From contig JAJEKV010000839.1 of the NCBI GenBank assembly GCA_021234155.1, forward strand, positions 1-64,000: DNA of 64,000 bases, in the 5' to 3' direction. The stretch is from Isoetes taiwanensis (Eukaryota > Streptophyta > Lycopodiopsida > Isoetales > Isoetaceae). Below the pieces are notes generated by a model, which saw nothing but the letters and a program-made list of their open reading frames with translations, made no database searches and was not told where the DNA came from. Positions within the stretch are counted from its first letter, which is position 1. The number at the start of each line of letters is the position of its first letter. The position numbers were made by a program, and so were the translations under genes. This document shows positions 1 to 64,000 of the stretch, piece by piece.

Positions 1-3000
1 AGGAAATGGGGTGTTCCTCCAGTTCAACCACTCTAACAAGCTCAATGTGCTTTTAACTTGTGGATGAATCAAAACATCCAATTTATTTTAGGGACTGGCA
101 TGTGCTCTCTAATTTCACTCTGGAGGTAGGGAAGGCTTCCGAAAACCTAAACCCTAAGCAAATTTAGTAGGGTTTAAGTGACGGCACCAAAATGCTTCAT
201 CCGCTAATCCCACTGCTAAAATAGTAGGTCAGTGTCCCATGAAACGTGTCTCAAAAGAAAAATGAACACCTACCGCATCTGATGTGCTAACCCCTAAATT
301 TTCCCCTTTCCCGTGTAGGGGCAACGTAATTTCAAGAAATGGGGTGTCTTTCCGCCTGACACACGCCAGTAAGCTTCCAAATGTGGTTTTGACTTGTGGA
401 TGAGTCAAAACATCAAATCTAATTTTTTAGGGACTATGCTTGCAAGCCTCGACCGCTTCAGAGGTCGATCATCGAAAAAACCTAAAACCCCTACAACTTA
501 GTAGGGTTTAAGCATCTAGGCACCAAAACAACTTCATATGCTAATCCTAAACCATTAAAATGGTAGGTCATATCCCATAAACGTCTCTCAAAAGAAAAAA
601 AATGAACACCCAATCGCATCTGATGTGCCAACCCCCACCCCTTTCCGTGAAATTCACTCAAGAAATGGGTGTTCCTTCCACCATCACTCTGTGAGCAAGT
701 TCAAAATGTGGTTTTGACTTTGTGGATGAGTCAAAACATCAAATCTACTTCTTTAGGAACTATGCTTGCAAGCTCTCACCGCTTCAAAGAGTATGTGGAT
801 CGCATCAGCTAAAACCTAAACCCTACAAATTTAGTAGGGTTTAAGCATTCGTGGGCACCAAAACAAATTCGCCCGCTAATCCCACCGCTCAAAATGGTAG
901 CTCATGTCCCAAGAAACATCTCTCAAAAGTAAAATGAACACTTAATGCATCGGGATGTGCCAAACCCAAATTTTCCCTTCTCGACGGGGCAACGTAATTT
1001 GAAAATGGCATGGTCCCCTCAATTTAGCCACTCTTATCAATTTCTAACCTAATTTTGACTTTCAAGCATTACGAGTTCAAAGCATCGAAATTATTCTAGG
1101 GACCAACTTCCATGACCAATAGAGCTCATCTCTACTAGATATGAGCAACTAGTGGACCTCTCATTCAATGTAATCGCTTTTGCCTAGTGCGCCTAATCTA
1201 GGTATGGGATGTACTAGGCAAGCCGGGCGCTTGATCGATTGTCTACTCCTCAAACATGTGTTTAAGGGTGACTCTAGCCGCCTAGATGCAAGGACGGAGC
1301 CAAACCGGTCATGTCCACGCCTTCTAGCATGGCGGTTGGACAATGTCTACTTGTTACGAAGCCATCGCAGGCGCAAGTTTGGAACCGTACCTTTGAAGGT
1401 GTTCTTTGTTCTCACTCTTGGGGCCTCTTTTGGATCCTTGAGGAAAGCGGCACATAATCTCGACTACTTTCCGAGGGTGGGGAATGGATCAAGACCTAAA
1501 CCCTATAGATAAAACTGCCTTTTGCTAATCCCATTGTTTAAATAAGAGTTCATATCCCAAGAAACATCTAAGATAAAAATTGAAATCCAATGCCGCGAGG
1601 ATGTGCGAACCCCTCCAAATTTTCCGGGCCCCATGTAGGGGCACCACCAGAAATGGGTGTTCCTCCGCTCAACCACTCCAACAAGTGCTAATGTGCTTTT
1701 AACTTTGTGGATGAGTCAAAAACATCCAATTTATTTTAGGGACTATGCATGCAAGCTCTCACCACTTCTTGGGTGTGGATGGTTTAAAAACCCAAAACCC
1801 TACAAATTTAGTAGGGTTTGGGCCATATCGAGGGCACCAAAACAACTTCATCCGCTAATCCCAACCATTAAATGGTAGGTCATGTCCCATGAAATTTCTC
1901 AAAAGAAAAATGAACACCACCGCGACCTGATGTGCCAACCCCCAAATTTCCTTTCCCAAGTAGGCAACGACCAAGAAATGGGGTGTTCCTTCACCATCAT
2001 GCTAGCAAGCTCAAAAATGTGGTTTTGACTTTGTGGATGAGTCAAAAAACATCAAATCTACTTTTTAGGAACTATGCTTGCAAGCTCTCGACCGGCTTTT
2101 AGAGGCAGGGACGGCGAAAAACCTAAACCCTACAAATTTAGTAGGGTTTAAGTATCGAGGGCCCCAAAACAGCTTGATACGCTAATCCCACCATTCAAAT
2201 GGTAGCTCATGTCCCAAGAAACTTCTCTCAAAAGTAAAATGAACACTTACCGCCGCAGTCTTATGTGCTAAACCCAAATTTTTCCTTCAATAGGGTAGGC
2301 GAAAATGGCATGGTCCCCCAATTTAGCCGCTCTATCAAGTTTCCTGAACCTAATTTTGACCTAGATGAGTTCAAAGCATCGAAATTATTCTGGGGACCAA
2401 CTTCCATGACTAATAGAGCTCTGTATCTACTAGATATGAGCAACTAGTGGACCTCATTCAATCCAACGCTGGGCCTAGTGCGCCAATCTAGGCATAGGAT
2501 GTACTAGGCAAACCCACGTTTGATTCGATTATTTACCTCCCAAACATGTGTTTAAGGGTGACTCTAGCCGCTCTAGATGCAAGGATGGAGCCAAACTGTC
2601 ATGTATGGCTTCTAGCATGGCGGTTGGACAATGTCTAGCTTATTACGAGCCATCCATGGGCATAAGTTTGGAACCGGTGCCTTTGAAGGTGTTCTTTGTT
2701 CTCACTCTTGGGGCCTCTTTTTGGATCCTTGAGGAAATCAGGCACATAATCTCACTACTTCGAGGTAGGGGAATCTTGTCAATACCTATTACCCTATATA
2801 GATAAAACTGCGTCTTTTGCTAATCCCATTGTTTAAATAAGAGTTCATATCCCAAGAAACATCTAGAAGATAAAAATTGAAATCCAATGCACGGATGTGC
2901 CAACCTCCAAATTTTTCCACTTTTCCCATGTAGGGGCACCACCGAGGAAATGGGGTGTTCCTCCGTTCAACCACTCTAACAAGCTCGAGAATGTGCTTTT

Positions 3001-4300
3001 AACTTTGAAAATGAGTCAAAACATCCAATTTATTTTAGGGACTATGCACGCAAAGCTCGACCACTTCCGGAGTGGGAAGGCTTCAAAACCTAAACCTACA
3101 AATTTAGTAGGGTTTAAGTATCGGGCACCAAAACAGCCTTCATCCGCTAATCCCACCGGATTAAAATGGTAGGTCATGTCCCATGAAACGTATCTCAAAG
3201 AAAAAATGAACACCTACCGCACGGATGTGCTAACCCCCAAATTTCCCCTTTCCGTGGGGGCATCACCACCAAGAAATGGGTGTTCCTTGAGTTTGATCAC
3301 GCTAGCAAGCTCAAAATGTGGTTTTGACTTTGTGGATGAGTCAAAAAACATCAAATCTACTTTAGGGACTATGCTTGCAAGCCCTCGCATCACAGGCGAG
3401 GTGGACGACTCCCAAAACCTAAACCCTACAAATTTAGTAGGGTTTAAGTATCGGGCACCAAAACAGCTTCATCCGCTAATCCCACCATTCAAAATGGTAG
3501 CTCATGTCCCAAGAAACGTCTCTCAAAAGTAAAATGAACACTTACCACACAGATGTGCCAAACCCAAATTTTCCCCCTCTTGACATAGGGGACACGATGA
3601 GAAAAATGGCATGGTCCTGAATTTAGCCACTTTATCAAGCTCGAACCTAATTTTGACTTAGCTATTATGAGTTCAAAGCATCGAAATTATTCTAGGGACC
3701 AACTTCCATGACCAATAGAAGCTCATCTCTACTAGATATGAGCAACAGTGGACCTCTCATTCAATGCAATCGCTTGCCTAGTGCGCTATTTCATAGGCAT
3801 AGGATGTACCAGGCAAAGCCCAAGCATTTGATCGATTGTCTACTCCTCAAACATGTGTTTAAGGTTGACTCTAGCAGTCTAGATGCAAGGAATGAACCAA
3901 ACCTGTCATGTCTGCCTTCTAGCAATGGCGGTTGGACAATGTCTAGCTTGTTACGAGCCATGTATATGCAAGTTTGGGCCCGGTGCCTTGAAGGGTTCTT
4001 CTTTGTTCTCACTTTTGGGGCCTCTTTTTGAATCCTTGAGAAAAGCGTGCACATAATCTCGACTACTTTTCGAGGTAGGGAATGTGTCAAGACCTAAACC
4101 CTATAGATAAAAGCCGTCTTTTGCTAATCCCATTGTTCAAATAAGAGTTCATATCCCAAGAAACATCTCCGAAGACCAAAAAATTGAAATCCAATGCGGA
4201 TGTGCCAACCTCAAATTTTCCACTTTCCCATGTAGGGAACGACCGAGGAAATGGGGTGTTCCTCAGTTCAACCACTCTAACAAGCCTCAAAATGTACTTT
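1..4300. repeat. Satellite array with higher-order structure
   Basis: Monomers of about 330-340 bp repeat from the first base to about 4300. Each holds the words TTTTGACTTTGTGGATGAG, GGGACTATGCTTGCAAG, a hairpin AAACCCTAC-(AAATTTA)-GTAGGGTTT and CTAATCCCACC. Hairpin cores lie near 160, 498, 828, 1803, 2140, 3090 and 3440. Divergent monomers carrying GGGACCAACTTCCATGAC lie near 1100, 2395 and 3693, and monomers with AAACCCTATAGATAAAA near 1490, 2790 and 4090. Homologous landmarks recur every 1290-1310 bp, so the higher-order unit is two similar monomers plus a longer divergent pair. The first unit has one extra monomer. The array continues beyond the left edge. Open frames inside it are not conserved between units, so no protein is called. 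Confidence 0.9.
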
Positions 4301-6440
4301 GTGGATGCAATTGCATAGTCGATGTAGGCATAGATGGGGATGGAATTCCATCATGTCCTCTAGTATATGCTTGGTTTGCCATGTTTCGCCTATGGTGGTG
4401 AGATTGGGGTTATGGGAAGTTTTTTCCCCATATATGGGCACGTCCATGAGTGTTAGAATTGGGATCGACATGGCGGGGGTTGTGGTGGTAGAAGCAAGAT
4501 AGAAGAGTGTGGCAGGAGAAAGGGGCTAAAAAGGGAGCAAGTAGCAAGTACAAGACAATTTGTGTTAAAATTTAGATTCTTGGAGCCAAAACGTGTCTAC
4601 GAGACACTCTAGATATTATGTTACTCTATAATGTTTGTGAATACAACTATTGAACTTGATGACCCACAAGAACTATACTATATGTTACACTATTTACCAA
4701 AATGCCCTTAATTTTGGAGAGTATTTGTAATAACATCAAAAGTAGGGCATTATGTAACCCCCCTCCCCAAAAAAAAATAAATAAAAATAAATAAATAAAT
4801 AAAATTAAACGGACAAACAAAAAAAAACTAGTGTCACATTCTTCTGTGCCTTCATTTCATTGCCTTAGTTTAGGGAAATGAAATAGAATATTTATCATCC
4901 ATTTTGTAATTCTCACGACCGCTAGTTGGGAAATTAGATTTGAGGTCAATATGGCAAAAAAATAATAGCAAAAAACTATGACATGATGGCATGCTAACAA
5001 AATTTCGAAATGCTTGAATACGTCTCGGCAAATAAAGAAATATACAATTTACATAATTTATCTCATTGTACCTTATAATTGTGGCCCTTGACTAGAAGGG
5101 TGTTGTGCTTATGGATGCAAGATTGAATTTGTGATTCCATCTTTTGTACATTTAACATCATGATGCTAGATACATAATTGGGCCCAACATATATAGTTTG
5201 TTGTTAGTCCGAAGTCCCTTTCTATCGTCTAGGCTAGGGTTTCATAGAATAGCTTCAGACATCAAAGATAACATATAGAGACCCACCACTTCTCCTTTCA
5301 ATTGCAACCATATAAAAGTCATGTCATATATTCATCAAATATATATCGAAGGGAGAGTTCTAAGGATATGGGATAATGGAAGACTATTTTGTCAACTTCG
5401 CATTAATGCATTGCTCATGAATATGGCTACAATAACATTGTTAAGCGCAAGAATCTCTTTTTGGAATTTCAGATCAACAATTGTTCACTCTAGGAAAGGT
5501 CTCTTTTAGACTTTCACCTTGTGGACGTATGGAAGTTTGAAGCATGAAGTTGAATATGGAAATCATGATGATGTATGTCTTAAGGATAAGAGAATCCATA
5601 GGCACATTCTTCAAAATTTCAAAAGTGTGAAAGCAAACATTCCTTTTTCGGCCATCTTTGTACGACTCTTTATATGTGCAAGTTAGTTATTGGAAGCAAA
5701 AAGATATTGTACATTGGAATCAATATTATTTGCATTTTGGAAGCATTCTAACCCGAGGATGGAATAGATGGGGATGGATGGACCATTGAAATAACAAATA
5801 ATTTTATGTCATAGCGTGGAAAATGGTGCATTCGTGGACAAATTGTTTTTGTCATGCGGGACAAAATGTTTACTTCCGTGACAAAATTTGAGCATTGGGT
5901 GACTAAATTTGAGTTTAACTGTGGGAAGCGGGAAATGGAAAATGCTTTCTTGTTTTTCTTGTTGTTCTTGCATTCTAAAAAGCCAACTGGATCGTAAAGC
6001 AATTAAACGTAATAAAAACTTGTTTTTGTGTCCGGATTAAGAGGTTTTGATAATTTGATTTTGGAAGCAAAATTTGCATGAATTCTATTTTACATGAAAT
6101 TATAATTGCGAATGAGTCAAGCGAACATTCCCAATTTCAGCAGGATCCCACGGTCTTCCTAAGATTGTCTTCAAATATTCGATATGAAATGATCTTGATG
6201 GCGTAACGTGAGTACATTTGAGCATCTATTTGAAATCCATTATCTACATTAGAGATTCTAGATGATTTAGTTTCTATATGGGGAACCTGGTGGCTAGAGC
6301 TTAAAGCAGCACATCATTGCATATAACACTGAAAACCTTTTCACTGAAAACCTTTCATATTTACCTTAACAACTTATGGTAATTGACTGCATCTATTATA
6401 TTATTTCAGGTCATGATATTGGACTCTGCAACAAGGTACC
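4300..6440. other. Intergenic, no gene seen
   Basis: AT-rich sequence after the satellite. The only clear structure is an (AAAT)n tract around 4769-4806 after a short C-run. I see no protein family, RNA gene or terminal repeat. Confidence 0.6.
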
Positions 6441-6446
6441 AGCATT

Positions 6447-6856
6447 ATCTTCCTTCCACGTTCAAATCAGTATATCTGCAGCAAGGTAAGTGCCTGGTTC
6501 CCTGCACATATTTGAGCAGTGCTGCATTATTTTCAAGGTAAAAATGAAGTGAAATAAATTTCTAGTATGAACCTTGAACAGAAAATTAGATGTAACAATC
6601 ACAACTAATCTGAAATCAACAATCACAACTAATCAATGCTTATTGGAAACTCAGTCTTGATTTCTTTTTTGGTTCCATCATGATCTTCCTTCCATGTTTT
6701 AATATCTGCAAAATCAGTATAAAGTAGGTAAGTGCCTGGTTCCCTGCACATCTTTGAGCAGTGATGCATTATTTTCAAGATAAAATGAAGTGAGATATAT
6801 TTCTAGTATGAACCTTGTACGGAAAATTGGATGCAACAATCACAATTAATCTGAAT
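6447..6856. repeat. Diverged direct duplication, about 235 bp apart
   Basis: Bases 6447-6612 and 6682-6856 share TCTTCCTTCCA, GGTAAGTGCCTGGTTCCC, TTTGAGCAGTG and TTCTAGTATGAACCTTG in the same order. The copies differ at scattered sites and by small gaps, so this is an old tandem duplication. No coding capacity is evident. Confidence 0.85.
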
Positions 6857-6859
6857 GCC

Positions 6860-9800
6860 CTTTTCTTTCCTGTTTTTAAACACACCACAGTTTAAGTATG
6901 TCTCTTAAATCCGGGTCATTTCTTCAATGCTTCAACGGTTTGAACTCAATGCACCGGCCATATGGCTATGACTCTTTTTACATTAAGTATTGAATCGAAG
7001 GACCAAACCCCTTTGTTATGATGTTGGGTATGTGACACATTGTATAGTATAGTGCTCTAGTGAGAATTTGAGGTGACTATTTAGGACAACAATGGTAGTC
7101 AATCCACATTTTGATCACGCATATCTTAACGGCGATGTGTTGCGTAACCCAAAAATCTTATATGAAAAATTCTCAGTATCTTTAATGTGGCTACTCATCG
7201 ATCCTTCAACTGCCATTTCCTTCCCTAGGTTTACATTAATCAATTATTACCGGCTCATAATGTTGCAAAACCGATAAAGCGACGTGATATGTCTTTGGCA
7301 CAAGATCAATTCTTAGTTAGTTTTTGAAATATGACGTGAGCCTCCTATCTTTTCTTGGATTATGGATTCCGTGATTAATTATAGGGTACCTCAAGATAGG
7401 CATGCTCTAAACTAGTGGCTAGATGCGATTATTATAGTTTAAGCGACTCCCCAATTCCAAGCAATTGCATCAGAATATATTTGGTATATAGGGTCGCATT
7501 GCATAGTAATCAAGATAATAGGATACCCACGCATAGGGATCCTCCAAACTATTGGCTAAGCTTTACACACTTTACTACAATCAATGGTACACATTTATGT
7601 AGATGATTGAGATCTTTGATTTCAATTGGGCAGAGAGGATAAACGCCATCCATTAGTTCGTAAACTTGATCGAGAGAAAGGGCCTCTCGAGGCCATACAG
7701 TTCAACAATACAATAAGAACATCAATGCTTTGTGAGGGAGATGCCTAAAAGATTATTTATATTTAACTTTTAGCTTGTCTCATTCGGAGCTATGATGATG
7801 TATTGTGCTTACGAGAACTTGAGCATGGAGCGACACGCTATTCTTTGGAAGCTTACAAAACTAAGAAGTAAGAATTCATTGTTGTAGGGGTTTAATTGAT
7901 GAAGGTTATCATTGTTTTGATTCTATGTTACAAGATTATCTATTTAGACCACTAGCGGATCATTGCGTGATGCATGCTTTTTTTAGCGAGCATGCTAAAT
8001 AGATGAGGTTGAGGATTTTTTAATAAAATACCAATAGAGCCTGATTTGGTTGGGCTGAACTCTTGGGATGTTTTGAAGAGAAAAATTACCCCTAGATCAT
8101 ATGTTTGATGAATTCGGATAGATAAGAAACAATTATCATGAATTAATTGGAGTTCTATGATAAACAAATGGAAAAGGATTCTAGTCAATTAATGATCATC
8201 TCCGGGTAAGACTATCATCTTTGCATGGCCCTTGATGCTCTATGAACTGGGTCTTCTTTTTCTTTGCTAGGAATGCTTAGGTGTGAAATACAAAGGCTGG
8301 TCCGAATGTAGAAATTTTTTTTGGGCTAGCAATAGGCATTAATCGTGTCTGGCGTAGTGCACGCAAGTTGCATATGAGTCCTTTTTGCAAAGATTTCCTT
8401 CGGGGATGTTCCATGTAGACTTGTTGTATGCTCGCTTAAGAAAAGCAGTCTTAAAATCAAGGCGCTAGGCGGTCATTTTTTAGTAAGCGCAGTAAGAGAA
8501 AGCAATGCTTTAACCGTGGATATGCTTTGCTACTAGTGGTTACATGTCCGTGGTCAAGTCCATTGTAGTCTTTGGCTTTATATTTTGCAAGAATGCCATC
8601 TAAATGAAACTTGGTTCTAAGCCTATGTGTTACATATAACATGATGATCCTGGGTAGCTCAATCGCTAGTTTGCCTTGCTTTTACGCCCTCAATTGGAAC
8701 TCTTGCATATGCAAGAGGACCAAAAAATGCCGAACCTTGGTGGGCAGCTTCTCCTCAAAATGCATGTAATAGATGTTTATAAGTCAACATATATATTGTC
8801 CTGTTGCATTATAGCACAAAACTACAAAATTAAATCAAGTGAGAGACCATAGGACAAATTTGATATTTGATTCAATAGCCACCTGAAAAATCGGACTTTG
8901 GATCCGATTGAGAATTTTGGTATTCCCAAATAATGCAAGAGCTTTCTTAGCGGTGAGATTTTCCTCAAACCTACGCCATGATGGCGGGACCTAGTAGTAT
9001 CGTCAACGTAACATGCATATTATGAGGAAATAATGGACTTGTTTGTTCTTTTCATGGGTGGAAGAAACTAATGGTGGTGATTCTCGTAAAGACTAGAAGA
9101 GCACTTTGTTTGACAAATGAATCTGTGTATATTTCTTGTCAAGAGTGTTATTAAAGCAAGTTCCGGCATATAAAAAAGGATTAACTCCAAAAGCCATGGG
9201 CCCTTTTCTATATATTTTAAAGAGGGCCCAACCCGATAAATCGACTAATGCAATACATCTTGAGGTTTCCGTTTAATAAAGATGAGGTCCTTACCATCTT
9301 ATTTGAGTCTCTTTCTCATTCAAAGCTTTTTTGCTTCGACTTCCTTTGTCTCGTACTTTAACTTGTCTATATGTTCTATCCTCTTGATTGAAAGGAGTTT
9401 CTAAGATTTGGCACTTAAGAACCTTTGATTCGACCTTTCTATTTCTCTTGGCGATTGTCGTTCTCTTGCCTATGATAGCTTCTCGGAGGTTAGCATCCAA
9501 GTACTCCACCCAGAAATATATCTTTCGTGATATTTCCATTATAGATATTTCCATTATGCATCCAAAATTGAGTTTTGCCCTTTGCCCTTGATAAAGCTTT
9601 CATGTTTGTCTTGCTCCCCTTCTTGAAGTTCACCAATGCTTTTCCCGTGACATCTTATGATACGATATTTCATAGGTTACCTCTTCTAGTTCATTTTAGG
9701 AAATATTTCCCTCCCTTTTCCATCATACTTGCAACCCTTTTTTTTTTTCTTGAGTACTAGCTTGATTTGCCCTTTTTGTTTAGGGTATAGGGAATTGTGC

Positions 9801-10980
9801 AAAAAGTTGATGTTGTGGAGGTATCAAAAGTGATATTTTTGAGCCTCAAACATTGCAATCTTAGTTGCTTTTTATTTGAACTTTATCCTTGCCTCTCTAC
9901 TTCTTCTTTACCCTGCACAATGCTATTTTCCCTTGATTTGCCTTCCCTTTTTTATGTGGGTCTGACTCATCATCCATTTTCAAATGTTTTAACTCTATAT
10001 AGTTGGCTAGGGTATAGCAAGTGTAGTGGTATATTGCATAGGGCCACGATTTACCTTGGAAAACTCAATGACTTGATATTTATTTTTGGTTATTGTCCTT
10101 CACCCGCTTCAATTTTTCCAATTGTAAAATTTTTAAAATTTGTGGTGTTGGCTAAGATGTTTTCTTTTTTATGTTATAGCCATGGATTCAAGTGGCGATT
10201 TTGTTGCTTTTATCTATATTTATTGTCATTCACGTGTACTTCCAATTTAGAGTGATGTTGCATGCATATTGTGGATTTACATGAATATATTGATGTTTGT
10301 AGTTTTCATGGGAGTATTCAAATTGATCTTAATTGTCTCTTGAGAATTTTAACAATTTGATATCATTAGCCACCATTTTAGTTTAGGGTATAGATGCCAT
10401 TTGGATTTCTTTCTCAAAGTTTGCTTTGTACTAAACCAATTGTGATGATTCTATATAAAATATAATTGCAGGTTAAGCAAACTTGAGATTACGCATTCAA
10501 CTGTAGTAAAACAGTAAATTAGAGAAAGCTGGTAAAGAGGGAAAGACAAGTGGAGTGTCAATTTGGAGAGCCGAACTCATATTCCAAGAGGTTAGTAATT
10601 TGATAATACGTCACATGTAGAAATCACTGTAGCAATGAAAATGATCCTATGGAAATGATCTTATTTTTACTGTAGCATAGAGTTTTAGAACATTTTCGAC
10701 AACAAGTTAATAGACATTATGAGGTTAAATGTTTGGTTGATATTTCGTGAATTTGGTTCTTGGTTTCACATGTCCTCTAAAGCGACCCAGCATTCATACT
10801 TCAATCAAATATCAAGTGAGCATCCTACAATTTGAACTCAAGAGGAAATTTGATGCATCGCACTTTTCAATGTTAGCCCGAACTTGGGTTGCTGATTGCA
10901 CTAGTTGTGGCAACTAGGTTGTAATTTTTGTCCGAGATGTGCCCGCTTTATTTCTAATGTTTGATTTTTTCACATTCGGA
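6860..10980. other. Decayed DNA, possible old retrotransposon remnant
   Basis: No intact gene is supported. Around 8985-9080 on the minus strand a short stretch reads KRTNKSIISS, a stop, then YACYVDD, resembling the area before the YVDD catalytic motif of a copia reverse transcriptase, but the flanks do not confirm it. The T-rich frame at 9797-10255 is hydrophobic only through base composition. CAG and CTG trinucleotides appear scarce over much of this stretch. Confidence 0.35.
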
Positions 10981-11033
10981 TGATAACTTGATGATCCGTT
11001 GCATCAAGCAATCATTGATATTGCGGGACCTAT

Positions 11034-11754
11034 ATGGTACTGGGTGGCGATCCCGCACAAAGGTTTCGTGAATGGGCCCAAAATCCTCAAGAGACTATTA
11101 ATGAGGCCAGGGTCCTTAATACAACCTTTGATCGACGGATGCGGGAGAGGGAGGCCACTGCTGCTACTGCATATCGATCACCCTTGCCTTCTCTACCTCC
11201 CACTTTTGCGCACCACCTGCACCACCATACCTACCGGCACACCTCGGCTCCAGCTCCACATGAGTCGAGTTATAGGTATAAATTTCAACCTTGTTTCTTT
11301 TTTAGAAATATACTATATACATATTTTGCTATATGTTGCGGTGGGTGTGGCGTGGGCGTGGGCGTGGGCGTGGGCGTGGGCGTGGGGGACGAGGTAGGGG
11401 TATACCACTGGTAGACTTTGAAGAAGTGCAGGTAACTATTTCTCACACTTCCATAATAAGTTAAAATAATAAACTAATATGTTTGACTTGCAGGTGGGGA
11501 TATTTAAATATCCTGCAGGCTGTAGGATATTAGAGAGCTCACCAGATGTACATGCTTTGGTGATAAGCCCGACGGACAAGCCAAAATTTGGACCAGGAGA
11601 TAGTGCCTTACGCAGGACTATAAAAAATATAGCGCACGATCATTTTTATTGGAAAACACCTCACAAGAAAATGAAAGAGCAAGATCCTGAGCACATTGAG
11701 CTGGTGAAATGCTTTACTCATCATTTCTTACATCAATCACTCTCTTTGTATTAA
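11034..11754 (+). pseudogene. Possible exons of a CACTA accessory protein
   Basis: Two open stretches on the plus strand (11034-11414 and 11479-11754) lie upstream of the CACTA terminus at 13247. The first encodes DPAQRFREWAQNPQETINEA, then a Pro/His-rich segment, then a Gly-Val tract from a hexanucleotide repeat. The second begins after a plausible acceptor (ACTTGCAG at about 11493) with VGIFKYPAGCRILESS. The spacing and basic composition fit proteins encoded next to TNP2 in plant En/Spm elements, but no named domain could be confirmed. Reading continues in pieces to 12700 with stops and frame changes, so the gene is probably dead. Confidence 0.3.
11350..11388. repeat. Hexanucleotide (GTGGGC)n microsatellite
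   Basis: About six perfect copies of CGTGGG in tandem. In one frame they encode Gly-Val repeats and in another Ala-Trp repeats, which explains the odd tails of both overlapping open frames. Confidence 0.95.
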
Positions 11755-12954
11755 TAAAAAGTGTTTGTATCTCATACCAAATGCGGTGTCATTGAGGTTA
11801 AGAAAATACATGGGATGTCACCGAGTCCTTTATACGGCAAGATTATCCGAGATCCATAGGTGTGTTATTATTGTCTTCAATTTTTATTAAACTTCAACCA
11901 TCTTCATTGAACTTATTGTATTAGCAGCTCTTATTTTTTCGGAAGCCATCGCTCTAAAATTTGAAGAAGGACGTTAAGAAGCATCTAGAAGAGGGAACTT
12001 CTAAGCGAAAACGTATCCCTGACGAAGCATGGGAGTGGGCCCTTCGAGAGATCGCGTGCATGCGATGCTGAGAACAGCATGTATATCTGTAGCAGAAGGA
12101 TGCCACATCGTAAGTTTACTTTATTTTAGCTTGCAATATTTTATTCTCTCTTTTAAGACTTTCTACATGCGGTCGAGAATTGCCACGACAACTTGATGGG
12201 TCATAAGTTTGGTAGTTCGGCCAATCGGGATTCGAGGCTAAGTTTGTAAGTATTTGAGTCTTTTGTAATGGCCTATGTTAATCGTCCGCGACCTATAGTC
12301 TATATGAGGCTTTTGGCGTTCGCATACTTTGCTACTTTATTTTTTTAGTATGTGCAATCGGTTTCGCCCACTCGGGACCCGGTGCGATGTAAGAAAATAT
12401 ATGTCACGGCCAGACTTTGAGTTATACATGGCGGGGACATAACATATGGCCACTTCATGAACCGATAAAGAGGTGATTAACTAACTTGAAGCCAATGAAG
12501 ATACCAATGACCAACATAGTTTCTAATGGTACTTATTTTTTTGTAGAGGATTATGCGGATGCTCCAAAAGGCGAGGCCGAGAACTTGGCGAGGAGGAAGA
12601 CTATGACATTGATGTCGGATAAGCGGAGACCCGGGGAGATGGAGTAGAGGGGCGGCATGTCGGCGCCATGATGCGAGGGCCGGAGGAGGCGATTGGTTAG
12701 TATTGATGAACTTTGCATACTTATATTTTATATACTTTTCATTATGTACTTTATATGATTTTTATGTATATCAATTTCATTTCATGTTTATGTGCCAATT
12801 TGCAACCAATCGGGGACAATCAAAACCATTGCCCTAAGCTTTTTTTTTTCAAATACAATTTACCCACGGGTGGCAAAACTTATATATAGTAATATTAATA
12901 AATTATAAAAGACATTACATTACAAAAAAAATCAAATAAATAAATATTATTAAA

Positions 12955-13247
12955 TATCGGTTTGTCCGCAGCGTGACAAAAAGTTAAAATTCGCGGCGTG
13001 ACAAAAGTAAAGGTTTTGTCGGCGTGACAAACTTTAACATTTGTCCGCGGCGTGACAAATATATTATTATCATGCGTGACAAACCCATATTTGTCACGGT
13101 GACAAATTTATTTATTTATCGCAGCGTGACAAATGGTTTCATGTTTGTCACGAGTGAAAAGTTATATTTGTCGGTACTAATAATATAATAATATAGTGTA
13201 TTTTTGCGTGACAAAACCATGACAAACAAGGGTTATCTCTACTAGTG
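12955..13247 (+). repeat. CACTA subterminal repeats and terminus
   Basis: The word GCGTGACAAA or its complement TTTGTCACG occurs about nine times in 290 bp, in both orientations, and the block stops at CTAGTG (13247). This is the known architecture of transposase-binding subterminal repeats in CACTA elements. Confidence 0.8.
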
Positions 13248-16030
13248 CATCCATCAAAGCTTCATTAGTTTAGATTGGGCATAGTATGTGGTAGATTCTT
13301 CAAGTAGTTCATTACATATTTCTATCCTTGTATATTGTTGTCTGAGAGTGACATGTCGATGGGATGCGACTTGCTAAAGCGTAAGCTAAACACCCCTAAC
13401 ATGACAATGAAAGTGTAGCATCTAGATTGAGCATCTAGATCCGAGCGAACAAACAACATTTACAATCAACAAGTTCCAATGTTACTTTGGCTGGGGATGA
13501 AAAAACAAAGAAACACATACACTTAATCCTAAAAAGGCACTCAAGCTTTATGTCAATGCGACCTAGGGCAGGTCATGTTTTGGATTTTTGAAGGTTAACC
13601 CGATTTGTGTCCTTTGTAGGCACCAGCACTATCAAGGATAAACCAAAGCCCACCACAACAAATTTTATGGTCAATTGGTATATTTAATATCTTATGTGCA
13701 ACCATCCAAGCATGGGGAAAAGAATAATCCTTTTTTCACAGTATTATCCAGACCTTGAATAAGATTGTGCTTCAATCTGGTGCATTAATGTGGACAAGGG
13801 TCTTTAGCAGCACAATGTTTCACAGTTCTCTACCTGGTATATCAATGGTCTGTGTTAGTAGAACTAATGCTGGAGATACTCTTCCAATGGTCAGTATATT
13901 GAAGTTTGTTTTCCATCTTTCCATCCACTGTTATAGTGCAAATTTAGAAACCAATGTATATAACTGAAGGCCATGGAACATTAAAGGATGTAATCCAATA
14001 AATTTTGAATTGGAAGCATTTTGATCAGCACTCTGCTCATAGGCGCATGGTATTCCAAGAAATTTATGTTGTGCACCTGCAGATGAATCACAACTCTGCT
14101 CATAGGCACATCAACACCAGCTTCTACACATATTCCATCAACACCATATTATCAAATTTACATTAACAATGAATCACTTGAATAATAGAACTGTTACATA
14201 GAAATGAATCCCTTTCACGAGGTCAACATAGATACTGAAAAGGCCGACCCTTAGTTAGCTCCTGTTTGAATCCCAAGGCACAGCTTGGCTTCCCATTCTT
14301 GCAACCCAATAGACACCATTCAAAATACTGGACACTAATTCATTACTTAATTCAAGCAAAACGACCCTTCCACAATGCAATCTTTTGCCAAACCTGAAAA
14401 TGACTTTAGGGATAATTCAGATCATGGGAATTTTACTAGCAGCTTAACCATGCAAGCCAGTTACATAATGCTTAGGATATGCTTCTTCGATATGCTTATT
14501 CCCAGACTATTTCCATACATGTTATAAAACATATACAGATTTCATTCAAGGAATAGACATTGGGCCATATCCACCCTGGTTTTTATGCCAGGCCACTAAT
14601 ATTACCAAATCTCTCAACACTTGGCATTTACATTTATCATCAAGACTTCTATTATCCTCTTATCATTACCCTTTATTTTTCAATTCAAGTCAAACCTGTT
14701 CACCATCTACCTGATATACTTTTCTTTGTATACCTCATATTGACAATTTTTGTTCATGTATTTCAGCCTTAATTATGTGTCACTAAGTCTTTGTCATATG
14801 TTATTTAAGCCCTTACATTATTTCTGATATCATTAGATCTCCAAATACAGCAATAACGTAACCTTGTTTTTTCATTTATTTATTACTCATGTCTTACACC
14901 ATTATCAGTATCTCATACCCTTAACCATTAATAGATCTCACCACATTTTTGTATATTGTAACAGCAATTAAACATTCTATTTCCTTTCCGTCACTGCAGT
15001 ATTTGTTTGTCTCGTAGTGCATAGTGAGCACTTCAATAACTTTGACTAACTCCAAGTAGAGAAAATCTAGGTTACCTGCACCCAAACAGACCAACATTAG
15101 CATCAAAATGGTAATGAGGAAAGGGATGACAGGTAAGCAATTAGATTTTCTGGCTCTTCGCCCTTCAACTAAAGTTAATCATGTTAAAAACCATATTAAT
15201 CATCATGTAAGTATTCACGGGTATACAAACTATTTCATGCTAACTGCTCCATTAATCTTTAGATTAACATAATACCGGAACTGCTTACCACAGTTCAGAT
15301 CCATTAGGAGGTCATACCAGTGCCAAATACCAGATTATATGATGAATCTATGCATAATGCATTCTATCAACAATCTACATATGATTATAACATTATCTTA
15401 TCGACTACAAAAGATCAGACATAACCATATAAGTTTTACATATCCAATAAAATCTTGCTCAACCTATCCCACAACTTCCCTTTGTATAAGAATATAGCTG
15501 AGTATTTCAGTATCATTCCAACAGTTAAATGTGTTTCAAGCTTATTCGTCCAAAATTTATCAGAAGCATATACCTCATATTAGACAAAAAAAACATATCA
15601 TTCAAGCTTACAACATCACTAAGAACCTAGATAACTACAAAATAAAGACAAGGAGAAGATCATAGAACAACTAAGCTCCACACAAATAAAAGGAACCACC
15701 TGACCATGCCACATATAAGCATACAGAGAGCACATCCGCCAGCCCAAAGGAGCACCAGCCAGTATACCAGTCAAACCACATATTAGCTACAAGAACTTCA
15801 CACTAAAAAGCATAACCAGATGGACAAAACCAGCAGCAAAGCACAAACACATACAAGGTTAAAATCTAAACCACTTCTGCATAAACATTTTCTTTACTAG
15901 ATTCTTCCTGTTTATAACTTCGGTATGCAGCTATATGTGCTATTATAAAGATTTTCCCTAGAGTAATCCAGTATAAGAATCGAAATCAGAGCGTGTTTCC
16001 CATGCTTTTTTACCTCATATTTAAGAGTTT
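13248..16030. other. AT-rich intergenic or intronic DNA
   Basis: No protein family recognised. CAG and CTG words are common here, unlike in the flanking repeats, and splice-like pyrimidine tracts are frequent. It could be intron or UTR of a minus-strand gene that includes the possible exon at 16035-16234, but nothing proves this. Confidence 0.4.
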
Positions 16031-16034
16031 TTAC

Positions 16035-16234
16035 CTGATTAGCTTGGCCTCCAGTCGCAGCATAAGCCGCTTGCCCATACGAATTAGTCTGTTGTCGATT
16101 CCCATAGTTGTTTTTTGAAAACTTGTATGCTGGGCCATGATCCTGCCCTTTGCCTTTAGATTTCAAGCCTGGCTTCCTCTCATCAAAGTCATTTCCATGC
16201 TTTCTAGTAAAAATATCAAACACAGCATTTCTAA
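16035..16234 (-). CDS. Possible exon of an unknown Gly/Gln/Lys-rich protein
   Basis: On the minus strand an open stretch runs from a possible acceptor (GTGTTTAG at about 16235) to a good donor, AATCAG then GTAAAAAC (exon end 16035). The product contains the basic run KPGLKSKGKGQDHGP and the low-complexity run NRQQTNSYGQAAYAATGGQ, a style seen in RNA-binding proteins but not diagnostic of any family. About 30 bp further upstream another open piece reads FPLFDHSVEVEAASKQGI, which may be the preceding exon with a GTAAGT donor, but that spacing is too short for an intron. The gene is not recognised. It may be real, a fragment, or chance. Confidence 0.3.
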
Positions 16235-16890
16235 ACACCACGATTAGGGTTGCCCTTGAAACTTACTTCTGTTTTCGTTATGCCTTGCTTGCTTGCAGCT
16301 TCGACTTCAACTGAATGGTCAAACAGAGGAAACAAAAACACTAGAATTGCCCAAGACGCGGAATGACCAAGATCGTGGCCACCACCATGTCAGCTGTTTA
16401 TCAAAAACAAATCCACCCGAGGCATGCGATTCAGGATCGATTGAAGCCCTTTCAAGATCGATCGAAACCCTTTCTCTTTGTGAAGGAAGCCGGAATAGCA
16501 AAAATTTCCTGTAACAAAACTTGAAGACAAAAATCCGAACCGATTTGCTTGTAGCGAAGTCAAAATCTGATTCTTTTTGCTCTTAACCAAGATCAAGACA
16601 AAGTAAAAAAAGTCTGGGTTGCAATCAAGCCCAACACCAAAAATTTGAAAGAATTAGGGGAAATAAAGACTTTTACCTGTTTTTACGGCCACACAATCGT
16701 AGACTCCCAATTTTTTTTTTCACTTATTTATCTCAGAACTCGCCAATCGTAATTAGTACATCCAAACTAAGAACAGGAATTTTTGCTTCAAAAAATGTTT
16801 CGTAGATCTGCAGTATTCGTTAAATTACCAGTATTTATGAATGACGAATCTCGTGGACCCAAAAATAGTCTGTGATTTTTTTTTGCTTGT

Positions 16891-16956
16891 GGAAACCCTT
16901 CCGAGATTAAATTATGGAAACCCTTCCGGGTTTAGGGGAAATTTGGAAGGGTTTCC
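16891..16956. repeat. Short direct and inverted repeats
   Basis: GGAAACCCTTCCG occurs at 16891 and 16916 in direct orientation and as its complement GGAAGGGTTTCC at 16945-16956. The second and third copies can form a hairpin with a 12 bp stem. Confidence 0.8.
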
Positions 16957-16959
16957 AAA

Positions 16960-19800
16960 AAAATAGAATTATAACCCTGATCGGGAGGAGATAGTGTGAT
17001 CGCAAATGGAGTGCATGCATTAATATAATGGATATATATTCAAAGTTTACCTATTTAAACCTGAACCAAAATGTTTTACAATCAATCTTGCAAGAGTGGC
17101 ATCATTCATTTTAACACATAAATGCAAAAAACACCACAAAAAGAGATGGAAAGACATTGCAAAAAAGAAATGAAGTGAAGCTTTATACCATTCTTTTTAA
17201 GAACATCATAAATGCATCTATAATGTAGAAGCAAATTCAGTGCCTGATGGGTGTCTTTTTCCCATTTTTTCCAGCTTGACCATTTCTTTTCTTCTTTTTC
17301 TTTCTGGGTGGATCATTTCGAGAGCAGGTTATGAGCGTTTGAAGGTTCTATCAAGATATGATTGTCCAGGCATTGTTTTTTAAATGGTTCATAGGCTGAT
17401 TTTCGGCATTTTTTTGGCCATCACGATAGCTTTTTCTGAAACGCTCACCGTCTGAGATGATATTTCCGCTGGAGTTCCTTTTTGGAGGCAGTACCGATGA
17501 CGATGGCATTCAACTTTTTCTTGTGAGGCAGATTCATCTGCTGCTCTTCCATTCTAATACTGCACTTTTCATTGCATGGTATTCGATTCCTGATGCAGGT
17601 TTGCAAACCCGGGGCCTCTATGTTTTTGAAGCTTTTGGAATTTTTATCCTTTCATTGAGAGCTTTCCTTGCTCGAGGGTTATTGTGGCATCTTTAAAGAA
17701 ACTTTGTTCAAGGAAAATTGTTCAAAGGAAGCTTCTTTTAAGTATTATAGCGAGTTCTTTTTTCAATCATTTTATCTTTGGATTTTGAGCCCTTACATGC
17801 AATTTTGTTGATTTAGAGTTGGGCCACCTCATCTTTCCGATTCGGGTGTTTGCTTTTATCTTGAGGTAAAACATGGAAGGATTTATTTGCTTCATGCTAT
17901 GTTTTCATTTAGTAATTTCTCAATGTAGGTTTGCAGTCAGACTTTGGAGCAAGGGATTATTTCTTTAGATCATTTCTAATTGTTTGCTCTCTCTAGCAAA
18001 TACACTTGCATCGAGCTGGTTCGCGTCTCGTGGTAAAGCCCTATGAAAGGACTTAATGTATGTTGTTAATGATTGTTAATAATTATTGCGAATACATTCT
18101 ACGCTCTAGCGGCTTCGGATCCTACGCTCCTTTTCTACTAGGCTCGAGTAAAGTCTAAATATCACCACCGCCAAAGGTGGAGTTAGGGTCTTCGGAATCT
18201 CGGGGCTGGGAATGGGTGGTTCTTGTTGGCGATCCCTTGCATCTACAAAATATTGTACCTCAATTGGAATTATCAAGTCAAGTTACGGATCATGGCGTAT
18301 ATTGCTATTTGTGATTGTGTTATCACGCTTTTTACTTCATGAATCATCATAAGCCACTCACAACATCGAGCGGTTGTATATCCAACTTGATTCCTTCATA
18401 TATAACGAACAACATGTTTGTTTTCTGACATGTTTGTATATGGCAATGGCAGCGTAGCAAGAGGCGGGAAGAAAGGTACATCGTGGTTTGATCCAACATC
18501 AGATTTCCATCAATACATCCAAATTTGCCTCAAGTCTATTAAATATTTTCAAAAAAATACATCGAATGTTGGCTACTCCATATCTTCATTATGAATCTTG
18601 AGAAATTGGTTCATATCTCGCATACAAAATTGCGGAACAATCATGCTTATCTTATTTATTTCTTTATTTTTATCTTAGGGCGTGCCACTCTTAAATCTGA
18701 GTTCTTAGTGGTATGTATTTACATGACTTCCCTTTTTTGTACATGGACTTGTAAGTATTCCACTAAAGTATCTTATGTGTTTATACTATGACCGTGGGGA
18801 GCATCATGCTAATTCATGCGAAGAGGGAGGGAGAACCTTTCATAATGCGACCATTCGTGTCATTTTTCTAAAAATGATGCGGAGTGGTTTTCCGCTTTGA
18901 AGAAATTATGGCATGCAAATGCAATCCTAATTCGACTATACAAAGTTGCATTTAAATGATCATTTTCACAAAGGTATTTGCTTGCAACATATCTTTCCTT
19001 GCTTTTTTATCTTTTTACTTTACTTATCCTAATATGGACTTCATTTTCATCGACAATAACCCGATTGATATATACTTTGCATGTTGTACAATCGAGCATA
19101 TATTGCAATCATCTATTTCTACCTTCTTGCGTAAAAAGAAAACAAGAGTTATCACGAACCATGATGCATGCTTTAGATCCATGAATTAAATGCTTTACGT
19201 TTTTTCGCTTTCAGGATTAAAATAATGTTTTGAAGGGCCCAATATAGAGATCGGGTAAGAGGAAGAAAAGCGAGGATATAGATGGAGAAAAGTTTGAAAA
19301 AGCGAGAGGCCATTTTTCTCTTAAGTGAGTATGTAGCCTCTTCGCATATGGAAATGCATATCGGAAACTCGCAGAGGCACTTGATATATTTAAACAAAAA
19401 TGCAAAAAGAGAAGTGTACTGCCATGCTATGTTAAGCATGGACGTTCAATTATTTGTTTCAGTGATGGTACTAACTGTTTTAAGTTCACCTGGCTCCCTC
19501 CTCTTGCATGAGGGCAATCTTTTGTTTGACGTGCTCTTTAAGGGTTTTTGAATGGGGGTTTATCTTGCTAGATACCTTTAACGTAGCACATTGATAAAAT
19601 TTATTAATGTTTGGGGATTACAATTTTAGAATCAAGATAGTTTATCCTTTCTAGATGCCAACTAGGACTTTAAGGAAAATACGCTTTAAGGTTTCTCATA
19701 GCAAATGTTCTGCTTACACATCTGCAACCCACTTTGGCATATGGAAAATGATCGACAACCAACGCATACATGGTCAATCACTTGCACGTTTCCATGTAAA
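16960..19800. other. Intergenic, no gene seen
   Basis: T-rich sequence with short unrelated open frames (for example 17457-17696). I recognise no domain, RNA gene or terminal repeats. Confidence 0.5.
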
Positions 19801-19804
19801 AAAA

Positions 19805-20809
19805 ATAAAATTTAGGGAAAATTATAAAAAATGCTCTTGTATTTGATAAAATTAAAAAAAATGCCCTTGTATTTTAGCAAATTATTGAAATGCCCCTCTG
19901 TTTCCTTTGTTTCTCCGAAGATCATCTCATTTATCTAGAACAATCCTTTAGGTTATGGTCTCCGGTTCTTATCGTTCCGCGGAAAGCATGTGGTCTTTGT
20001 TCTTGACGTGTTTGTGAAAGAGTACTTTTGAGCAAAAGCTAATTCTGCATTTAGTCTTACGAATTTGGATAAGGATCTAACCTAGAAATACACAATGTTT
20101 TTGTTTGAATCGAAGTACAGTTCTACGGGTTCAATTGGGTTATATGGTACACTTTTGGGTGAGAATTTCTGCTTTGGGTTAGAAATTAGATGCGGGATCC
20201 TTCCCGTGTTCCCGTTAGCAACTTTTGGGTAGAAAATTACGAGGTTAGAAAGTGAAATTTAATAGGCGTTTCATGCATAATTTGGAATGATCCAAGCTTT
20301 GGCGCAAATTACGATTTCAAGCGATGGAACCCAAGAAGGCGCTTCTTTTCTTCAAAAAAATCATGCAACCAAGATTTTAACATCATTTTGCAACAAGAAC
20401 TTCGGTACCTTTCGGATGTTGAGCGATGAAGGCTCCCGGCATTGATTCTTGTTACGCATATTCTTGAAGGCTCACGGATTTAGAAGGAGGGCAATTACAA
20501 TTACAAGCGCCATTAGAACCACAATTCAAGGAGCGTCTTACGGAGCTTTGCATAACGTAATTTAGAGCTCACTCAACTAAAATCAGCAGTGATGTCGAAG
20601 GCCGACTTGAGAACATGCATTCTAACTCTTGAAAATCGCGAGAATATGGCAAGGTCTTTCCAATGGATCTGGAGTTGTCTTCTGGGCGATTTGGATGCCC
20701 GATCTGAGAATGACATAGGGGCATTTTCATGAATTAACAAAATCTGGGGGTATTTTATAATTAGCAATGTAAATATAAGGGGCATTCTTGTAATTTTCCT
20801 AAAATTTAA
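19805..20809. mobile_element. Non-autonomous TIR element, Mutator-like
   Basis: The two ends are inverted copies. The left reads AAATTTAGGGAAAATTATAA, then ATGCTCTTGTATTT and AATGCCCTTGTATTTTAGC. The right, complemented, reads AAATTTTAGGAAAATTAC, then AATGCCCCTTATATTT and ATTGCTAATTATAAAATACC. The similarity runs for roughly 60-80 bp with mismatches. The A-rich ends with GGGAAAATTACAAAAATGCCC-like words resemble plant Mutator-like elements or MITEs. The interior (about 870 bp) shows no transposase. The flanks are too AT-rich to define the target duplication. Class assignment is an inference from the end sequence. Confidence 0.65.
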
Positions 20810-22055
20810 CAATGGAAAGCGATGTAGAATAATGATACAACTAGCATGACCTTTACTATATTGGAGTCAACATCATGCAAAATTTCACCCTAGTTATATG
20901 GCGGTGCATGCGGTTTGAGACCTAACATGGAAGTTTCGGTACCATATTCTTTACATCGAGGGAGATGATGTCGACTTTACCATTTTTCTTCACACAGGCA
21001 TCAAGATCATGAAGAACTCAACAAATCACGGTAGCAAGTGCGCCACTAATGGCTCGCTTGTCTGGCGCAGGATTTCAAAGGCGAATGGCTTAAACTTAGA
21101 ATATAGGGTCAATGTAAGAGAGGACTTGCAATCCACTTGTGAAGGATAGGCTTGGCATAAGTGGATCGATAGATATATTTTGCTTTTCCACCCTTTCCTT
21201 ATCGAGATTACTTGAAAGATACAAGGACCTTGTTCTTTGATGGAAGCATGCTATAAATAGCCGAGACTTAATATTTGGTTTTATGTGGTAGACCAACATT
21301 ACTTGCATATATTTCATTGTCTTTAATGCCTTCCATTTTTTTCTTATCAGCTACACAATCTCCCATAGACCAATTGGTCTCCAGTACCTTCCTTCCTTCC
21401 TTCCTTCCTCTTCCCTCGAAGGCGTCTTATTTAACAACCACGATCATGTAGGAACCAAAACAATACACAAGGTTTTCGTGTGATCGAATGTTAAGCAAAT
21501 ATAAATAGATTTTGTTCCAAATGTTAGGGTTCTGGCTTTTGAATTGATTATCAAAACATAACCCGAACTATGATTTAAGCCCCTTCACCCCCTCAGGCCA
21601 TGGAGGGCAACCCTCCGTCTTGTGACACCTTGTTTTATTGGCATTATCTATTGTATGGTGTACTTTGGCATATCACATATCAATGTTATGCCTTTTGTCT
21701 TTTAGGCTTCTTTTCAAAGTGCTTCTTGGACATGATTTTTATATATGGGAGGTTAACATTTGTTTCATACACTTTATTGCCTCTAACAATAGCTTCTTGA
21801 GATGCCAAGGCCTACATGCTTTTAGAAGACTAATTGATAGTCTTACAAAAAAAAAAAAAAATACGATTGATTCTCATCCTTCACGCAGGATGTCCATTTC
21901 CTATACCTCTTTAATTGTAGTGATAAAATGCTATTTATTCTTCACCTATAGAGATGATATAATGGTAAAAGTGTTTTTAGCACTTTGCAAAAAACTAATA
22001 CCTAAACACATCCCAGGTGCTTTCGAATAATGCGGCATCGCCCGAGCACACGTTC
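20810..22055. other. Intergenic with a short repeat copy
   Basis: No gene recognised. Bases 21360-21420 carry a short copy of the SINE-like family described elsewhere: CATAGACCAATTGGTCTCC followed by a (CCTT)n tail. A 14-base A run follows at about 21847. Confidence 0.5.
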
Positions 22056-22276
22056 TAGTCTCTATAAATAATTGTATTGCATTCAAAATATGTTATGAAG
22101 GTGGCGTATCTCTTCAAGCCAACCTCTATAATAATTGTATTCAAAAATATGTCATATGAAGGTAGCATAACCTCATATCTATCACAAATAAACACATGTA
22201 CAGAAGAATCTCAAGCCTCTTGGTGGCAAATGTTAACATATTCACAGAAAGAATGTCAAGCGTGCTTGTTGCCCTT

Positions 22277-22852
22277 TCTTTCAGCAGGCACAGACAGGGC
22301 CTAACTCTTCTAACACCATATTTGAAGCATGGCCTCTTACGTTTTAAGCTCTGAGGCGCACTTTTTAGTAGATCTGCAACCCAAGGGGTGTGCCAAAATT
22401 TGCTACACAGATATCCTTTCCTCAGGATCAAGGCTGCAACATAGCCAAAACAAGGCTCTTTGCTTCTTCTGACACCAAACCAACTGGCCAATGCAAGTGT
22501 GGGGGCAGCCAGATCCTCGCCATGGAGGAGTTCTTCGTGAATTTCTGCGGTTTTTAGACCTGAGAAGTGATGATTCCGAGTAAGCGCCTCATACAGGATC
22601 AAACCAGACCCCATATGTCTATCTCTGTGGAATAATGTCCCTGCACAACCTCTGGAGCCAAATATCTTGGTGTTCCGACTCTGGATGTAAAACTGGGAGC
22701 AGAACCTGAAAAACAAGCCGATATGCCGAAATCCGAAACCCTAACATCATAGGGTTTTGCTGCTGAGGTCACAAGAACGTTGCCTGGCTTCAGATCCCGG
22801 TGGATAATGCCCTTTTGATGAAGATCCTGTATAGCTAGAGCAAGATTTCGAA
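22277..22852 (-). pseudogene. Ser/Thr protein kinase, 5'-truncated copy
   Basis: This minus-strand copy starts inside the kinase domain at RNLALAIQDLHQKG. It keeps the catalytic loop IIHRDLKPGNVL, the DFG motif and the GTPRYLAPEVVQG segment, but has lost the ATP-binding glycine loop and the catalytic lysine through the internal deletion. The frame is also broken near 22610, where the intact gene reads DIWGLGLILYE and this copy loses a base of a C-run, and again near the C-terminus. It cannot encode a working kinase. Confidence 0.9.
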
Positions 22853-23214
22853 TGGGAGTATTGTTATGGAGCTGGGTTATTAGTCCTGTTGTCACTTCTT
22901 GGGGGTTCGAAAAGGATTGAAAATTGATAATTATGTCAAAAAGGATCTGGCACTTTCTGAAGGGTGCTCAGAAGCTGCCTGATTCTGTCTGGGATGTATG
23001 ATAACTGCCTTGCCCCTCTTGCTAAAGTATGCATGAATGGCTTGCACGTCTTTGCCAACTGTGCAGAATGAGTTCAGGCAGAGGAGGATCCCGTATCTGG
23101 ATGGCTTTGCATATTCTTGTGCCCTCTTCTCCAAGTTATTATCGATAAAGTTCATCTGAAGACTCAGTGAAAGACTCAGTGGTGTTTTCGTTTGAAATAG
23201 ACTGTAATGGAAAT

Positions 23215-23510
23215 GAGAACTCAGGAGAGCCACCAAAGGTCATGATCTCTGGGCATCCAGCATCAGGAAAGGGTACAATGCGAACTTATAAAGAAAAAGG
23301 TATTTCACTTTCTCAATCCATGATTTATATTTCGTTGGACACTTTAGCTTTATTGACAATCTGTTTGGAAAAACTCCCAGTAAAATTTGGTACATATTTC
23401 AGTTGGTAACCTGTTGCAGGCTGGAAGTGGCCACAGGAACAGAATATAGAAAGAAGGCTAAAGACTATATGGACCAGGAAAACTAGCTTCTGATGAAGTT
23501 GTGGTCACAG
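23215..23510 (+). pseudogene. Adenylate kinase fragment, copy 1
   Basis: The first exon piece encodes EPPKVMISGHPASGKGT, the P-loop of nucleoside monophosphate kinases as in adenylate kinase, and ends at a GTATTT donor near 23300. A second piece after TTGCAG (about 23419) corresponds to AEVAAGTEYRKKAKDYMDQ in the other copy. Here one extra G (CTGGAAGTGG against CTGAAGTGG) shifts the frame. The third exon seen near 52348 is absent because the copy ends and a LINE tail follows. It is a dead fragment. Confidence 0.8.
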
Positions 23511-23659
23511 TAATTATGACTTATGGATGATTCACGATGTTCTCTAATTGATCATCCCTTTTTTAGGCTCCAGGACCTGTACCATTATTAGTATTATTTT
23601 GCAAAGTATGGAACTTGAAATGTTTAGATGAATGTCTGACTGTCTTAGTTTTCATTTTA

Positions 23660-24507
23660 GATGGTCAGGTGATGGTCTTGTCTGATCAAAAGAAATATTA
23701 TGTAATAGAATCTATCGAACTCTCTCTGATGACTCTCCTCTAAAAGCAGAAGTTAGGCTAGAGGTGGATGGGATGGTGCCTAACCTTCTCTTAGCAAATT
23801 CGTGAAAAACATTATGCTTTAGGAGAGTACAATTCTTTAGGTGGACAGCTCTTCAAGGTGGTCTCAATACCAAAGAGAAGTTGGTGCTTAGAGGAATCTT
23901 GACTGAAGACCAGTGCCCACTTGGATGTCAGGCTAGTGAATCTCTTCCACATATCTTTTTTTATCCTAAAATTACTGAGTTTTGGCATTGAGTATATCCT
24001 GCCCTGAGATTAAATGTACACCAACTTGGGTGGCCTGGTGTTATATTGATCTCAAATGCATGCTCCATTGCTGCTTCCTTAGTTAGTGTGACCCTTAGTT
24101 AGCTGTGATGTGGCTTGGGGTGGGACAAAGCATCTCTAAAGAATTACTTTAGTATGGAAGTAGCTTTAACGGCTTTGTCCTACCATAGGAAGATGGGGAT
24201 GAGCTACCATAGAGGACTGGACAGAATTGACACGATTGAAGGGTTTTATAGCTACTTTAAATGTGACTGGATGAGTTTTGAAGACCTAAGTCTCAAATAT
24301 TGGGACAAGTAGGGGAAACAATTTGAGTAACCGAGTATATATGGTTTTCTTGCCATCTTGCAAATGTGGAAATAGGAGTTCCTAAAGTACACATAGTATT
24401 GATGCATAGGGATACATAACATTGGCTATAATTCTTTCTATCCGCCCATTATGTGGACTCTTTGTGTTTTATATCAATCATTATGAATAAAAAACTACAC
24501 TCTTACC

Positions 24508-24552
<45 letters not shown>
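23660..24552 (+). mobile_element. 5'-truncated LINE with long poly(A) tail
   Basis: Near 23850-23990 the plus strand encodes ALQGGLNTKEKLVLRGIL, then a CPLGCQASESLPHIFF segment. This is the zinc-binding zf-RVT region at the C-terminus of L1-type plant ORF2 proteins. It is followed by a 3' UTR with AATAAAAAAC and an A run of about 44 bases (24509-24552). The 5' end is cut off just after the kinase-block copy, as expected for incomplete reverse transcription. A related fragment lies at 56735-57230. The long pure A tail suggests a young insertion, although the coding part has stops. No clear target duplication was found. Confidence 0.85.
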
Positions 24553-24557
<5 letters not shown>

Positions 24558-25095
24558 TCTGCCGGTCTAATCAGGACTTTTACCTTCCATGGACTTTTGC
24601 AAAGACCACTTCATTAATATCGACCTTAAGCCAAAAGCAGTGCAAATTTGACTTAAGCCTTAAAAAGTGGTTAATATTTATCAAAGCAAAAGAATTTACC
24701 AAGTTCTATAATAGACAAGAGTTTTCTTTTGTCAATTTAATTCATTTTCTTGTTCAATACATCATATTCCTAGTGGAGGCGGGGACCTCCAAGAGAGGCT
24801 ACTGTATCTAACCAGTTCACATTCACATGTTGGAGGGAAAAGAACTACAAAGCGTGAAGAGGGGAAGTGGTGGCTAGCCTTGCTACATTAGGAATAGATT
24901 AAGGTCAAAAGCATGTATTCTAGAAACCGACATTAATAAAAAGATATATGCTTATAAATATTGTAATGCTTGGACTATAGAAAGTTATATTTACTAATGG
25001 TGGCTACCCCCTCAATGTAACAAAATTTGGAATTACTAGGCATGGGAAATCGTCATGGAAACTGAGGAGATAAGGGGCTAGTTGATCATAGTAGG
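24553..25095. other. Intergenic, no gene seen
   Basis: About 540 bp of AT-rich sequence after the LINE tail with no recognisable feature. Confidence 0.6.
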
Positions 25096-25099
25096 GAGA

Positions 25100-27447
25100 T
25101 CAATCCAAGGGGATCTGGCAAGAGCCTGAAAAGTAGGGATAAACGAGGAGGATGGGCAGTGGACCTGAGGCAGGAAGGGGAAAAGAATGGCAAAGGAAAC
25201 ACAGATGGAAACGAAATGGAGGTAGCAGAGGAGAAAGCCACGATAGAGGTGGGTACGATTCTGAGATATATGGTTATATGCAATGGCCTAAGAAGGTGGC
25301 AAGCCTCGAGGCGGATTCCTGGCTACAAATGCTCCCGGGGGGCGATATAGTAGACTATGTGATAGCAAATGAGAGGCAATAAAGGGAAATTGGAAAGATG
25401 GAGTTAGGAATGGCGTTAGAAGGAAGGGACCCTGACCCATCACTCTCCAAGATAAATGCGACAAAGGGGAAGAAAGCAGGAAAACCCGAGGCAAAGAATG
25501 AGTAGCGAGACCAAACTGGTAGTCAAATTCGAGAGAAACAGCAGTGGGAGCATTCATAAACACGGTAAAAAAAGAAAATGAGAGACAAAAAGTGGGGAGA
25601 GGAGGCTGAAGGGCGGAGGGAATGACATGAATGACATCTTGGAAGAAGCGGCACCGCTTGACGTCGGGAAAAGAAAAGAGGGAAGAAGGGCTATAGCATT
25701 TGAAGAGTCGGTATGGTTCGTGAAGCATGCATGGAACGAGGAGAAGGAAAGTCAAACAGGCAAAACTCACGAGGCGGTAACAAATATGTGAAGGTCTTGA
25801 AAAGAAAAAGTTCAAGACACGAAAAACTACCAATGGGGACTGGCAGGGGACTTGAAAAAAGGCCTAAAAGTGCGGAACAATAAAAAAAAGGCTCAAAAAC
25901 AAAAGCGAATGGCCCGGGGAGGAGGGAAGAAAGCGGAGTAGAAATAAGTGGACAAGATATGGGCGATCTATACAAAGCGACGCACCAATCATGGCCCCGG
26001 AAGGTAGACACAAACCTTCCTTCTCGAGGAAAGAGGTGACATGGGCACTAAACAAGATGTGGCAAATAACAAGGCCGGTTTATATGAATTTGGCTGTTGA
26101 GATGTTGAAATGTGTAGAAAACCGGATAGTAGGGATCATAACCGGGGATAGGTTCAATGCGTTTATACGTTTTATCACGAATCATTATGAATTGTATAAT
26201 CTGACACATATTTCTTGCGTATAAAAGCGTAAAAATACGGCAAAAAATTCCCGTCGGAATTTACCCGGCGTCTGGCGAAAACAAGCGATGGCGTCTGGCG
26301 AAAATTTTTCGGTGTCACCAGTGAAAAGCGTCGTGACCAAATTTTTTTTTTTTTTTCAGCGATCTGTGAAAACTTTAACGTCGCGAAGTATTTTCGGCGT
26401 CTGGCGATCTGAAAATGGCGTCGTCTGAAATTCAAAAACCGGTTTAAAAAATTTTTTTTTTTGGCGAATTTTGCGTCTGTGAAAATAACGTGATCGGCGT
26501 CTGGCAATTTTACCGGCGTCTTGGCGATCTGAAAGGTTCGCGTCGCAGCGAAAAAAATCTTTTTTTAAATCCGGTAAAAAAAAAAAAAAATTTTTTTTTT
26601 TTTTTAATTTCAATACGCGAATTCTTACCTCTTGTGAATACTTTTTTTGCTGCGTTCGGCGTACGCGGAGTTTTCAAGTTTATGCGCAGCGAAAAATTTT
26701 CGGCGTCGCAGCTTTCCGCGAAGCTTGCTTGAAATTTTTTCCGTGCGGCCCGGTTTTTATCACGTTAAATCGTCATTTTGTTAAAAATCGTATTTTTTGA
26801 CTTTTATCGTCGAGGAATTTTAATTTTATGCGTATAGAACCTATCGATCATATAAGAGTTATTCAATGAGGTAATACCTCGGGCCTACGGAAAGATGGCG
26901 GTTAATAAAGTAATTCGCTCCATAAAGGAAAGCGAGAGAAGAACCGAGTAATTATAGGACCATCATGGTGATTCGGTATTCGCGCGAAATGGTTAGGGAA
27001 AGCATTAAATCAGCGAAAATTTGGCGCAGAAAGAGGCTTCGCTAAAGGCGGTGCGGTTTTAGGCCGGTACCGACTTCGAGGAACCATCGGTGACTCAGGA
27101 TAATGATAGAGCACAAGGAGAGTAACAAGAAGATCATATCTCGCCGTAGACTTTAAAAAGCCGACCACGGTACCGGAGATAAACTCCTACTTAGACTAAT
27201 GGGACTAAGAGCACGGAAGGGCTAGTAGGATCAATTGCAAGGCTATATCAAAAGGTATATGCCAAAATAGAGGGGAAGGAAGCAATAGATTGCGACCACG
27301 GGGAGTAAAAAGCAAGGATGCCCACTATCACCCACACTTTTGGGATATACATAGATGCCCTGAGGAATTTTTTAAGGAAAAGAGGGAGGCAGGGAAGCAC
27401 CAATGATAGGAGAACAAAGTCCCAATAATGCTATATCTTGGATGACT
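25100..27447 (+). pseudogene. LINE ORF2 remnant with reverse transcriptase
   Basis: The plus strand is purine-rich and carries scattered pieces of a non-LTR reverse transcriptase. At 26000-26160: FSRKEVTWALNKM and GIITGDRFNAF. At 26880-27000: YGKMAVNKVIRSIKESERRTE and REMVRESI. At about 27150: VDFKK, then DKLLLRLMGLRARKG and a RLYQKVYAKI segment. At 27310-27370: QGCPLSPTL and IYIDALRNFL. At 27435: YL and DDS one base out of frame, the catalytic box. Stops and frame changes separate the blocks. The RT type (QGCPLSPTLF-IYID) differs from the L1-type LINEs elsewhere in the window. The gene is split by a CpG-rich insertion and ends where a CACTA terminus begins. Confidence 0.75.
26170..26850. repeat. 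CpG-rich insertion inside the LINE
   Basis: GGCGTCTGGCGA or near copies occur five times (about 26264, 26290, 26395, 26493, 26513) between long A and T runs. The stretch is far richer in CG dinucleotides than anything around it. Left (TAAAAGCGTAAAAATACG) and right (complement TAAAAGTCAAAAAATACG) edges are partly inverted copies, suggesting a foldback or TIR element. It separates two parts of the reverse transcriptase. Element class unknown. Confidence 0.55.
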
Positions 27448-27990
27448 CACTACAAGAGGATAGGCTTTTTTGTGTCAAAGCCTGCGTCACTACCTTTTAA
27501 GGTTTGTCGGATTTGTGTCGAGCTTGAAAGTGACACAAATTAATTTGATTGCGTCAATACTTACCCAATCGTTATAGTTGTGTCAACAACAGCGTCATTT
27601 TGTCACATATTTGTGTCAAAATTTTATTACTTTTAAGTTAGCATTTGTAATGCCCGATTACATCATGTATTGTGAAAAGTTGTGACATAATTTAAGTAAG
27701 AATAACAATACGTTTATGTCACTATAACATCGCTAGTTCTAAAGTTTTGAGTTAATTTTGTAATGCTTTTGTGTCACATTTTATGATAGCTTCTTGTCAC
27801 CTTTTTAAAAGCGGCTTGTGTCATTTCACGATGCTCGGACACATCGGCAATTTTATATCAATTTTTCACATGTCAGGTTGGATCTTTGCCTGGTGGGCGT
27901 GGCGTTAAAATACTATCTATCTATTCTATTATATATTGTGGCACCATTATCATGATTGCGTCAAAAGTGTCAATATAGTGACATTAATGA
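27448..27990 (-). repeat. CACTA terminus and subterminal repeats
   Basis: Starting at CACTAC (27448), words of the form TGTGTCA, GTGACACAAA and TTTGTCAC recur more than ten times in both orientations. The repeated word differs from that of the 13 kb CACTA end (GCGTGACAAA), so these are two different CACTA families. Confidence 0.75.
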
Positions 27991-28860
27991 ATTAAATGCA
28001 TAGACATCTTGGCCGCAAAGGGGCTAAGTCCGGCCACGAATGTGCCACTAGCTAGTATGAGGAAAACAACATTGCAAATAAACATTTTATAGTATTCAAT
28101 TATTTGGCACACCATATTACATACCCTATTAGACCTTGACTTCAACCTCAATGCACACCATACTATGCACACCTTATTACAAACTATTAGTGCATTCTAC
28201 AAATGATCTTGCTGAAGCTTTGAAAAATGAAAAGCATCTCTAAGCAAAAAGGCGGGGTTCAAGAAGATAAGTATGGACACCTTCGACTTGGGAGCATTCT
28301 GGGCCTATCATTTACAAGTTCCCCAAATTATACACATATGCATATATGTTCTTAGGTGTTATACAACTAAATAAACTACAAGAAAAGCAATTTAGAAGCG
28401 GACTTTTACATAATATTCAACATAATTGTCATAAAGCATTGGCGGTCTTCAATATCATGCTCAATATCGTCCAACTCATTCGTCATCCAAATGTAAGCAC
28501 AAATTTGTATGCAAATTAAAAATGTGAAGCAATGCTTGGAACTTCTTGCGTCTTCAATATGGTCATCACTAATGCCATTGTCCTTAGTTGCCCTTCTTCG
28601 ACCTCATCTTATGGAGGAGAATTCATCATTGGAGGTCGAAAAATAAAATCGATTATCTCCTTCATTTATATCATCATTAATATCGATGGTTCGGGGTAAT
28701 GAATCATTTTCACCTTCATTATCCCATATAGGTGTAGTATTGCCTTCGATAGTATCGAGAAGTGTGATACATCAGCGATCCCTTTTATTACAAGTGTGAA
28801 ATCTATGCTATATAACAAGTTTGCCGATCTTCATCATGGGATATTGGTTCAATGTTGTCT

Positions 28861-29223
28861 TCAATTCTGAGATTTCCAATCACCATTGACGGGATCTTGG
28901 TTGAGAATGTATAGCGATCCACCAATCATTATTGTCGAGGGATGCGGATGAAAGAAGACTTGCTCAACTTGATTTGGAAAAACAAATGGCTCATCCATAT
29001 CCGTTAGCACTTTTGTGGAGTCAATCTCCATGAATCGGAAGCATGTGTTTTTATTGTTCTTCCCGACCTCTATAAACAACTCACGAACCACTTTGCTTTC
29101 AAGACATTTACATGAAATGTCCAGATGGTTTAACTCAATGATATTGGATATGGTTCCAACATAGCATAATTCACCATCAATAAGATTACGATCCCCTCTT
29201 GCTTGCTTGACTCTTTTGCTCAA
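28861..29223 (-). pseudogene. DUF4216-like segment of CACTA transposase
   Basis: The 120-residue frame contains LCYVGTISNIIELNHLD near residues 19-35 and DEPFVFPNQVEQVFF near residues 77-91, then a short tail. This pattern (an IIELxY/H stretch, a central Cys-containing strand, and EPFxxxxQxxQVFF) is that of DUF4216, found at the C-terminal side of TNP2-type CACTA transposases. It lies downstream of DUF4218, the usual order. The frame itself is open, but the exons around it contain stops and shifts, so the transposase as a whole appears inactive. Alternatively the defects are assembly errors in methylated DNA. Confidence 0.75.
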
Positions 29224-29529
29224 AGTGTGCCATGATTCGAGTCAAAAAGTAACTCTATGTTTATCAACATTGCGTCTGAAAGTGTTGTACGTAAGCCCAC
29301 ATAGATGTATGAAATCGCCTAAATAACAAAAGTGTAATTAGCAAAATCAAGTTTTCCAAACTTATTATATTTTCAATATATGATTTTTTGATGAAAGAAA
29401 ATAAATACTTTCATATCATACCTTTTTATTGTATCCAATAGCAATCTAGTAATCATCATCAGGAATGACTTGTCCACTATCTCTTGCTTCATCCATACGA
29501 GCTAATAACCAATTGGTGGTCATGGTGTG

Positions 29530-29925
29530 CGCTTAAAGCACATTGTTCAATTGTTGAACCACGTCACGTGTGAGCCATTCCTTTGTGCTTCCTCCTTTTT
29601 GCGTTCATACATGTCTTGCCAAGGTTGCAAAGTTGTTGTGTTATTTATGATGAAGGCATTTTCTGAGCGAAACATTTCATCGGTTAGATTACGCTCCACA
29701 CCATTGCCTTGTAAAACTTCGATATAATCTCATCGCCTCTTTTTCCTCCCACATTTTAAGGCCATCGGATTGCATGCAATGGTCACATCATTCAAGAAGA
29801 AAAGAGTTTGGTATGAGATGACCTTGACCCATACACCCTTATAAGCTTAGCCATTTGGCGTACAAATCCTTTGAGCACCTTCATATAACGCTCGAAGAAG
29901 AACATCCATCGTGCTGGGGCAGGTC
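29530..29925 (-). pseudogene. DUF4218-like segment of CACTA transposase
   Basis: On the minus strand 29860-29925 encodes RWMFFFERYMKVLKGFVRQMA, the hallmark of DUF4218 (an RWMxxFERYxxxLKxxVR core). After stops, frame pieces continue with HFYKAMVWSV-like and RNGSHVTWFNN stretches in changing frames, which fit the later part of the same domain. Several frame breaks show it is not translated as one piece. It lies between the TNP2 segment and DUF4216, as in intact En/Spm transposase genes. Confidence 0.75.
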
Positions 29926-30377
29926 AAGCTAATTTAATCTCATTTGGAATCTGTATTAATAAGTGCACCTACATCAATGTCATCATCTCATCTCATTAGT
30001 TAGCAAAATATATGCATGTCAACATGGAAAAAAATTCATTCTTGTAGATCTAAGAAGCTAGTAGGGAACTCCTTTTCAATATCACATAAAAGTAAAATAG
30101 CTTCCTCCTCCATCTTTGTAATCTCAGAGACATCAATTTCCTTTGAGGATACCCATCTCACGAATTTTCCTAATCGGTATATAATACTCCCTATTGCCAG
30201 TGTTAAATAGTTTCCAATGACGCATGGAAGAATATGCTACAACAACAAGCAATAGTTCAACGCGTGCAACTATGTAATTCCAATCATTAAAAGTGAAGAA
30301 TAAATTATCTGAAGAAATTTGTGCCAATCGTGTGTTTTCAACCCACTAAGATCTCCATCTTTTGTAAATGCTTTTCT

Positions 30378-30560
30378 TAGGAAGGAAGGAAGGAAGGTAT
30401 TTTTATAGTCCACGGAGACCAATGGGTCTATAGGACCAAATACAAAAGCTTGACAAAGCGGATTACTACCGGGTTAAAAACCCCTGCATACGAAGGGTTT
30501 TAGAGGAAAATGGCGACAATCGGCCTGGCGACAAACTGTTCCAATATACGAAATGCAAAA
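30378..30560 (-). repeat. SINE-like short repeat, (GGAA)n tail
   Basis: The plus strand reads AGGAAGGAAGGAAGG, then TTTTTATAGTCCA, GGAGACCAATGGGTCTATAGG, a TTACTACC segment and a hairpin region AAAACCCCTGCATACGAAGGG. This is the same order as the copy at 56530-56720. The simple repeat marks the 3' end, so the element is on the minus strand. Confidence 0.7.
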
Positions 30561-30879
30561 ACACACAAATATACACACTCATGTACCGTGTACCGTAGTG
30601 CGATCGCGGGCGGCGAGGCGGGAGCAAAGGTGGGCTCATGAGATCGATTACCTCTGAGATATCACGACCCGAGCCGCGTCTTGGCGGTATGTTCATCGGC
30701 AAATGTAGGGGCAAGTCCGGCCGTACTAAGGGAGCGTGTCGCCCGGATGCGGGCTGAATCTTTGGGCAACTCCCGAAAAGTGTGAGACTCATCCTCAATG
30801 GCACCCGTTTGGCTAGCAGAGCACATCTGGCGGGGCTCCCCAATCCTGCCCGTCTCGATCACGAAGATGGTGGGATTTG

Positions 30880-31150
30880 TCGCGAATGGAGGCAATGAGT
30901 GCGCTTTTTCAGGGCGCTCTCTTGCCTCTCTCCTCGACTTTGGAAGACAATGTCCATCTGGTAGTATTTTGCCTAGTAAACTAAATTAATATTTTCATAT
31001 GTTAGTAATTATTAGTAATTATGTGCTTAAGAAAACACAAGTTATAAAATTTGTATATACATACCTGAAAAGCTCAGAGACGATGTTGTTGCTCCAACCA
31101 ACTTTATGTTGAAGGTTCAAAATTAGCAAACACGTGGCAAGATGAGACCG
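30880..31150 (-). pseudogene. TNP2 transposase segment with an intron
   Basis: On the minus strand an exon ending at 31065 encodes LQHKVGWSNNIVSELF and stops at CAG followed by GTATGT. An 84 bp intron follows, and the next exon starts at 30980 after TTTAG with LLGKILPDGHCLPKSRREA. The splice joins in frame. The pattern (K-x-GWSN, then LL, then LPxGxxLPxSxxEA) is that of the N-terminal part of transposase_21 (TNP2). Upstream and downstream the frame decays, and 30378-30560 is occupied by an inserted short repeat next to GC-richer sequence of unknown origin. Confidence 0.8.
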
Positions 31151-31394
31151 CTGCGCATTTGGATACAATGGGGTTGTCGCCTCATTGTGTAGGAATTCGC
31201 CTTATCCCTAAATCCATTGTCAAACTTCGTGATTTCCATCATCATAATCTTCTACGTTGATGGTGGAAAATAATTTGTAATGGTCTCATGTATCCGTCTG
31301 CCAATGAAATCTTGTTTGAATTTGATGGTTCTCCATTCAATGATTAATCTTAGGAATGAATATATAACATCATGGAGTAGTTGCCATGTTATGT

Positions 31395-31440
31395 TAGAGG
31401 TGCTATAATATAATAGAATAGAATAGAATAGGTTTTTAGC
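31395..31440 (-). repeat. Truncated SINE-like repeat, (GAATA)n tail
   Basis: ATAGAATAGAATAGAATAGG followed by TTTTTAGCGTCCACGG, the tail and adjacent few bases of the same family, with the body missing. It interrupts the TNP2 gene region. Confidence 0.5.
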
Positions 31441-31600
31441 GTCCACGGAACAAATGTGAAGGTGGAATTATAAAATCCTATAAAAAACCCGCGTACGACA
31501 TTCATTCCATTGTAAGCAATAATGCATATACTAAATAACGATTCAACACACCATGCAAAATGTTGAAGGAAAATAAAGCCATACTTATAATATCAAAGTC

Positions 31601-32859
31601 TCATAATAGGACCCCATCTCTAAGACGTTGAACTCTACGAGGAATGGGTCTTTTCCAATTATAATGAATTAACAACTCGTCACCAGGTTTTAAGCTACGT
31701 GTAGCACAAACAAGAACATAGGTTCCAACAATGGGACCCTCCATGTATTGTGGAATAGGTTCAATGCAATCTACTTCCACAAATTCTGCATTAGGAAGCA
31801 CACCATAAATGCCACAAGCATTGTTAATTAATCCTGCAACGTTGCCATGCAATTGTGGCCTCCCATCAACATATATCCGGGCATCTCGAGACTTAATCCC
31901 AGCCTCTCTCAATGATGCTGCATTTGATGCAATCCCATATGTTGACATGCTTGGTATCCATGAAGCCAATTCGTGCCACGTCCCCCAATCATAAGCAGGA
32001 CCTCCATAAGCCATCAACGTGACAGAATTATTTGTTTCAAGCACATTGACCGGTTCCATTATATATAAGCTTCTTCCTGCATCAGGTTTCAAAATGGATG
32101 GAGCTATCATGTACTTGCGGCCCCAGTAATAAAACTCTTGTAACATCGGAGGTAAGCTTCCTTTTAAACATCCATGCATCTTACGGTTATAAGGCACAGC
32201 GTTTTTCTAGCAAAACTTTCGGCATTGACATAATAAGGTCATTTTTAGACTCGTCATCATGATCCAAATCTAGAGTAGCAAATCGAGTTTTGATTTGCAT
32301 TGCTGCAGTGTTAGACCTAGTGCGGGCATGAGTACTTGATCTGAGACTATGGCCATGCAAAGCAAGGTCCTTAATGCTAGAATTTTGTGCTCCTTTTACT
32401 GAATTGATACCACTACATCTAGGTGGTTCATCATCTAACATAAATTTCCATGAGTATTTCTTCCCGACATAATAAACTGCAAATAATTAAAACAATCAAA
32501 TACATGTGCCAACTAATTGCATACATGTTGAGGAGGGGGTATATGTAGCATACCTCACTGGCCTCCTGCTCGAGCCGGCATTCTTCGTCACTTTGTTGCG
32601 GCCTGTTTCGCCACATGCCATATCTTGCCTCATGTTCTTGTCGAACATAAGAGCGTGTAGCACTACCACGACATGTATTGCACCAACAGCTTTCACGGTT
32701 GAGGTACAATGCCTCAACGGGGTTATTTCTAGGTTTCTTTCTGTGTCTTCGGCGGGTCGATAAAGAAGATGAAGATGAAGACGAAGGTGAAGACGAGGCT
32801 GCACGGCCTGGTAAATAATCATTTCCACTGCTGCTATTGCTTGTGCCACTATTGTTCAT
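31601..32859 (-). CDS. SET-domain-like protein in the CACTA element, possibly frameshifted
   Basis: Exon 1 (32859-32559) starts at MNNSGTSNSS, has a Ser-rich stretch and a basic patch (RRRHRKKPR), then CWCNTCRG with a later His and a Y..W pair, like the Cys-rich N-terminus of TNP2 proteins. An 82 bp intron (A|GTGAGG to TTTGCAG) joins in frame to exon 2 at 32476 (YYVGKKYSWKFM). Exon 2 reaches a stop at 32187, just after a five-A run. The next frame (32197-31601, 198 codons) contains PYNRKMHGCLKG, WHELASWIPSM, GLINNACG (122-129), PNAEFVEVD and LKPGDELLIHYNW (169-181), which match the second half of a SET domain. A one-base change in the A run would account for the break. The upstream TNP2 position suggests capture or fusion. 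Methyltransferase activity is not shown. Confidence 0.55.
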
Positions 32860-34546
32860 AGTGAGAAAACAACTGCGAAAATGCCACAACCACCATAATG
32901 GAAGAAAAGCAGCAATGCCAACATGCAACAAGAAATTAGAAATTGTAATGAATGTTAGCAATAGAGAAATTAACTAAAAACTTAGCTAATTTGTCACTAA
33001 AAATATGAATATAATGACCCTAGCAATGTTATTAACCTCCTAAATAATGACCTTATTAACCTTCAAAGTATACTTTTATGAAGACTCTAGCAATATTATC
33101 AATCTTTTTAATTTGGGATTTTCCGGTTTGACTAAAAAAGTTTTTGGAATTTTTCTTAGCCCCATTTCCTAAGATTTTGAAGGGTTTAGTGGCCGGAAAA
33201 AAATTCCGATTATCCAAAAATCGAAAAGAAATAATTTGTGGTTTTAGAGTTTCATTGCTTTTTCGATTTAGGTCAAGGTTTCTAGGTGGAAAATAATTTT
33301 CGAGGTTAGGCTAAGATATTCTAAGTTAGCACTGTAAGTAGTCCTTATTTTTTCACCGTGGAGGCGAAACACAGGACAAAGCAAAGAATACGAGTTGCCC
33401 ATGCCAAGCGGCACCTCCTGCTTATTTGAATCGGCCCTACTTCCTCTTCTTTGCACCTGAAAGCACCTTTGCTTGCCCTGGCCAGATCCGGATCCTTTGC
33501 AAATTGTAAAAGATTGAGAATTGCAAGGTCTGGTGTATATCTTGGTGTAGCATGATTACTTCCAGTATTCATGAGCTAGGTAAGGACACGATTTTGTTTT
33601 CATAACTCTGGTTCTATTCCTTAGGGGATTTATATTTTTTCTGGCCTGGCATATTAGGCAGAATATGTTTTGAAGGAGCCCTTTTCTTTGTAAGCGTAGC
33701 TTACTATTTGCATAGAGATCGGATGCTCTTTTTTACAATTTATAAGCAGTTGATATGTACGAATCTCTACTCATCACGTGTCTCCTCTTTCTAGGTTCTC
33801 TCTCTTCAAATAATGACAAGAGACTGACATTCAGTTCTCTGAAATGCTTGATGAGTACAAAAATCCCTAGGATACGTGCTCTTCATCCATCTGCTCCATT
33901 TTGATATGTGCTCTTCGCATGTCTCTGTCCTTGGTAAGAACCGAATCAATTTGCTCTTTGAAGTAGGCCCATTTCTTCTTTACCCATGTTGTTTTATTAT
34001 ATTTGAAAGGGTTGTCCGCAGTTCAAAGATTTTTCAGATTTGCGAAAATCAGGTTAGGGGTAAACCATTTGAGAATAAACATAGCGATTTAATATAGTCT
34101 CATGTTCTACCTTCCAAGTTCTGGATAAAATTATGCATCAAAATCCGAAATAAAGGTTAAGACCTTGATCCTTTACTGCAGATAAGGGATTAGCATAATA
34201 AGAACAGTTTTGGAAATAACAAATATAGAGCAATGCTTGCTATTTGAGTTCAATGTGTTATTTTTCACAAACTTCTCTTCTGTATTTTCCTTTATGATTT
34301 GCATGCTGAGCCTTTAGCGGCCCTTCCTGCAGATGTCGAGACGACATCCTGGCATCTGTTTAAGGAGCCCAATGGAGGCAGTGTATGTTGGCTAGATGTG
34401 GTGGAATCGCGTGGTTAAAACTTGCATGCACTAAAGATGTTTAATTGAATTCCATGTCCGATTCAAAATTTGATATGGCATGGAATTGGCAACGAAACGT
34501 TTCCTGTGATATACTTCTGCCTATGGTATTTGGGCGATATTGTTTT

Positions 34547-35446
34547 ATTCTTCATGATTGTATTCTTGCATGGGCTAAACTTTGTGTTTTATTGTGCAGA
34601 GTTGTTCTTCACAGTTCATTTGGAGTTTGTTTTTTATGTGGCAGTCTGGGCATATTGTGCTATGTATCAGGTTGGTAATTGTGTTCTAGCTTATTTGTGG
34701 TTAGCATGCATTGAATTGTGAATCCCATTAAATGTTCTTTCCTTTCGACACGATTGAGTGTATAATCGGATAGATTCCATGTAGTAGAGGTTCTATTGAG
34801 CATACCTAGGTCTTCGAGGTTTCGCTTTAGATGCGGTGCGAGGATTGGATTCTCGTTTTTTTTATTGACTTAGTCGGTTTATTGATTCTTAACCACATGG
34901 ATTTGGAGTTTTTAAGATGAGCATGCATGGATTTGAAAGTTGATGAATGTGAGCTCACGAACCATAAAAGGTTAGGGTATAAGTGATTTTATTTCCTTCT
35001 TGAAAGCGACCCTCTGTTTTGTTGTGCTATGTTTCTCATGGAATTCTAAAGGTCTTCCAATGGTAAGATATGTCATGGAGGTTTGGTTCTTGACTTATTC
35101 GCTTGCAAATACAATACAGGTGGGTATTGATGCCTTTCTTCTCTACATAAATTCTCTTCCGTATTTTCCTTTACGATTGTTGTTCATGCATGATTTTCCT
35201 TCTCCCTTTGTATTATCCTTCATGATTGTATTCTTGCATGGGCTAAACTTTGTGTTTTATTGTGCGAGTGTTCTTCACAGTTCATTTGGAGTTTTTTGTT
35301 TTTTGTAGTCCGTGGCGGTCTAGGCATATTGTGCTATGTCTTGGTAATTGTGTTCTAGGCCATTTATGGTTTGCATGCATTGAATTGTGAATCCCAGCTA
35401 TATGTTCTTACCTTCTTGACACCAGATTGAGTGTATAGTCAGATAG
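34547..35446. repeat. Direct duplication, 667 bp offset
   Basis: Bases 34547-34773 and 35214-35446 share CATGATTGTATTCTTGCATG, GGGCTAAACTTTGTG, GTTCTTCACAGTTCATTTGG and GCATGCATTGAATTGTGAAT in the same order. About 90% of positions match by eye. The spacer between them also holds a weaker copy of the preceding sequence (TCTCTTCCGTATTTTCCTTT at about 35152 against 34269). Confidence 0.85.
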
Positions 35447-37724
35447 GTCACTTAATGCAGATTGTTTGAATGAATGTAGCTGTATTCAACCAATGAGAAT
35501 AGGCTGTATTTGCATCAATGTATTGTAAGACGGCGGTAGTAACACTATTTTTTTGTAGAATGTATAACATCAACACGAAAGCCCATAACTCCCATGCCGT
35601 TGTATCGAGTGTGGACAACTAGCGACATCACATGGCTGAAAACGCATAGCATCTACTACGATTACGCTCTCCAACCATGCTGCAACAAGATGGATGGAAG
35701 AACAAACTTATGTTCCATCAAAACCACGGGTCCAATGAGAAGAAAACCATTTCTCATTTATTTTCTCCGGATGTTTCACTTCTAGGAGCATCATAGCAAC
35801 AATAGATAGTTGATGTTGTATGTGTAGTTGCATCAGCTAGCAATATTACTTCTCATGTTTTAACAGCACGCATAAATGCACTACATACGCGACATCTACT
35901 TTGGTGCTCGCACTTAGCTCGATAAGAATCCATTCTTTGTTAGTAGCAATTATATCCCTACATTTGAAGGGCTCAATGAGTTGTCAAAAGTCGACATGCC
36001 ATTTATATTCACTTTAAAATGTCCACTTTAACACGAGGTGTGACAAGGCCTTCTTGCCAATAACATGCATTTATCACGGTGAGCTATGCCTTCACTTCTC
36101 TGTAAACCTCATCCTTTTGTTTATTCTAATCGATTAATGTTTGCATATCTTGACAAATTAGAAGCGGCGATTCGATTTCATGGATTCCATGGAGTACAAA
36201 CACTGACTACTTCAAGCGGCCAACTGCGGCACTATTTCTATCTGAGCTAATTTTCGGGCAAGCTTAAGTTTTATGCTCTAAAAGTTTGATCTCGGGGACA
36301 ACAAAATTTGTAGTTAACAACATTGTGAATACAACTCTTTGTCATTGCAAAATGTATGTCGTTTATGAAATTGAAGATTCTATATCTATCTATCTATCTA
36401 TCAAATCTCTCTATATCACTATGTGATCTTGCTATTATATCGATTTCTATGAAATTCATGATCTTTGTAAAATGGGCGCGTAATGTCTACTTTTACCTTC
36501 CTTTTTTCCCCATCTTCCATTTCGCCATTTCTTTATGATTCCTATCGACTTTGTAGTTTGCCTAATATAGAACATGCCTAGAGATTCATAAATTTATTCT
36601 TTTCTCATAACCTATTGTTTACGATGTTGAGGAGGAAGGGAATCTATAACTTGAATCAAATTGGTAATGGTTGGATCAAACAAGCTGAATCTGCAATTCT
36701 GCTTTGACATTCAAAATGTTCAGGTTAGAATTAGTAGATATGACAAACAACAATTTGTAGCGGTCATAACAGGATATGCCTTCACTAACGATGAAATGGC
36801 AGAAATCACGATAATAGCTTTCTTTCATTTTTCTTATAAACTTCGTACGCATAGCGGATCGTAAATGTTTCTTCACATGGAGTTATGTCTTGAAGTGTTT
36901 GGAACTCTCTCAAATGCCTAGAGCCCTTGCTTATATGTTTGAATGCTAAAATGCTTTCTACACTTTTAGACATGTCCTCATGGAGTGTAAAACACTAGCA
37001 GGTTACGCTCATTCTAAGCTGCAAATTATTCAACTATTTGATGTATTATGTCTTCCCAGGTGCCATACCTATATCATTATCTTTGCAACCGCATTAGTGT
37101 AGGTCATCTTAAGATTTCGAGAATCAGAATTTCAACATCTAAAAGTTTGTGGCATTAAAAGCTAGCTACATGCACTACAAAGTTAGAAATTGTAATATAG
37201 CAATATTTTGTTCTCCAAGAATAAGCATGTTCTTCAGATGGCCCTAAAATTCCAAGTTATTTTTGGCATTTCTTTCGCCTGGCTAACATATCCTTTCCAG
37301 AAGATCTTATTTGCATATGCACTTCACTTTCTAAGAAGTGCTTCTTTATTTGCAGTAACACCTTCATGACAGTTGAGACAATGACCAATGTGCACAATAT
37401 AAAGGCGCTTTATTTGTTCAAACTCCAGCAGCATGGCATATGAAGGTATATATCTTGGGATGTTCACAATACGTACAATGTCAAGCTCATGTTATGCAAC
37501 GACATGAAATGGTTCATCAAATCTGATTGCAAATCGAGGGGGCACAGATAGGCCTCATTGCACATCTAGAAAACACTGTACTTCTTTCCAAGATTGAACA
37601 ACTTATCTTTGTTTAGGCTTCACTGATGTTGAATTTGTGCTTGCCCGGGACTAAGGACATAGATAACATACATTGCATATCCAGAAAGCAATGTACATCT
37701 CAAGACTAAACAACTTATCTTCAT

Positions 37725-37818
37725 TTGGCAATATATTCTTCTTTGATTATTCAATGTTTTAGGAGTCATAACACATATGCCTTTGGCAATATATTCTTCT
37801 TTGATTATTCAATGTTTT
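37725..37818. repeat. Short tandem duplication, 58 bp offset
   Basis: TTTGGCAATATATTCTTC and the following TTTGATTATTCAATGTTTTA occur twice, starting at about 37725 and 37783, with no differences seen across the shared part. Confidence 0.9.
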
Positions 37819-38680
37819 ACAAATTTCCAACACAAAGTCCATCGATTCCTACAAGCAAAAACAATTTTCAAGTCCTCCCATCCTCATTTCATACTTTATT
37901 TCATTTGTCCCTTTTACTTTGCACATACAAAATGATGTAAACACATACTCTCTAGGTGACTTATCTATGCAAATTCGACACCCCTAGCATCAAAATTTCT
38001 CCTACATTTGTAACATCAATTACTTCATCTTCCCTCCTAATACAAATACAATCGTATTTATGCCCTAAGTTGATTCAACAAACAAGCTTGAAACCATAAT
38101 TATGTTCATAAAATTACCCAGATCCAGCCACCAAATCATCACATTCTCATCAACACATACTCCATTACTTTTTGTCCATAGTTCAATCTTAAGATCTCGA
38201 TGTAACTTCCTCCCTCCAATTTTGAATACCCAGGTCTTCGTCTTCTCCGGATTTCAAGTACCAGCTGTTCTGCAAACACAACTTCTACAACACACAAGAT
38301 GCTACACTTTCAATCACGCATTTCATTCACGGATCAACCAATACTTCATTTCTAAGGTTATTGGAGTTTCAGATGTTATTGCTTCTACTTTCTTCTACAT
38401 TGTAACCTTTTAATGTTCTCATATTGCAAAAACACAACATCGTCATTACTTATCTTCATCACTTCCAATGTATATACTTCGCTTCTCCAATCTCATATAA
38501 CACATCGTTAAAAGTTCAAACACATATCACTACATCAAATGAGATTCTCAAATTGCACAACGCACACATGAAACACCAATAGCTCAGCAACTCACACGTA
38601 CATCACATTCAACATATAAAACTTCCTCTTCTTACCCTTGCCCCTACCAAATAAACAACCACCCCTTCAAATCGTTACTA

Positions 38681-38710
38681 GGCCCGGCAACGCCGGGCAC
38701 CATAACTAGT
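38681..38710 (+). mobile_element. Helitron 3' terminus
   Basis: A perfect hairpin GCCCGGC-AAC-GCCGGGC (38682-38698) is followed by ACCATAA and CTAG (38706-38709), then T. A GC-rich hairpin 5-12 bases before CTRR-3', with insertion before T, is the defining right end of plant Helitrons. The element therefore extends leftwards on the plus strand. Its 5' TC end and any Rep/helicase gene were not found, so it is probably non-autonomous. Confidence 0.8.
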
Positions 38711-39058
38711 ATTATATTAACTTTAAAAATACTCAAGATGCTTATCTCACATTCAATGCAAATATTCGGGACCTCGAGGCGTAATCGGTCCTCTTGTAAA
38801 TCTCGTAACCGATGCGGACAATCTTGCAAATCTTGCAATCAGCCGCAATCTTGCAAGCAGGGAAAGCACGGTGACGTCATGTGGGAATTTAGTTTTTCAT
38901 TTTTTTTTTAATTTTTTATAGGGCACGTGTCATGCCCACATTTTTTTCCAGGGCAGAAATATTAGGTTCAAACAAAAAATGTATATGACTTATATATGTA
39001 TTGATAACAAATGTATAAATGGGTCTATTTTTAATAGTGGTGTACAATTTAGCACGTC
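38711..39058. other. Short stretch flanking the Helitron
   Basis: Contains CTTGCAAATCTTGCAATC-type short repeats near 38820-38860 and a T-rich tract. No gene seen. Confidence 0.6.
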
Positions 39059-39394
39059 GCGACATTGGGTGTGATGGGGTCTGACCTTGACTCACAGTTG
39101 AGGCAGGTAGATGGGAGTAGCCGCAATTGCCTTGTGAAGCAAGACTATGTGTCATTGCCGATTCTGAGGTTATTGAAGATGAAAGCCATACTCTTCCGGG
39201 TTGCCACGCTTTTTTGAGATAGTCGGGAATCATTTTTGACCTTAGCATTCCATTCCACGCTTCCACAACTTCCGAGCACCATCCGTGCATGACTTGGCAT
39301 TATACATACTTGAGGGTTCTAGATGGCGTGCTACCAATTATTGAGCCCTCGGTAGTCATTATCTCCGTTGTCTAGTATCATCATTCTTGTAAAG

Positions 39395-39580
39395 GTTTTC
39401 CCTTGAAAACCTTTTCGGTGAGGTTTTTTAATCCCTAGTAGTAATGATTGTACTAGCCCATTAATATGGGTCCCATGACCTATTGGTCTCAAAGTGGATG
39501 TTAAAAACTATTCTATTCTATTCTATTCTATTCTATTCTATTCTATTCTATTCTATTCTATTCTATTCTATTCTATTTGA
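39395..39580 (+). repeat. SINE-like repeat with (CTATT)n tail
   Basis: TTTTCCCTTGAAAACC, a TTTTTTAATCC segment, TAGTAGTAATGATTGTACTA, GGTCCCATGACCTATTGGTC and GGATGTTAAAAA, then about 15 copies of CTATT. The order is the complement of the copies at 30378 and 56530. Confidence 0.75.
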
Positions 39581-41533
39581 TAGCCCTTCAAGTTGAACTT
39601 CAAAGACGTCGAGATTTTCATTGCCGTCAAAAGTGATGACCCGGATCCGAGTTTATCACTAACGATTTTTGTAGATGCAGCTATGTCATCATTCGATTTT
39701 CTTATTGCTTCAATCACGCTTCAAAATTTCAAAATCCTCATCGTTTGAGCGTCATAATGCTCCTTTCGCCAGGCCAAGTTGATCATTGACGAATTTCGGA
39801 AGTACACTGATGGCAATGAACTGCGATTCTTGGTGCTTCAATCTTGCTTTGAATCTCGAAGTGGCCATCACCAGAGCGTCATAATGGCCGTCGCCAGACT
39901 TCATTATGCCCGTTGAGCCTTTCAAACAAGCTTGCAGAAAAAAATTAAAAATAAACCCAAATATCATTCCATACAATAAGCGTATTCTTATTAGAGCAAA
40001 AATCAATCTTAAATTGGCTTGTCTACAAAATTTTCTCGTCTAGGGCACTCACATCACGAAGAATCCATCTCCCATGCCATCTCTAGAAGTATCGGTCGAT
40101 GTGAAATAGGTCGTGCATATTATAGTTCATTTGAAGATGTATGCATGGTGTGATGTCGTGTCTAGTACACAACATCCAGGCTTCCCCACAATTAAATTAT
40201 TTCATCATCGGTCTCAAATGATCATCTAATGATTATGCTTTTCATAATGCATAATGCACCAATAAGCAACTACAAAAGTTTTGAAAGCTTGCAACTCATG
40301 TTGAAAGCATCATTTTCCTTCCACATAATAATATGGTATGGCTATGACTTTGTCGCATATAAGTTAGGGGTGTGTGCTTTAACTCAATTCAATTCAATTT
40401 AAGGACCTTTTGACAATTAAAGATAATTGATTGTAGACTTTAGGGCATATAATTGAGTAGGAACCTTATAATGTTGAAACTAAAAGTGTGGCATAAATAA
40501 GCTCATCTATAAAGTAGTACAAATTAGAAAATATCTATGGTAACTATCATGTTTATTTTCCTATTACAGGAATGGCCGAGGATGCATGCAATAGTAGAGG
40601 TTTGTAGATATCTTTACATTGGACCAATAACGTTCTAAGCTCAATGATCGAGGAAACATGTAATATGTAGAGATCGGTAGATATCTTTACATTGGAACAA
40701 TAATGTTCTAAGCTCCTTGTATACGACTATGGCATCGTTTTTTGAAGAGGCATTTTTATTGTGTAACTGTAAGGATATAATTGGGCATAGTTGCGCATTT
40801 TCTGCAAATTTGTAAGAAAGTGGTAGGGTCTTCTTTATGCATGTATTTTCAAGTGTAGAAACAACCATGTTCATTGAATTTCTTGCCAATGTTACCCCTA
40901 ATGTTTATCAGCAAACATTTCTGAATAGAATAGATATCCAGTAGTGCATCAAAGCAATGAAAGTTGCAAATATAAAACTATATATGCATATTTTGTCTAA
41001 TCTAAAATTTCATTTTCCACATCTAAATTACAAATAGAAGGTTTATCATTTGCTATGTTGGTTGTCACTTAAATGCTTTCCTGTTACACTTCCCTATGTT
41101 CTCCACATTGATAATTGAAAAGAAGGGGCACATCTTTTTAACTGGAATGTTGCAATGCTAAGTAGCAAGTGTTATACATACTGCAATCTTCTAAGATTAG
41201 ACATTTAAAGTTGAATTTTACATCAATATGTTAAAAGCGTATCTCCATGCTGCAAAATCACATGAATTAGAATATGATGTAATGCTGCACCAATTAGACT
41301 ATTTGGAATGAAATAATTGTTATAAATGTTTTGGACATATCAAATGTGGAATATGAGGATGAAGTATCAGCTGCTATTTTGGGCTGAAAAACAAGACTTA
41401 CAAAGATACAGATAACTTGTATGGGGAAGTATAGATTGAATACAAAAGGAATTCATATGCAACACAGGAAAATGAAGCATCTTTTCATGCCCAAAAACAA
41501 TAAAAGTTCCACGATTGCAAACCTTCCTCTTTT

Positions 41534-43130
41534 TTTTTTTTTTTTTTTTTTTGGAGAAAAGGAAGATTTCTATTAATCATAACGAGTTACATAAAAAAAT
41601 AAAAGAGAATCCATTAGGTTCAAAAATTTCAACTGTTTGTATACACAAAGGTGCTCGAGAATAAAGGAAAATCACAGATCGCAAAAATTGGGACGGGGGT
41701 CCCCACATACAACAATAGGAAGAGGAAGCCCGTCGAATTAAAGGTCTTGAAGGAGGGAAATCGAGTCCGATCCGGTGTCATCCTCGTCTATGATCACCAA
41801 ATCAGAGCCACCGGATCCAATTGCCGTAATTTCATTCCACTTTCGGGAGGAAAGGCAAAGAACCAAAGAGGGGCCGTGTCTAAGAAAAGGATGAGTGCTT
41901 CTCCATGGGCATCGTGTAAGGCTTTGTGATGGTAGAACATGTCTAAAATGAAGGAATTGGTTATCGGTTAGAAGCCTTTCATAATAGAAAAGAAACACAT
42001 CAAGGATATGGGCCTGATAGCCATTTTGTTCATTGTTGAATATCTCTGTAGCAGCCGCATAATTAGATAGATTAGGAAAATTGGGCTTACAATTCATCTT
42101 CGTTGTGAGAGCAATCAGCAGCTCTGAATATCACAAAATTTTCATCAGTAAAAATCATACCATCACACACAAAGATGTTATTAAAGCCTACAAATTATTC
42201 TATAGACAATCAAGTATTATCAGATTTATCTTGTTTGCCATTCTTATGAGCCATTGCAATTCTAGAGATCTCTATCTGAAAAGCTACCTTCATCCAGGCA
42301 ATATCCACCTTATAATTTGAATAATTGACCTTCTTCCTGTGTTTTCAAATAATTCAAAGGGCAGTCTGTTTAAGAGTATTGAGAAATCTATTAGACCCTT
42401 TTAGAAGGTCCATCATATTGGCCCACTTGCCTAAATTATGGCTTTTGCCTTAAAATAGTTATCCGACCATCTCGAAGTCTCTAATTTTGGGCGGGTCGAA
42501 GATGTGATTGATAGTTTTGAGCTATGGCCCAGAGTTTACATTTAGAATTGATCGAAGATCCTTACATCTTACATACATACTATGATTAGTTGGGAGTCGT
42601 GTGGACGGGCACCTCCAAATAAACATTTGCACTTTGGGGAGAGTAGGACTTCGGTTGTTTCTCGAGAATGCTCATGAAGTGTTTATTGGGAACAAGCCAT
42701 TTACGAGTGAGTCAAAGATTTGGAAGGGGCGAACTTTGTATCCCAAGGCAACTTTGTACTTGTGGAGTTCTTTAGGTGCCGGTCGATTTTTACGGGGCTT
42801 TGGCACTCATGCGAGAACCAAAGAACGTCCATGATAGCATCATAGATGACCTTGTCAATCCTTTTGCCTCCTATAAGCTGTTTAATATATTCCCAAGTGT
42901 GCCATTTGTCCCCCTCCCAGAGATGTTGCAACTGCGTAACATCTGCCTCTTTCCATTTTTTCCAGATTTGGGGGTGTTTAAGGGCCCAGCAGACATCATT
43001 TTCTTTAGCAAAAACAGGTGACCAGAAGAGAGAGAAATTGGCACCATCATAGTTAATATCTTTATGCTCAAAACCTTCGGCCACCAAATTCCAGGCCTCA
43101 AAAATTTTCCTCAGGTATTAGGGGCACTCT
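41534..43130 (-). mobile_element. 5'-truncated LINE with perfect target duplication
   Basis: The minus strand carries the C-terminal part of an L1-type ORF2: GANFSLFWSPVF, CWALKHPQIWKKWKEA, LQHLWEGDKWHTW, then the zinc-binding segment CKLCGHSSETINHIFDCP (complement of about 42470-42550, partly frame-broken here and better kept in the right unit), and a KHRK tail. It ends in a 3' poly(A), seen as 23 T at 41530-41552. AACCTTCCTCTTTT flanks both ends (41520-41533 and 43131-43144): a 14 bp target site duplication. This defines the insertion exactly as about 1.6 kb. The frame has several breaks. Confidence 0.92.
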
Positions 43131-44035
43131 AACCTTCCTCTTTTCAAGCTAAATTCTAGGTAAATCTCTGAGAAAATTACGATATCAGTTGCATTTTGAA
43201 TGCTTTCTCCAAGAAAGATCCTTCAGTTTCATTGCCTATGGAAATCCCATAAGCTGCCAATGTAACTATCTCTTCTATACTATAACTGCAACTATCTCTT
43301 CTATACTATAGCTGCAAATTCCAGGACCAAAAGCTAAACTAACAATTTTTTCTCACGAATCACAAATACTTTGTAAAACAAAGTACAAATATCTAGTAAT
43401 GGTGGTAAAGGATACCATGGAATCCACGGTTGAGATGCAACAACACCAATTTCATTGACAATGCGGCTTAACTCGTATTGCTACCACAACAAAGAATATT
43501 TTGCAAGATTTTGAAAAGCAATGCAGAACAAAAATTAGACTGAAGCAAAAATTGGATAAAAATTTCCAAAAATGTAATTTTCTAAAATAAAACTACCAAT
43601 GAAGGAGGAACTCGTTAGCGTCTTCTTAGCACAAAGGGACTCAAAACTGAAAGAGGAAACCGAGGCGCCTTCTAAGACTCGCTATTCTCAGAATTAATAA
43701 AGGGAAAGCCACAACCTTTCTAAAAAAAATAATGAGAATCTAGATACAAAGGAAACATGGATGCAACAAGCATCTCTAAAAGGAGCTAATCTCTATAAAT
43801 AATTGTATTGCATTCAAAAATATGTTATGAAGGTGGCGTATCTCTTCAAGCCAACCTCTATAATAATTGTATTCAAAAAATATGTCATATGAAGGTAGCA
43901 TAACCTCATATCTATCACAAATAAACACATGTACGGAAAGAATCTCAAGCCTCTTGAGTGGCAAATGTTAACATATTCACGAAAAGAATGTCCAAGCGTG
44001 CTTGTTGCCCTTTCTTTTCAGCAGGCAATTGTGAG

Positions 44036-44990
44036 AGGGCCTAACTCTTCTAACACCATATTTGAAGCATGGCCTCTTACGTTTTAAGCTCGGAGGCGCA
44101 CTTTTACTAGTAGATCGCAACAAAGGGTGTGCAAAATTTCTTTACCTGAGATATCCTTTCCTCAGGATCGGGCTGCAACATAGCCAAAACAAGGCTCTTT
44201 GCTTCTTCCGACACCAAACCAAGCGGCCAATGCAAGTGTGAGGCAGCCGGATCCACCGCCATGGAGGAGTTCTTCGTGAATTTGCGATTTTTAGACACGA
44301 GAAGTGATGATTAGAGTAAGCGCCTCATACAGGATCAAACCAGACCCCATATGTCTATCTCGCGTGGAATAATGTCCACCGCACAACCTCGGAGCCAAAT
44401 ATCTTGGTGTTCCGACTACGGATGTAAAGCTGGGAGCAGAACACGAAAAACAAGCCGATATGCGAAATCGAAACCCTAACATCATAGGGTTTTCTTTGCT
44501 GAGGTCACAAAGAACGTTGTTCGGCTTCAGATCCGATTGGATAATGCCCTTTGATGAAGGTCCTGTATAGCTAGAGCAAGATTTGAATAAGAAGAGCCGC
44601 TTCCTTTTCGCATAGCACGCCTTTTCTTGGTGATTACATCAAGCAAGCTACATTCGCACAATTCCATGATCGGTGCCGAATCCCTCGTCTTTGATTACTT
44701 CATGTATATGCACTACGCCGTGGCTGCTGGCTAATTTACGCATGATCTCTATTTCCGTGATCGGCCTGTGGCTCCTACCCGGATGATTTTGCAAGCAAAC
44801 TCTTTCTTACCACCCTGTTTTACTTCGCGCAGAAAACCGGTAGCTTGGCCACGGCGCCGATTTCCTTAAGCGGATCATAGCTCTCATAAGATTGGGAAAT
44901 AAAGGGAATAGGTGTAGTTGAGAAATTCTTCGTCTGATCTCCTGCGTCTCCGTCTCCATACTCGCACTGTAAGTAATGCCAACACAATGC
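44036..44990 (-). pseudogene. Ser/Thr protein kinase, copy in the left tandem unit
   Basis: This minus-strand copy of the kinase gene aligns over its whole length with 50039-50989 but the frame is broken many times. Readable pieces include EEAKSLVLAMLQPDPEERIS, the activation-segment piece VGTPRYLAP and the SCSAPSFTS stretch. The catalytic loop (HRDLKPGN) and the glycine loop are disrupted. Many differences from the intact copy change CTG or CAG to a CG-containing word (CTCTGG to CTCGG, GACTCTGG to GACTACGG, CCTGAAAAAC to CACGAAAAAC). It is either a true pseudogene or a silent copy whose sequence was misread at methylated CHG sites. Confidence 0.85.
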
Positions 44991-45389
44991 AAATGCAGCG
45001 TTCTTATACCTCCGTAAGTTGTCATACCGACCGCACTTTCCGTTCTATAAATATCGATTCGATGGGGTGCCGATGGGGTCGCGACCACGTGCTACGGATT
45101 GAGGCGGGTAGATGGGAGTAGCCCGCAAATTGCCGTGAGAAGCAAGACTATGTGTCCATTGCCGATTCTGAGGTTATTGAAGATGAAAGCCATACTCTTA
45201 CGAGTTGCCCCGCTTTTGAGATAGTGGGAATCATTTTTGACCTTAGCATTCCATTCCACGCGCTTCCACAACTACCGAGCACCATCCGGGCATGACTTGG
45301 CATTATACATACTTGAGGTTCTAGATAAGCGTGCGCAATTACCGAGCCCTCAGTTAGTCATTATCTCCGTTGTCTAGTATCATCATTCT

Positions 45390-45583
45390 TTAAAGGTTTT
45401 TCCCTTGAAAACCTTTTCGAGGCGAGAGGTTTTTAATCCTAGTAGTAATGATTGTACTAGCCCATTGTATGGGTCCCATGACCTATTGGTCATAGTGGAT
45501 GTTAAAAAACTATTCTATTCTATTCTATTCTATTCTATTCTATTCTATTCTATTCTATTCTATTCTATTCTATTTGATAGCCC
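45390..45583 (+). repeat. SINE-like repeat with (CTATT)n tail, duplicated copy
   Basis: Duplicate of the repeat at 39395-39580 inside the right 6 kb unit. The tail has a similar number of CTATT units, slightly shorter. Confidence 0.75.
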
Positions 45584-47543
45584 TTCAAGTTGAACTTCAA
45601 CAGCACGTCAGAGATTTTCATTGCCCGTCAAAAAGTGATGACCTTCGGATCTGAAGTTTATCACTAACGCGATTTTTGGAGATGCAGACTATGTCATCAT
45701 TCGATTTTCTTATTGCTTCAATCCCCTTCAAAATTTCAAAATCCTCATCGTTTGAACGTCATAATGCTCCTTTCGCCAGGCCAAGTTGATCATTGACGAA
45801 TTTCGGAAGTACACTGATGGCAATGAACTGCGATTCTTGGTGCTTCAATCTTGCTTTGAATCTCGAAGTGGCCATCACCAGAGCGTCATAATGGCCGTCG
45901 CCAGACTTCATTATGCCCGTTGAGCCTTTCAAACAAGCTTGCAGAAAAAAATTAAAAATAAACCCAAATATCATTCCATACAATAAGCGTATTCTTATTA
46001 GAGCAAAAATCAATCTTAAATTGGCTTGTCTACAAAATTTTCTCGTCTAGGGCACTCACATCACGAAGAATCCATCTCCCATGCCATCTCTAGAAGTATC
46101 GACGATGTGAAATAGGGGTGCATATTATAGTTCATTTGAAGATGTATGCATGGTGTGATGTCGTGTCTAGTACACAACATCCAGGCTTCCCCACAATTAA
46201 ATTATTTCATCATCGGTCTCAAATGATCATCTAATGATTATGCTTTTCATAATGCATAATGCACCAATAAGCAACTACAAAAGTTTTGAAAGCTTGCAAC
46301 TCATGTTGAAAGCATCATTTTCCTTCCACATAATAATATGGTATGGCTATGACTTTGTCGCATATAAGTTAGGGGTGTGTGCTTTAACTCAATTCAATTC
46401 AATTTAAGGACCTTTTGACAATTAAAGATAATTGATTGTAGACTTTAGGGCATATAATTGAGTAGGGACCTTATAATGTTGAAACTAAAAGTGTGGCATA
46501 AATAAGCTCATCTATAAAGTAGTACAAATTAGAAAATATCTATGGTAACTATCATGTTTATTTTCCTATTACAGGAATGGCCGAGGATGCATGCAATAGT
46601 AGAGGTTTGTAGATATCTTTACATTGGACCAATAACGTTCTAAGCTCAATGACTGAGGAAACATGTAATATGTAGAGATCAGTAGATATCTTTACATTGG
46701 AACAATAATGTTCTAAGCTCCTTGTATACGACTATGGCATCGTTTTTTGAAGAGGCATTTTTATTGTGTAACTGTAAGGATATAATTGGGCATAGTTGCG
46801 CATTTTCTGCAAATTTGTAAGAAAGTGGTAGGGTCTTCTTTATGCATGTATTTTCAAGTGTAGAAACAACCATGTTCATTGAATTTCTTGCCAATGTTAC
46901 CCCTAATGTTTATCAGCAAACATTTCTGAATAGAATAGATATCCAGTAGTGCATCAAAGCAATGAAAGTTGCAAATATAAAACTATATATGCATATTTTG
47001 TCTAATCTAAAATTTCATTTTCCACATCTAAATTACAAATAGAAGGTTTATCATTTGCTATGTTGGTTGTCACTTAAATGCTTTCCTGTTACACTTCCCT
47101 ATGTTCTCCACATTGATAATTGAAAAGAAGGGGCACATCTTTTTAACTGGAATGTTGCAATGCTAAGTAGCAAGTGTTATACATACTGCAATCTTCTAAG
47201 ATTAGACATTTAAAGTTGAATTTTACATCAATATGTTAAAAGCGTATCTCCATGCTGCAAAATCACATGAATTAGAATATGATGTAATGCTGCACCAATT
47301 AGACTATTTGGAATGAAATAATTGTTATAAATGTTTTGGACATATCAAATGTGGAATATGAGGATGAAGTATCATTTTGCTATTTTGGGATTTGAAAAAC
47401 AAGACTTACAAAGATCTGAGATAACTTGTATGGGGAAGTATAGATTGAATACAAAAGGAATTCATATGCAACACAGGAAAATGAAGCATCTTTTCATGCC
47501 CAAAAAACAATAAAAAGTTCACGATTGCAAACCTTCCTCTTTT

Positions 47544-49147
47544 TTTTTTTTTTTTTTTTTGGAATATTTGTATTAATCATAACGAGTTACATAAAAAAAT
47601 AAAAGAGAATCCATTAGGTTCAAAAATTTCAACTGTTTGTATACACAAAGGTGCTCAGAATAACCAGAAAATCACAGACTGCAAAAATTGGGACAGGGGG
47701 TCCCCCACATACAACAAGCCGAGGAAGAGGAAGCCCGATCAGAATTAAAGGTCTTGAAGGAGGAAATCGAGTCCGATCCAGTGTCATCCTCGTCTATGAT
47801 CACCAAATCTGTAGCCACCGGATCCAATTGCCAGCCAATTTCATTCCACTCGGGAGGAAAGGCAAAGAACCAAAGAGGGGCCGTGTCTAAGAAAAGGATG
47901 AGTGCTTCTCCATGGGCATCGTGTAAGGCTTTGTGATGGTAGAACATGTCTCTGAAATGAAGGAATTGGTTATCAGTTAGAAGCCTTTCATAATAGAAAA
48001 GAAACCTGTCAAGGATATGGGCCTGATAGCCATTTTGTTCATTGTTGAATATCTCAGTAGCCGTGATAATTAGATAGATTAGGAAAATTGGGCTTACAAT
48101 TCATCTTCGTTGTGAGAGCAATCAGCAGCTCTGAATATCACAAAATTTTCATCAGTAAAAATCATACCATCACACACAAAGATGTTATTAAAGCCTACAA
48201 ATTATTCTATAGACAATCAAGTATTATCAGATTTATCTTGTTTGCCATTCTTATGAGCCATTGCAATTCTAGAGATCTCTATAGAAAAGCTACCTTCATC
48301 GGGCAATATCCACCTTATAATTTGAATAATTGACCTTCTTCCTGTGTTTTCAAATAATTCAAAGGGCCGTCTGTTTAAGAGTATTGAGAAATCTATTAGA
48401 CCCTTTTAGAAGGTCCATCATATTGGCCCACTTGCCTAAATTATGGCTTTTTGCCTTAAAATAGTTATCCAGCCATCTCCAGAAGTCTCTAATTTTGGGG
48501 CAGTCGAAGATGTGATTGATAGTTTCAGAGCTATGGCCACAGAGTTTACATTTAGAATTGATCCAAGATCCTTACATCTACGTACATACTATGATTAGTT
48601 GGGAGTGCGTGATCTGAGGCACCTCCAAATAAACATTTGCACTTTGGGGAGAGTAGGACTTCCGGTTGTTTCTCGAGAATGCTCATGAAGTGTTTATTGG
48701 GAACAAGCCATTTACCAGAGTGAGTCAAAGATTTGGAAGGGGCCAGAACTTTGTATCCCAAGGCAACTTTGTACTTGTCAGAGTTCTTTAGGTGCCAGTC
48801 AGGATTTCTGGGGCTTTGGCACTCATTCTGAGAACCAGCAACGTCCATGATAGCATCATAGATGACCTTGTCAATCCTTTTGCCTCCTATAAGTCATTTT
48901 AATATATTCCCAAAGTGTGCCATTTGTCCCCTCCCGGAGATGTTGCAAGCAAGCGTAACATCGCCTCTTTCCATTTTTTTCGATTTGGGGGTGTTTAAGG
49001 GCCCAGCAGACATCATTTTCTTTAGCAAAAACAGGTGACCAGAAGAGAGAGAAATTGGCACCATCATAGTTAATATCTTTATGCTCAAAACCTTCGGCCA
49101 CCAAATTCCAGGCCTCAAAAATTTTCCTCAGGTATTAGGGGCACTCT
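47544..49147 (-). mobile_element. Same LINE insertion in the right 6 kb unit
   Basis: Duplicate of the 41.5-43.1 kb LINE, with the same 14 bp flanking repeat AACCTTCCTCTTTT (47530-47543, 49148-49161) and a 21-base T run. The zf-RVT segment is more complete here: GHSSETINHIFDCPKI is readable on the minus strand near 48490-48540. Differences from the left copy are mostly at CAG/CTG sites, for example CCAGTCAGGATTTCTGGGG here against CCGGTCGATTTTTACGGGG. Confidence 0.92.
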
Positions 49148-50038
49148 AACCTTCCTCTTTTCAAGCTAAATTCTAGGTAAATCTCTGAGAAAATTACGAT
49201 ATCAGTTGCATTTTGAATGCTTTCTCCAAGAAAGATCCTTCAGTTTCATTGCCTATGGAAATCCCATAAAAGTCGCCAATGTAACTATCTCTTCTATACT
49301 ATAACTGCAACTATCTCTTCTATACTATAGCTGCAAATTCCAGGACCAAAAGCTAAACTAACAATTTTTCTCTGAATCACAAATACTTTGTAAAACAAAG
49401 TACAAATATCTAGTAATGGTGGTAAAGGATACCATGGAATCCACGGTTGAGATGCAACAACACCAATTTCATTGACAATGCGGCTTAACTCGTATTGCTA
49501 CCACAACAAAGAATATTTTGCAAGATTTTGAAAAGCAATGCAGAACAAAAATTAGACTGAAGCAAAAATTGGATAAAAATTTCCAAAAATGTAATTTTCT
49601 AAAATAAAACTACCACAGAAGGAGGAACTCGTTAGCGTCTTCTTCGCACAAAGGGACTCCAAAACCTGAAAGAGGAAACCGAACTGCCTTCTAAGACTTC
49701 TGCTATTCTGTAACTAATAAAGGGGAAAGCCACAACCTTTCTAAAAAATAATGCAGAATCTAGATACAAAAGGAAACATGGATGCAACAAGCATCTCTAA
49801 AAGGAGCTAATCTCTATAAATAATTGTATTGCATTCAAAAAATATGTTATGAAGGTGGCGTATCTCTTCAAGCCAACCTCTATAATAATTGTATTCAAAA
49901 AATATGTCATATGAAGGTAGCATAACCTCATATCTATCACAAATAAACACATGTACAGAAGAATCTCAAGCCTCTTGAGTGGCAAATGTTAACATATTCA
50001 CAGAAAGAATGTCCAAGCGTGCTTGTTGCCCTTTCTTT

Positions 50039-50989
50039 TCAGCAGGCAATTGCAGAGGGCCTAACTCTTCTAACACCATATTTGAAGCATGGCCTCTTAC
50101 GTTTTAAGCTCTGAGGCGCACTTTTACTAGTAGATCTGGCAACCCAAGGGTGTGCCAAAATTTGCTGCACAGATATCCTTTCCTCAGGATCAGGCTGCAA
50201 CATAGCCAAAACAAGGCTCTTTGCTTCTTCTGACACCAAACCAACTGGCCAATGCAAGTGTGAGGCAGCCAGATCCTCGCCATGGAGGAGTTCTTCGTGA
50301 ATTTCTGCAGTTTTTAGACCTGAGAAGTGATGATTCCGAGTAAGCGCCTCATACAGGATCAAACCCAGACCCCATATGTCTATCTCTGTGGAATAATGTC
50401 CCTGCACAACCTCTGGAGCCAAATATCTTGGTGTTCCGACTCTGGATGTAAAACTGGGAGCAGAACCTGAAAAACAAGCCGATATGCCGAAATCCGAAAC
50501 CCTAACATCATAGGGTTTTGCTGCTGAGGTCACAAGAACGTTGCCTGGCTTCAGATCCCGGTGGATAATGCCCTTTTGATGAAGATCCTGTATAGCTAGA
50601 GCAAGATTTCGAATAAGAAGAGCCGCTTCCTTTTCGCATAGCCTGCCTTTCTTGGTGATTACATCAAGCAAGCTACATTCGCACAATTCCATGATCAGGT
50701 GCCAGAATCCCTCGTCTTTGATTACTTCATGTATATGCACTACGCCAGGGCTGCTGGCTAATTTCTGCATGATCTCTATTTCCGTGATCGGCTCTGTGGC
50801 TCCTACCCAGATGATTTTGCAAGCAAACTCTTTCTTACCTCCTGTTTTACTTCTGCAGAGAAAAACCGTAGCTTGGCCACCGCTGCCGATTTCCTTAAGC
50901 AGATCATAGCTCTCCAGAAGATTGGGAAATAAAGCAGAATAGGTGTAGTTGAGAAATTCTTCGTCTGTCTCCTGCGTCTCCGTCTCCAT
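50039..50989 (-). CDS. Ser/Thr protein kinase, intronless, CAMK/PPCK-like
   Basis: This is the only intact protein gene recognised: 316 residues, no intron. Residues 25-285 form one complete kinase domain: glycine loop GSGGQATV (35-42), catalytic lysine in FACKII (58), acidic helix EIEIM, catalytic loop HRDLKPGN (143-150), DFG (166-168), GTPRYLAPEV (185-194), DIWGLGLILYE (204-214) and a C-lobe ending at AHPWVA. The C-terminus is short and basic (SLKRKRPCF), a possible nuclear signal. There is no EF-hand, transmembrane or receptor region, so it resembles the PEP-carboxylase-kinase/CAMK type, but the substrate is unknown. The start METETQET is preferred because its context (A at -3, G at +4) is good. 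An in-frame ATG 12 codons upstream has a poor context. Three broken copies lie at 22.3, 44.0 and 58.8 kb. Confidence 0.85.
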   Translation of the reverse strand: METETQETDEEFLNYTYSALFPNLLESYDLLKEIGSGGQATVFLCRSKTGGKKEFACKIIWVGATEPITEIEIMQKLASSPGVVHIHEVIKDEGFWHLIMELCECSLLDVITKKGRLCEKEAALLIRNLALAIQDLHQKGIIHRDLKPGNVLVTSAAKPYDVRVSDFGISACFSGSAPSFTSRVGTPRYLAPEVVQGHYSTEIDIWGLGLILYEALTRNHHFSGLKTAEIHEELLHGEDLAASHLHWPVGLVSEEAKSLVLAMLQPDPEERISVQQILAHPWVARSTSKSAPQSLKRKRPCFKYGVRRVRPSAIAC

Positions 50990-51081
50990 ACTCAGAATTC
51001 TGTAAGTAATGCCAACACAATGCAAATGCAGACGTTCTTATACCTCTGTAAGTTGTCGCACTGACTCTGCACTTTCCGTTC

Positions 51082-51089
51082 TATAAATA
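51082..51089 (-). promoter_or_regulatory. Possible TATA box of the kinase gene
   Basis: TATTTATA on the minus strand (TATAAATA on plus) lies about 95 bp before the kinase start codon and is kept in the copies near 45050 and 59775. It could serve either direction, since HSP90 and adenylate kinase fragments lie on the other side. Confidence 0.35.
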
Positions 51090-51433
51090 TCAGTTCTATT
51101 CCTGGCTGTCGGGAAAAAGGCCACATCTAAATTAGGAAAAGGCCCAGATACTTGTGTGCTGTCCGTCGGATGTTGGCACGATCCCAAAGCCAACTATACC
51201 GCCCGTTGATGCACAAACACATTGACATGCTCGCAGAGACAGAAACAAAAAGTACAGACAGGATTGGTGGCATTCAGAATTTGCGAATTCCCTGGGAACA
51301 GAGGTATGAATTTTGCATTTGGAATTGGGAAGCTGCCACTTTAGGTAATGGCTTGAAGCCTAACTTACTTTTGTTTTGTTGTGTGCAGCCTTTCAATCAT
51401 CTAGAACTGTTTGCAAACCAAATCATAGTCAAG

Positions 51434-51532
51434 TTCGGTGTCCAGTTTTACTCTGCTTTTGTTGCTAAGAAGGTCATTTTTACTACCAATGGTGGTGATG
51501 AGCAATACGTCTGGGAGTCTCACGCTGGGGGG
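51434..51532 (+). pseudogene. HSP90 N-terminal fragment
   Basis: Within an open frame at 51152-51607, residues 95-127 read FGVQFYSAFVAKKVI, FTTNGG and DEQYVWESHAGG. This is the strand-turn segment of the HSP90 ATP-binding domain (normally FGVGFYSA and DEQYVWES). The glycine after FGV, which is part of the nucleotide lid in HSP90, is replaced by Gln. A plausible intron (TTAG then GTAATGG to GTGTGCAG, about 51345-51389) precedes it. Only some 35 residues of HSP90 are present, so this is a captured exon fragment. It lies tail-to-head with the adenylate kinase fragment on the same strand, 360 bp downstream, and divergent to the kinase gene. Confidence 0.75.
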
Positions 51533-51617
51533 CTCCAAATGGGAGTATTGTTATGGAGCTGGGTTATTAGTCCTGTTGTCACTTCTTGGGGGTTCGAAAA
51601 GGATTGAAAATTGATAA

Positions 51618-51842
51618 TTATGTCAAAAAGGATCTGGCACTTTCTGAAGGGTGCTCAGAAGCTGCCTGATTCTGTCTGGGATGTATGATAACTGCCTTGC
51701 CCCTCTTGCTAAAGTATGCATGAATGGCTTGCACGTCTTTGCCAACTGTGCAGAATGAGTTCAGGCAGAGGAGGATCCCGTATCTGGATGGCTTTGCATA
51801 TTCTTGTGCCCTCTTCTCCAAGTTATTATCGATAAAGTTCAT
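51618..51842 (-). CDS. Conserved unknown open frame, 74 codons
   Basis: A minus-strand frame begins MNFIDNNLEKRAQEYAKP and contains NSFCTVGKDVQAIHAYFSKR. The same frame is open, with a slightly longer upstream part, at 22931-23236 in the deleted copy. Its conservation may only reflect recent duplication. I do not recognise it, and it lies between the HSP90 and adenylate kinase fragments on the opposite strand, so it may be chance. Confidence 0.2.
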   Translation of the reverse strand: MNFIDNNLEKRAQEYAKPSRYGILLCLNSFCTVGKDVQAIHAYFSKRGKAVIIHPRQNQAASEHPSESARSFLT

Positions 51843-51894
51843 CTGAAAGACTCAGTGAAAGACTCAGTGGTGTTTTCGTTTGAAATAGACTGTA

Positions 51895-52452
51895 ATGGAA
51901 ATGAGAACTCAAGGAGAGCCACCAAAGGTCATGATCTCTGGGCATCCAGCATCAGGAAAGGGTACAATGCGAACTTATAAAGAAAAAGGTATTTCACTTT
52001 CTCAATCCATGATTTATATTTCGTTGGACACTTTAGCTTTATTGACAATCTGTTTGGAAAAACTCCCAGTAAAATTTGGTACATATTTCAGTTGGTAACC
52101 TGTTGCAGGCTGAAGTGGCCGCAGGAACAGAATATAGAAAGAAGGCTAAAGACTATATGGACCAGGGAAAACTAGCTTCTGATGAAGTTGTGGTCACAGT
52201 AATTATGACTTATGGATGATTCACGATGTTCTCTAATTGATCATCCCTTTTAGGCTCCAGGACCTGTACCATTATTAGTATTATTTTGCAAAGTATGGAA
52301 CTTGAAATGTTTAGATGAATGTCTGACTGTCTTAGTTTTCATTTTAGATGGTCAGGTAGAGACTGGAACAAGATGATGTGCAAGAAAAGCATGGCTTGGA
52401 TGGATATTCCTGCAGTTTATCTCGGGCAGACCACAGTTATTCCTCCTCCTTG
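51895..52452 (+). pseudogene. Adenylate kinase fragment, copy 2
   Basis: Exon-like blocks on the plus strand match plant adenylate kinase. Block 1 (51895-51989) encodes EPPKVMISGHPASGKGT, the P-loop, and ends at a GTATTT donor. Block 2 (52109-52198) is exactly 30 codons between TTGCAG and GTAATT: AEVAAGTEYRKKAKDYMDQG, then KLASDEVVVT, the AMP-binding region. Block 3 starts at 52348 after ATTTTAG with MVR, a stop, RLEQDDVQEK, then a damaged GLDGY stretch that in active enzymes carries a conserved DG-PR motif. The segment between the P-loop and block 2 that normally holds a GD motif is missing. The in-frame stop and missing part make this non-functional. It is shared with the 23.2 kb copy. Confidence 0.8.
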
Positions 52453-52459
52453 AGGTGAG

Positions 52460-55400
52460 CACAAGTACTCCTTGTTTGCAATGGAGAGTTTATGCCCCAC
52501 ATGTTTCTGCGTCTAATGAATATAACAAAGGAAATTATGGTAAAAAACCATAGTTGTTATGATCTTCATTCCTATATGGCTTTGCATAGACCGAGCCACC
52601 GAGGGGTTTACAAAATATTGTATGGTGGTGGAAACTGTTGATGCTGGTGAAGAAACTACAAGAGATGGCAATGGTTAAGGAACCCTTCCACCTTCTTAGA
52701 ATTGCCCTGATAGATGCAGCAGAGGTAGATGCCTTACTTTCTTATTATCCATGCAAATTTTATTGGCCTTGCTTTACCAGTCTCCAATATCTTCTAAAGC
52801 ATACACATGGAAATAAGGAAACGGAAGCAGTAGACTAAACTAGCCTGATTGTGGCAGGCATGACTGGTCTAAAAGAAGGTTGTGAACTTACAAAACTCTC
52901 TAAAGAATGGGGGACCCATTTTAGGATCTGTTGCAGCAAATAAATGAAGATTTATACTCTTCTAATGTTGAATATCTAATCACAATGGGACAAAAGCATG
53001 TACCAAATACATGAGCTAAACTATGGAGCTTCTAAGACCCTATGGTCCACTCTTTTATACAATATAAGGTAGGCCAAAGAAATCAAAGGAATAGCTATGT
53101 GCTTCCTTTTAGTGCCCCATCCAAATTTTACCACTTAAAAAAAAAGGGAGGGAAATAAAGCACCACCAAACACAAAATTACTCACAGTTCATAGAGGTTA
53201 AAATTCAAAGATGTCGAAGAAAACCCAGGCTGGATCACAGAGGTGGCAAGGCTTGCAATGCTTGTCCAAAAAATAACTACCATTTTTGTACATCAAACCA
53301 TGAAATAACAATAACAAGGGCCTTGTTCTGCAAGCACTCAGTTCAATAGTTTGAATGATAACATATAATAGCCATTTTTCTTTTGAAAAATCCAAGTAAG
53401 CTTTAAAATGAGATCTCAAGCATACCTTTAGAAGAGGCATGACAGAAGATACTACAATACCTTATCTCATTTTGCCTTTTACAGTAGCATTATGTGTCGC
53501 CGCTTTAGTCTACCGAGTATGCAATGTACAGCCCCTTGCAACTAGCCAATAAATGATGCATGAAACAAAAGGCAAATCTCCAACCTTTTGGCGTTTGGTA
53601 GGCAACTTCCATTTCAGATTAGAGACGCCTGATGACGCGAAAGAACAAAAATAAATGATATGCATTACAGACGCTAACCACCTTTGAGAATAGTCCTAAG
53701 AATTTACTTGAAGGTGCTTACTCGTGTTGATCACCTCAACTTTCTAACCATTTCTAGAACATTCAAGATGACCTTAGATGATCTAAGAGTGTCCAGAGGT
53801 TCATGCCAATGCCTTCAATTCTCCCTACCTGTTAGTTTCCTTTGGAACCAGCATTGCATGCAATTGACTGCTCACTGTACCATGGACAACATTTTATAAA
53901 GGAAGACAATCAACATAACAGGTACTTTTATCCTTTTTAAAAGGTACAGTAACTTTTTAACAATACTCCAAAACCACAGACCTTCAAAATAGAGTACACC
54001 AATGATGGAATTACCAATGCCCCAAATGCTATAGGGCTAAAAACTGGAAACAGTACAATCTGCAAATAAGCAAAATCACTCAATACAATGAATACCACAT
54101 CAAATAAGCAAAATCACTCAATACAATGAATACCACATCAGCACTGCATCATTACACTGGCTAAGAAAGTTAAAATACTGGGAAGGATGGATATGTCAGA
54201 TGCATATGTAGAGACAAACTATGGAGTATCATGATATAGCCACAACAAACATGTACAAATCCTGAAGTTTACAGGTTTCCAAGGGGACCACAAACATGAG
54301 CATTAGTTCCTGCCAGTTTTCTGTCAGTTCCTTACAGCTTTTCCAAATCTCAAGAAAATATTGGTGATGTTTTGGCATCACACACATGTAGTTGCAATCC
54401 TATGACACGAATTTGCTTGCATCACACTGTCAATAAGTTGCTTAATTGAAGGCATGTAAGACAAAACATTGGTGTTGCACTATGCTTTAAGATATGCTTC
54501 TCACCTCCAACTTCCATCTCCACCGCATTGTAAAGTGGCTTAAAATTACCATGAAAGAAGCAGCATAAACATGCAAATCTACTGCAGAACATTCATCCAC
54601 ATGTAGGTAGTATTTAAGCTTATCACTTTGTCTGTAATTTATAAAATGTAAAGGACAATACATCAAAGCATCACCCTAGCACAATAGTAGTGACAGTTGC
54701 CAACCAAACGTCAAAACAACTTTCATTTTAGATTGGAGACATAGATGACGCAGAGATTGACAATCCGTAAAAAGAGCAACAACCTATGAACAATCAAAGT
54801 TAACTTTTGACCTCCTTAGAATCGAAGAATAGCATTATTTGCATGTTCAACACATTAGTATGGAGACATTAATATTTGCTTAGACGTTTTCCGAACATTA
54901 GAAAATAGAAAAGTAGAAAACGTGTTACCTTAACCTTCTAAGAATGCATCCATGAATGTCTCGTGCATCCATGATATTCCTAACAGTTTTGCTGACATGT
55001 GCCTCTTGCAGCCATGCCCACAACTCCACCTGTCAATGGCAAGAAAATAATGTTAGTCTGGAAATGTAAACAGATAAGCATAACCAGATTTCATGCTTTC
55101 TCCTGCATCAATAATTGCTCCGTTTCCATCGTGAATTGCTTCTATCTAAATTTATGCACTACATGGGAAGGATATTTTTTTAAATCCAAGACAAATATGG
55201 GCACAGATTGAATAAACCTACTTGAATCATCAATAGTGTGGCCCTCTTACATTTAAAAATGCTATGCCAGATCAATATTTTTGCCATCTTACATTCTCAA
55301 AAGGTCTTGTTACAGACCCGGCAACTGCAACTGCCAACAAACATCTTTCTTTTCTGATGAAAAATGGCTCTACGGATCTAATTATTTAAAAGACTGCTTC

Positions 55401-55880
55401 AACCATTCTGGACTTCAAAAGCATGGAAGCCCAAATGAAAAAACTAACAAACTGCCTGTAGTGGTTGTTAAAACAATGGATTTGAGTTTGCATTGGCACA
55501 CCACCACCATCAACTAAACTTAACAAGTAGAGTTTTTGGGTTGCAAGTAATTTGAATCACTTAGGGTCAAGGTTTCACTCTCTATTTCTACAAATTTGCT
55601 ATTGTGGAACCCTTCATATTTCAACTCAGGGTAAGGAGGCTCTAAGGTGGCCTATCCTTCTCACAGATCCAGACAAATCGACCTAGCTTGCATAACGTTA
55701 TAGTGAACAAACATGAGTAGCTTGCATGCAGATTCAACATCATGCCTAACGATGAAAACAAATGTTACCGTTCGCACCCATAATGAAAAAGCATTCTTAT
55801 ATGTGCAACTCTGGCATTTTTTGTTATTCGTTCGTGTTGGGAGGTATAACCTCAAGCCAACTAAAATTGAAGAATGGAAT
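52460..55880. other. Intergenic, no gene recognised
   Basis: AT-rich, CAG/CTG-rich sequence without recognisable domain. It includes a short tandem duplication at 54063-54138 (38 bp twice, CAAATAAGCAAAATCACTCA at each start) and two loosely similar stretches near 53590 and 54690 (both with GATGACGC after an AGATT-GAGAC motif), suggesting an old duplication. Confidence 0.5.
54063..54138. repeat. 38 bp tandem duplication
   Basis: Two identical adjacent copies beginning CAAATAAGCAAAATCACTCA and ending AATACCACAT. Confidence 0.95.
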
Positions 55881-56030
55881 GATTTTTATTGTTCATGGGG
55901 ACCAATCGGCCTATGGAACCCAATGAATGAGCACATCACATCAGACTTATTACTATCCGGATTAAAGAACCCCCGCCCCGAAGGATTTTCGAGGGGAAAA
56001 TCATGACAATAATAAGAATGTTATCAAACT
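55880..56030 (-). repeat. SINE-like repeat, no tail array
   Basis: TTTTTATTGTTCATGGGGACC, CAATCGGCCTATGGAACCCA, ACTTATTACTATCCGGATTA and a hairpin around AACCCCCGCCCCGAAGG, in the same order as 56530-56720. It lacks the pentanucleotide array. Confidence 0.7.
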
Positions 56031-56454
56031 GTACGAATATATATCATGAGATATATATACATGTCAGGTGAATGTTCGAGAATGTAGGTGATCCCCCAGA
56101 TCCATGACCCTCTGAAGGTATGATCCCATCATCCATATTGAAGCTATGCTCAATATCACATGTAGCGGCTGGCTGGGCCTGACCAACTTATTATAGCATG
56201 TCCGAATTTGACCATAACTGGACATCTCTAAAGCAAAATGACTAAATATGGAGGATTTTACATGTATAATTCTTTATGCATGATTAGAATTGTCAAAATA
56301 ACAATGTACTAGACAAATTCAAGAAGCAAACAAATCTACAAAAAAATTTAGAAAACTAAAATTAATAGAAATGTTGTATACATACTTATAGATTCAGTTT
56401 CTTGACAAAATTAGAATGCATTAGGTATGCCCGATCAAACCATTGCTGCAAAAA

Positions 56455-56730
56455 ATCATTCTATTCTATTCTATTATATTCTGTTCTATTCTACAATATG
56501 TGAGCTCATTTTGGTGTTGCATTTATTCTTCTAACAATTACGAATAGAATAGAATAGAATAGAATAGAATAGAATAGAATAGAATAGTTTTTATCATCCA
56601 AAGAGACCAATCGGCCTATGAGACCCAAGAAGGAGCACAACAGACTTATTACTATCTGGACTAAAAAACCCCTGCCGCGAGGGGTTTTCGAGGGAAAAGT
56701 CATAGGAGTAATAAGAATGTTGTCAAACTG
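56455..56730 (-). repeat. SINE-like repeat with (GAATA)n tail
   Basis: (GAATA)n at about 56543-56587, then TTTTTATCATCCAAAGAGACC, AATCGGCCTATGAGACCCAA, ACTTATTACTATCTGGACTA and hairpin CCCCTGCCGCGAGGGG with a further TTTTCGAGGGAAAA. A (CTATT)n tract in opposite orientation lies just upstream at 56458-56493. Confidence 0.75.
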
Positions 56731-56734
56731 TAGA

Positions 56735-57230
56735 AATATACTTGGCATTAGTCCATCCTCGCATCTTTAAGAAATGGAGAGCCCATGGGATTTTGAGCTT
56801 ACGACATCTATGGGAGAATAGTACATGGATCTCATGGTCTAAATTCAGACTTATAGTGCAAAGAATAGGAGAAGGAGACAGAAGGATGCTAAAAAAGATT
56901 TTGGAAACGGTTAAGCTTTTCTCTGGGGTTGATTGTTCTAGGAAAAAATAGTCTTGTACGGTCAAAGAAATGTATATTATAGCTAGAATCTATCAGGCTC
57001 TCTATGATGGCTCTCCTCTAAAAGCAGAAGTTAGGCTACAGGTGGATGGGATGGTGCCTAACCTTCTCTTAGCAAATTCGTGAAAAACATTATGCTTTAG
57101 GAGAGTACAATTCTTTAGGTGGACAGCTCTTCAAGGTGGTCTCAATACCAAAGAGAAGTTGGTGCTTAGAGGAATCTTGACTGAACACCAGTGCCCACTG
57201 AAGAATAGGAAGCGTCTTGCTCCCATCTGT
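56735..57230 (+). mobile_element. LINE ORF2 C-terminal fragment
   Basis: The plus strand encodes VHPRIFKKWRAHGILSLRHL, WENSTWISWSKFRLI and GEGDRRMLKKILETVKLFSG, then in broken frames the ALQGGLNTKEKLVLRGIL region also present near 23850. This is the stretch between the reverse transcriptase and zf-RVT of an L1-type element, related to the 23.7 kb LINE. After CAGTGCCCACT the two copies differ. No poly(A) follows. Confidence 0.8.
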
Positions 57231-57415
57231 ATGTTTTGTGAAGGCACTTGTTCGTTCTCCCTGCCGTAGAAAACATTGTTGCCATTGTAGCCAATAACTC
57301 CCTTTTTGGGCATTTTGGTAATTTTAGCAAGGTGTAGGGGGCATTCTGGCTTTTTTCCTATGATCTATTCGCTACTAGATTACTTTTGATGAACTTGGTT
57401 GTGCTGGATCTATGG

Positions 57416-57487
57416 CGCAGTGGTAGCGCGTCTGACTCCAGATTAGAAGGTTGCGTGTTCGATTCACGTTGGGTTCAATTTTGTGTT
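57416..57487 (+). tRNA. tRNA-Trp (CCA)
   Basis: A 72 nt tRNA with anticodon CCA. A box TGGCGCAGTGG and B box GTTCGATTC are complete, and the anticodon arm is TCTGA-CTCCAGA-TTAGA. The acceptor stem GGATCTA pairs fully with TGGGTTC, including wobble pairs. A short T run follows for Pol III termination. No CCA is encoded, as in eukaryotic nuclear genes. It looks functional. Confidence 0.93.
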
Positions 57488-57686
57488 CCAATATGAGAAG
57501 CACTTCTCGTAATTTTTGGTGTTACACTCAGATGATTCAAGCAAGTAGAACACTCATGTTACATTCCAAATGCTCTGATCTGAGTGAGTGTGACACTCCA
57601 AATTCTCTTTAACTCCAATTCAGCAATGCCTTTCTATCTGTATACATGATCTATTAGAGGGCTTTAAGAAGCTAAAATTCTATTAT

Positions 57687-57759
57687 GGGGTTGTAGCTCA
57701 GATGGTAGAGCGCTCGCTTTGCATGCGAGAGGCATTGGGATCGATACTCAACTTCTCCA
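57687..57759 (+). tRNA. tRNA-Ala (TGC), probably decayed
   Basis: A 73 nt tRNA-like sequence with a normal A box (TAGCTCAGATGG) and anticodon TGC in CTTTGCATG. The T loop reads ATCGATA instead of TTCGANN, which breaks the Pol III B box. The acceptor stem GGGGTTG against CTTCTCC has two T-T mismatches. The T stem still pairs through TTGGG/CTCAA. Probably a pseudogene. Confidence 0.75.
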
Positions 57760-57773
57760 TTGTTTTTGTGCAT

Positions 57774-57941
57774 CATTGTTAAATAGGGATATAAAAGACT
57801 CACTGGGAAATGACCTCGAATTGAAATTTAAACAATAGCATTGTTAAATAGCGATATGAAAGACTCAATAGCTGGGAAATGACCTCGAATTGAAATTTAA
57901 ACAATAGCATTGTTAAATAGCGATATGAAAGACTCAATAGC
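57774..57941. repeat. About 67 bp tandem repeat, 2.5 copies
   Basis: CATTGTTAAATAGCGATATG, AAAGACTCAATAGC and TGACCTCGAATTGAAATTTA recur at about 57774, 57839 and 57908. The last is cut off where the kinase-block copy begins. Confidence 0.92.
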
Positions 57942-59892
57942 GTAAATCTCTGGGAAAATTACGATATCAGTTGCATTTTGAATGCTTTCTCCAAGAAAGA
58001 TCCTTCAGTTTCATTGCCTATGGAAATCCCATAAGCTGCCAATGTAACTATCTCTTCTATACTATAACTGCAAATTCCAGGACCAAAAGCTAAATTAACA
58101 ATTTTTTCTCTAAATCACAAATACTTTGTAAAACAAAGTACAAATATCTAGTAGTGGTGGTAAAGGATACCATGGAATCCACAGTTGAGATGCAACAACA
58201 CCAATTTCATTAACAATGCGGCTTAACTCGTATTGCTACCACAACAAAGAATATTTTGCAAGATTTTGAAAAGCAATGCAGAACAAAAAATTAGACTGAA
58301 GCAAAAATTGGATAAAAATTTCCTAAAATGTAATTTTCTAAAATAAAACTACTGATGAAGGGGAGGAACTTCGTTAAGCGTCTTCTTCGCACAAAGGGAC
58401 TCAAAAACGGAAAGAGGAAAACGAGCTGCCTTCTAAGACTTACGCTATTCCGTAACTAATAAAGGGGAAAGCCACAACCTTTCTAAAAATAATCACGAGA
58501 ATCTAGATACAAAAGGAAACATGGATGCAACAAGCATCTATTCTAAAATTCAAAACATATGTTATGAAGGTGGCATCTCTTGAAGGAAGGAAGGAAGGTA
58601 TTGGAAGCCAACCTCTATAATAATTGTATTCAAAAATATGTCATATGAAGGTAGCATAACCTCATATCTATCACACAAATAAACACATGTCTGAAGCCTC
58701 TTGGTGGCAAATGTTAACATATGCACACAAAAGAATGTACAAGCACGCTTGTTGCCCTTTCTTTTCAGAGACAATTTGAGGAGGGCCTAACTCTTCTAAC
58801 ACCATATTTGAAGCATGGCCTCTTAAGTTTTAAGCTCGAGGCTCACTTTTACTAGTAGATCACGGCAACCCAAGGGTGTGCCAAAATTTCTTACCTGAGA
58901 TATCCTTTCCTCGGGATCAGGCTGCAACATAGCCAAAACAAGGCTCTTTGCTTCTTCGACACCAACCCAACTGGCCAATGCAAGTGTGAGGCAGCCGGAT
59001 CCTCGCCATGAGGCGGTTCTTCGTGAATTTCTGCTGGTTTTTAGACACGAGAAGTGATGATTCGGTGGCGCCTCATACGGGATCAAACCCGGACCCCATA
59101 TGTCTATCTACGTGGAATAATGCACAACCTCGAGCCAAATATCTTGGTGTTCCGACTACGGATGTAAAACTGAGGCGAACGTAACGAAAAACAAGCCCGA
59201 TATGCGAAATCCGAAACCCTAACATCATAGCAGGAGATCACAAGAGCGTTGCACGGCCCGGATCGGTGGATAATGCCCTTTTGATGAAGGTCCGTATAGC
59301 TAGAGCAAGATTTCGAATAAGAAGAGCGGCTTCCTTTTCGCATAGCACGCCTTTCTTGGTGATTACATCAAGCAAGCTACATTCGCACAATTCCATGATC
59401 GGTGCGAGAATCCCTCGTCTTTGATTACTTCATGTATATGCACTACGCCCGGCTGGGCTAATTTTACGCATGATCTCTATTTCCGTGATCGGCTCTGTGG
59501 CTCCTACCGGATGATTTTTGCAAGCAAACTCTTTCTTACCTCCTCTTTTACTTATGAGAAAACCGTAGCTTGGCCTTGGCGATTTCTTAAGCGGATCATA
59601 GCTCTCAAAGATTGGGAAATAAAGCGAGAATAGGTGTAGTTGAGAAATTCTTCGATGCTGTCTCCTGCGTCTCGTCTCCATACTCCAAATTACGTAAGTA
59701 ATGCCAACACAATGCAAATGCAGACGTTCTTATACCCTGTAAGTTGTCGACCCGACTCTGCACTTTCCGTTCTATAAATATCGGTTCTATTCACGGTGCT
59801 CGGGAAAAAGGCCACATCTAAATTAGGAAAAAGGCCGGATACTTGTGTTGTCCGTCGGATGTTGGCACGATCCCAAAGCCAACTATACCGCC
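57942..59892. repeat. Fourth copy of the kinase block
   Basis: Matches 49180-51188 in order, from AAATCTCTGGGAAAATTACG to GCCAACTATACCGCC. The left end abuts the 67 bp tandem repeat. The right end abuts a copia LTR. Near 58578 it holds an extra 22 bp (AAGGAAGGAAGGAAGG plus TATTGG) not present in other copies. It lacks the LINE, because its left end starts just after the LINE site. Confidence 0.92.
58770..59690 (-). pseudogene. Ser/Thr protein kinase, copy 4, frame-broken
   Basis: The minus strand aligns with the intact kinase gene along its length. Pieces such as KKEFACKNH, GATEPITEIEIM and EEAKSLVLAMLQPDPEERIS are readable, but the glycine loop, the catalytic loop (RDLKPGN) and the activation segment are broken by small gaps and substitutions. 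As in the 44 kb copy, many differences turn CTG or CAG into CG-containing words (CTCTGGAGCC to CTCGAGCC, TTTCTGCATG to TTTACGCATG). No product is expected. Confidence 0.87.
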
Positions 59893-60087
59893 TGTAGCAG
59901 AATGGATCAAACAAGAGAGCAAGAACCGGGGACCAAGAAGTGTGCAAATAAGCCGTCCAGAATCGTTGGAACAGCCTGGTACTTATAATCCTAAAGTACA
60001 ACGTATCTCGCCATATTTATGGCGTGGCAGACTTACGCTTTATGAAGAACTTCCTATAACTAACCCTAACAAGAATATCTTCTATCA
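59893..60087 (-). repeat. 3' LTR of a Ty1/copia element
   Basis: The 195 bp segment begins TGTAGCAGAATGG and ends TTCTATCA on the plus strand (TG...CA). The adjoining CTCCCCATT is a polypurine tract on the minus strand, next to the LTR as expected. TATAAGTACC on the minus strand may be the LTR TATA box. The flank CCGCC (59888-59892) should recur beyond the other LTR, which lies outside the window. Confidence 0.65.
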
Positions 60088-60229
60088 CTCCCCATTACGC
60101 ACAAGCGAAGTGGGAGAGAATCTAAAGTAACAATGAACAAATGCTCATTTGAAGAGATACTGAAAACAAACAAGTCATGGTATGCGCCCCTTAGCTCGCT
60201 GCTCAAGGAGCAGCATGCAGCCCAAAAAG

Positions 60230-60560
60230 ATTGTCGGTGGCGCTCAAAGAGATCTGGCTGGAAGAGGCTTAGTGAGCGAATCGGCGGGCATGAGATGTGT
60301 GGGAAGATATTGCATTATGATAGTGCCGGCTGAACACATTCACGGGTAAAATGGTGATGAATCCCAATATGTTTTGGCGTTTGTGGAGAATGGGATTCTC
60401 GGAGAGCAATGGCACTCTTATTGTCATTGAAGATCACAATGAGGTCCGAGGTTGAGAGAAGCCCAGTTCACGAAGAAATTATGCGCCAAAGCGTTTCCCT
60501 TACAACGGTGAGAGGTGGCCATGTACTCGGCTTCCACACGGGAAGAAAGAGCAACACCGT
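60230..60560 (-). pseudogene. Copia RNase H domain, degenerate
   Basis: The minus strand reads VEAEYMATSH (about 60500-60525), then NDNKSAIALRESH and PKHIGIHHHFTREC, and ADSLTKPLP near 60285. These are the characteristic C-terminal blocks of copia RNase H (an AEYxA motif, a DNxxAI motif, a KHI...H motif and the LTKPL end). They lie in different frames, so the domain is not translated intact. It ends the pol gene just before the polypurine tract and LTR. Confidence 0.85.
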
Positions 60561-60719
60561 ACGTTTGGAGCTAAGCAAATAAGCGATCCTCCATGGAGCA
60601 TGATGGCAAAGCACGTGGTGGATCTCTGAGTGTCAATGTCGCACAATGTCGGCATCAACAAGCGCGAAGCCGAACGCCGGGATCATGTTGATGGTGCATA
60701 GAAGTAATCAAGATGAGAG

Positions 60720-61790
60720 GTGCCCTTTAAGTAGCGAATGATTAAACAACCACTTACCAATGAGCGGGGGCCAGGGATGTTCCATGAACCGTGACAAGAC
60801 CTACAGCATTGCGATATCACGGGCCAGTGCTGACCATAATAATGCGGTGAGGCGGCAACGGCATCTGCGGTATGGAATCGATGCATCTGTTCTTGTTCGG
60901 CGGCGAGGCTTGATCCGCGGGATAATTTGAGATGTGTAGACAGAGGGTGGCTTTGGGAGATGCATTGGAAAGGCCAAATCGAGAGCAGATTTTTATGAAT
61001 GGCTTTTGTTGATGAATGAGCAGAAGCGGGTGGCACGATTGCGAAGTGATCTCAAGACCTGCGGTGATCTGAGGACGGAGGTCAACCATAGAAAAGCTTC
61101 TTTGCCGCGTTTGAGATTGTGAAAGGCGGAATGGGGAATTGGTGTGGCAAGAATCAAGTCATCGACATAGACTACGACAATAATGACGATGTATTGGCAA
61201 AGCGAACATAGACATTCCATTCAGAGGCCCGGCGGTGAGCATAGCAGTGGTGTGTAAAATTTGTCAAGCTTTAATTGTACCCGAATTTGAGGACTTTGTT
61301 TGAGACCATAAATAGAACGATTAAACATACCAGGTTATGGTTGTTTTCACCGCCACAAAGCCTTCAGAACGCGCATGAAAATATCTTGACGAAGGTCCCC
61401 ATTCAAGAACGCGATCTTGACATCCATTTGATGAAGTTCAGATTTTCTTGAGCTGCGGCAAGAACTACTCGGATAGAGGCAAGTTTTTAGCCACTGGGAG
61501 AATGTCTCATCATAATCCAAACTGCGATTTGAGAGAAGCCTTTTGGCAACAAAGGCGAGCTTCGGAAATTTCAATGTGATTGGCTTCGAAGTTTTGATCT
61601 TGAAGACCCATTTGCGCGACCAATTGCCTTCCTACTGCAGTAATGGAACCAAGTCCCACGCTTGAGTCTCTTTCATGGATTGGAGTTCCTCTTGCATGGC
61701 GAAGTTTCGGTGAGCAAACATGAGGTCCAGCCAAAGCTGCAGAGATTGTGAGAGGCTCCACAGATCGGGGCACAAATGTGATATGGCGCA
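60720..61790 (-). pseudogene. Copia reverse transcriptase domain, degenerate
   Basis: Readable blocks on the minus strand are LDYDETFSQWLKT and LHQMDVKIAFLNGDL (61347-61574), SIYGLKQSP (about 61290), VVYVDDLILA (61150-61180, containing the catalytic YVDD), and GTSHLDYFY (60690-60720), typical of the copia RVT_2 family. Frame breaks separate them. A start region near 61620 has LVAQMGL in place of the usual tryptophan motif in another frame. Not functional as read. Confidence 0.88.
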
Positions 61791-62559
61791 GCCTCATCTA
61801 AGTCGGCATGCCACCAACGGGGATAATGGTGGTCAAGATAGTCTTGATGAGGTTGCCCGGCGAAGAGTGAATTACCCACGATGGTGACGAGCGAGGTGTG
61901 GGTTTAGGAGCGCGACTAGACCCGGAAGTGAGAGGAGGAGGAAGGACCGCGGTGTGGTGGAGGCATGAGGATGTGGAGGCGTGGAAAGTGGCCGTGAGAC
62001 CTTGGCGGGGTGGGGTGGACAAGGGAGATCTAGGCACGAGGGGATAGATGAGAGAGGTGGAGCGCAGGGGAAGGAAGGAAGGTTGGAGAGGGAGAAGGAG
62101 CTGAATTGACAAATGGAATATCAAGCCGAGGCCAGTGTGTGCTCGAGCTTGGAATAAATCGTATTAACATGAGCTCGAAGTAGGCTGTAGCTCTATGCCT
62201 TGTTCATCAAATGTACAGCAGAGATAGCTTTTGATTACCTGCGGGTGTTGGCATCCAAAAGGCGGTAGCCTTTACTATCTTTGACAAAGTTAGCCAACAA
62301 AGATACTGCGCCGAGCATGGTCCTCTGATTTCTTCGAACAGCGGGCGACACATGAGCATATCTTTGGACAATAGAAGATGCGGAGATGGTGATATGCGGA
62401 ATGTGACCAAACCAAGCTTCAAATGGTTATGCCTACGAAGCGCAACCCGTGGGTGTCTGATTGGATAGATAATTTGTTTGTAACAATGGCTTACGCCGGC
62501 GAAGCCATCGGGAAGAGGCCGGCAAATTTGAGCATACTCGGGGCACTCTCCTTGAGGGT

Positions 62560-63250
62560 CGAATCTTGGTGCTCGGCAACGCTTGTTCTGATGATAACTC
62601 ATGAGGAATTTGAGCTGCCTTTGAATGCCATGCTCATCAAGTAATTAGAAGGCTGCTTAGAAAAGATATTCTTGTGCATTGTCACATCGGTGTCACGAAC
62701 TTCTCATTGTGTTTGCTTTTCAGCCTTCTTATGCCAAGTCTGAAAGCATTGAAAGACTTCACTTTTTGCAGAGAGGAAAAACGTAGTGTAGCGGGAGAAA
62801 TCATCCACAATGACCATGAAATACTTAGAGCACCACCAAATGGACCGGGGCTAGAGGGACCACTAACATCTGTGTGTATGAGGCCAAGTACTTTCGATCG
62901 TGAGTTCCTTGGTCCTTAGACCGTCTGCGTTGATTTTGTTTGGCCATGATACATCCCTCCTGAGCCGGTGGCGGCAGATAGATCACCGAGATGCGGTAAC
63001 CATATGCTTGGAAATAAGGGCCTTGAGCGGGGCTTCACTCAAATGTCCCAATCGGGCGATGCCACGGTACAAGTCCTCCTCCTTATGGTATACGGCGAGA
63101 GGGCGGTCCATGGCTGGATTCTTCATAGAATTTATGCGAGGTTGCCTTCTCGACTCTGTGGCTATGGGCTGCACGGCCCGATTGAAAAATGGATATTTTG
63201 AGAATTCATAAAGAATTGAATGCCCACATCCATCACAGGCGGGATAGAGC
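62560..63250 (-). pseudogene. Copia integrase region, degenerate
   Basis: The minus strand encodes ARLGHLSEAPLKALI near 63020-63060 (the gag-pre-integrase segment), LGLIHTDVSGPS near 62850-62890 (first catalytic Asp region) and, one frame over, VDDFSR near 62800 (second catalytic Asp region), with frame changes. This matches copia integrase layout. It lies upstream of reverse transcriptase on the minus strand. Confidence 0.8.
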
Positions 63251-63267
63251 AAGCAAACTTCTTTTAA

Positions 63268-64000
63268 TCACGGGAACATGCAAGACCTTTCGCGGCATGT
63301 ATAGCGCTCATTGAACCATCGACTCAAATTGCCTTCCCCTTCAATCGGAGGCGAAGTGATGCCATTTACGAATTGACCTGGACCTGGAGGCGGGTCCAAT
63401 GTCAAGAACCACATTTTATGGGGTGTCATAAGATGGGTGGCCCGCAATCCATGATCAACAGTGTGATATTGTGCATTGGCTTCAAGTGCCTCACCTTGAA
63501 CCTCAGCTAGCAAACTTTGAGTTGCGGTGGGTTACGGACTAGTGCATGCAAGGGCTTCTTCCCATCGTTGGTGAAGGAAAAGAATGAAATTGGAGTGTTG
63601 TGGTACCGGACACGTAGCTTTGTTCTGCAGAGTGATAGTGGCCACACGAAAAGTCAAATTCCTCGTCAAATTCCTCATACGGATCTTCAATACCCATGCA
63701 CATGAGGTGATACCATAGTGGGGCTTTCTTCATACAAGGCCATGTATCCCTTAACATATCCATCACCATCACTGGCGATTCATCCTCGCATACGAGTTCT
63801 GATCGGCAACATGGGCCCGAGCAGATCTCTTTGTTATTCCATCGTCACGGGATGTGCGGCTTCACTCACAGGATGTCTCATTTGCTTCACTCTGTCTACG
63901 AGATTATCATCTTTGAAAAATCTTCGATCGAGTCATCTTTCGGGGATCTGCTCTCTCTCTCATGCCCTAGTGTCTCTTCCGACCCCACAGAAATAGTCCT
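63268..64000 (-). pseudogene. Copia gag/protease region, partial
   Basis: The minus-strand piece HLMTPHKMWFLTL with QFVNGITSPPIEGEGN (63268-63513) fits the copia protease area, although the catalytic Asp block is not clear. Further upstream, 63539-63772 has PCMKKAPLWYHLMC and CGHYHSAEQ, possibly around the gag zinc knuckle. The window ends before gag can be followed. Assignment rests mainly on position. Confidence 0.5.

Follow-up and report, generated by a model that had tools for sequence, protein, structure and literature searches.

Base-calling errors linked to methylation in described systems

In the Dcm site the methylated base is the inner C. In K. pneumoniae about 70% of consensus errors obtained with default models were located in the Dcm motif CCAGG/CCTGG, according to the excerpted part of that study (PMC6591954). 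In the excerpts of a rice study, errors in the ONT assembly were clustered where methylation was higher and short-read cover was poor; the methylation calls came from Nanopolish, applied to the nanopore data (PMC7736813). Bacterial nanopore genomes feature A/G and T/C errors that are strand-dependent and were ascribed to methylation in the portion of the report consulted (PMC11610573).

The locus described here shares features with each of these systems, as far as the excerpts of the three sources describe them. It resembles the Dcm-motif errors (PMC6591954) in that a 5mC-W-G word would be misread, that this word dominates the consensus errors and that the outcome would depend on the training data; however, the Dcm errors are bacterial and are confined to a fixed five-base motif. 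It resembles the rice ONT assembly (PMC7736813) in being a plant sequence with clustered, probable base-level errors, a proposed link to methylation and poor short-read cover, and broken gene models; the rice excerpts give neither trinucleotide context nor product spectrum. The likeness to the bacterial ambiguities (PMC11610573) lies in the confusion of A/G and T/C, in reads biased to C or G and in the strand dependence, whereas that report concerns bacterial motifs such as RACG/CGTY, Kit 14 libraries, and substitutions. A word signature of CAG to CGN or CTG to NCG was not found among the titles, abstract openings and excerpts listed for the literature searched, which is no proof of its absence.

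The kinase locus and its copies

The window is a stretch of 64,000 nucleotides (64 kb) from Isoetes taiwanensis, which features four copies of a kinase locus, named K22, K44, K50 and K58 (Table 1). The open reading frame of K50 matches the Pfam family PF00069 (E 9.3e-58, profile positions 1-263 of 263 covered), and its closest solved structures are CDPK/CaMK-type kinases. K22 is without the stretch equivalent to about 50615-51537 of the K50 locus.

Table 1. Coordinates of the features in the 64-kb window; CWG stands for CAG or CTG.
Feature	Position	Strand	Remark
K50 intact kinase ORF, 316 aa	50039..50989	-	unscarred reference copy
K50 locus, portion aligned to the 44-kb copy	49807..51099		
K44, scarred kinase-locus copy	43786..45063		CWG sites read as CG words
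K58, second scarred kinase-locus copy	58605..59895		triplet-count alignment started at 58542
K22, fourth kinase-locus copy	22055..23670		two abutting matches; outside the range of the original prediction
LINE-bearing unit of 6-kb tandem duplication, left copy A	39098..43785		more scarred than B
LINE-bearing unit of 6-kb tandem duplication, right copy B	45099..49806		
zf-RVT fragment in LINE copy B	48362-48571	-	below Pfam's own cut-off
CWG-poor tract, 326-328 bp satellite and flank	140..6207		42 CWG, 150 CG
CWG-rich tract	22201..25226		99 CWG, 37 CG; includes K22 minus its first 146 bases
CWG-poor, CG-rich tract	43356..46636		40 CWG, 118 CG; includes K44
CWG-rich tract	46653..55679		266 CWG, 120 CG; includes K50
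CWG-poor, CG-rich tract	58372..63988		98 CWG, 258 CG; includes K58

Concentration of differences at CAG/CTG

The original prediction held that the kinase copies differ mainly at CAG/CTG sites, and the alignment agrees with it. Compared with K50, 35 of the 53 difference blocks of K44 touch a CWG (chance mean 10.2, maximum 19), as do 40 of the 61 blocks of K58 (chance mean 12.5, maximum 25), where the chance level is given by independent random placement of the blocks in 2000 draws and 61 of 64 blocks were kept for K58, the other three being terminal or more than 14 columns long. Contact with GAC/GTC was at chance level under the same placement. Counted by context, the differences are unevenly spread: 39 of 58 CAG+CTG triplets of K50 are broken in K44 and 49 of 62 in K58, compared with 3 of 17 and 5 of 20 for the reversed control GAC+GTC and with 244/1291 and 355/1375 for all triplets. 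A Fisher test of CWG against the remaining triplets in K44 gives p 1.5e-16, which is only indicative because overlapping triplets are not independent. CCG/CGG sites are also affected (7/15 in K44 and 8/19 in K58), and divergence at more than 2 bases from CNG/CG is 1.2% in K44 and 3.5% in K58. The CWG sites of K22 are nearly intact; of the 33 in the left part of the copy, 4 are broken.

Among the frame-changing coding blocks, CWG is touched by 11 of 21 in K44, where another 5 are homopolymer-length differences, and by 14 of 16 in K58. These contacts suggest that many frameshifts in the two copies are probably sequencing artefacts, as had been proposed.

Words produced at the scarred sites

Six word changes had been quoted for the kinase copies, and all of them were found in the alignment. 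The K50 word CTCTGGAGCC becomes CTCGGAGCC in K44 and CTCGAGCC in K58, CCTGAAAAAC becomes CACGAAAAAC in K44 and TAACGAAAAAC in K58, and TATCAGTTC becomes TATCGGTTC in K58 and TATCGATTC in K44. The other three are changed alike in both copies, GACTCTGG to GACTACGG, TTTCTGCATG to TTTACGCATG and ATGATCAGGTG to ATGATCGGTG. The claim that broken CAG/CTG sites read as CG is confirmed by the block counts, since CG is gained in 28/35 CWG-touching blocks of K44 and 27/40 of K58 (7/35 and 13/40 are without CG gain), versus 1/18 and 1/21 of the blocks that do not touch CWG (Fisher p 1.6e-7 for K44 and 1.7e-6 for K58). The simplest products are strand-asymmetric, with CTG to ACG or CAG to CGG occurring 25 times and the reverse complements 3 times (p 2.7e-5) in a pooled count that enters the same sites twice; K44 by itself shows only a weak bias (8 versus 3, p 0.23). 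Single-triplet word counts exclude sites whose matched flanks are more than 16 columns apart.

The same sites are hit independently in K44 and K58, and the scar products in the main are not inherited. A total of 58 CWG sites were compared, of which 44 are broken in K44, 49 in K58 and 38 in both, where independence expects 37.2 and sites within short deletions are treated as broken. The jointly broken sites carry the same word in 8/38 cases and different words in 30/38, and none of 394 control 5-mers away from CNG/CG was broken in both copies. Since the number of joint hits is what independence predicts and most of the words differ, descent of the scars from a shared ancestor was dismissed as the principal cause. 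K44 and K58 have a few variants in common, a complex change near 50163-50170 and an A to G change at 50585, so they may be sister copies and some of the identical words may have been inherited. The original prediction had proposed misreading by a base-caller, and this idea stands insofar as the changes resemble reading errors that are specific to CHG sites and variable in their products, and do not resemble inherited mutations.

Composition, LINE duplication and homopolymer noise

The tracts in Table 1 were found by a two-state HMM that is alignment-free. CWG is the most unevenly distributed of 32 trinucleotide classes in the window (dispersion 5.45), and the observed/expected ratios of CWG and CG are inversely related (Spearman -0.50, 64 windows).

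The CAG/CTG bias was also predicted for the LINE copies, where it is present: 35 of 103 blocks touch a CWG of copy B (8.2 expected), and CG is gained in copy A in 25 of these 35. In the reverse direction, 17 of 103 blocks touch a CWG of copy A (6.0 expected) and 7 gain CG. GAC/GTC contact is also somewhat raised at the LINE differences (16 versus 7.3 and 14 versus 7.0).

For the comparison with homopolymer noise, the homopolymer-length class preceded the CNG class, and indels within CNG or CG context were counted as CNG or CG. The ratio of homopolymer-length to CNG blocks is 11:4 in K22, 5:39 in K44 and 2:48 in K58. In the LINE pair, scar density tracks that of homopolymer/indel blocks (Spearman 0.64, p 9e-4, 24 fixed windows of 200 bp), and the 6 windows without CNG blocks also hold zero homopolymer/indel blocks. 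CNG scars are therefore separate from homopolymer noise among the kinase copies and coupled to it in the LINE pair. Because of this coupling, methylation is not the sole determinant of scar density in the LINE pair, and the absence of scars can mean either corrected sequence or unmethylated DNA. The claim that the pattern maps methylation directly is for this reason not borne out in its original form; the scar pattern is no clean methylation map, and uneven polishing would give the covariation seen in the LINE pair.

Proposed origin of the CG words and its alternatives

The CG words are very probably nanopore base-calling errors at 5mC in CHG context that would persist wherever accurate reads had not been used for correction. 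This reading draws on site specificity, product spectrum, independent hits, CG survival and, in the kinase copies, separation from homopolymer noise, all of which are observed directly. In some copies the CAG/CTG sites of the native DNA, and CCG as well, would be marked by 5mC, and a network presumably trained on 5mC mainly within CG would force a C-G step, so that CAG typically turns into CGN and CTG into NCG, in many cases together with the gain or loss of a base. The error would be retained in the consensus, and polishing with accurate reads would remove it only where such reads map well. Differences in homopolymer length and indels would fit a source in native nanopore DNA, and the homopolymer noise of K22 together with its near-intact CWG supports the view that the scars depend on methylation. 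Points against this reading are the coupling of scars to homopolymer/indel blocks in the LINE pair, the variants common to K44 and K58, the weak strand bias of K44, the CWG blocks without CG gain, and the raised GAC/GTC contact at the LINE differences. A variant of this explanation keeps the nanopore CHG errors and has the clean copies and patches set by short-read polishing alone, with methylation differences playing no part. The covariation of CNG with homopolymer/indel blocks in the LINE pair speaks for this variant, as does the rice assembly, in which about 94% of error regions had short-read cover <=5 in the excerpted text (PMC7736813). However, K22 seems to be unpolished and is nevertheless unscarred, given its few broken CWG and 11 homopolymer-length differences from K50, an argument which assumes that these differences are errors and not real, and polishing as the only determinant is considered rather unlikely.

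Two alternatives place the changes in the genome itself. Ordinary pseudogene decay by deamination of methylated cytosines has next to no probability. In its favour, the copies carry frameshifts and are hit chiefly at CWG, as expected of methylated CHG. Across the window CAA/TTG and ATG/CAT become slightly more frequent with falling CWG (-0.37 and -0.29), so a share of genuine decay may be present. However, a pure single C>T or G>A is found in 0/35 CWG-touching blocks of K44, 0/40 of K58 and 1/6 of the K58 upstream part, and in the LINE pair in 1/35 (B to A) and 0/17 (A to B). Isolated CG sites are mostly retained (14/16 in K44, 13/16 in K58 and 39/50 in the LINE pair, where 3 of the 11 losses read TG or CA), and CG climbs as CWG drops. 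The 5mC decay signature, in which CG is lost first and TG/CA is gained, was not found in the kinase copies or the LINE pair; this process was rejected on the product spectrum and the CG survival, in agreement with the original prediction. A real copy-directed, context-specific hypermutation that rewrites CHG into CG words and small indels in duplicated DNA, RIP-like with a new product, is very unlikely. Its targets would be homologous copies, and a single event could suffice for the alteration of 67% and 79% of CWG against the low background divergence of K44 and K58; additionally, a read error and a base change are indistinguishable from sequence alone. Known deaminase-type processes, however, yield the C>T that is nearly missing here, and the corresponding signature (C>T / G>A in a preferred context) was not found in the CWG-touching blocks of the kinase and LINE copies. 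The products at most of the shared sites differ between copies and include substitutions as well as insertions and deletions of bases, a strand-asymmetric product at a palindromic site is better explained by read orientation, and homopolymer-length differences of the long-read type also occur between the copies.

If the nanopore reading is correct, many lesions that make genes look like pseudogenes, along with frameshifts and differences between copies, would be false in an assembly of this kind, and dating, selection tests and gene counts on duplicated, repeat-rich DNA would be misled. The balance of CWG and CG words would make it possible to screen an assembly for uncorrected stretches with CHG methylation when neither a reference nor raw reads are at hand, and would report methylation and polishing jointly.

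Satellite and additional observations

The satellite had been cited as a further example of the bias. The quoted words are present, CACAGATG in the monomer at 3273 and CACGGATG in the monomer at 2945, but divergence prevents a clean count. The satellite was set aside as a main witness because its alignment is ambiguous and the six other monomers aligned share 76-84% identity with the reference monomer. A bacterial control for Dcm errors in nanopore-only records, E. coli carB, was compared with 5,426 genomes and 5375 records matched; among the 60 matches listed, 59 were full-length, with 95.7-100% identity. This control was set aside since the listing is without platform. CWG scarcity was rejected as sole proof, because 40001-40500 and 46001-46500 hold one CWG each, yet the LINE copies scarcely differ there. 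The quiet stretch that includes these two segments has 5 blocks in 1611 bp and may be genuinely without CWG. The zf-RVT fragment of copy B would fit a LINE reverse transcriptase.

Copies of the kinase locus

The kinase locus near 50 kb (K50, aligned part 49807-51099) has an intact reading frame whose product matches the Pfam protein kinase domain over its full length (PF00069, E 9.3e-58), so changes in the other copies are most naturally read against it; CDPK/CaMK-type kinases are the product's best matches among solved structures. It was compared with the copies at 43786-45063 (K44) and 58605-59895 (K58) and with a fourth copy, K22, which lacks ~0.92 kb relative to 49807-52357. This missing stretch, located between the two matches of K22 (3-base overlap), covers the kinase's N-terminal half together with upstream sequence. 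K44 and K58 share a block of differences near 50163-50170 and an A to G change at 50585, and these few shared variants suggest that they may be sister copies. The repeat adjoining K50 is in keeping with a LINE, based on the sub-cut-off zf-RVT match.

Features located in the window
Feature	Position	Strand	Remarks
6-kb tandem duplication	39098-45063 and 45099-51099		94.8% identity, 159 mismatches, 157 gap columns
Further partial copy	57942-59895		86.9% identity
Fourth piece (K22)	22055-23670		Matches 49807-50614 (97.2%) and 51538-52357 (99.1%)
K50 reading frame	50039-50989	minus	Intact, 316 aa
zf-RVT fragment	48362-48571		In repeat adjoining K50; E 1.8e-4, below Pfam's own cut-off
Near-identical tandem segments	39756-41368 and 45764-47374		1.6 kb, 5 difference blocks; flanked by densely differing stretches
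CWG-rich tract	46653-55679		Two-state model; contains K50
CWG-rich tract	22201-25226		Two-state model; contains nearly all of K22
CG-rich tract	43356-46636		Two-state model; contains K44
CG-rich tract	58372-63988		Two-state model; contains K58
tRNA-Trp (CCA) and tRNA-Ala (TGC) genes	57405-57760		0.2 kb apart
69-bp tandem repeat	57774-57941		Directly after tRNA genes; abuts start of K58 duplication
ORF with weak SET-domain match	31604-32206	minus	Pfam PF00856, E 4e-5

Differences at CAG and CTG sites

Alignment of the copies and counting by trinucleotide context revealed that CAG and CTG (CWG) are strongly over-hit in K44 and K58. From K50 to K44, 39/58 CWG words are broken (all triplets 244/1291; reversed words GAC and GTC 3/17), and from K50 to K58 49/62 (355/1375 and 5/20, respectively); the left part of K22 has 4/33 broken. 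CWG is touched by 35 of the 53 difference blocks in K44 (10.2 expected from 2000 draws of random block placement, maximum 19) and by 40 of 61 in K58 (12.5 expected, maximum 25), while GAC/GTC contact is at chance level (3/53 and 5/61). A CG is gained in 28/35 and 27/40 of these CWG blocks versus 1/18 and 1/21 of the other blocks (Fisher p 1.6e-7 and 1.7e-6), with CTG to ACG and CAG to CGG as the most frequent simple outcomes. The CWG-to-CG pattern is real, in agreement with the original observation that the copies differ mainly at CAG/CTG sites reading as CG. Frame-changing coding blocks touch CWG in 11 of 21 cases in K44, where 5 of the 21 are homopolymer-length, and in 14 of 16 in K58; coding-region blocks that are neither CWG, CG-related nor homopolymer-length number 4/44 and 4/45. 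The like bias noted between the LINE copies (A, 39098-43785; B, 45099-49806) was also found, with CWG contact of 35/103 blocks (8.2 expected) and 17/103 in the opposite direction (6.0 expected), and in this pair, unlike in K44 and K58, GAC/GTC contact is above chance (16 versus 7.3 and 14 versus 7.0 expected), which is not fully explained.

K50, K44 and K58 all cover 58 CWG sites. K44 carries broken words at 44 of them and K58 at 49; 38 sites are affected in both copies, versus 37.2 predicted by independence. The two copies carry an identical word at only 8 of these 38 sites; if they are sisters, the differing words are even harder to ascribe to inheritance. Control 5-mers lying clear of CNG and CG number 394; K44 has 17 of them broken and K58 44, with no overlap between the two sets. 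When the succession of CWG and CG words is modeled with two states (log-likelihood -1637 versus -1805 for one state), the resulting tracts match the alignments, but they are not independent of them in the four kinase copies. Unevenness across 32 trinucleotide classes is highest for CWG (5.45), followed by AAA/TTT (4.90) and CGC/GCG (4.74).

Origin of the CG words

Ordinary decay was rejected as the cause of the CWG differences, as had been anticipated. Hardly any CWG block carries a pure C>T or G>A change (K44 0/35, K58 0/40, upstream of K58 1/6, LINE B to A 1/35, A to B 0/17), and CG sites outside CHG context, the first losses expected under decay, are mostly retained (14/16 in K44, 13/16 in K58, 39/50 in the LINE pair). 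Across 64 windows of 1 kb, the observed/expected ratio of CG falls as that of CWG rises (Spearman -0.50, p 2e-5), and GC content has no relation to CWG (-0.006). CAA/TTG (-0.37) and ATG/CAT (-0.29) are slightly higher where CWG is lower, and true decay may thus account for part of the differences. The sequence statistics strongly favor nanopore base-calling errors at putatively CHG-methylated cytosines, presumably kept where accurate reads did not correct them, as the very probable source of the CG words.

Such errors would belong to a kind already known; what is added here is a signature at the level of words in CHG context, together with a polishing caveat. The Dcm target is the inner C, i.e. 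5mC followed by W and G. PMC6591954 reports that ~70% of consensus errors in a K. pneumoniae genome called with then-default ONT models fell at Dcm CCAGG/CCTGG, that custom training almost eliminated them, and that a human-trained Chiron model likewise gave 0.29% Dcm errors. Errors in a rice ONT assembly were clustered and affected 1,475 genes; short-read cover was no higher than 5 in ~94% of error regions, and methylation was significantly higher in error-enriched regions (PMC7736813). Other studies describe strand-dependent A/G and T/C ambiguities, tending to C or G and ascribed to methylation (PMC11610573), and improved plant read accuracy with species-specific models (PMC9749173).

Methylation and polishing

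In the kinase copies, CWG damage and homopolymer noise do not go together. Relative to K50, K22 has 11 homopolymer-length and 4 CNG blocks, versus 5 and 39 in K44 and 2 and 48 in K58; K22 thus looks unpolished yet unscarred, provided that its differences are errors. The LINE pair features the opposite: in fixed 200-bp windows (n = 24) CNG blocks become more numerous along with those of homopolymer or indel type (Spearman 0.64, p 9e-4), substitutions do not track CNG blocks (0.06), and the six windows free of CNG blocks, five of which contain CWG sites, have zero homopolymer or indel blocks. The pair is also patchy, successive stretches having 32, 5, 25, 3, 26, 0 and 12 blocks. Local correction by accurate reads would leave such a picture, as would true local identity, e.g. 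gene conversion. The near-identical tandem segments may equally reflect polishing, gene conversion or true identity. Because of this co-variation, the scars mark sites that would be CHG-methylated and not corrected, and their absence is ambiguous; this limits the proposal that the pattern is a direct methylation map.

Other features in the window

The ORF with the SET-domain match sits within a CWG-poor tract and may be a gene model broken by the same errors. At 12950-13250, variant units ending GCGTGACAAA and a CACTAGTAGAG-like end on the reverse strand near 13249 resemble a CACTA DNA transposon, of which they would be the subterminal repeats and the terminus. On visual inspection, most differences between the units fall in CG/CAG words, as expected of scars. 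The region 26001-27000, which may belong to a repeat-rich mobile element, has a strong CG excess (observed/expected 2.07) within AT-rich DNA; GGCGTCTGGCGA-like words recur in it, and T and A form long runs.

What the first reader, a model, noticed from the sequence alone, without database searches (positions are those of the whole stretch)
43780..59890. Copies of the kinase locus differ mainly at CAG/CTG sites, which read as CG in the broken copies
Seen: where the intact gene (50-51 kb) has CTG or CAG, the copies at 44 kb and 58.8 kb very often have a CG-containing word. Examples: CTCTGGAGCC to CTCGGAGCC or CTCGAGCC; GACTCTGG to GACTACGG (both copies); CCTGAAAAAC to CACGAAAAAC; TTTCTGCATG to TTTACGCATG (both); ATGATCAGGTG to ATGATCGGTG; TATCAGTTC to TATCGGTTC. 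The same bias is seen between the two LINE copies (42.5 against 48.6 kb) and between satellite monomers (CACAGATG against CACGGATG). Ordinary decay of methylated CHG would give TTG/CAA, not CG. Inference: silent, CHG-methylated copies were misread by a base-caller that knows 5mC mainly in CG context. If so, many frameshifts here are artefacts and the pattern maps methylation directly. The alternative is an unknown context-specific mutation process.
Basis: partly seen in the sequence, partly recalled or inferred. Interest (0 to 1): 0.85.

Follow-up and report, generated by a model that had tools for sequence, protein, structure and literature searches.

The report
Base-caller misreads posing as mutations
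Copies of a kinase gene, predicted to be from a plant, differ mainly at CAG/CTG/CCG sites, where the broken-looking copies often read CG instead; these are likely nanopore misreads of methylated DNA that later correction probably missed in repeated sequence, so much of the copies' "pseudogene" damage is probably not real.

Summary
In the kinase locus 49 of 77 CAG/CTG sites of copy B are altered in copy A and 56 of 77 in C. Among changed sites readable between exact flanks, 24 of 34 (A) and 26 of 33 (C) gain a CG; 0 and 2 are deamination products; comparison triplets gain one in 1 of 317 and 1 of 272. A truncated fourth copy D keeps 65 of 71 of B's sites. This argues for misreading, not mutation. 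The precedent is nanopore consensus error at Dcm CCWGG sites (PMC6591954).

That the pattern maps methylation directly is only partly supported. In the 4 kb before the kinase, A and B swap roles as the altered copy in runs (p 0.00015), e.g. 357 bases of A, then 86 of B. Patchwise short-read polishing, with reads going to the cleaner copy (PMC8812927), would do that; methylation should not. Likely picture: CHG-methylation misreads plus incomplete polishing. No reads or bisulfite data could be consulted. Ordinary as biology; a useful warning about pseudogene calls.

The parts
45099..51206 (.). Copy B: second unit of the 6-kb tandem pair (to 51099; the match to C runs to 51206), holding the intact kinase frame; retains CAG/CTG in the kinase part, altered at scattered sites and small patches before 49.3 kb
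   Evidence: self-comparison, aligned differences
50042..51037 (-). Intact single-exon protein kinase frame of B (Pfam PF00069, E 9.3e-58)
39098..45063 (.). Copy A: first unit of the tandem pair; 49 of 77 CAG/CTG sites of B altered in its kinase part
57942..59895 (.). Copy C of the kinase locus; 56 of 77 CAG/CTG sites of B altered, plus true-looking divergence away from CHG sites
22055..23670 (.). Copy D: truncated copy (about 0.9 kb missing between the parts matching 49807-50614 and 51538-52357); keeps 65 of 71 CAG/CTG sites of B but has one- or two-base run-length changes in 11 of 20 difference events (counted by eye)
42464..42820 (.). Stretch of A altered at 13 CAG/CTG sites where B (48470-48836) is intact (one site inside intact in both)
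48894..48981 (.). Adjoining stretch of B altered at 5 CAG/CTG sites where A (42878-42963) is intact: the two copies swap roles
39098..39760 (.). Stretch where A and B differ in 28 events, 24 of them with CAG/CTG in neither copy (15 of these with CG in one or both): both copies probably misread, in different words
46572..58296 (.). Longest segment assigned to the CAG/CTG-rich state (319 CAG/CTG against 171 CG sites), holding the intact gene and two tRNA genes; flanked by CAG/CTG-poor, CG-rich segments
   Evidence: two-state segmentation, tRNAs

Best explanation
The CG words that replace CAG, CTG and CCG in the broken-looking copies are likely nanopore base-calling errors at 5-methylcytosine in CHG sites, left behind in repeated sequence where later short-read correction probably failed. 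Shown: differences between the copies sit mainly at CHG sites; where a CAG/CTG is changed and readable it mostly becomes a CG word and hardly ever a deamination product; and the wording can differ at the same site. Inferred: CHG-methylated plant DNA gave a current signal that the base-caller, knowing methylated C mainly before G, resolved as a CG word (CTG to ACG, CCG or CG; CAG to CGG, CGA, CGT or CG), and the consensus kept it. Inferred: short reads then corrected the assembly patch by patch; among near-identical copies they went to whichever copy was already cleaner, so one copy became clean (the intact gene B) and its twin kept the errors. On this reading most frameshifts in A and C are artefacts, and clean sequence means either unmethylated or successfully polished.
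For: Site specificity: 66 of 135 events (A/B) and 44 of 71 (C/B) at CAG/CTG of B against about 17 expected; CAG/CTG altered in 49 of 77 and 56 of 77, CCG in 12 of 23 and 12 of 23. Product: 24 of 34 and 26 of 33 changed readable CAG/CTG sites gain a CG, deamination-type 0 and 2; four comparison groups of other W-centred triplets gain one in 1 of 317 and 1 of 272. Off-site: in CHG neighbourhoods 120 of 686 bases differ (A) and 147 of 686 (C), elsewhere 24 of 1152 and 61 of 1152. Two-base changes (CT to AC) and different words at one site (TATCGATTC at 45052, TATCGGTTC at 59779, for TATCAGTTC at 51088). D agrees with B at the three quoted sites that it covers and loses 4 of 33 CAG/CTG sites where A loses 21 of 33 and C 26 of 33. 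Frameshifting events at CHG: 17 of 22 (A), 22 of 22 (C), although 31% of the frame is within one base of a CHG. Indels outnumber substitutions away from CHG and CG in A/B (17 and 9) and D/B (8 and 1), as in long-read consensus (own knowledge). CAG/CTG scarcity goes with CG abundance over the window (1-kb bins rho -0.35, p 0.005; GAC/GTC control -0.11). Runs of alternation before the kinase. Literature, passages read: about 70% of nanopore consensus errors at Dcm CCAGG/CCTGG in K. pneumoniae with default models (PMC6591954); nanopore errors at GCWGC and GCTGG in Listeria (PMC10687267); [quoted passage not shown] reads prefer the error-free copy of a repeat during polishing (PMC8812927).
Against: No raw reads, platform, species or methylation data were seen; the genome search did not complete. 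10 of 34 (A) and 7 of 33 (C) changed readable sites do not give a CG, and 28 of 77 and 32 of 77 sites could not be read between exact flanks. D is clean at CHG but has several run-length indels; a polishing pass should have removed those too, so polishing alone does not explain D. Away from CHG and CG, C differs from B by more substitutions (11) than indels (7), so part of C's divergence is real. Five sites of A's kinase part lack their CAG/CTG in B by column count. Satellite support is weak and 4 of 18 words are deamination-type. The window-wide correlation is modest, and CAG/CTG also correlates with GpC in 2-kb bins (rho 0.38, p 0.03). No paper describing this exact error in plants was listed.
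Confidence: 0.87

Rival explanations
1. Pure methylation map: there was no effective polishing, and clean stretches are simply unmethylated DNA (the active gene B, copy D, the tRNA region) while CG-word stretches are CHG-methylated. The pattern would then read out methylation directly.
For: D is clean at CHG (6 of 71 lost) yet has run-length indels, as expected of unpolished, unmethylated DNA; the longest clean segment holds the intact gene and two tRNA genes.
Against: In the 4 kb before the kinase the altered copy alternates between A and B (48 sites in 11 runs against 22.3 expected, p 0.00015), which near-identical tandem copies should not show for methylation (own reasoning). B's 996-base frame is intact although A shows 5 frameshifting events away from CHG over the same length; but C shows none, so this point is weak.
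Confidence: 0.25
2. An unknown mutation process that acts on CHG sites in silent copies and turns them into CG words.
For: The changes are site-specific and recur at the same sites in A and C (44 of 90 CHG sites hit in both, Fisher p 0.0002).
Against: It would need two-base changes and one-base deletions ending in the same kind of product, different products at the same site, far fewer changes elsewhere, and alternation between tandem copies. I know of no enzyme that does this (own knowledge).
Confidence: 0.04
3. Ordinary decay of silent, methylated pseudogenes.
For: C has divergence away from CHG sites, with transitions among it (61 of 1152 bases).
Against: Methylated C decays to T: 0 of 34 and 2 of 33 changed readable CAG/CTG sites show that. 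A differs from B at only 24 of 1152 bases away from CHG, so there was little time for decay.
Confidence: 0.03

Closest known systems
Dcm-motif consensus errors in nanopore assemblies (Wick et al. 2019, PMC6591954; passages read)
   Same: Errors concentrate where 5-methylcytosine lies in C-W-G (CCAGG/CCTGG), with models not trained on it; they survive consensus building
   Different: There a bacterial methylase and one pentanucleotide; here CAG/CTG and CCG sites generally, as plant CHG methylation would give; the misread words are not given in the passages read
Modification-mediated nanopore errors at GCWGC and GCTGG (Chien et al. 2023, PMC10687267; passages read)
   Same: Motifs with a C-W-G core; whole-genome amplification, which removes modifications, improved the genomes
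   Different: Listeria; the authors call the mechanisms unclear and found no significant excess of 5mC loci in the poor genomes; no plant data (0 occurrences of 'plant')
Residual errors in repeats after short-read polishing (Polypolish, PMC8812927; passages read)
   Different: Described for bacterial repeats; here inferred from alternating runs
Plant-specific nanopore base-callers (Ferguson et al. 2022, PMC9749173; passages read)
   Same: Proposes that plant methylation lowers accuracy of general models
   Different: No CHG, CAG or CTG in its text (0 occurrences each)

Membership tests
Nanopore modification-mediated consensus error | Errors concentrated at the sites of a known cytosine methylation context | tested here: met
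   CHG sites most altered: CAG/CTG 49 and 56 of 77, CCG 12 and 12 of 23
Nanopore modification-mediated consensus error | Products are not those of deamination | tested here: met
   0 of 34 and 2 of 33 deamination-type; 24 and 26 gain a CG
Nanopore modification-mediated consensus error | Same site read in different wrong words in different copies | tested here: met
   TATCAGTTC of B reads TATCGATTC in A and TATCGGTTC in C; 24 of 28 events in 39098-39760 hold CAG/CTG in neither A nor B
Nanopore modification-mediated consensus error | Disappears in amplified DNA or in short reads | not testable with these tools
   no reads available
Long-read consensus with homopolymer errors | Small indels outnumber substitutions away from the modified sites | tested here: inconclusive
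   A/B 17 indels, 9 substitutions; D/B 8 and 1; but C/B 7 and 11, C/A 7 and 13
Plant CHG (CMT3-type) methylation | CAG/CTG more affected than CCG | tested here: inconclusive
   64-73% against 52%, with 23 CCG sites only; the preference is recalled
Plant CHG (CMT3-type) methylation | 5-methylcytosine present at the altered sites | not testable with these tools
   no bisulfite or signal data
Winner-takes-all short-read polishing | In near-identical copies one copy per patch is clean, the other not | tested here: met
   32 sites altered in A only and 16 in B only fall in 11 runs, 22.3 expected, p 0.00015
Winner-takes-all short-read polishing | Short reads were used and are missing over the altered stretches | not testable with these tools
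   assembly record unknown
Methylation-driven decay (C to T, RIP-like) | TAG/TTG or CAA/CTA at former CAG/CTG | tested here: not met
   2 of 67 changed readable sites in A and C together

The most novel reading that the evidence does not exclude
A plain assembly file carries a readable imprint of CHG methylation: CAG/CTG scarcity with CG excess marks silenced DNA and its absence marks active islands, so methylation state could be read from old unpolished nanopore assemblies without signal data, and many annotated plant pseudogenes would turn out to be intact genes.
Probability: 0.3. Interest if true: 0.55.

Novelty: not a real feature. Interest (0 to 1): 0.35.

Why it matters
If right, pseudogene calls, divergence dates, CpG statistics and repeat ages in such assemblies are wrong in a directed way: young copies look several per cent diverged, with frameshifts concentrated at CHG sites. 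A count of CAG/CTG against CG between recent duplicates is a quick test that any assembly user can run.

Tried and rejected
Ordinary deamination and an unknown mutator were tested by product spectrum and rejected. A direct methylation map was weakened by the alternation of A and B. Flanking-base context of altered against spared sites gave no sharp rule (50-86% by flank class, 4-30 observations each). Species identification failed: the 120 best-listed relatives of the kinase (of 1738) are 27-39% identical, the three best being from Asparagus, Selaginella and Closterium, and two other open frames, 31604-32206 and 42704-43117, found no relatives at E 0.001; 'plant' is therefore inferred. The first satellite comparison used overlapping intervals, aligned badly (36% identity) and was discarded, then redone on three separate units. 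Papers: ten searches, some with capped lists, judged by titles and abstract starts; none listed a paper on CHG-specific consensus errors in plant assemblies. I did not calibrate the misread words on bacterial Dcm sites, and I drew no conclusion on CG gain from the words made from CCG sites.
Full report
What is there. The window holds four copies of a kinase locus: a 6-kb tandem pair, A (39098-45063) and B (45099-51099), a third copy C (57942-59895), and a truncated copy D (22055-23670) that matches B on both sides of a missing 0.9 kb. B has an intact 332-codon frame with a full protein kinase domain. Its three best relatives in a large protein search are from Asparagus, Selaginella and Closterium, at 35-39% identity, with other plants, animals and bacteria further down the 120 listed. 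A plant, or at least a streptophyte, is inferred; the species is unknown.

Of 135 merged differences between A and B, 66 touch a CAG or CTG of B, against a mean of 16.7 for random placement (maximum of 1000: 30); for C against B it is 44 of 71, against 16.9 (maximum 27); for D against B, 4 of 14 and 2 of 6, within chance. By triplet, CAG/CTG sites of B are altered most (49 of 77 in A, 56 of 77 in C), then CCG (12 of 23 in each). All three are CHG, the symmetric non-CG methylation context of plants (own knowledge). Away from CHG sites 24 of 1152 bases differ in A and 61 of 1152 in C; in their neighbourhood 120 and 147 of 686.

The products are the telling part. Where exact four-base flanks let the word be read (49 of 77 sites in A, 45 of 77 in C), 34 and 33 sites are changed, 24 and 26 of them gain a CG, and 0 and 2 are the C-to-T products that decay of methylated C would leave. 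Four comparison groups of triplets with A or T in the middle gain a CG in 1 of 317 (A) and 1 of 272 (C) readable cases; triplets that overlap a CAG/CTG, such as TCT, do show CG gains, as they must. Words include CTG to ACG, CCG or CG and CAG to CGG, CGA, CGT or CG. I know of no mutation that gives CT to AC in one step at several sites. The same site can read differently in A and C. D agrees with B at the three quoted sites that it covers and loses only 6 of 71 CAG/CTG sites (B lacks 5 of D's 70); in the stretch shared by all it loses 4 of 33, against 21 in A and 26 in C. So the CAG/CTG form is most simply the original, and A and C carry the changes.

Consequences for the gene copies. In the coding part, A has 43 difference events, 37 at CHG sites of B; 22 shift the frame, 17 of those at CHG. 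C has 44, 39 at CHG; all 22 that shift the frame are at CHG. For comparison, 31% of the frame lies within one base of a CHG. The damage that makes A and C look like pseudogenes is thus mostly of this kind, although C also has real-looking divergence: away from CHG and CG it differs from B by 11 substitutions and 7 indels.

Beyond the copies. Along the window, CAG/CTG scarcity goes with CG abundance (1-kb bins, rho -0.35, p 0.005), which a GAC/GTC control does not show (rho -0.11); a two-state segmentation splits the window into CAG/CTG-rich segments, such as 13559-17610, 22201-25241 and 46572-58296, and CG-rich, CAG/CTG-poor ones. The longest of the first kind contains the intact gene and two tRNA genes. 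This is what clean and misread sequence would look like, but it is a modest correlation, and in 2-kb bins CAG/CTG also correlates with GpC (rho 0.38, p 0.03). The satellite at the left end gives weak support: 5 of 18 readable CAG/CTG sites gain a CG against 19 of 846, and 4 of the 18 are deamination-type (the ordered pairs are not independent).

Why some copies are clean. In the 4 kb before the kinase, 48 sites are altered in only one of A and B: 32 in A, 16 in B. They fall in 11 runs where 22.3 are expected (p 0.00015); runs are from 1 to 13 sites long, and a few one-site runs may be alignment slips. For example A is altered at 13 sites in 42464-42820, then B at 5 sites in 48894-48981, opposite the next stretch of A, then neither for 6 sites. 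In 39098-39760 both seem altered: 24 of 28 events hold CAG/CTG in neither copy. Methylation of two tandem, nearly identical copies should not trade places over such distances (own reasoning). Short-read polishing would do this: reads align to whichever copy is already error-free, leaving no coverage over the errors of the other, as the Polypolish authors describe (PMC8812927). I infer that a polishing pass happened and failed in the repeats. Against polishing as the only factor: D is clean at CHG but has run-length changes in 11 of its 20 difference events to B, counted by eye, as unpolished and unmethylated DNA would. Both factors probably act.

Precedent. With default nanopore models about 70% of consensus errors in K. 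pneumoniae were at the Dcm motif CCAGG/CCTGG, that is 5-methylcytosine in C-W-G (PMC6591954). Listeria genomes showed modification-mediated errors at GCWGC and GCTGG, and amplification improved them, although the authors call the mechanisms unclear (PMC10687267). A plant base-caller study blames methylation for lower accuracy without naming contexts (PMC9749173). No paper on CHG-specific consensus errors in plants was listed in ten searches of one open-access library, which is a limited search.

Verdict. The pattern is real in the file and very likely not in the plant. Mechanism: CHG-methylation misreads (likely) kept by incomplete correction in repeats (probable). It is a new setting of a known kind of error, ordinary as biology, useful as a warning and as a cheap test of assemblies. 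Raw reads or bisulfite data, which I could not see, would settle it.

Noticed in passing
57405-57478 and 57686-57760 (+): Two tRNA genes, Trp (CCA) and Ala (TGC), about 200 bases apart, just before copy C, inside the longest CAG/CTG-rich segment.
   Followed up: partly
22055-23670: Copy D lacks about 0.9 kb relative to B; its parts match 49807-50614 and 51538-52357, and 11 of its 20 difference events to B are one- or two-base run-length changes (counted by eye).
   Followed up: partly
31604-32206 (-): 201-codon open frame with a SET domain match just above Pfam's cut-off (24.4 against 22.4 bits), without a relative at E 0.001 in the protein search.
   Followed up: partly
39508-39577 and 45510-45574: CTATT tandem repeat with one unit more in A than in B (14 against 13), in the stretch where both copies look misread.
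   Followed up: no
26001-28000: CG is above expectation (observed/expected 1.48); the other 2-kb bins lie between 0.25 and 0.99.
   Followed up: no
6287-6888: A 0.6-kb patch with 26 CAG/CTG and 2 CG between long CG-rich, CAG/CTG-poor segments; could be a polished patch or a small unmethylated island.
   Followed up: no
50364 (B), with A and D: A and D share a CCC to CC shortening that B and C lack; it may be a systematic homopolymer error next to a CAG site.
   Followed up: no
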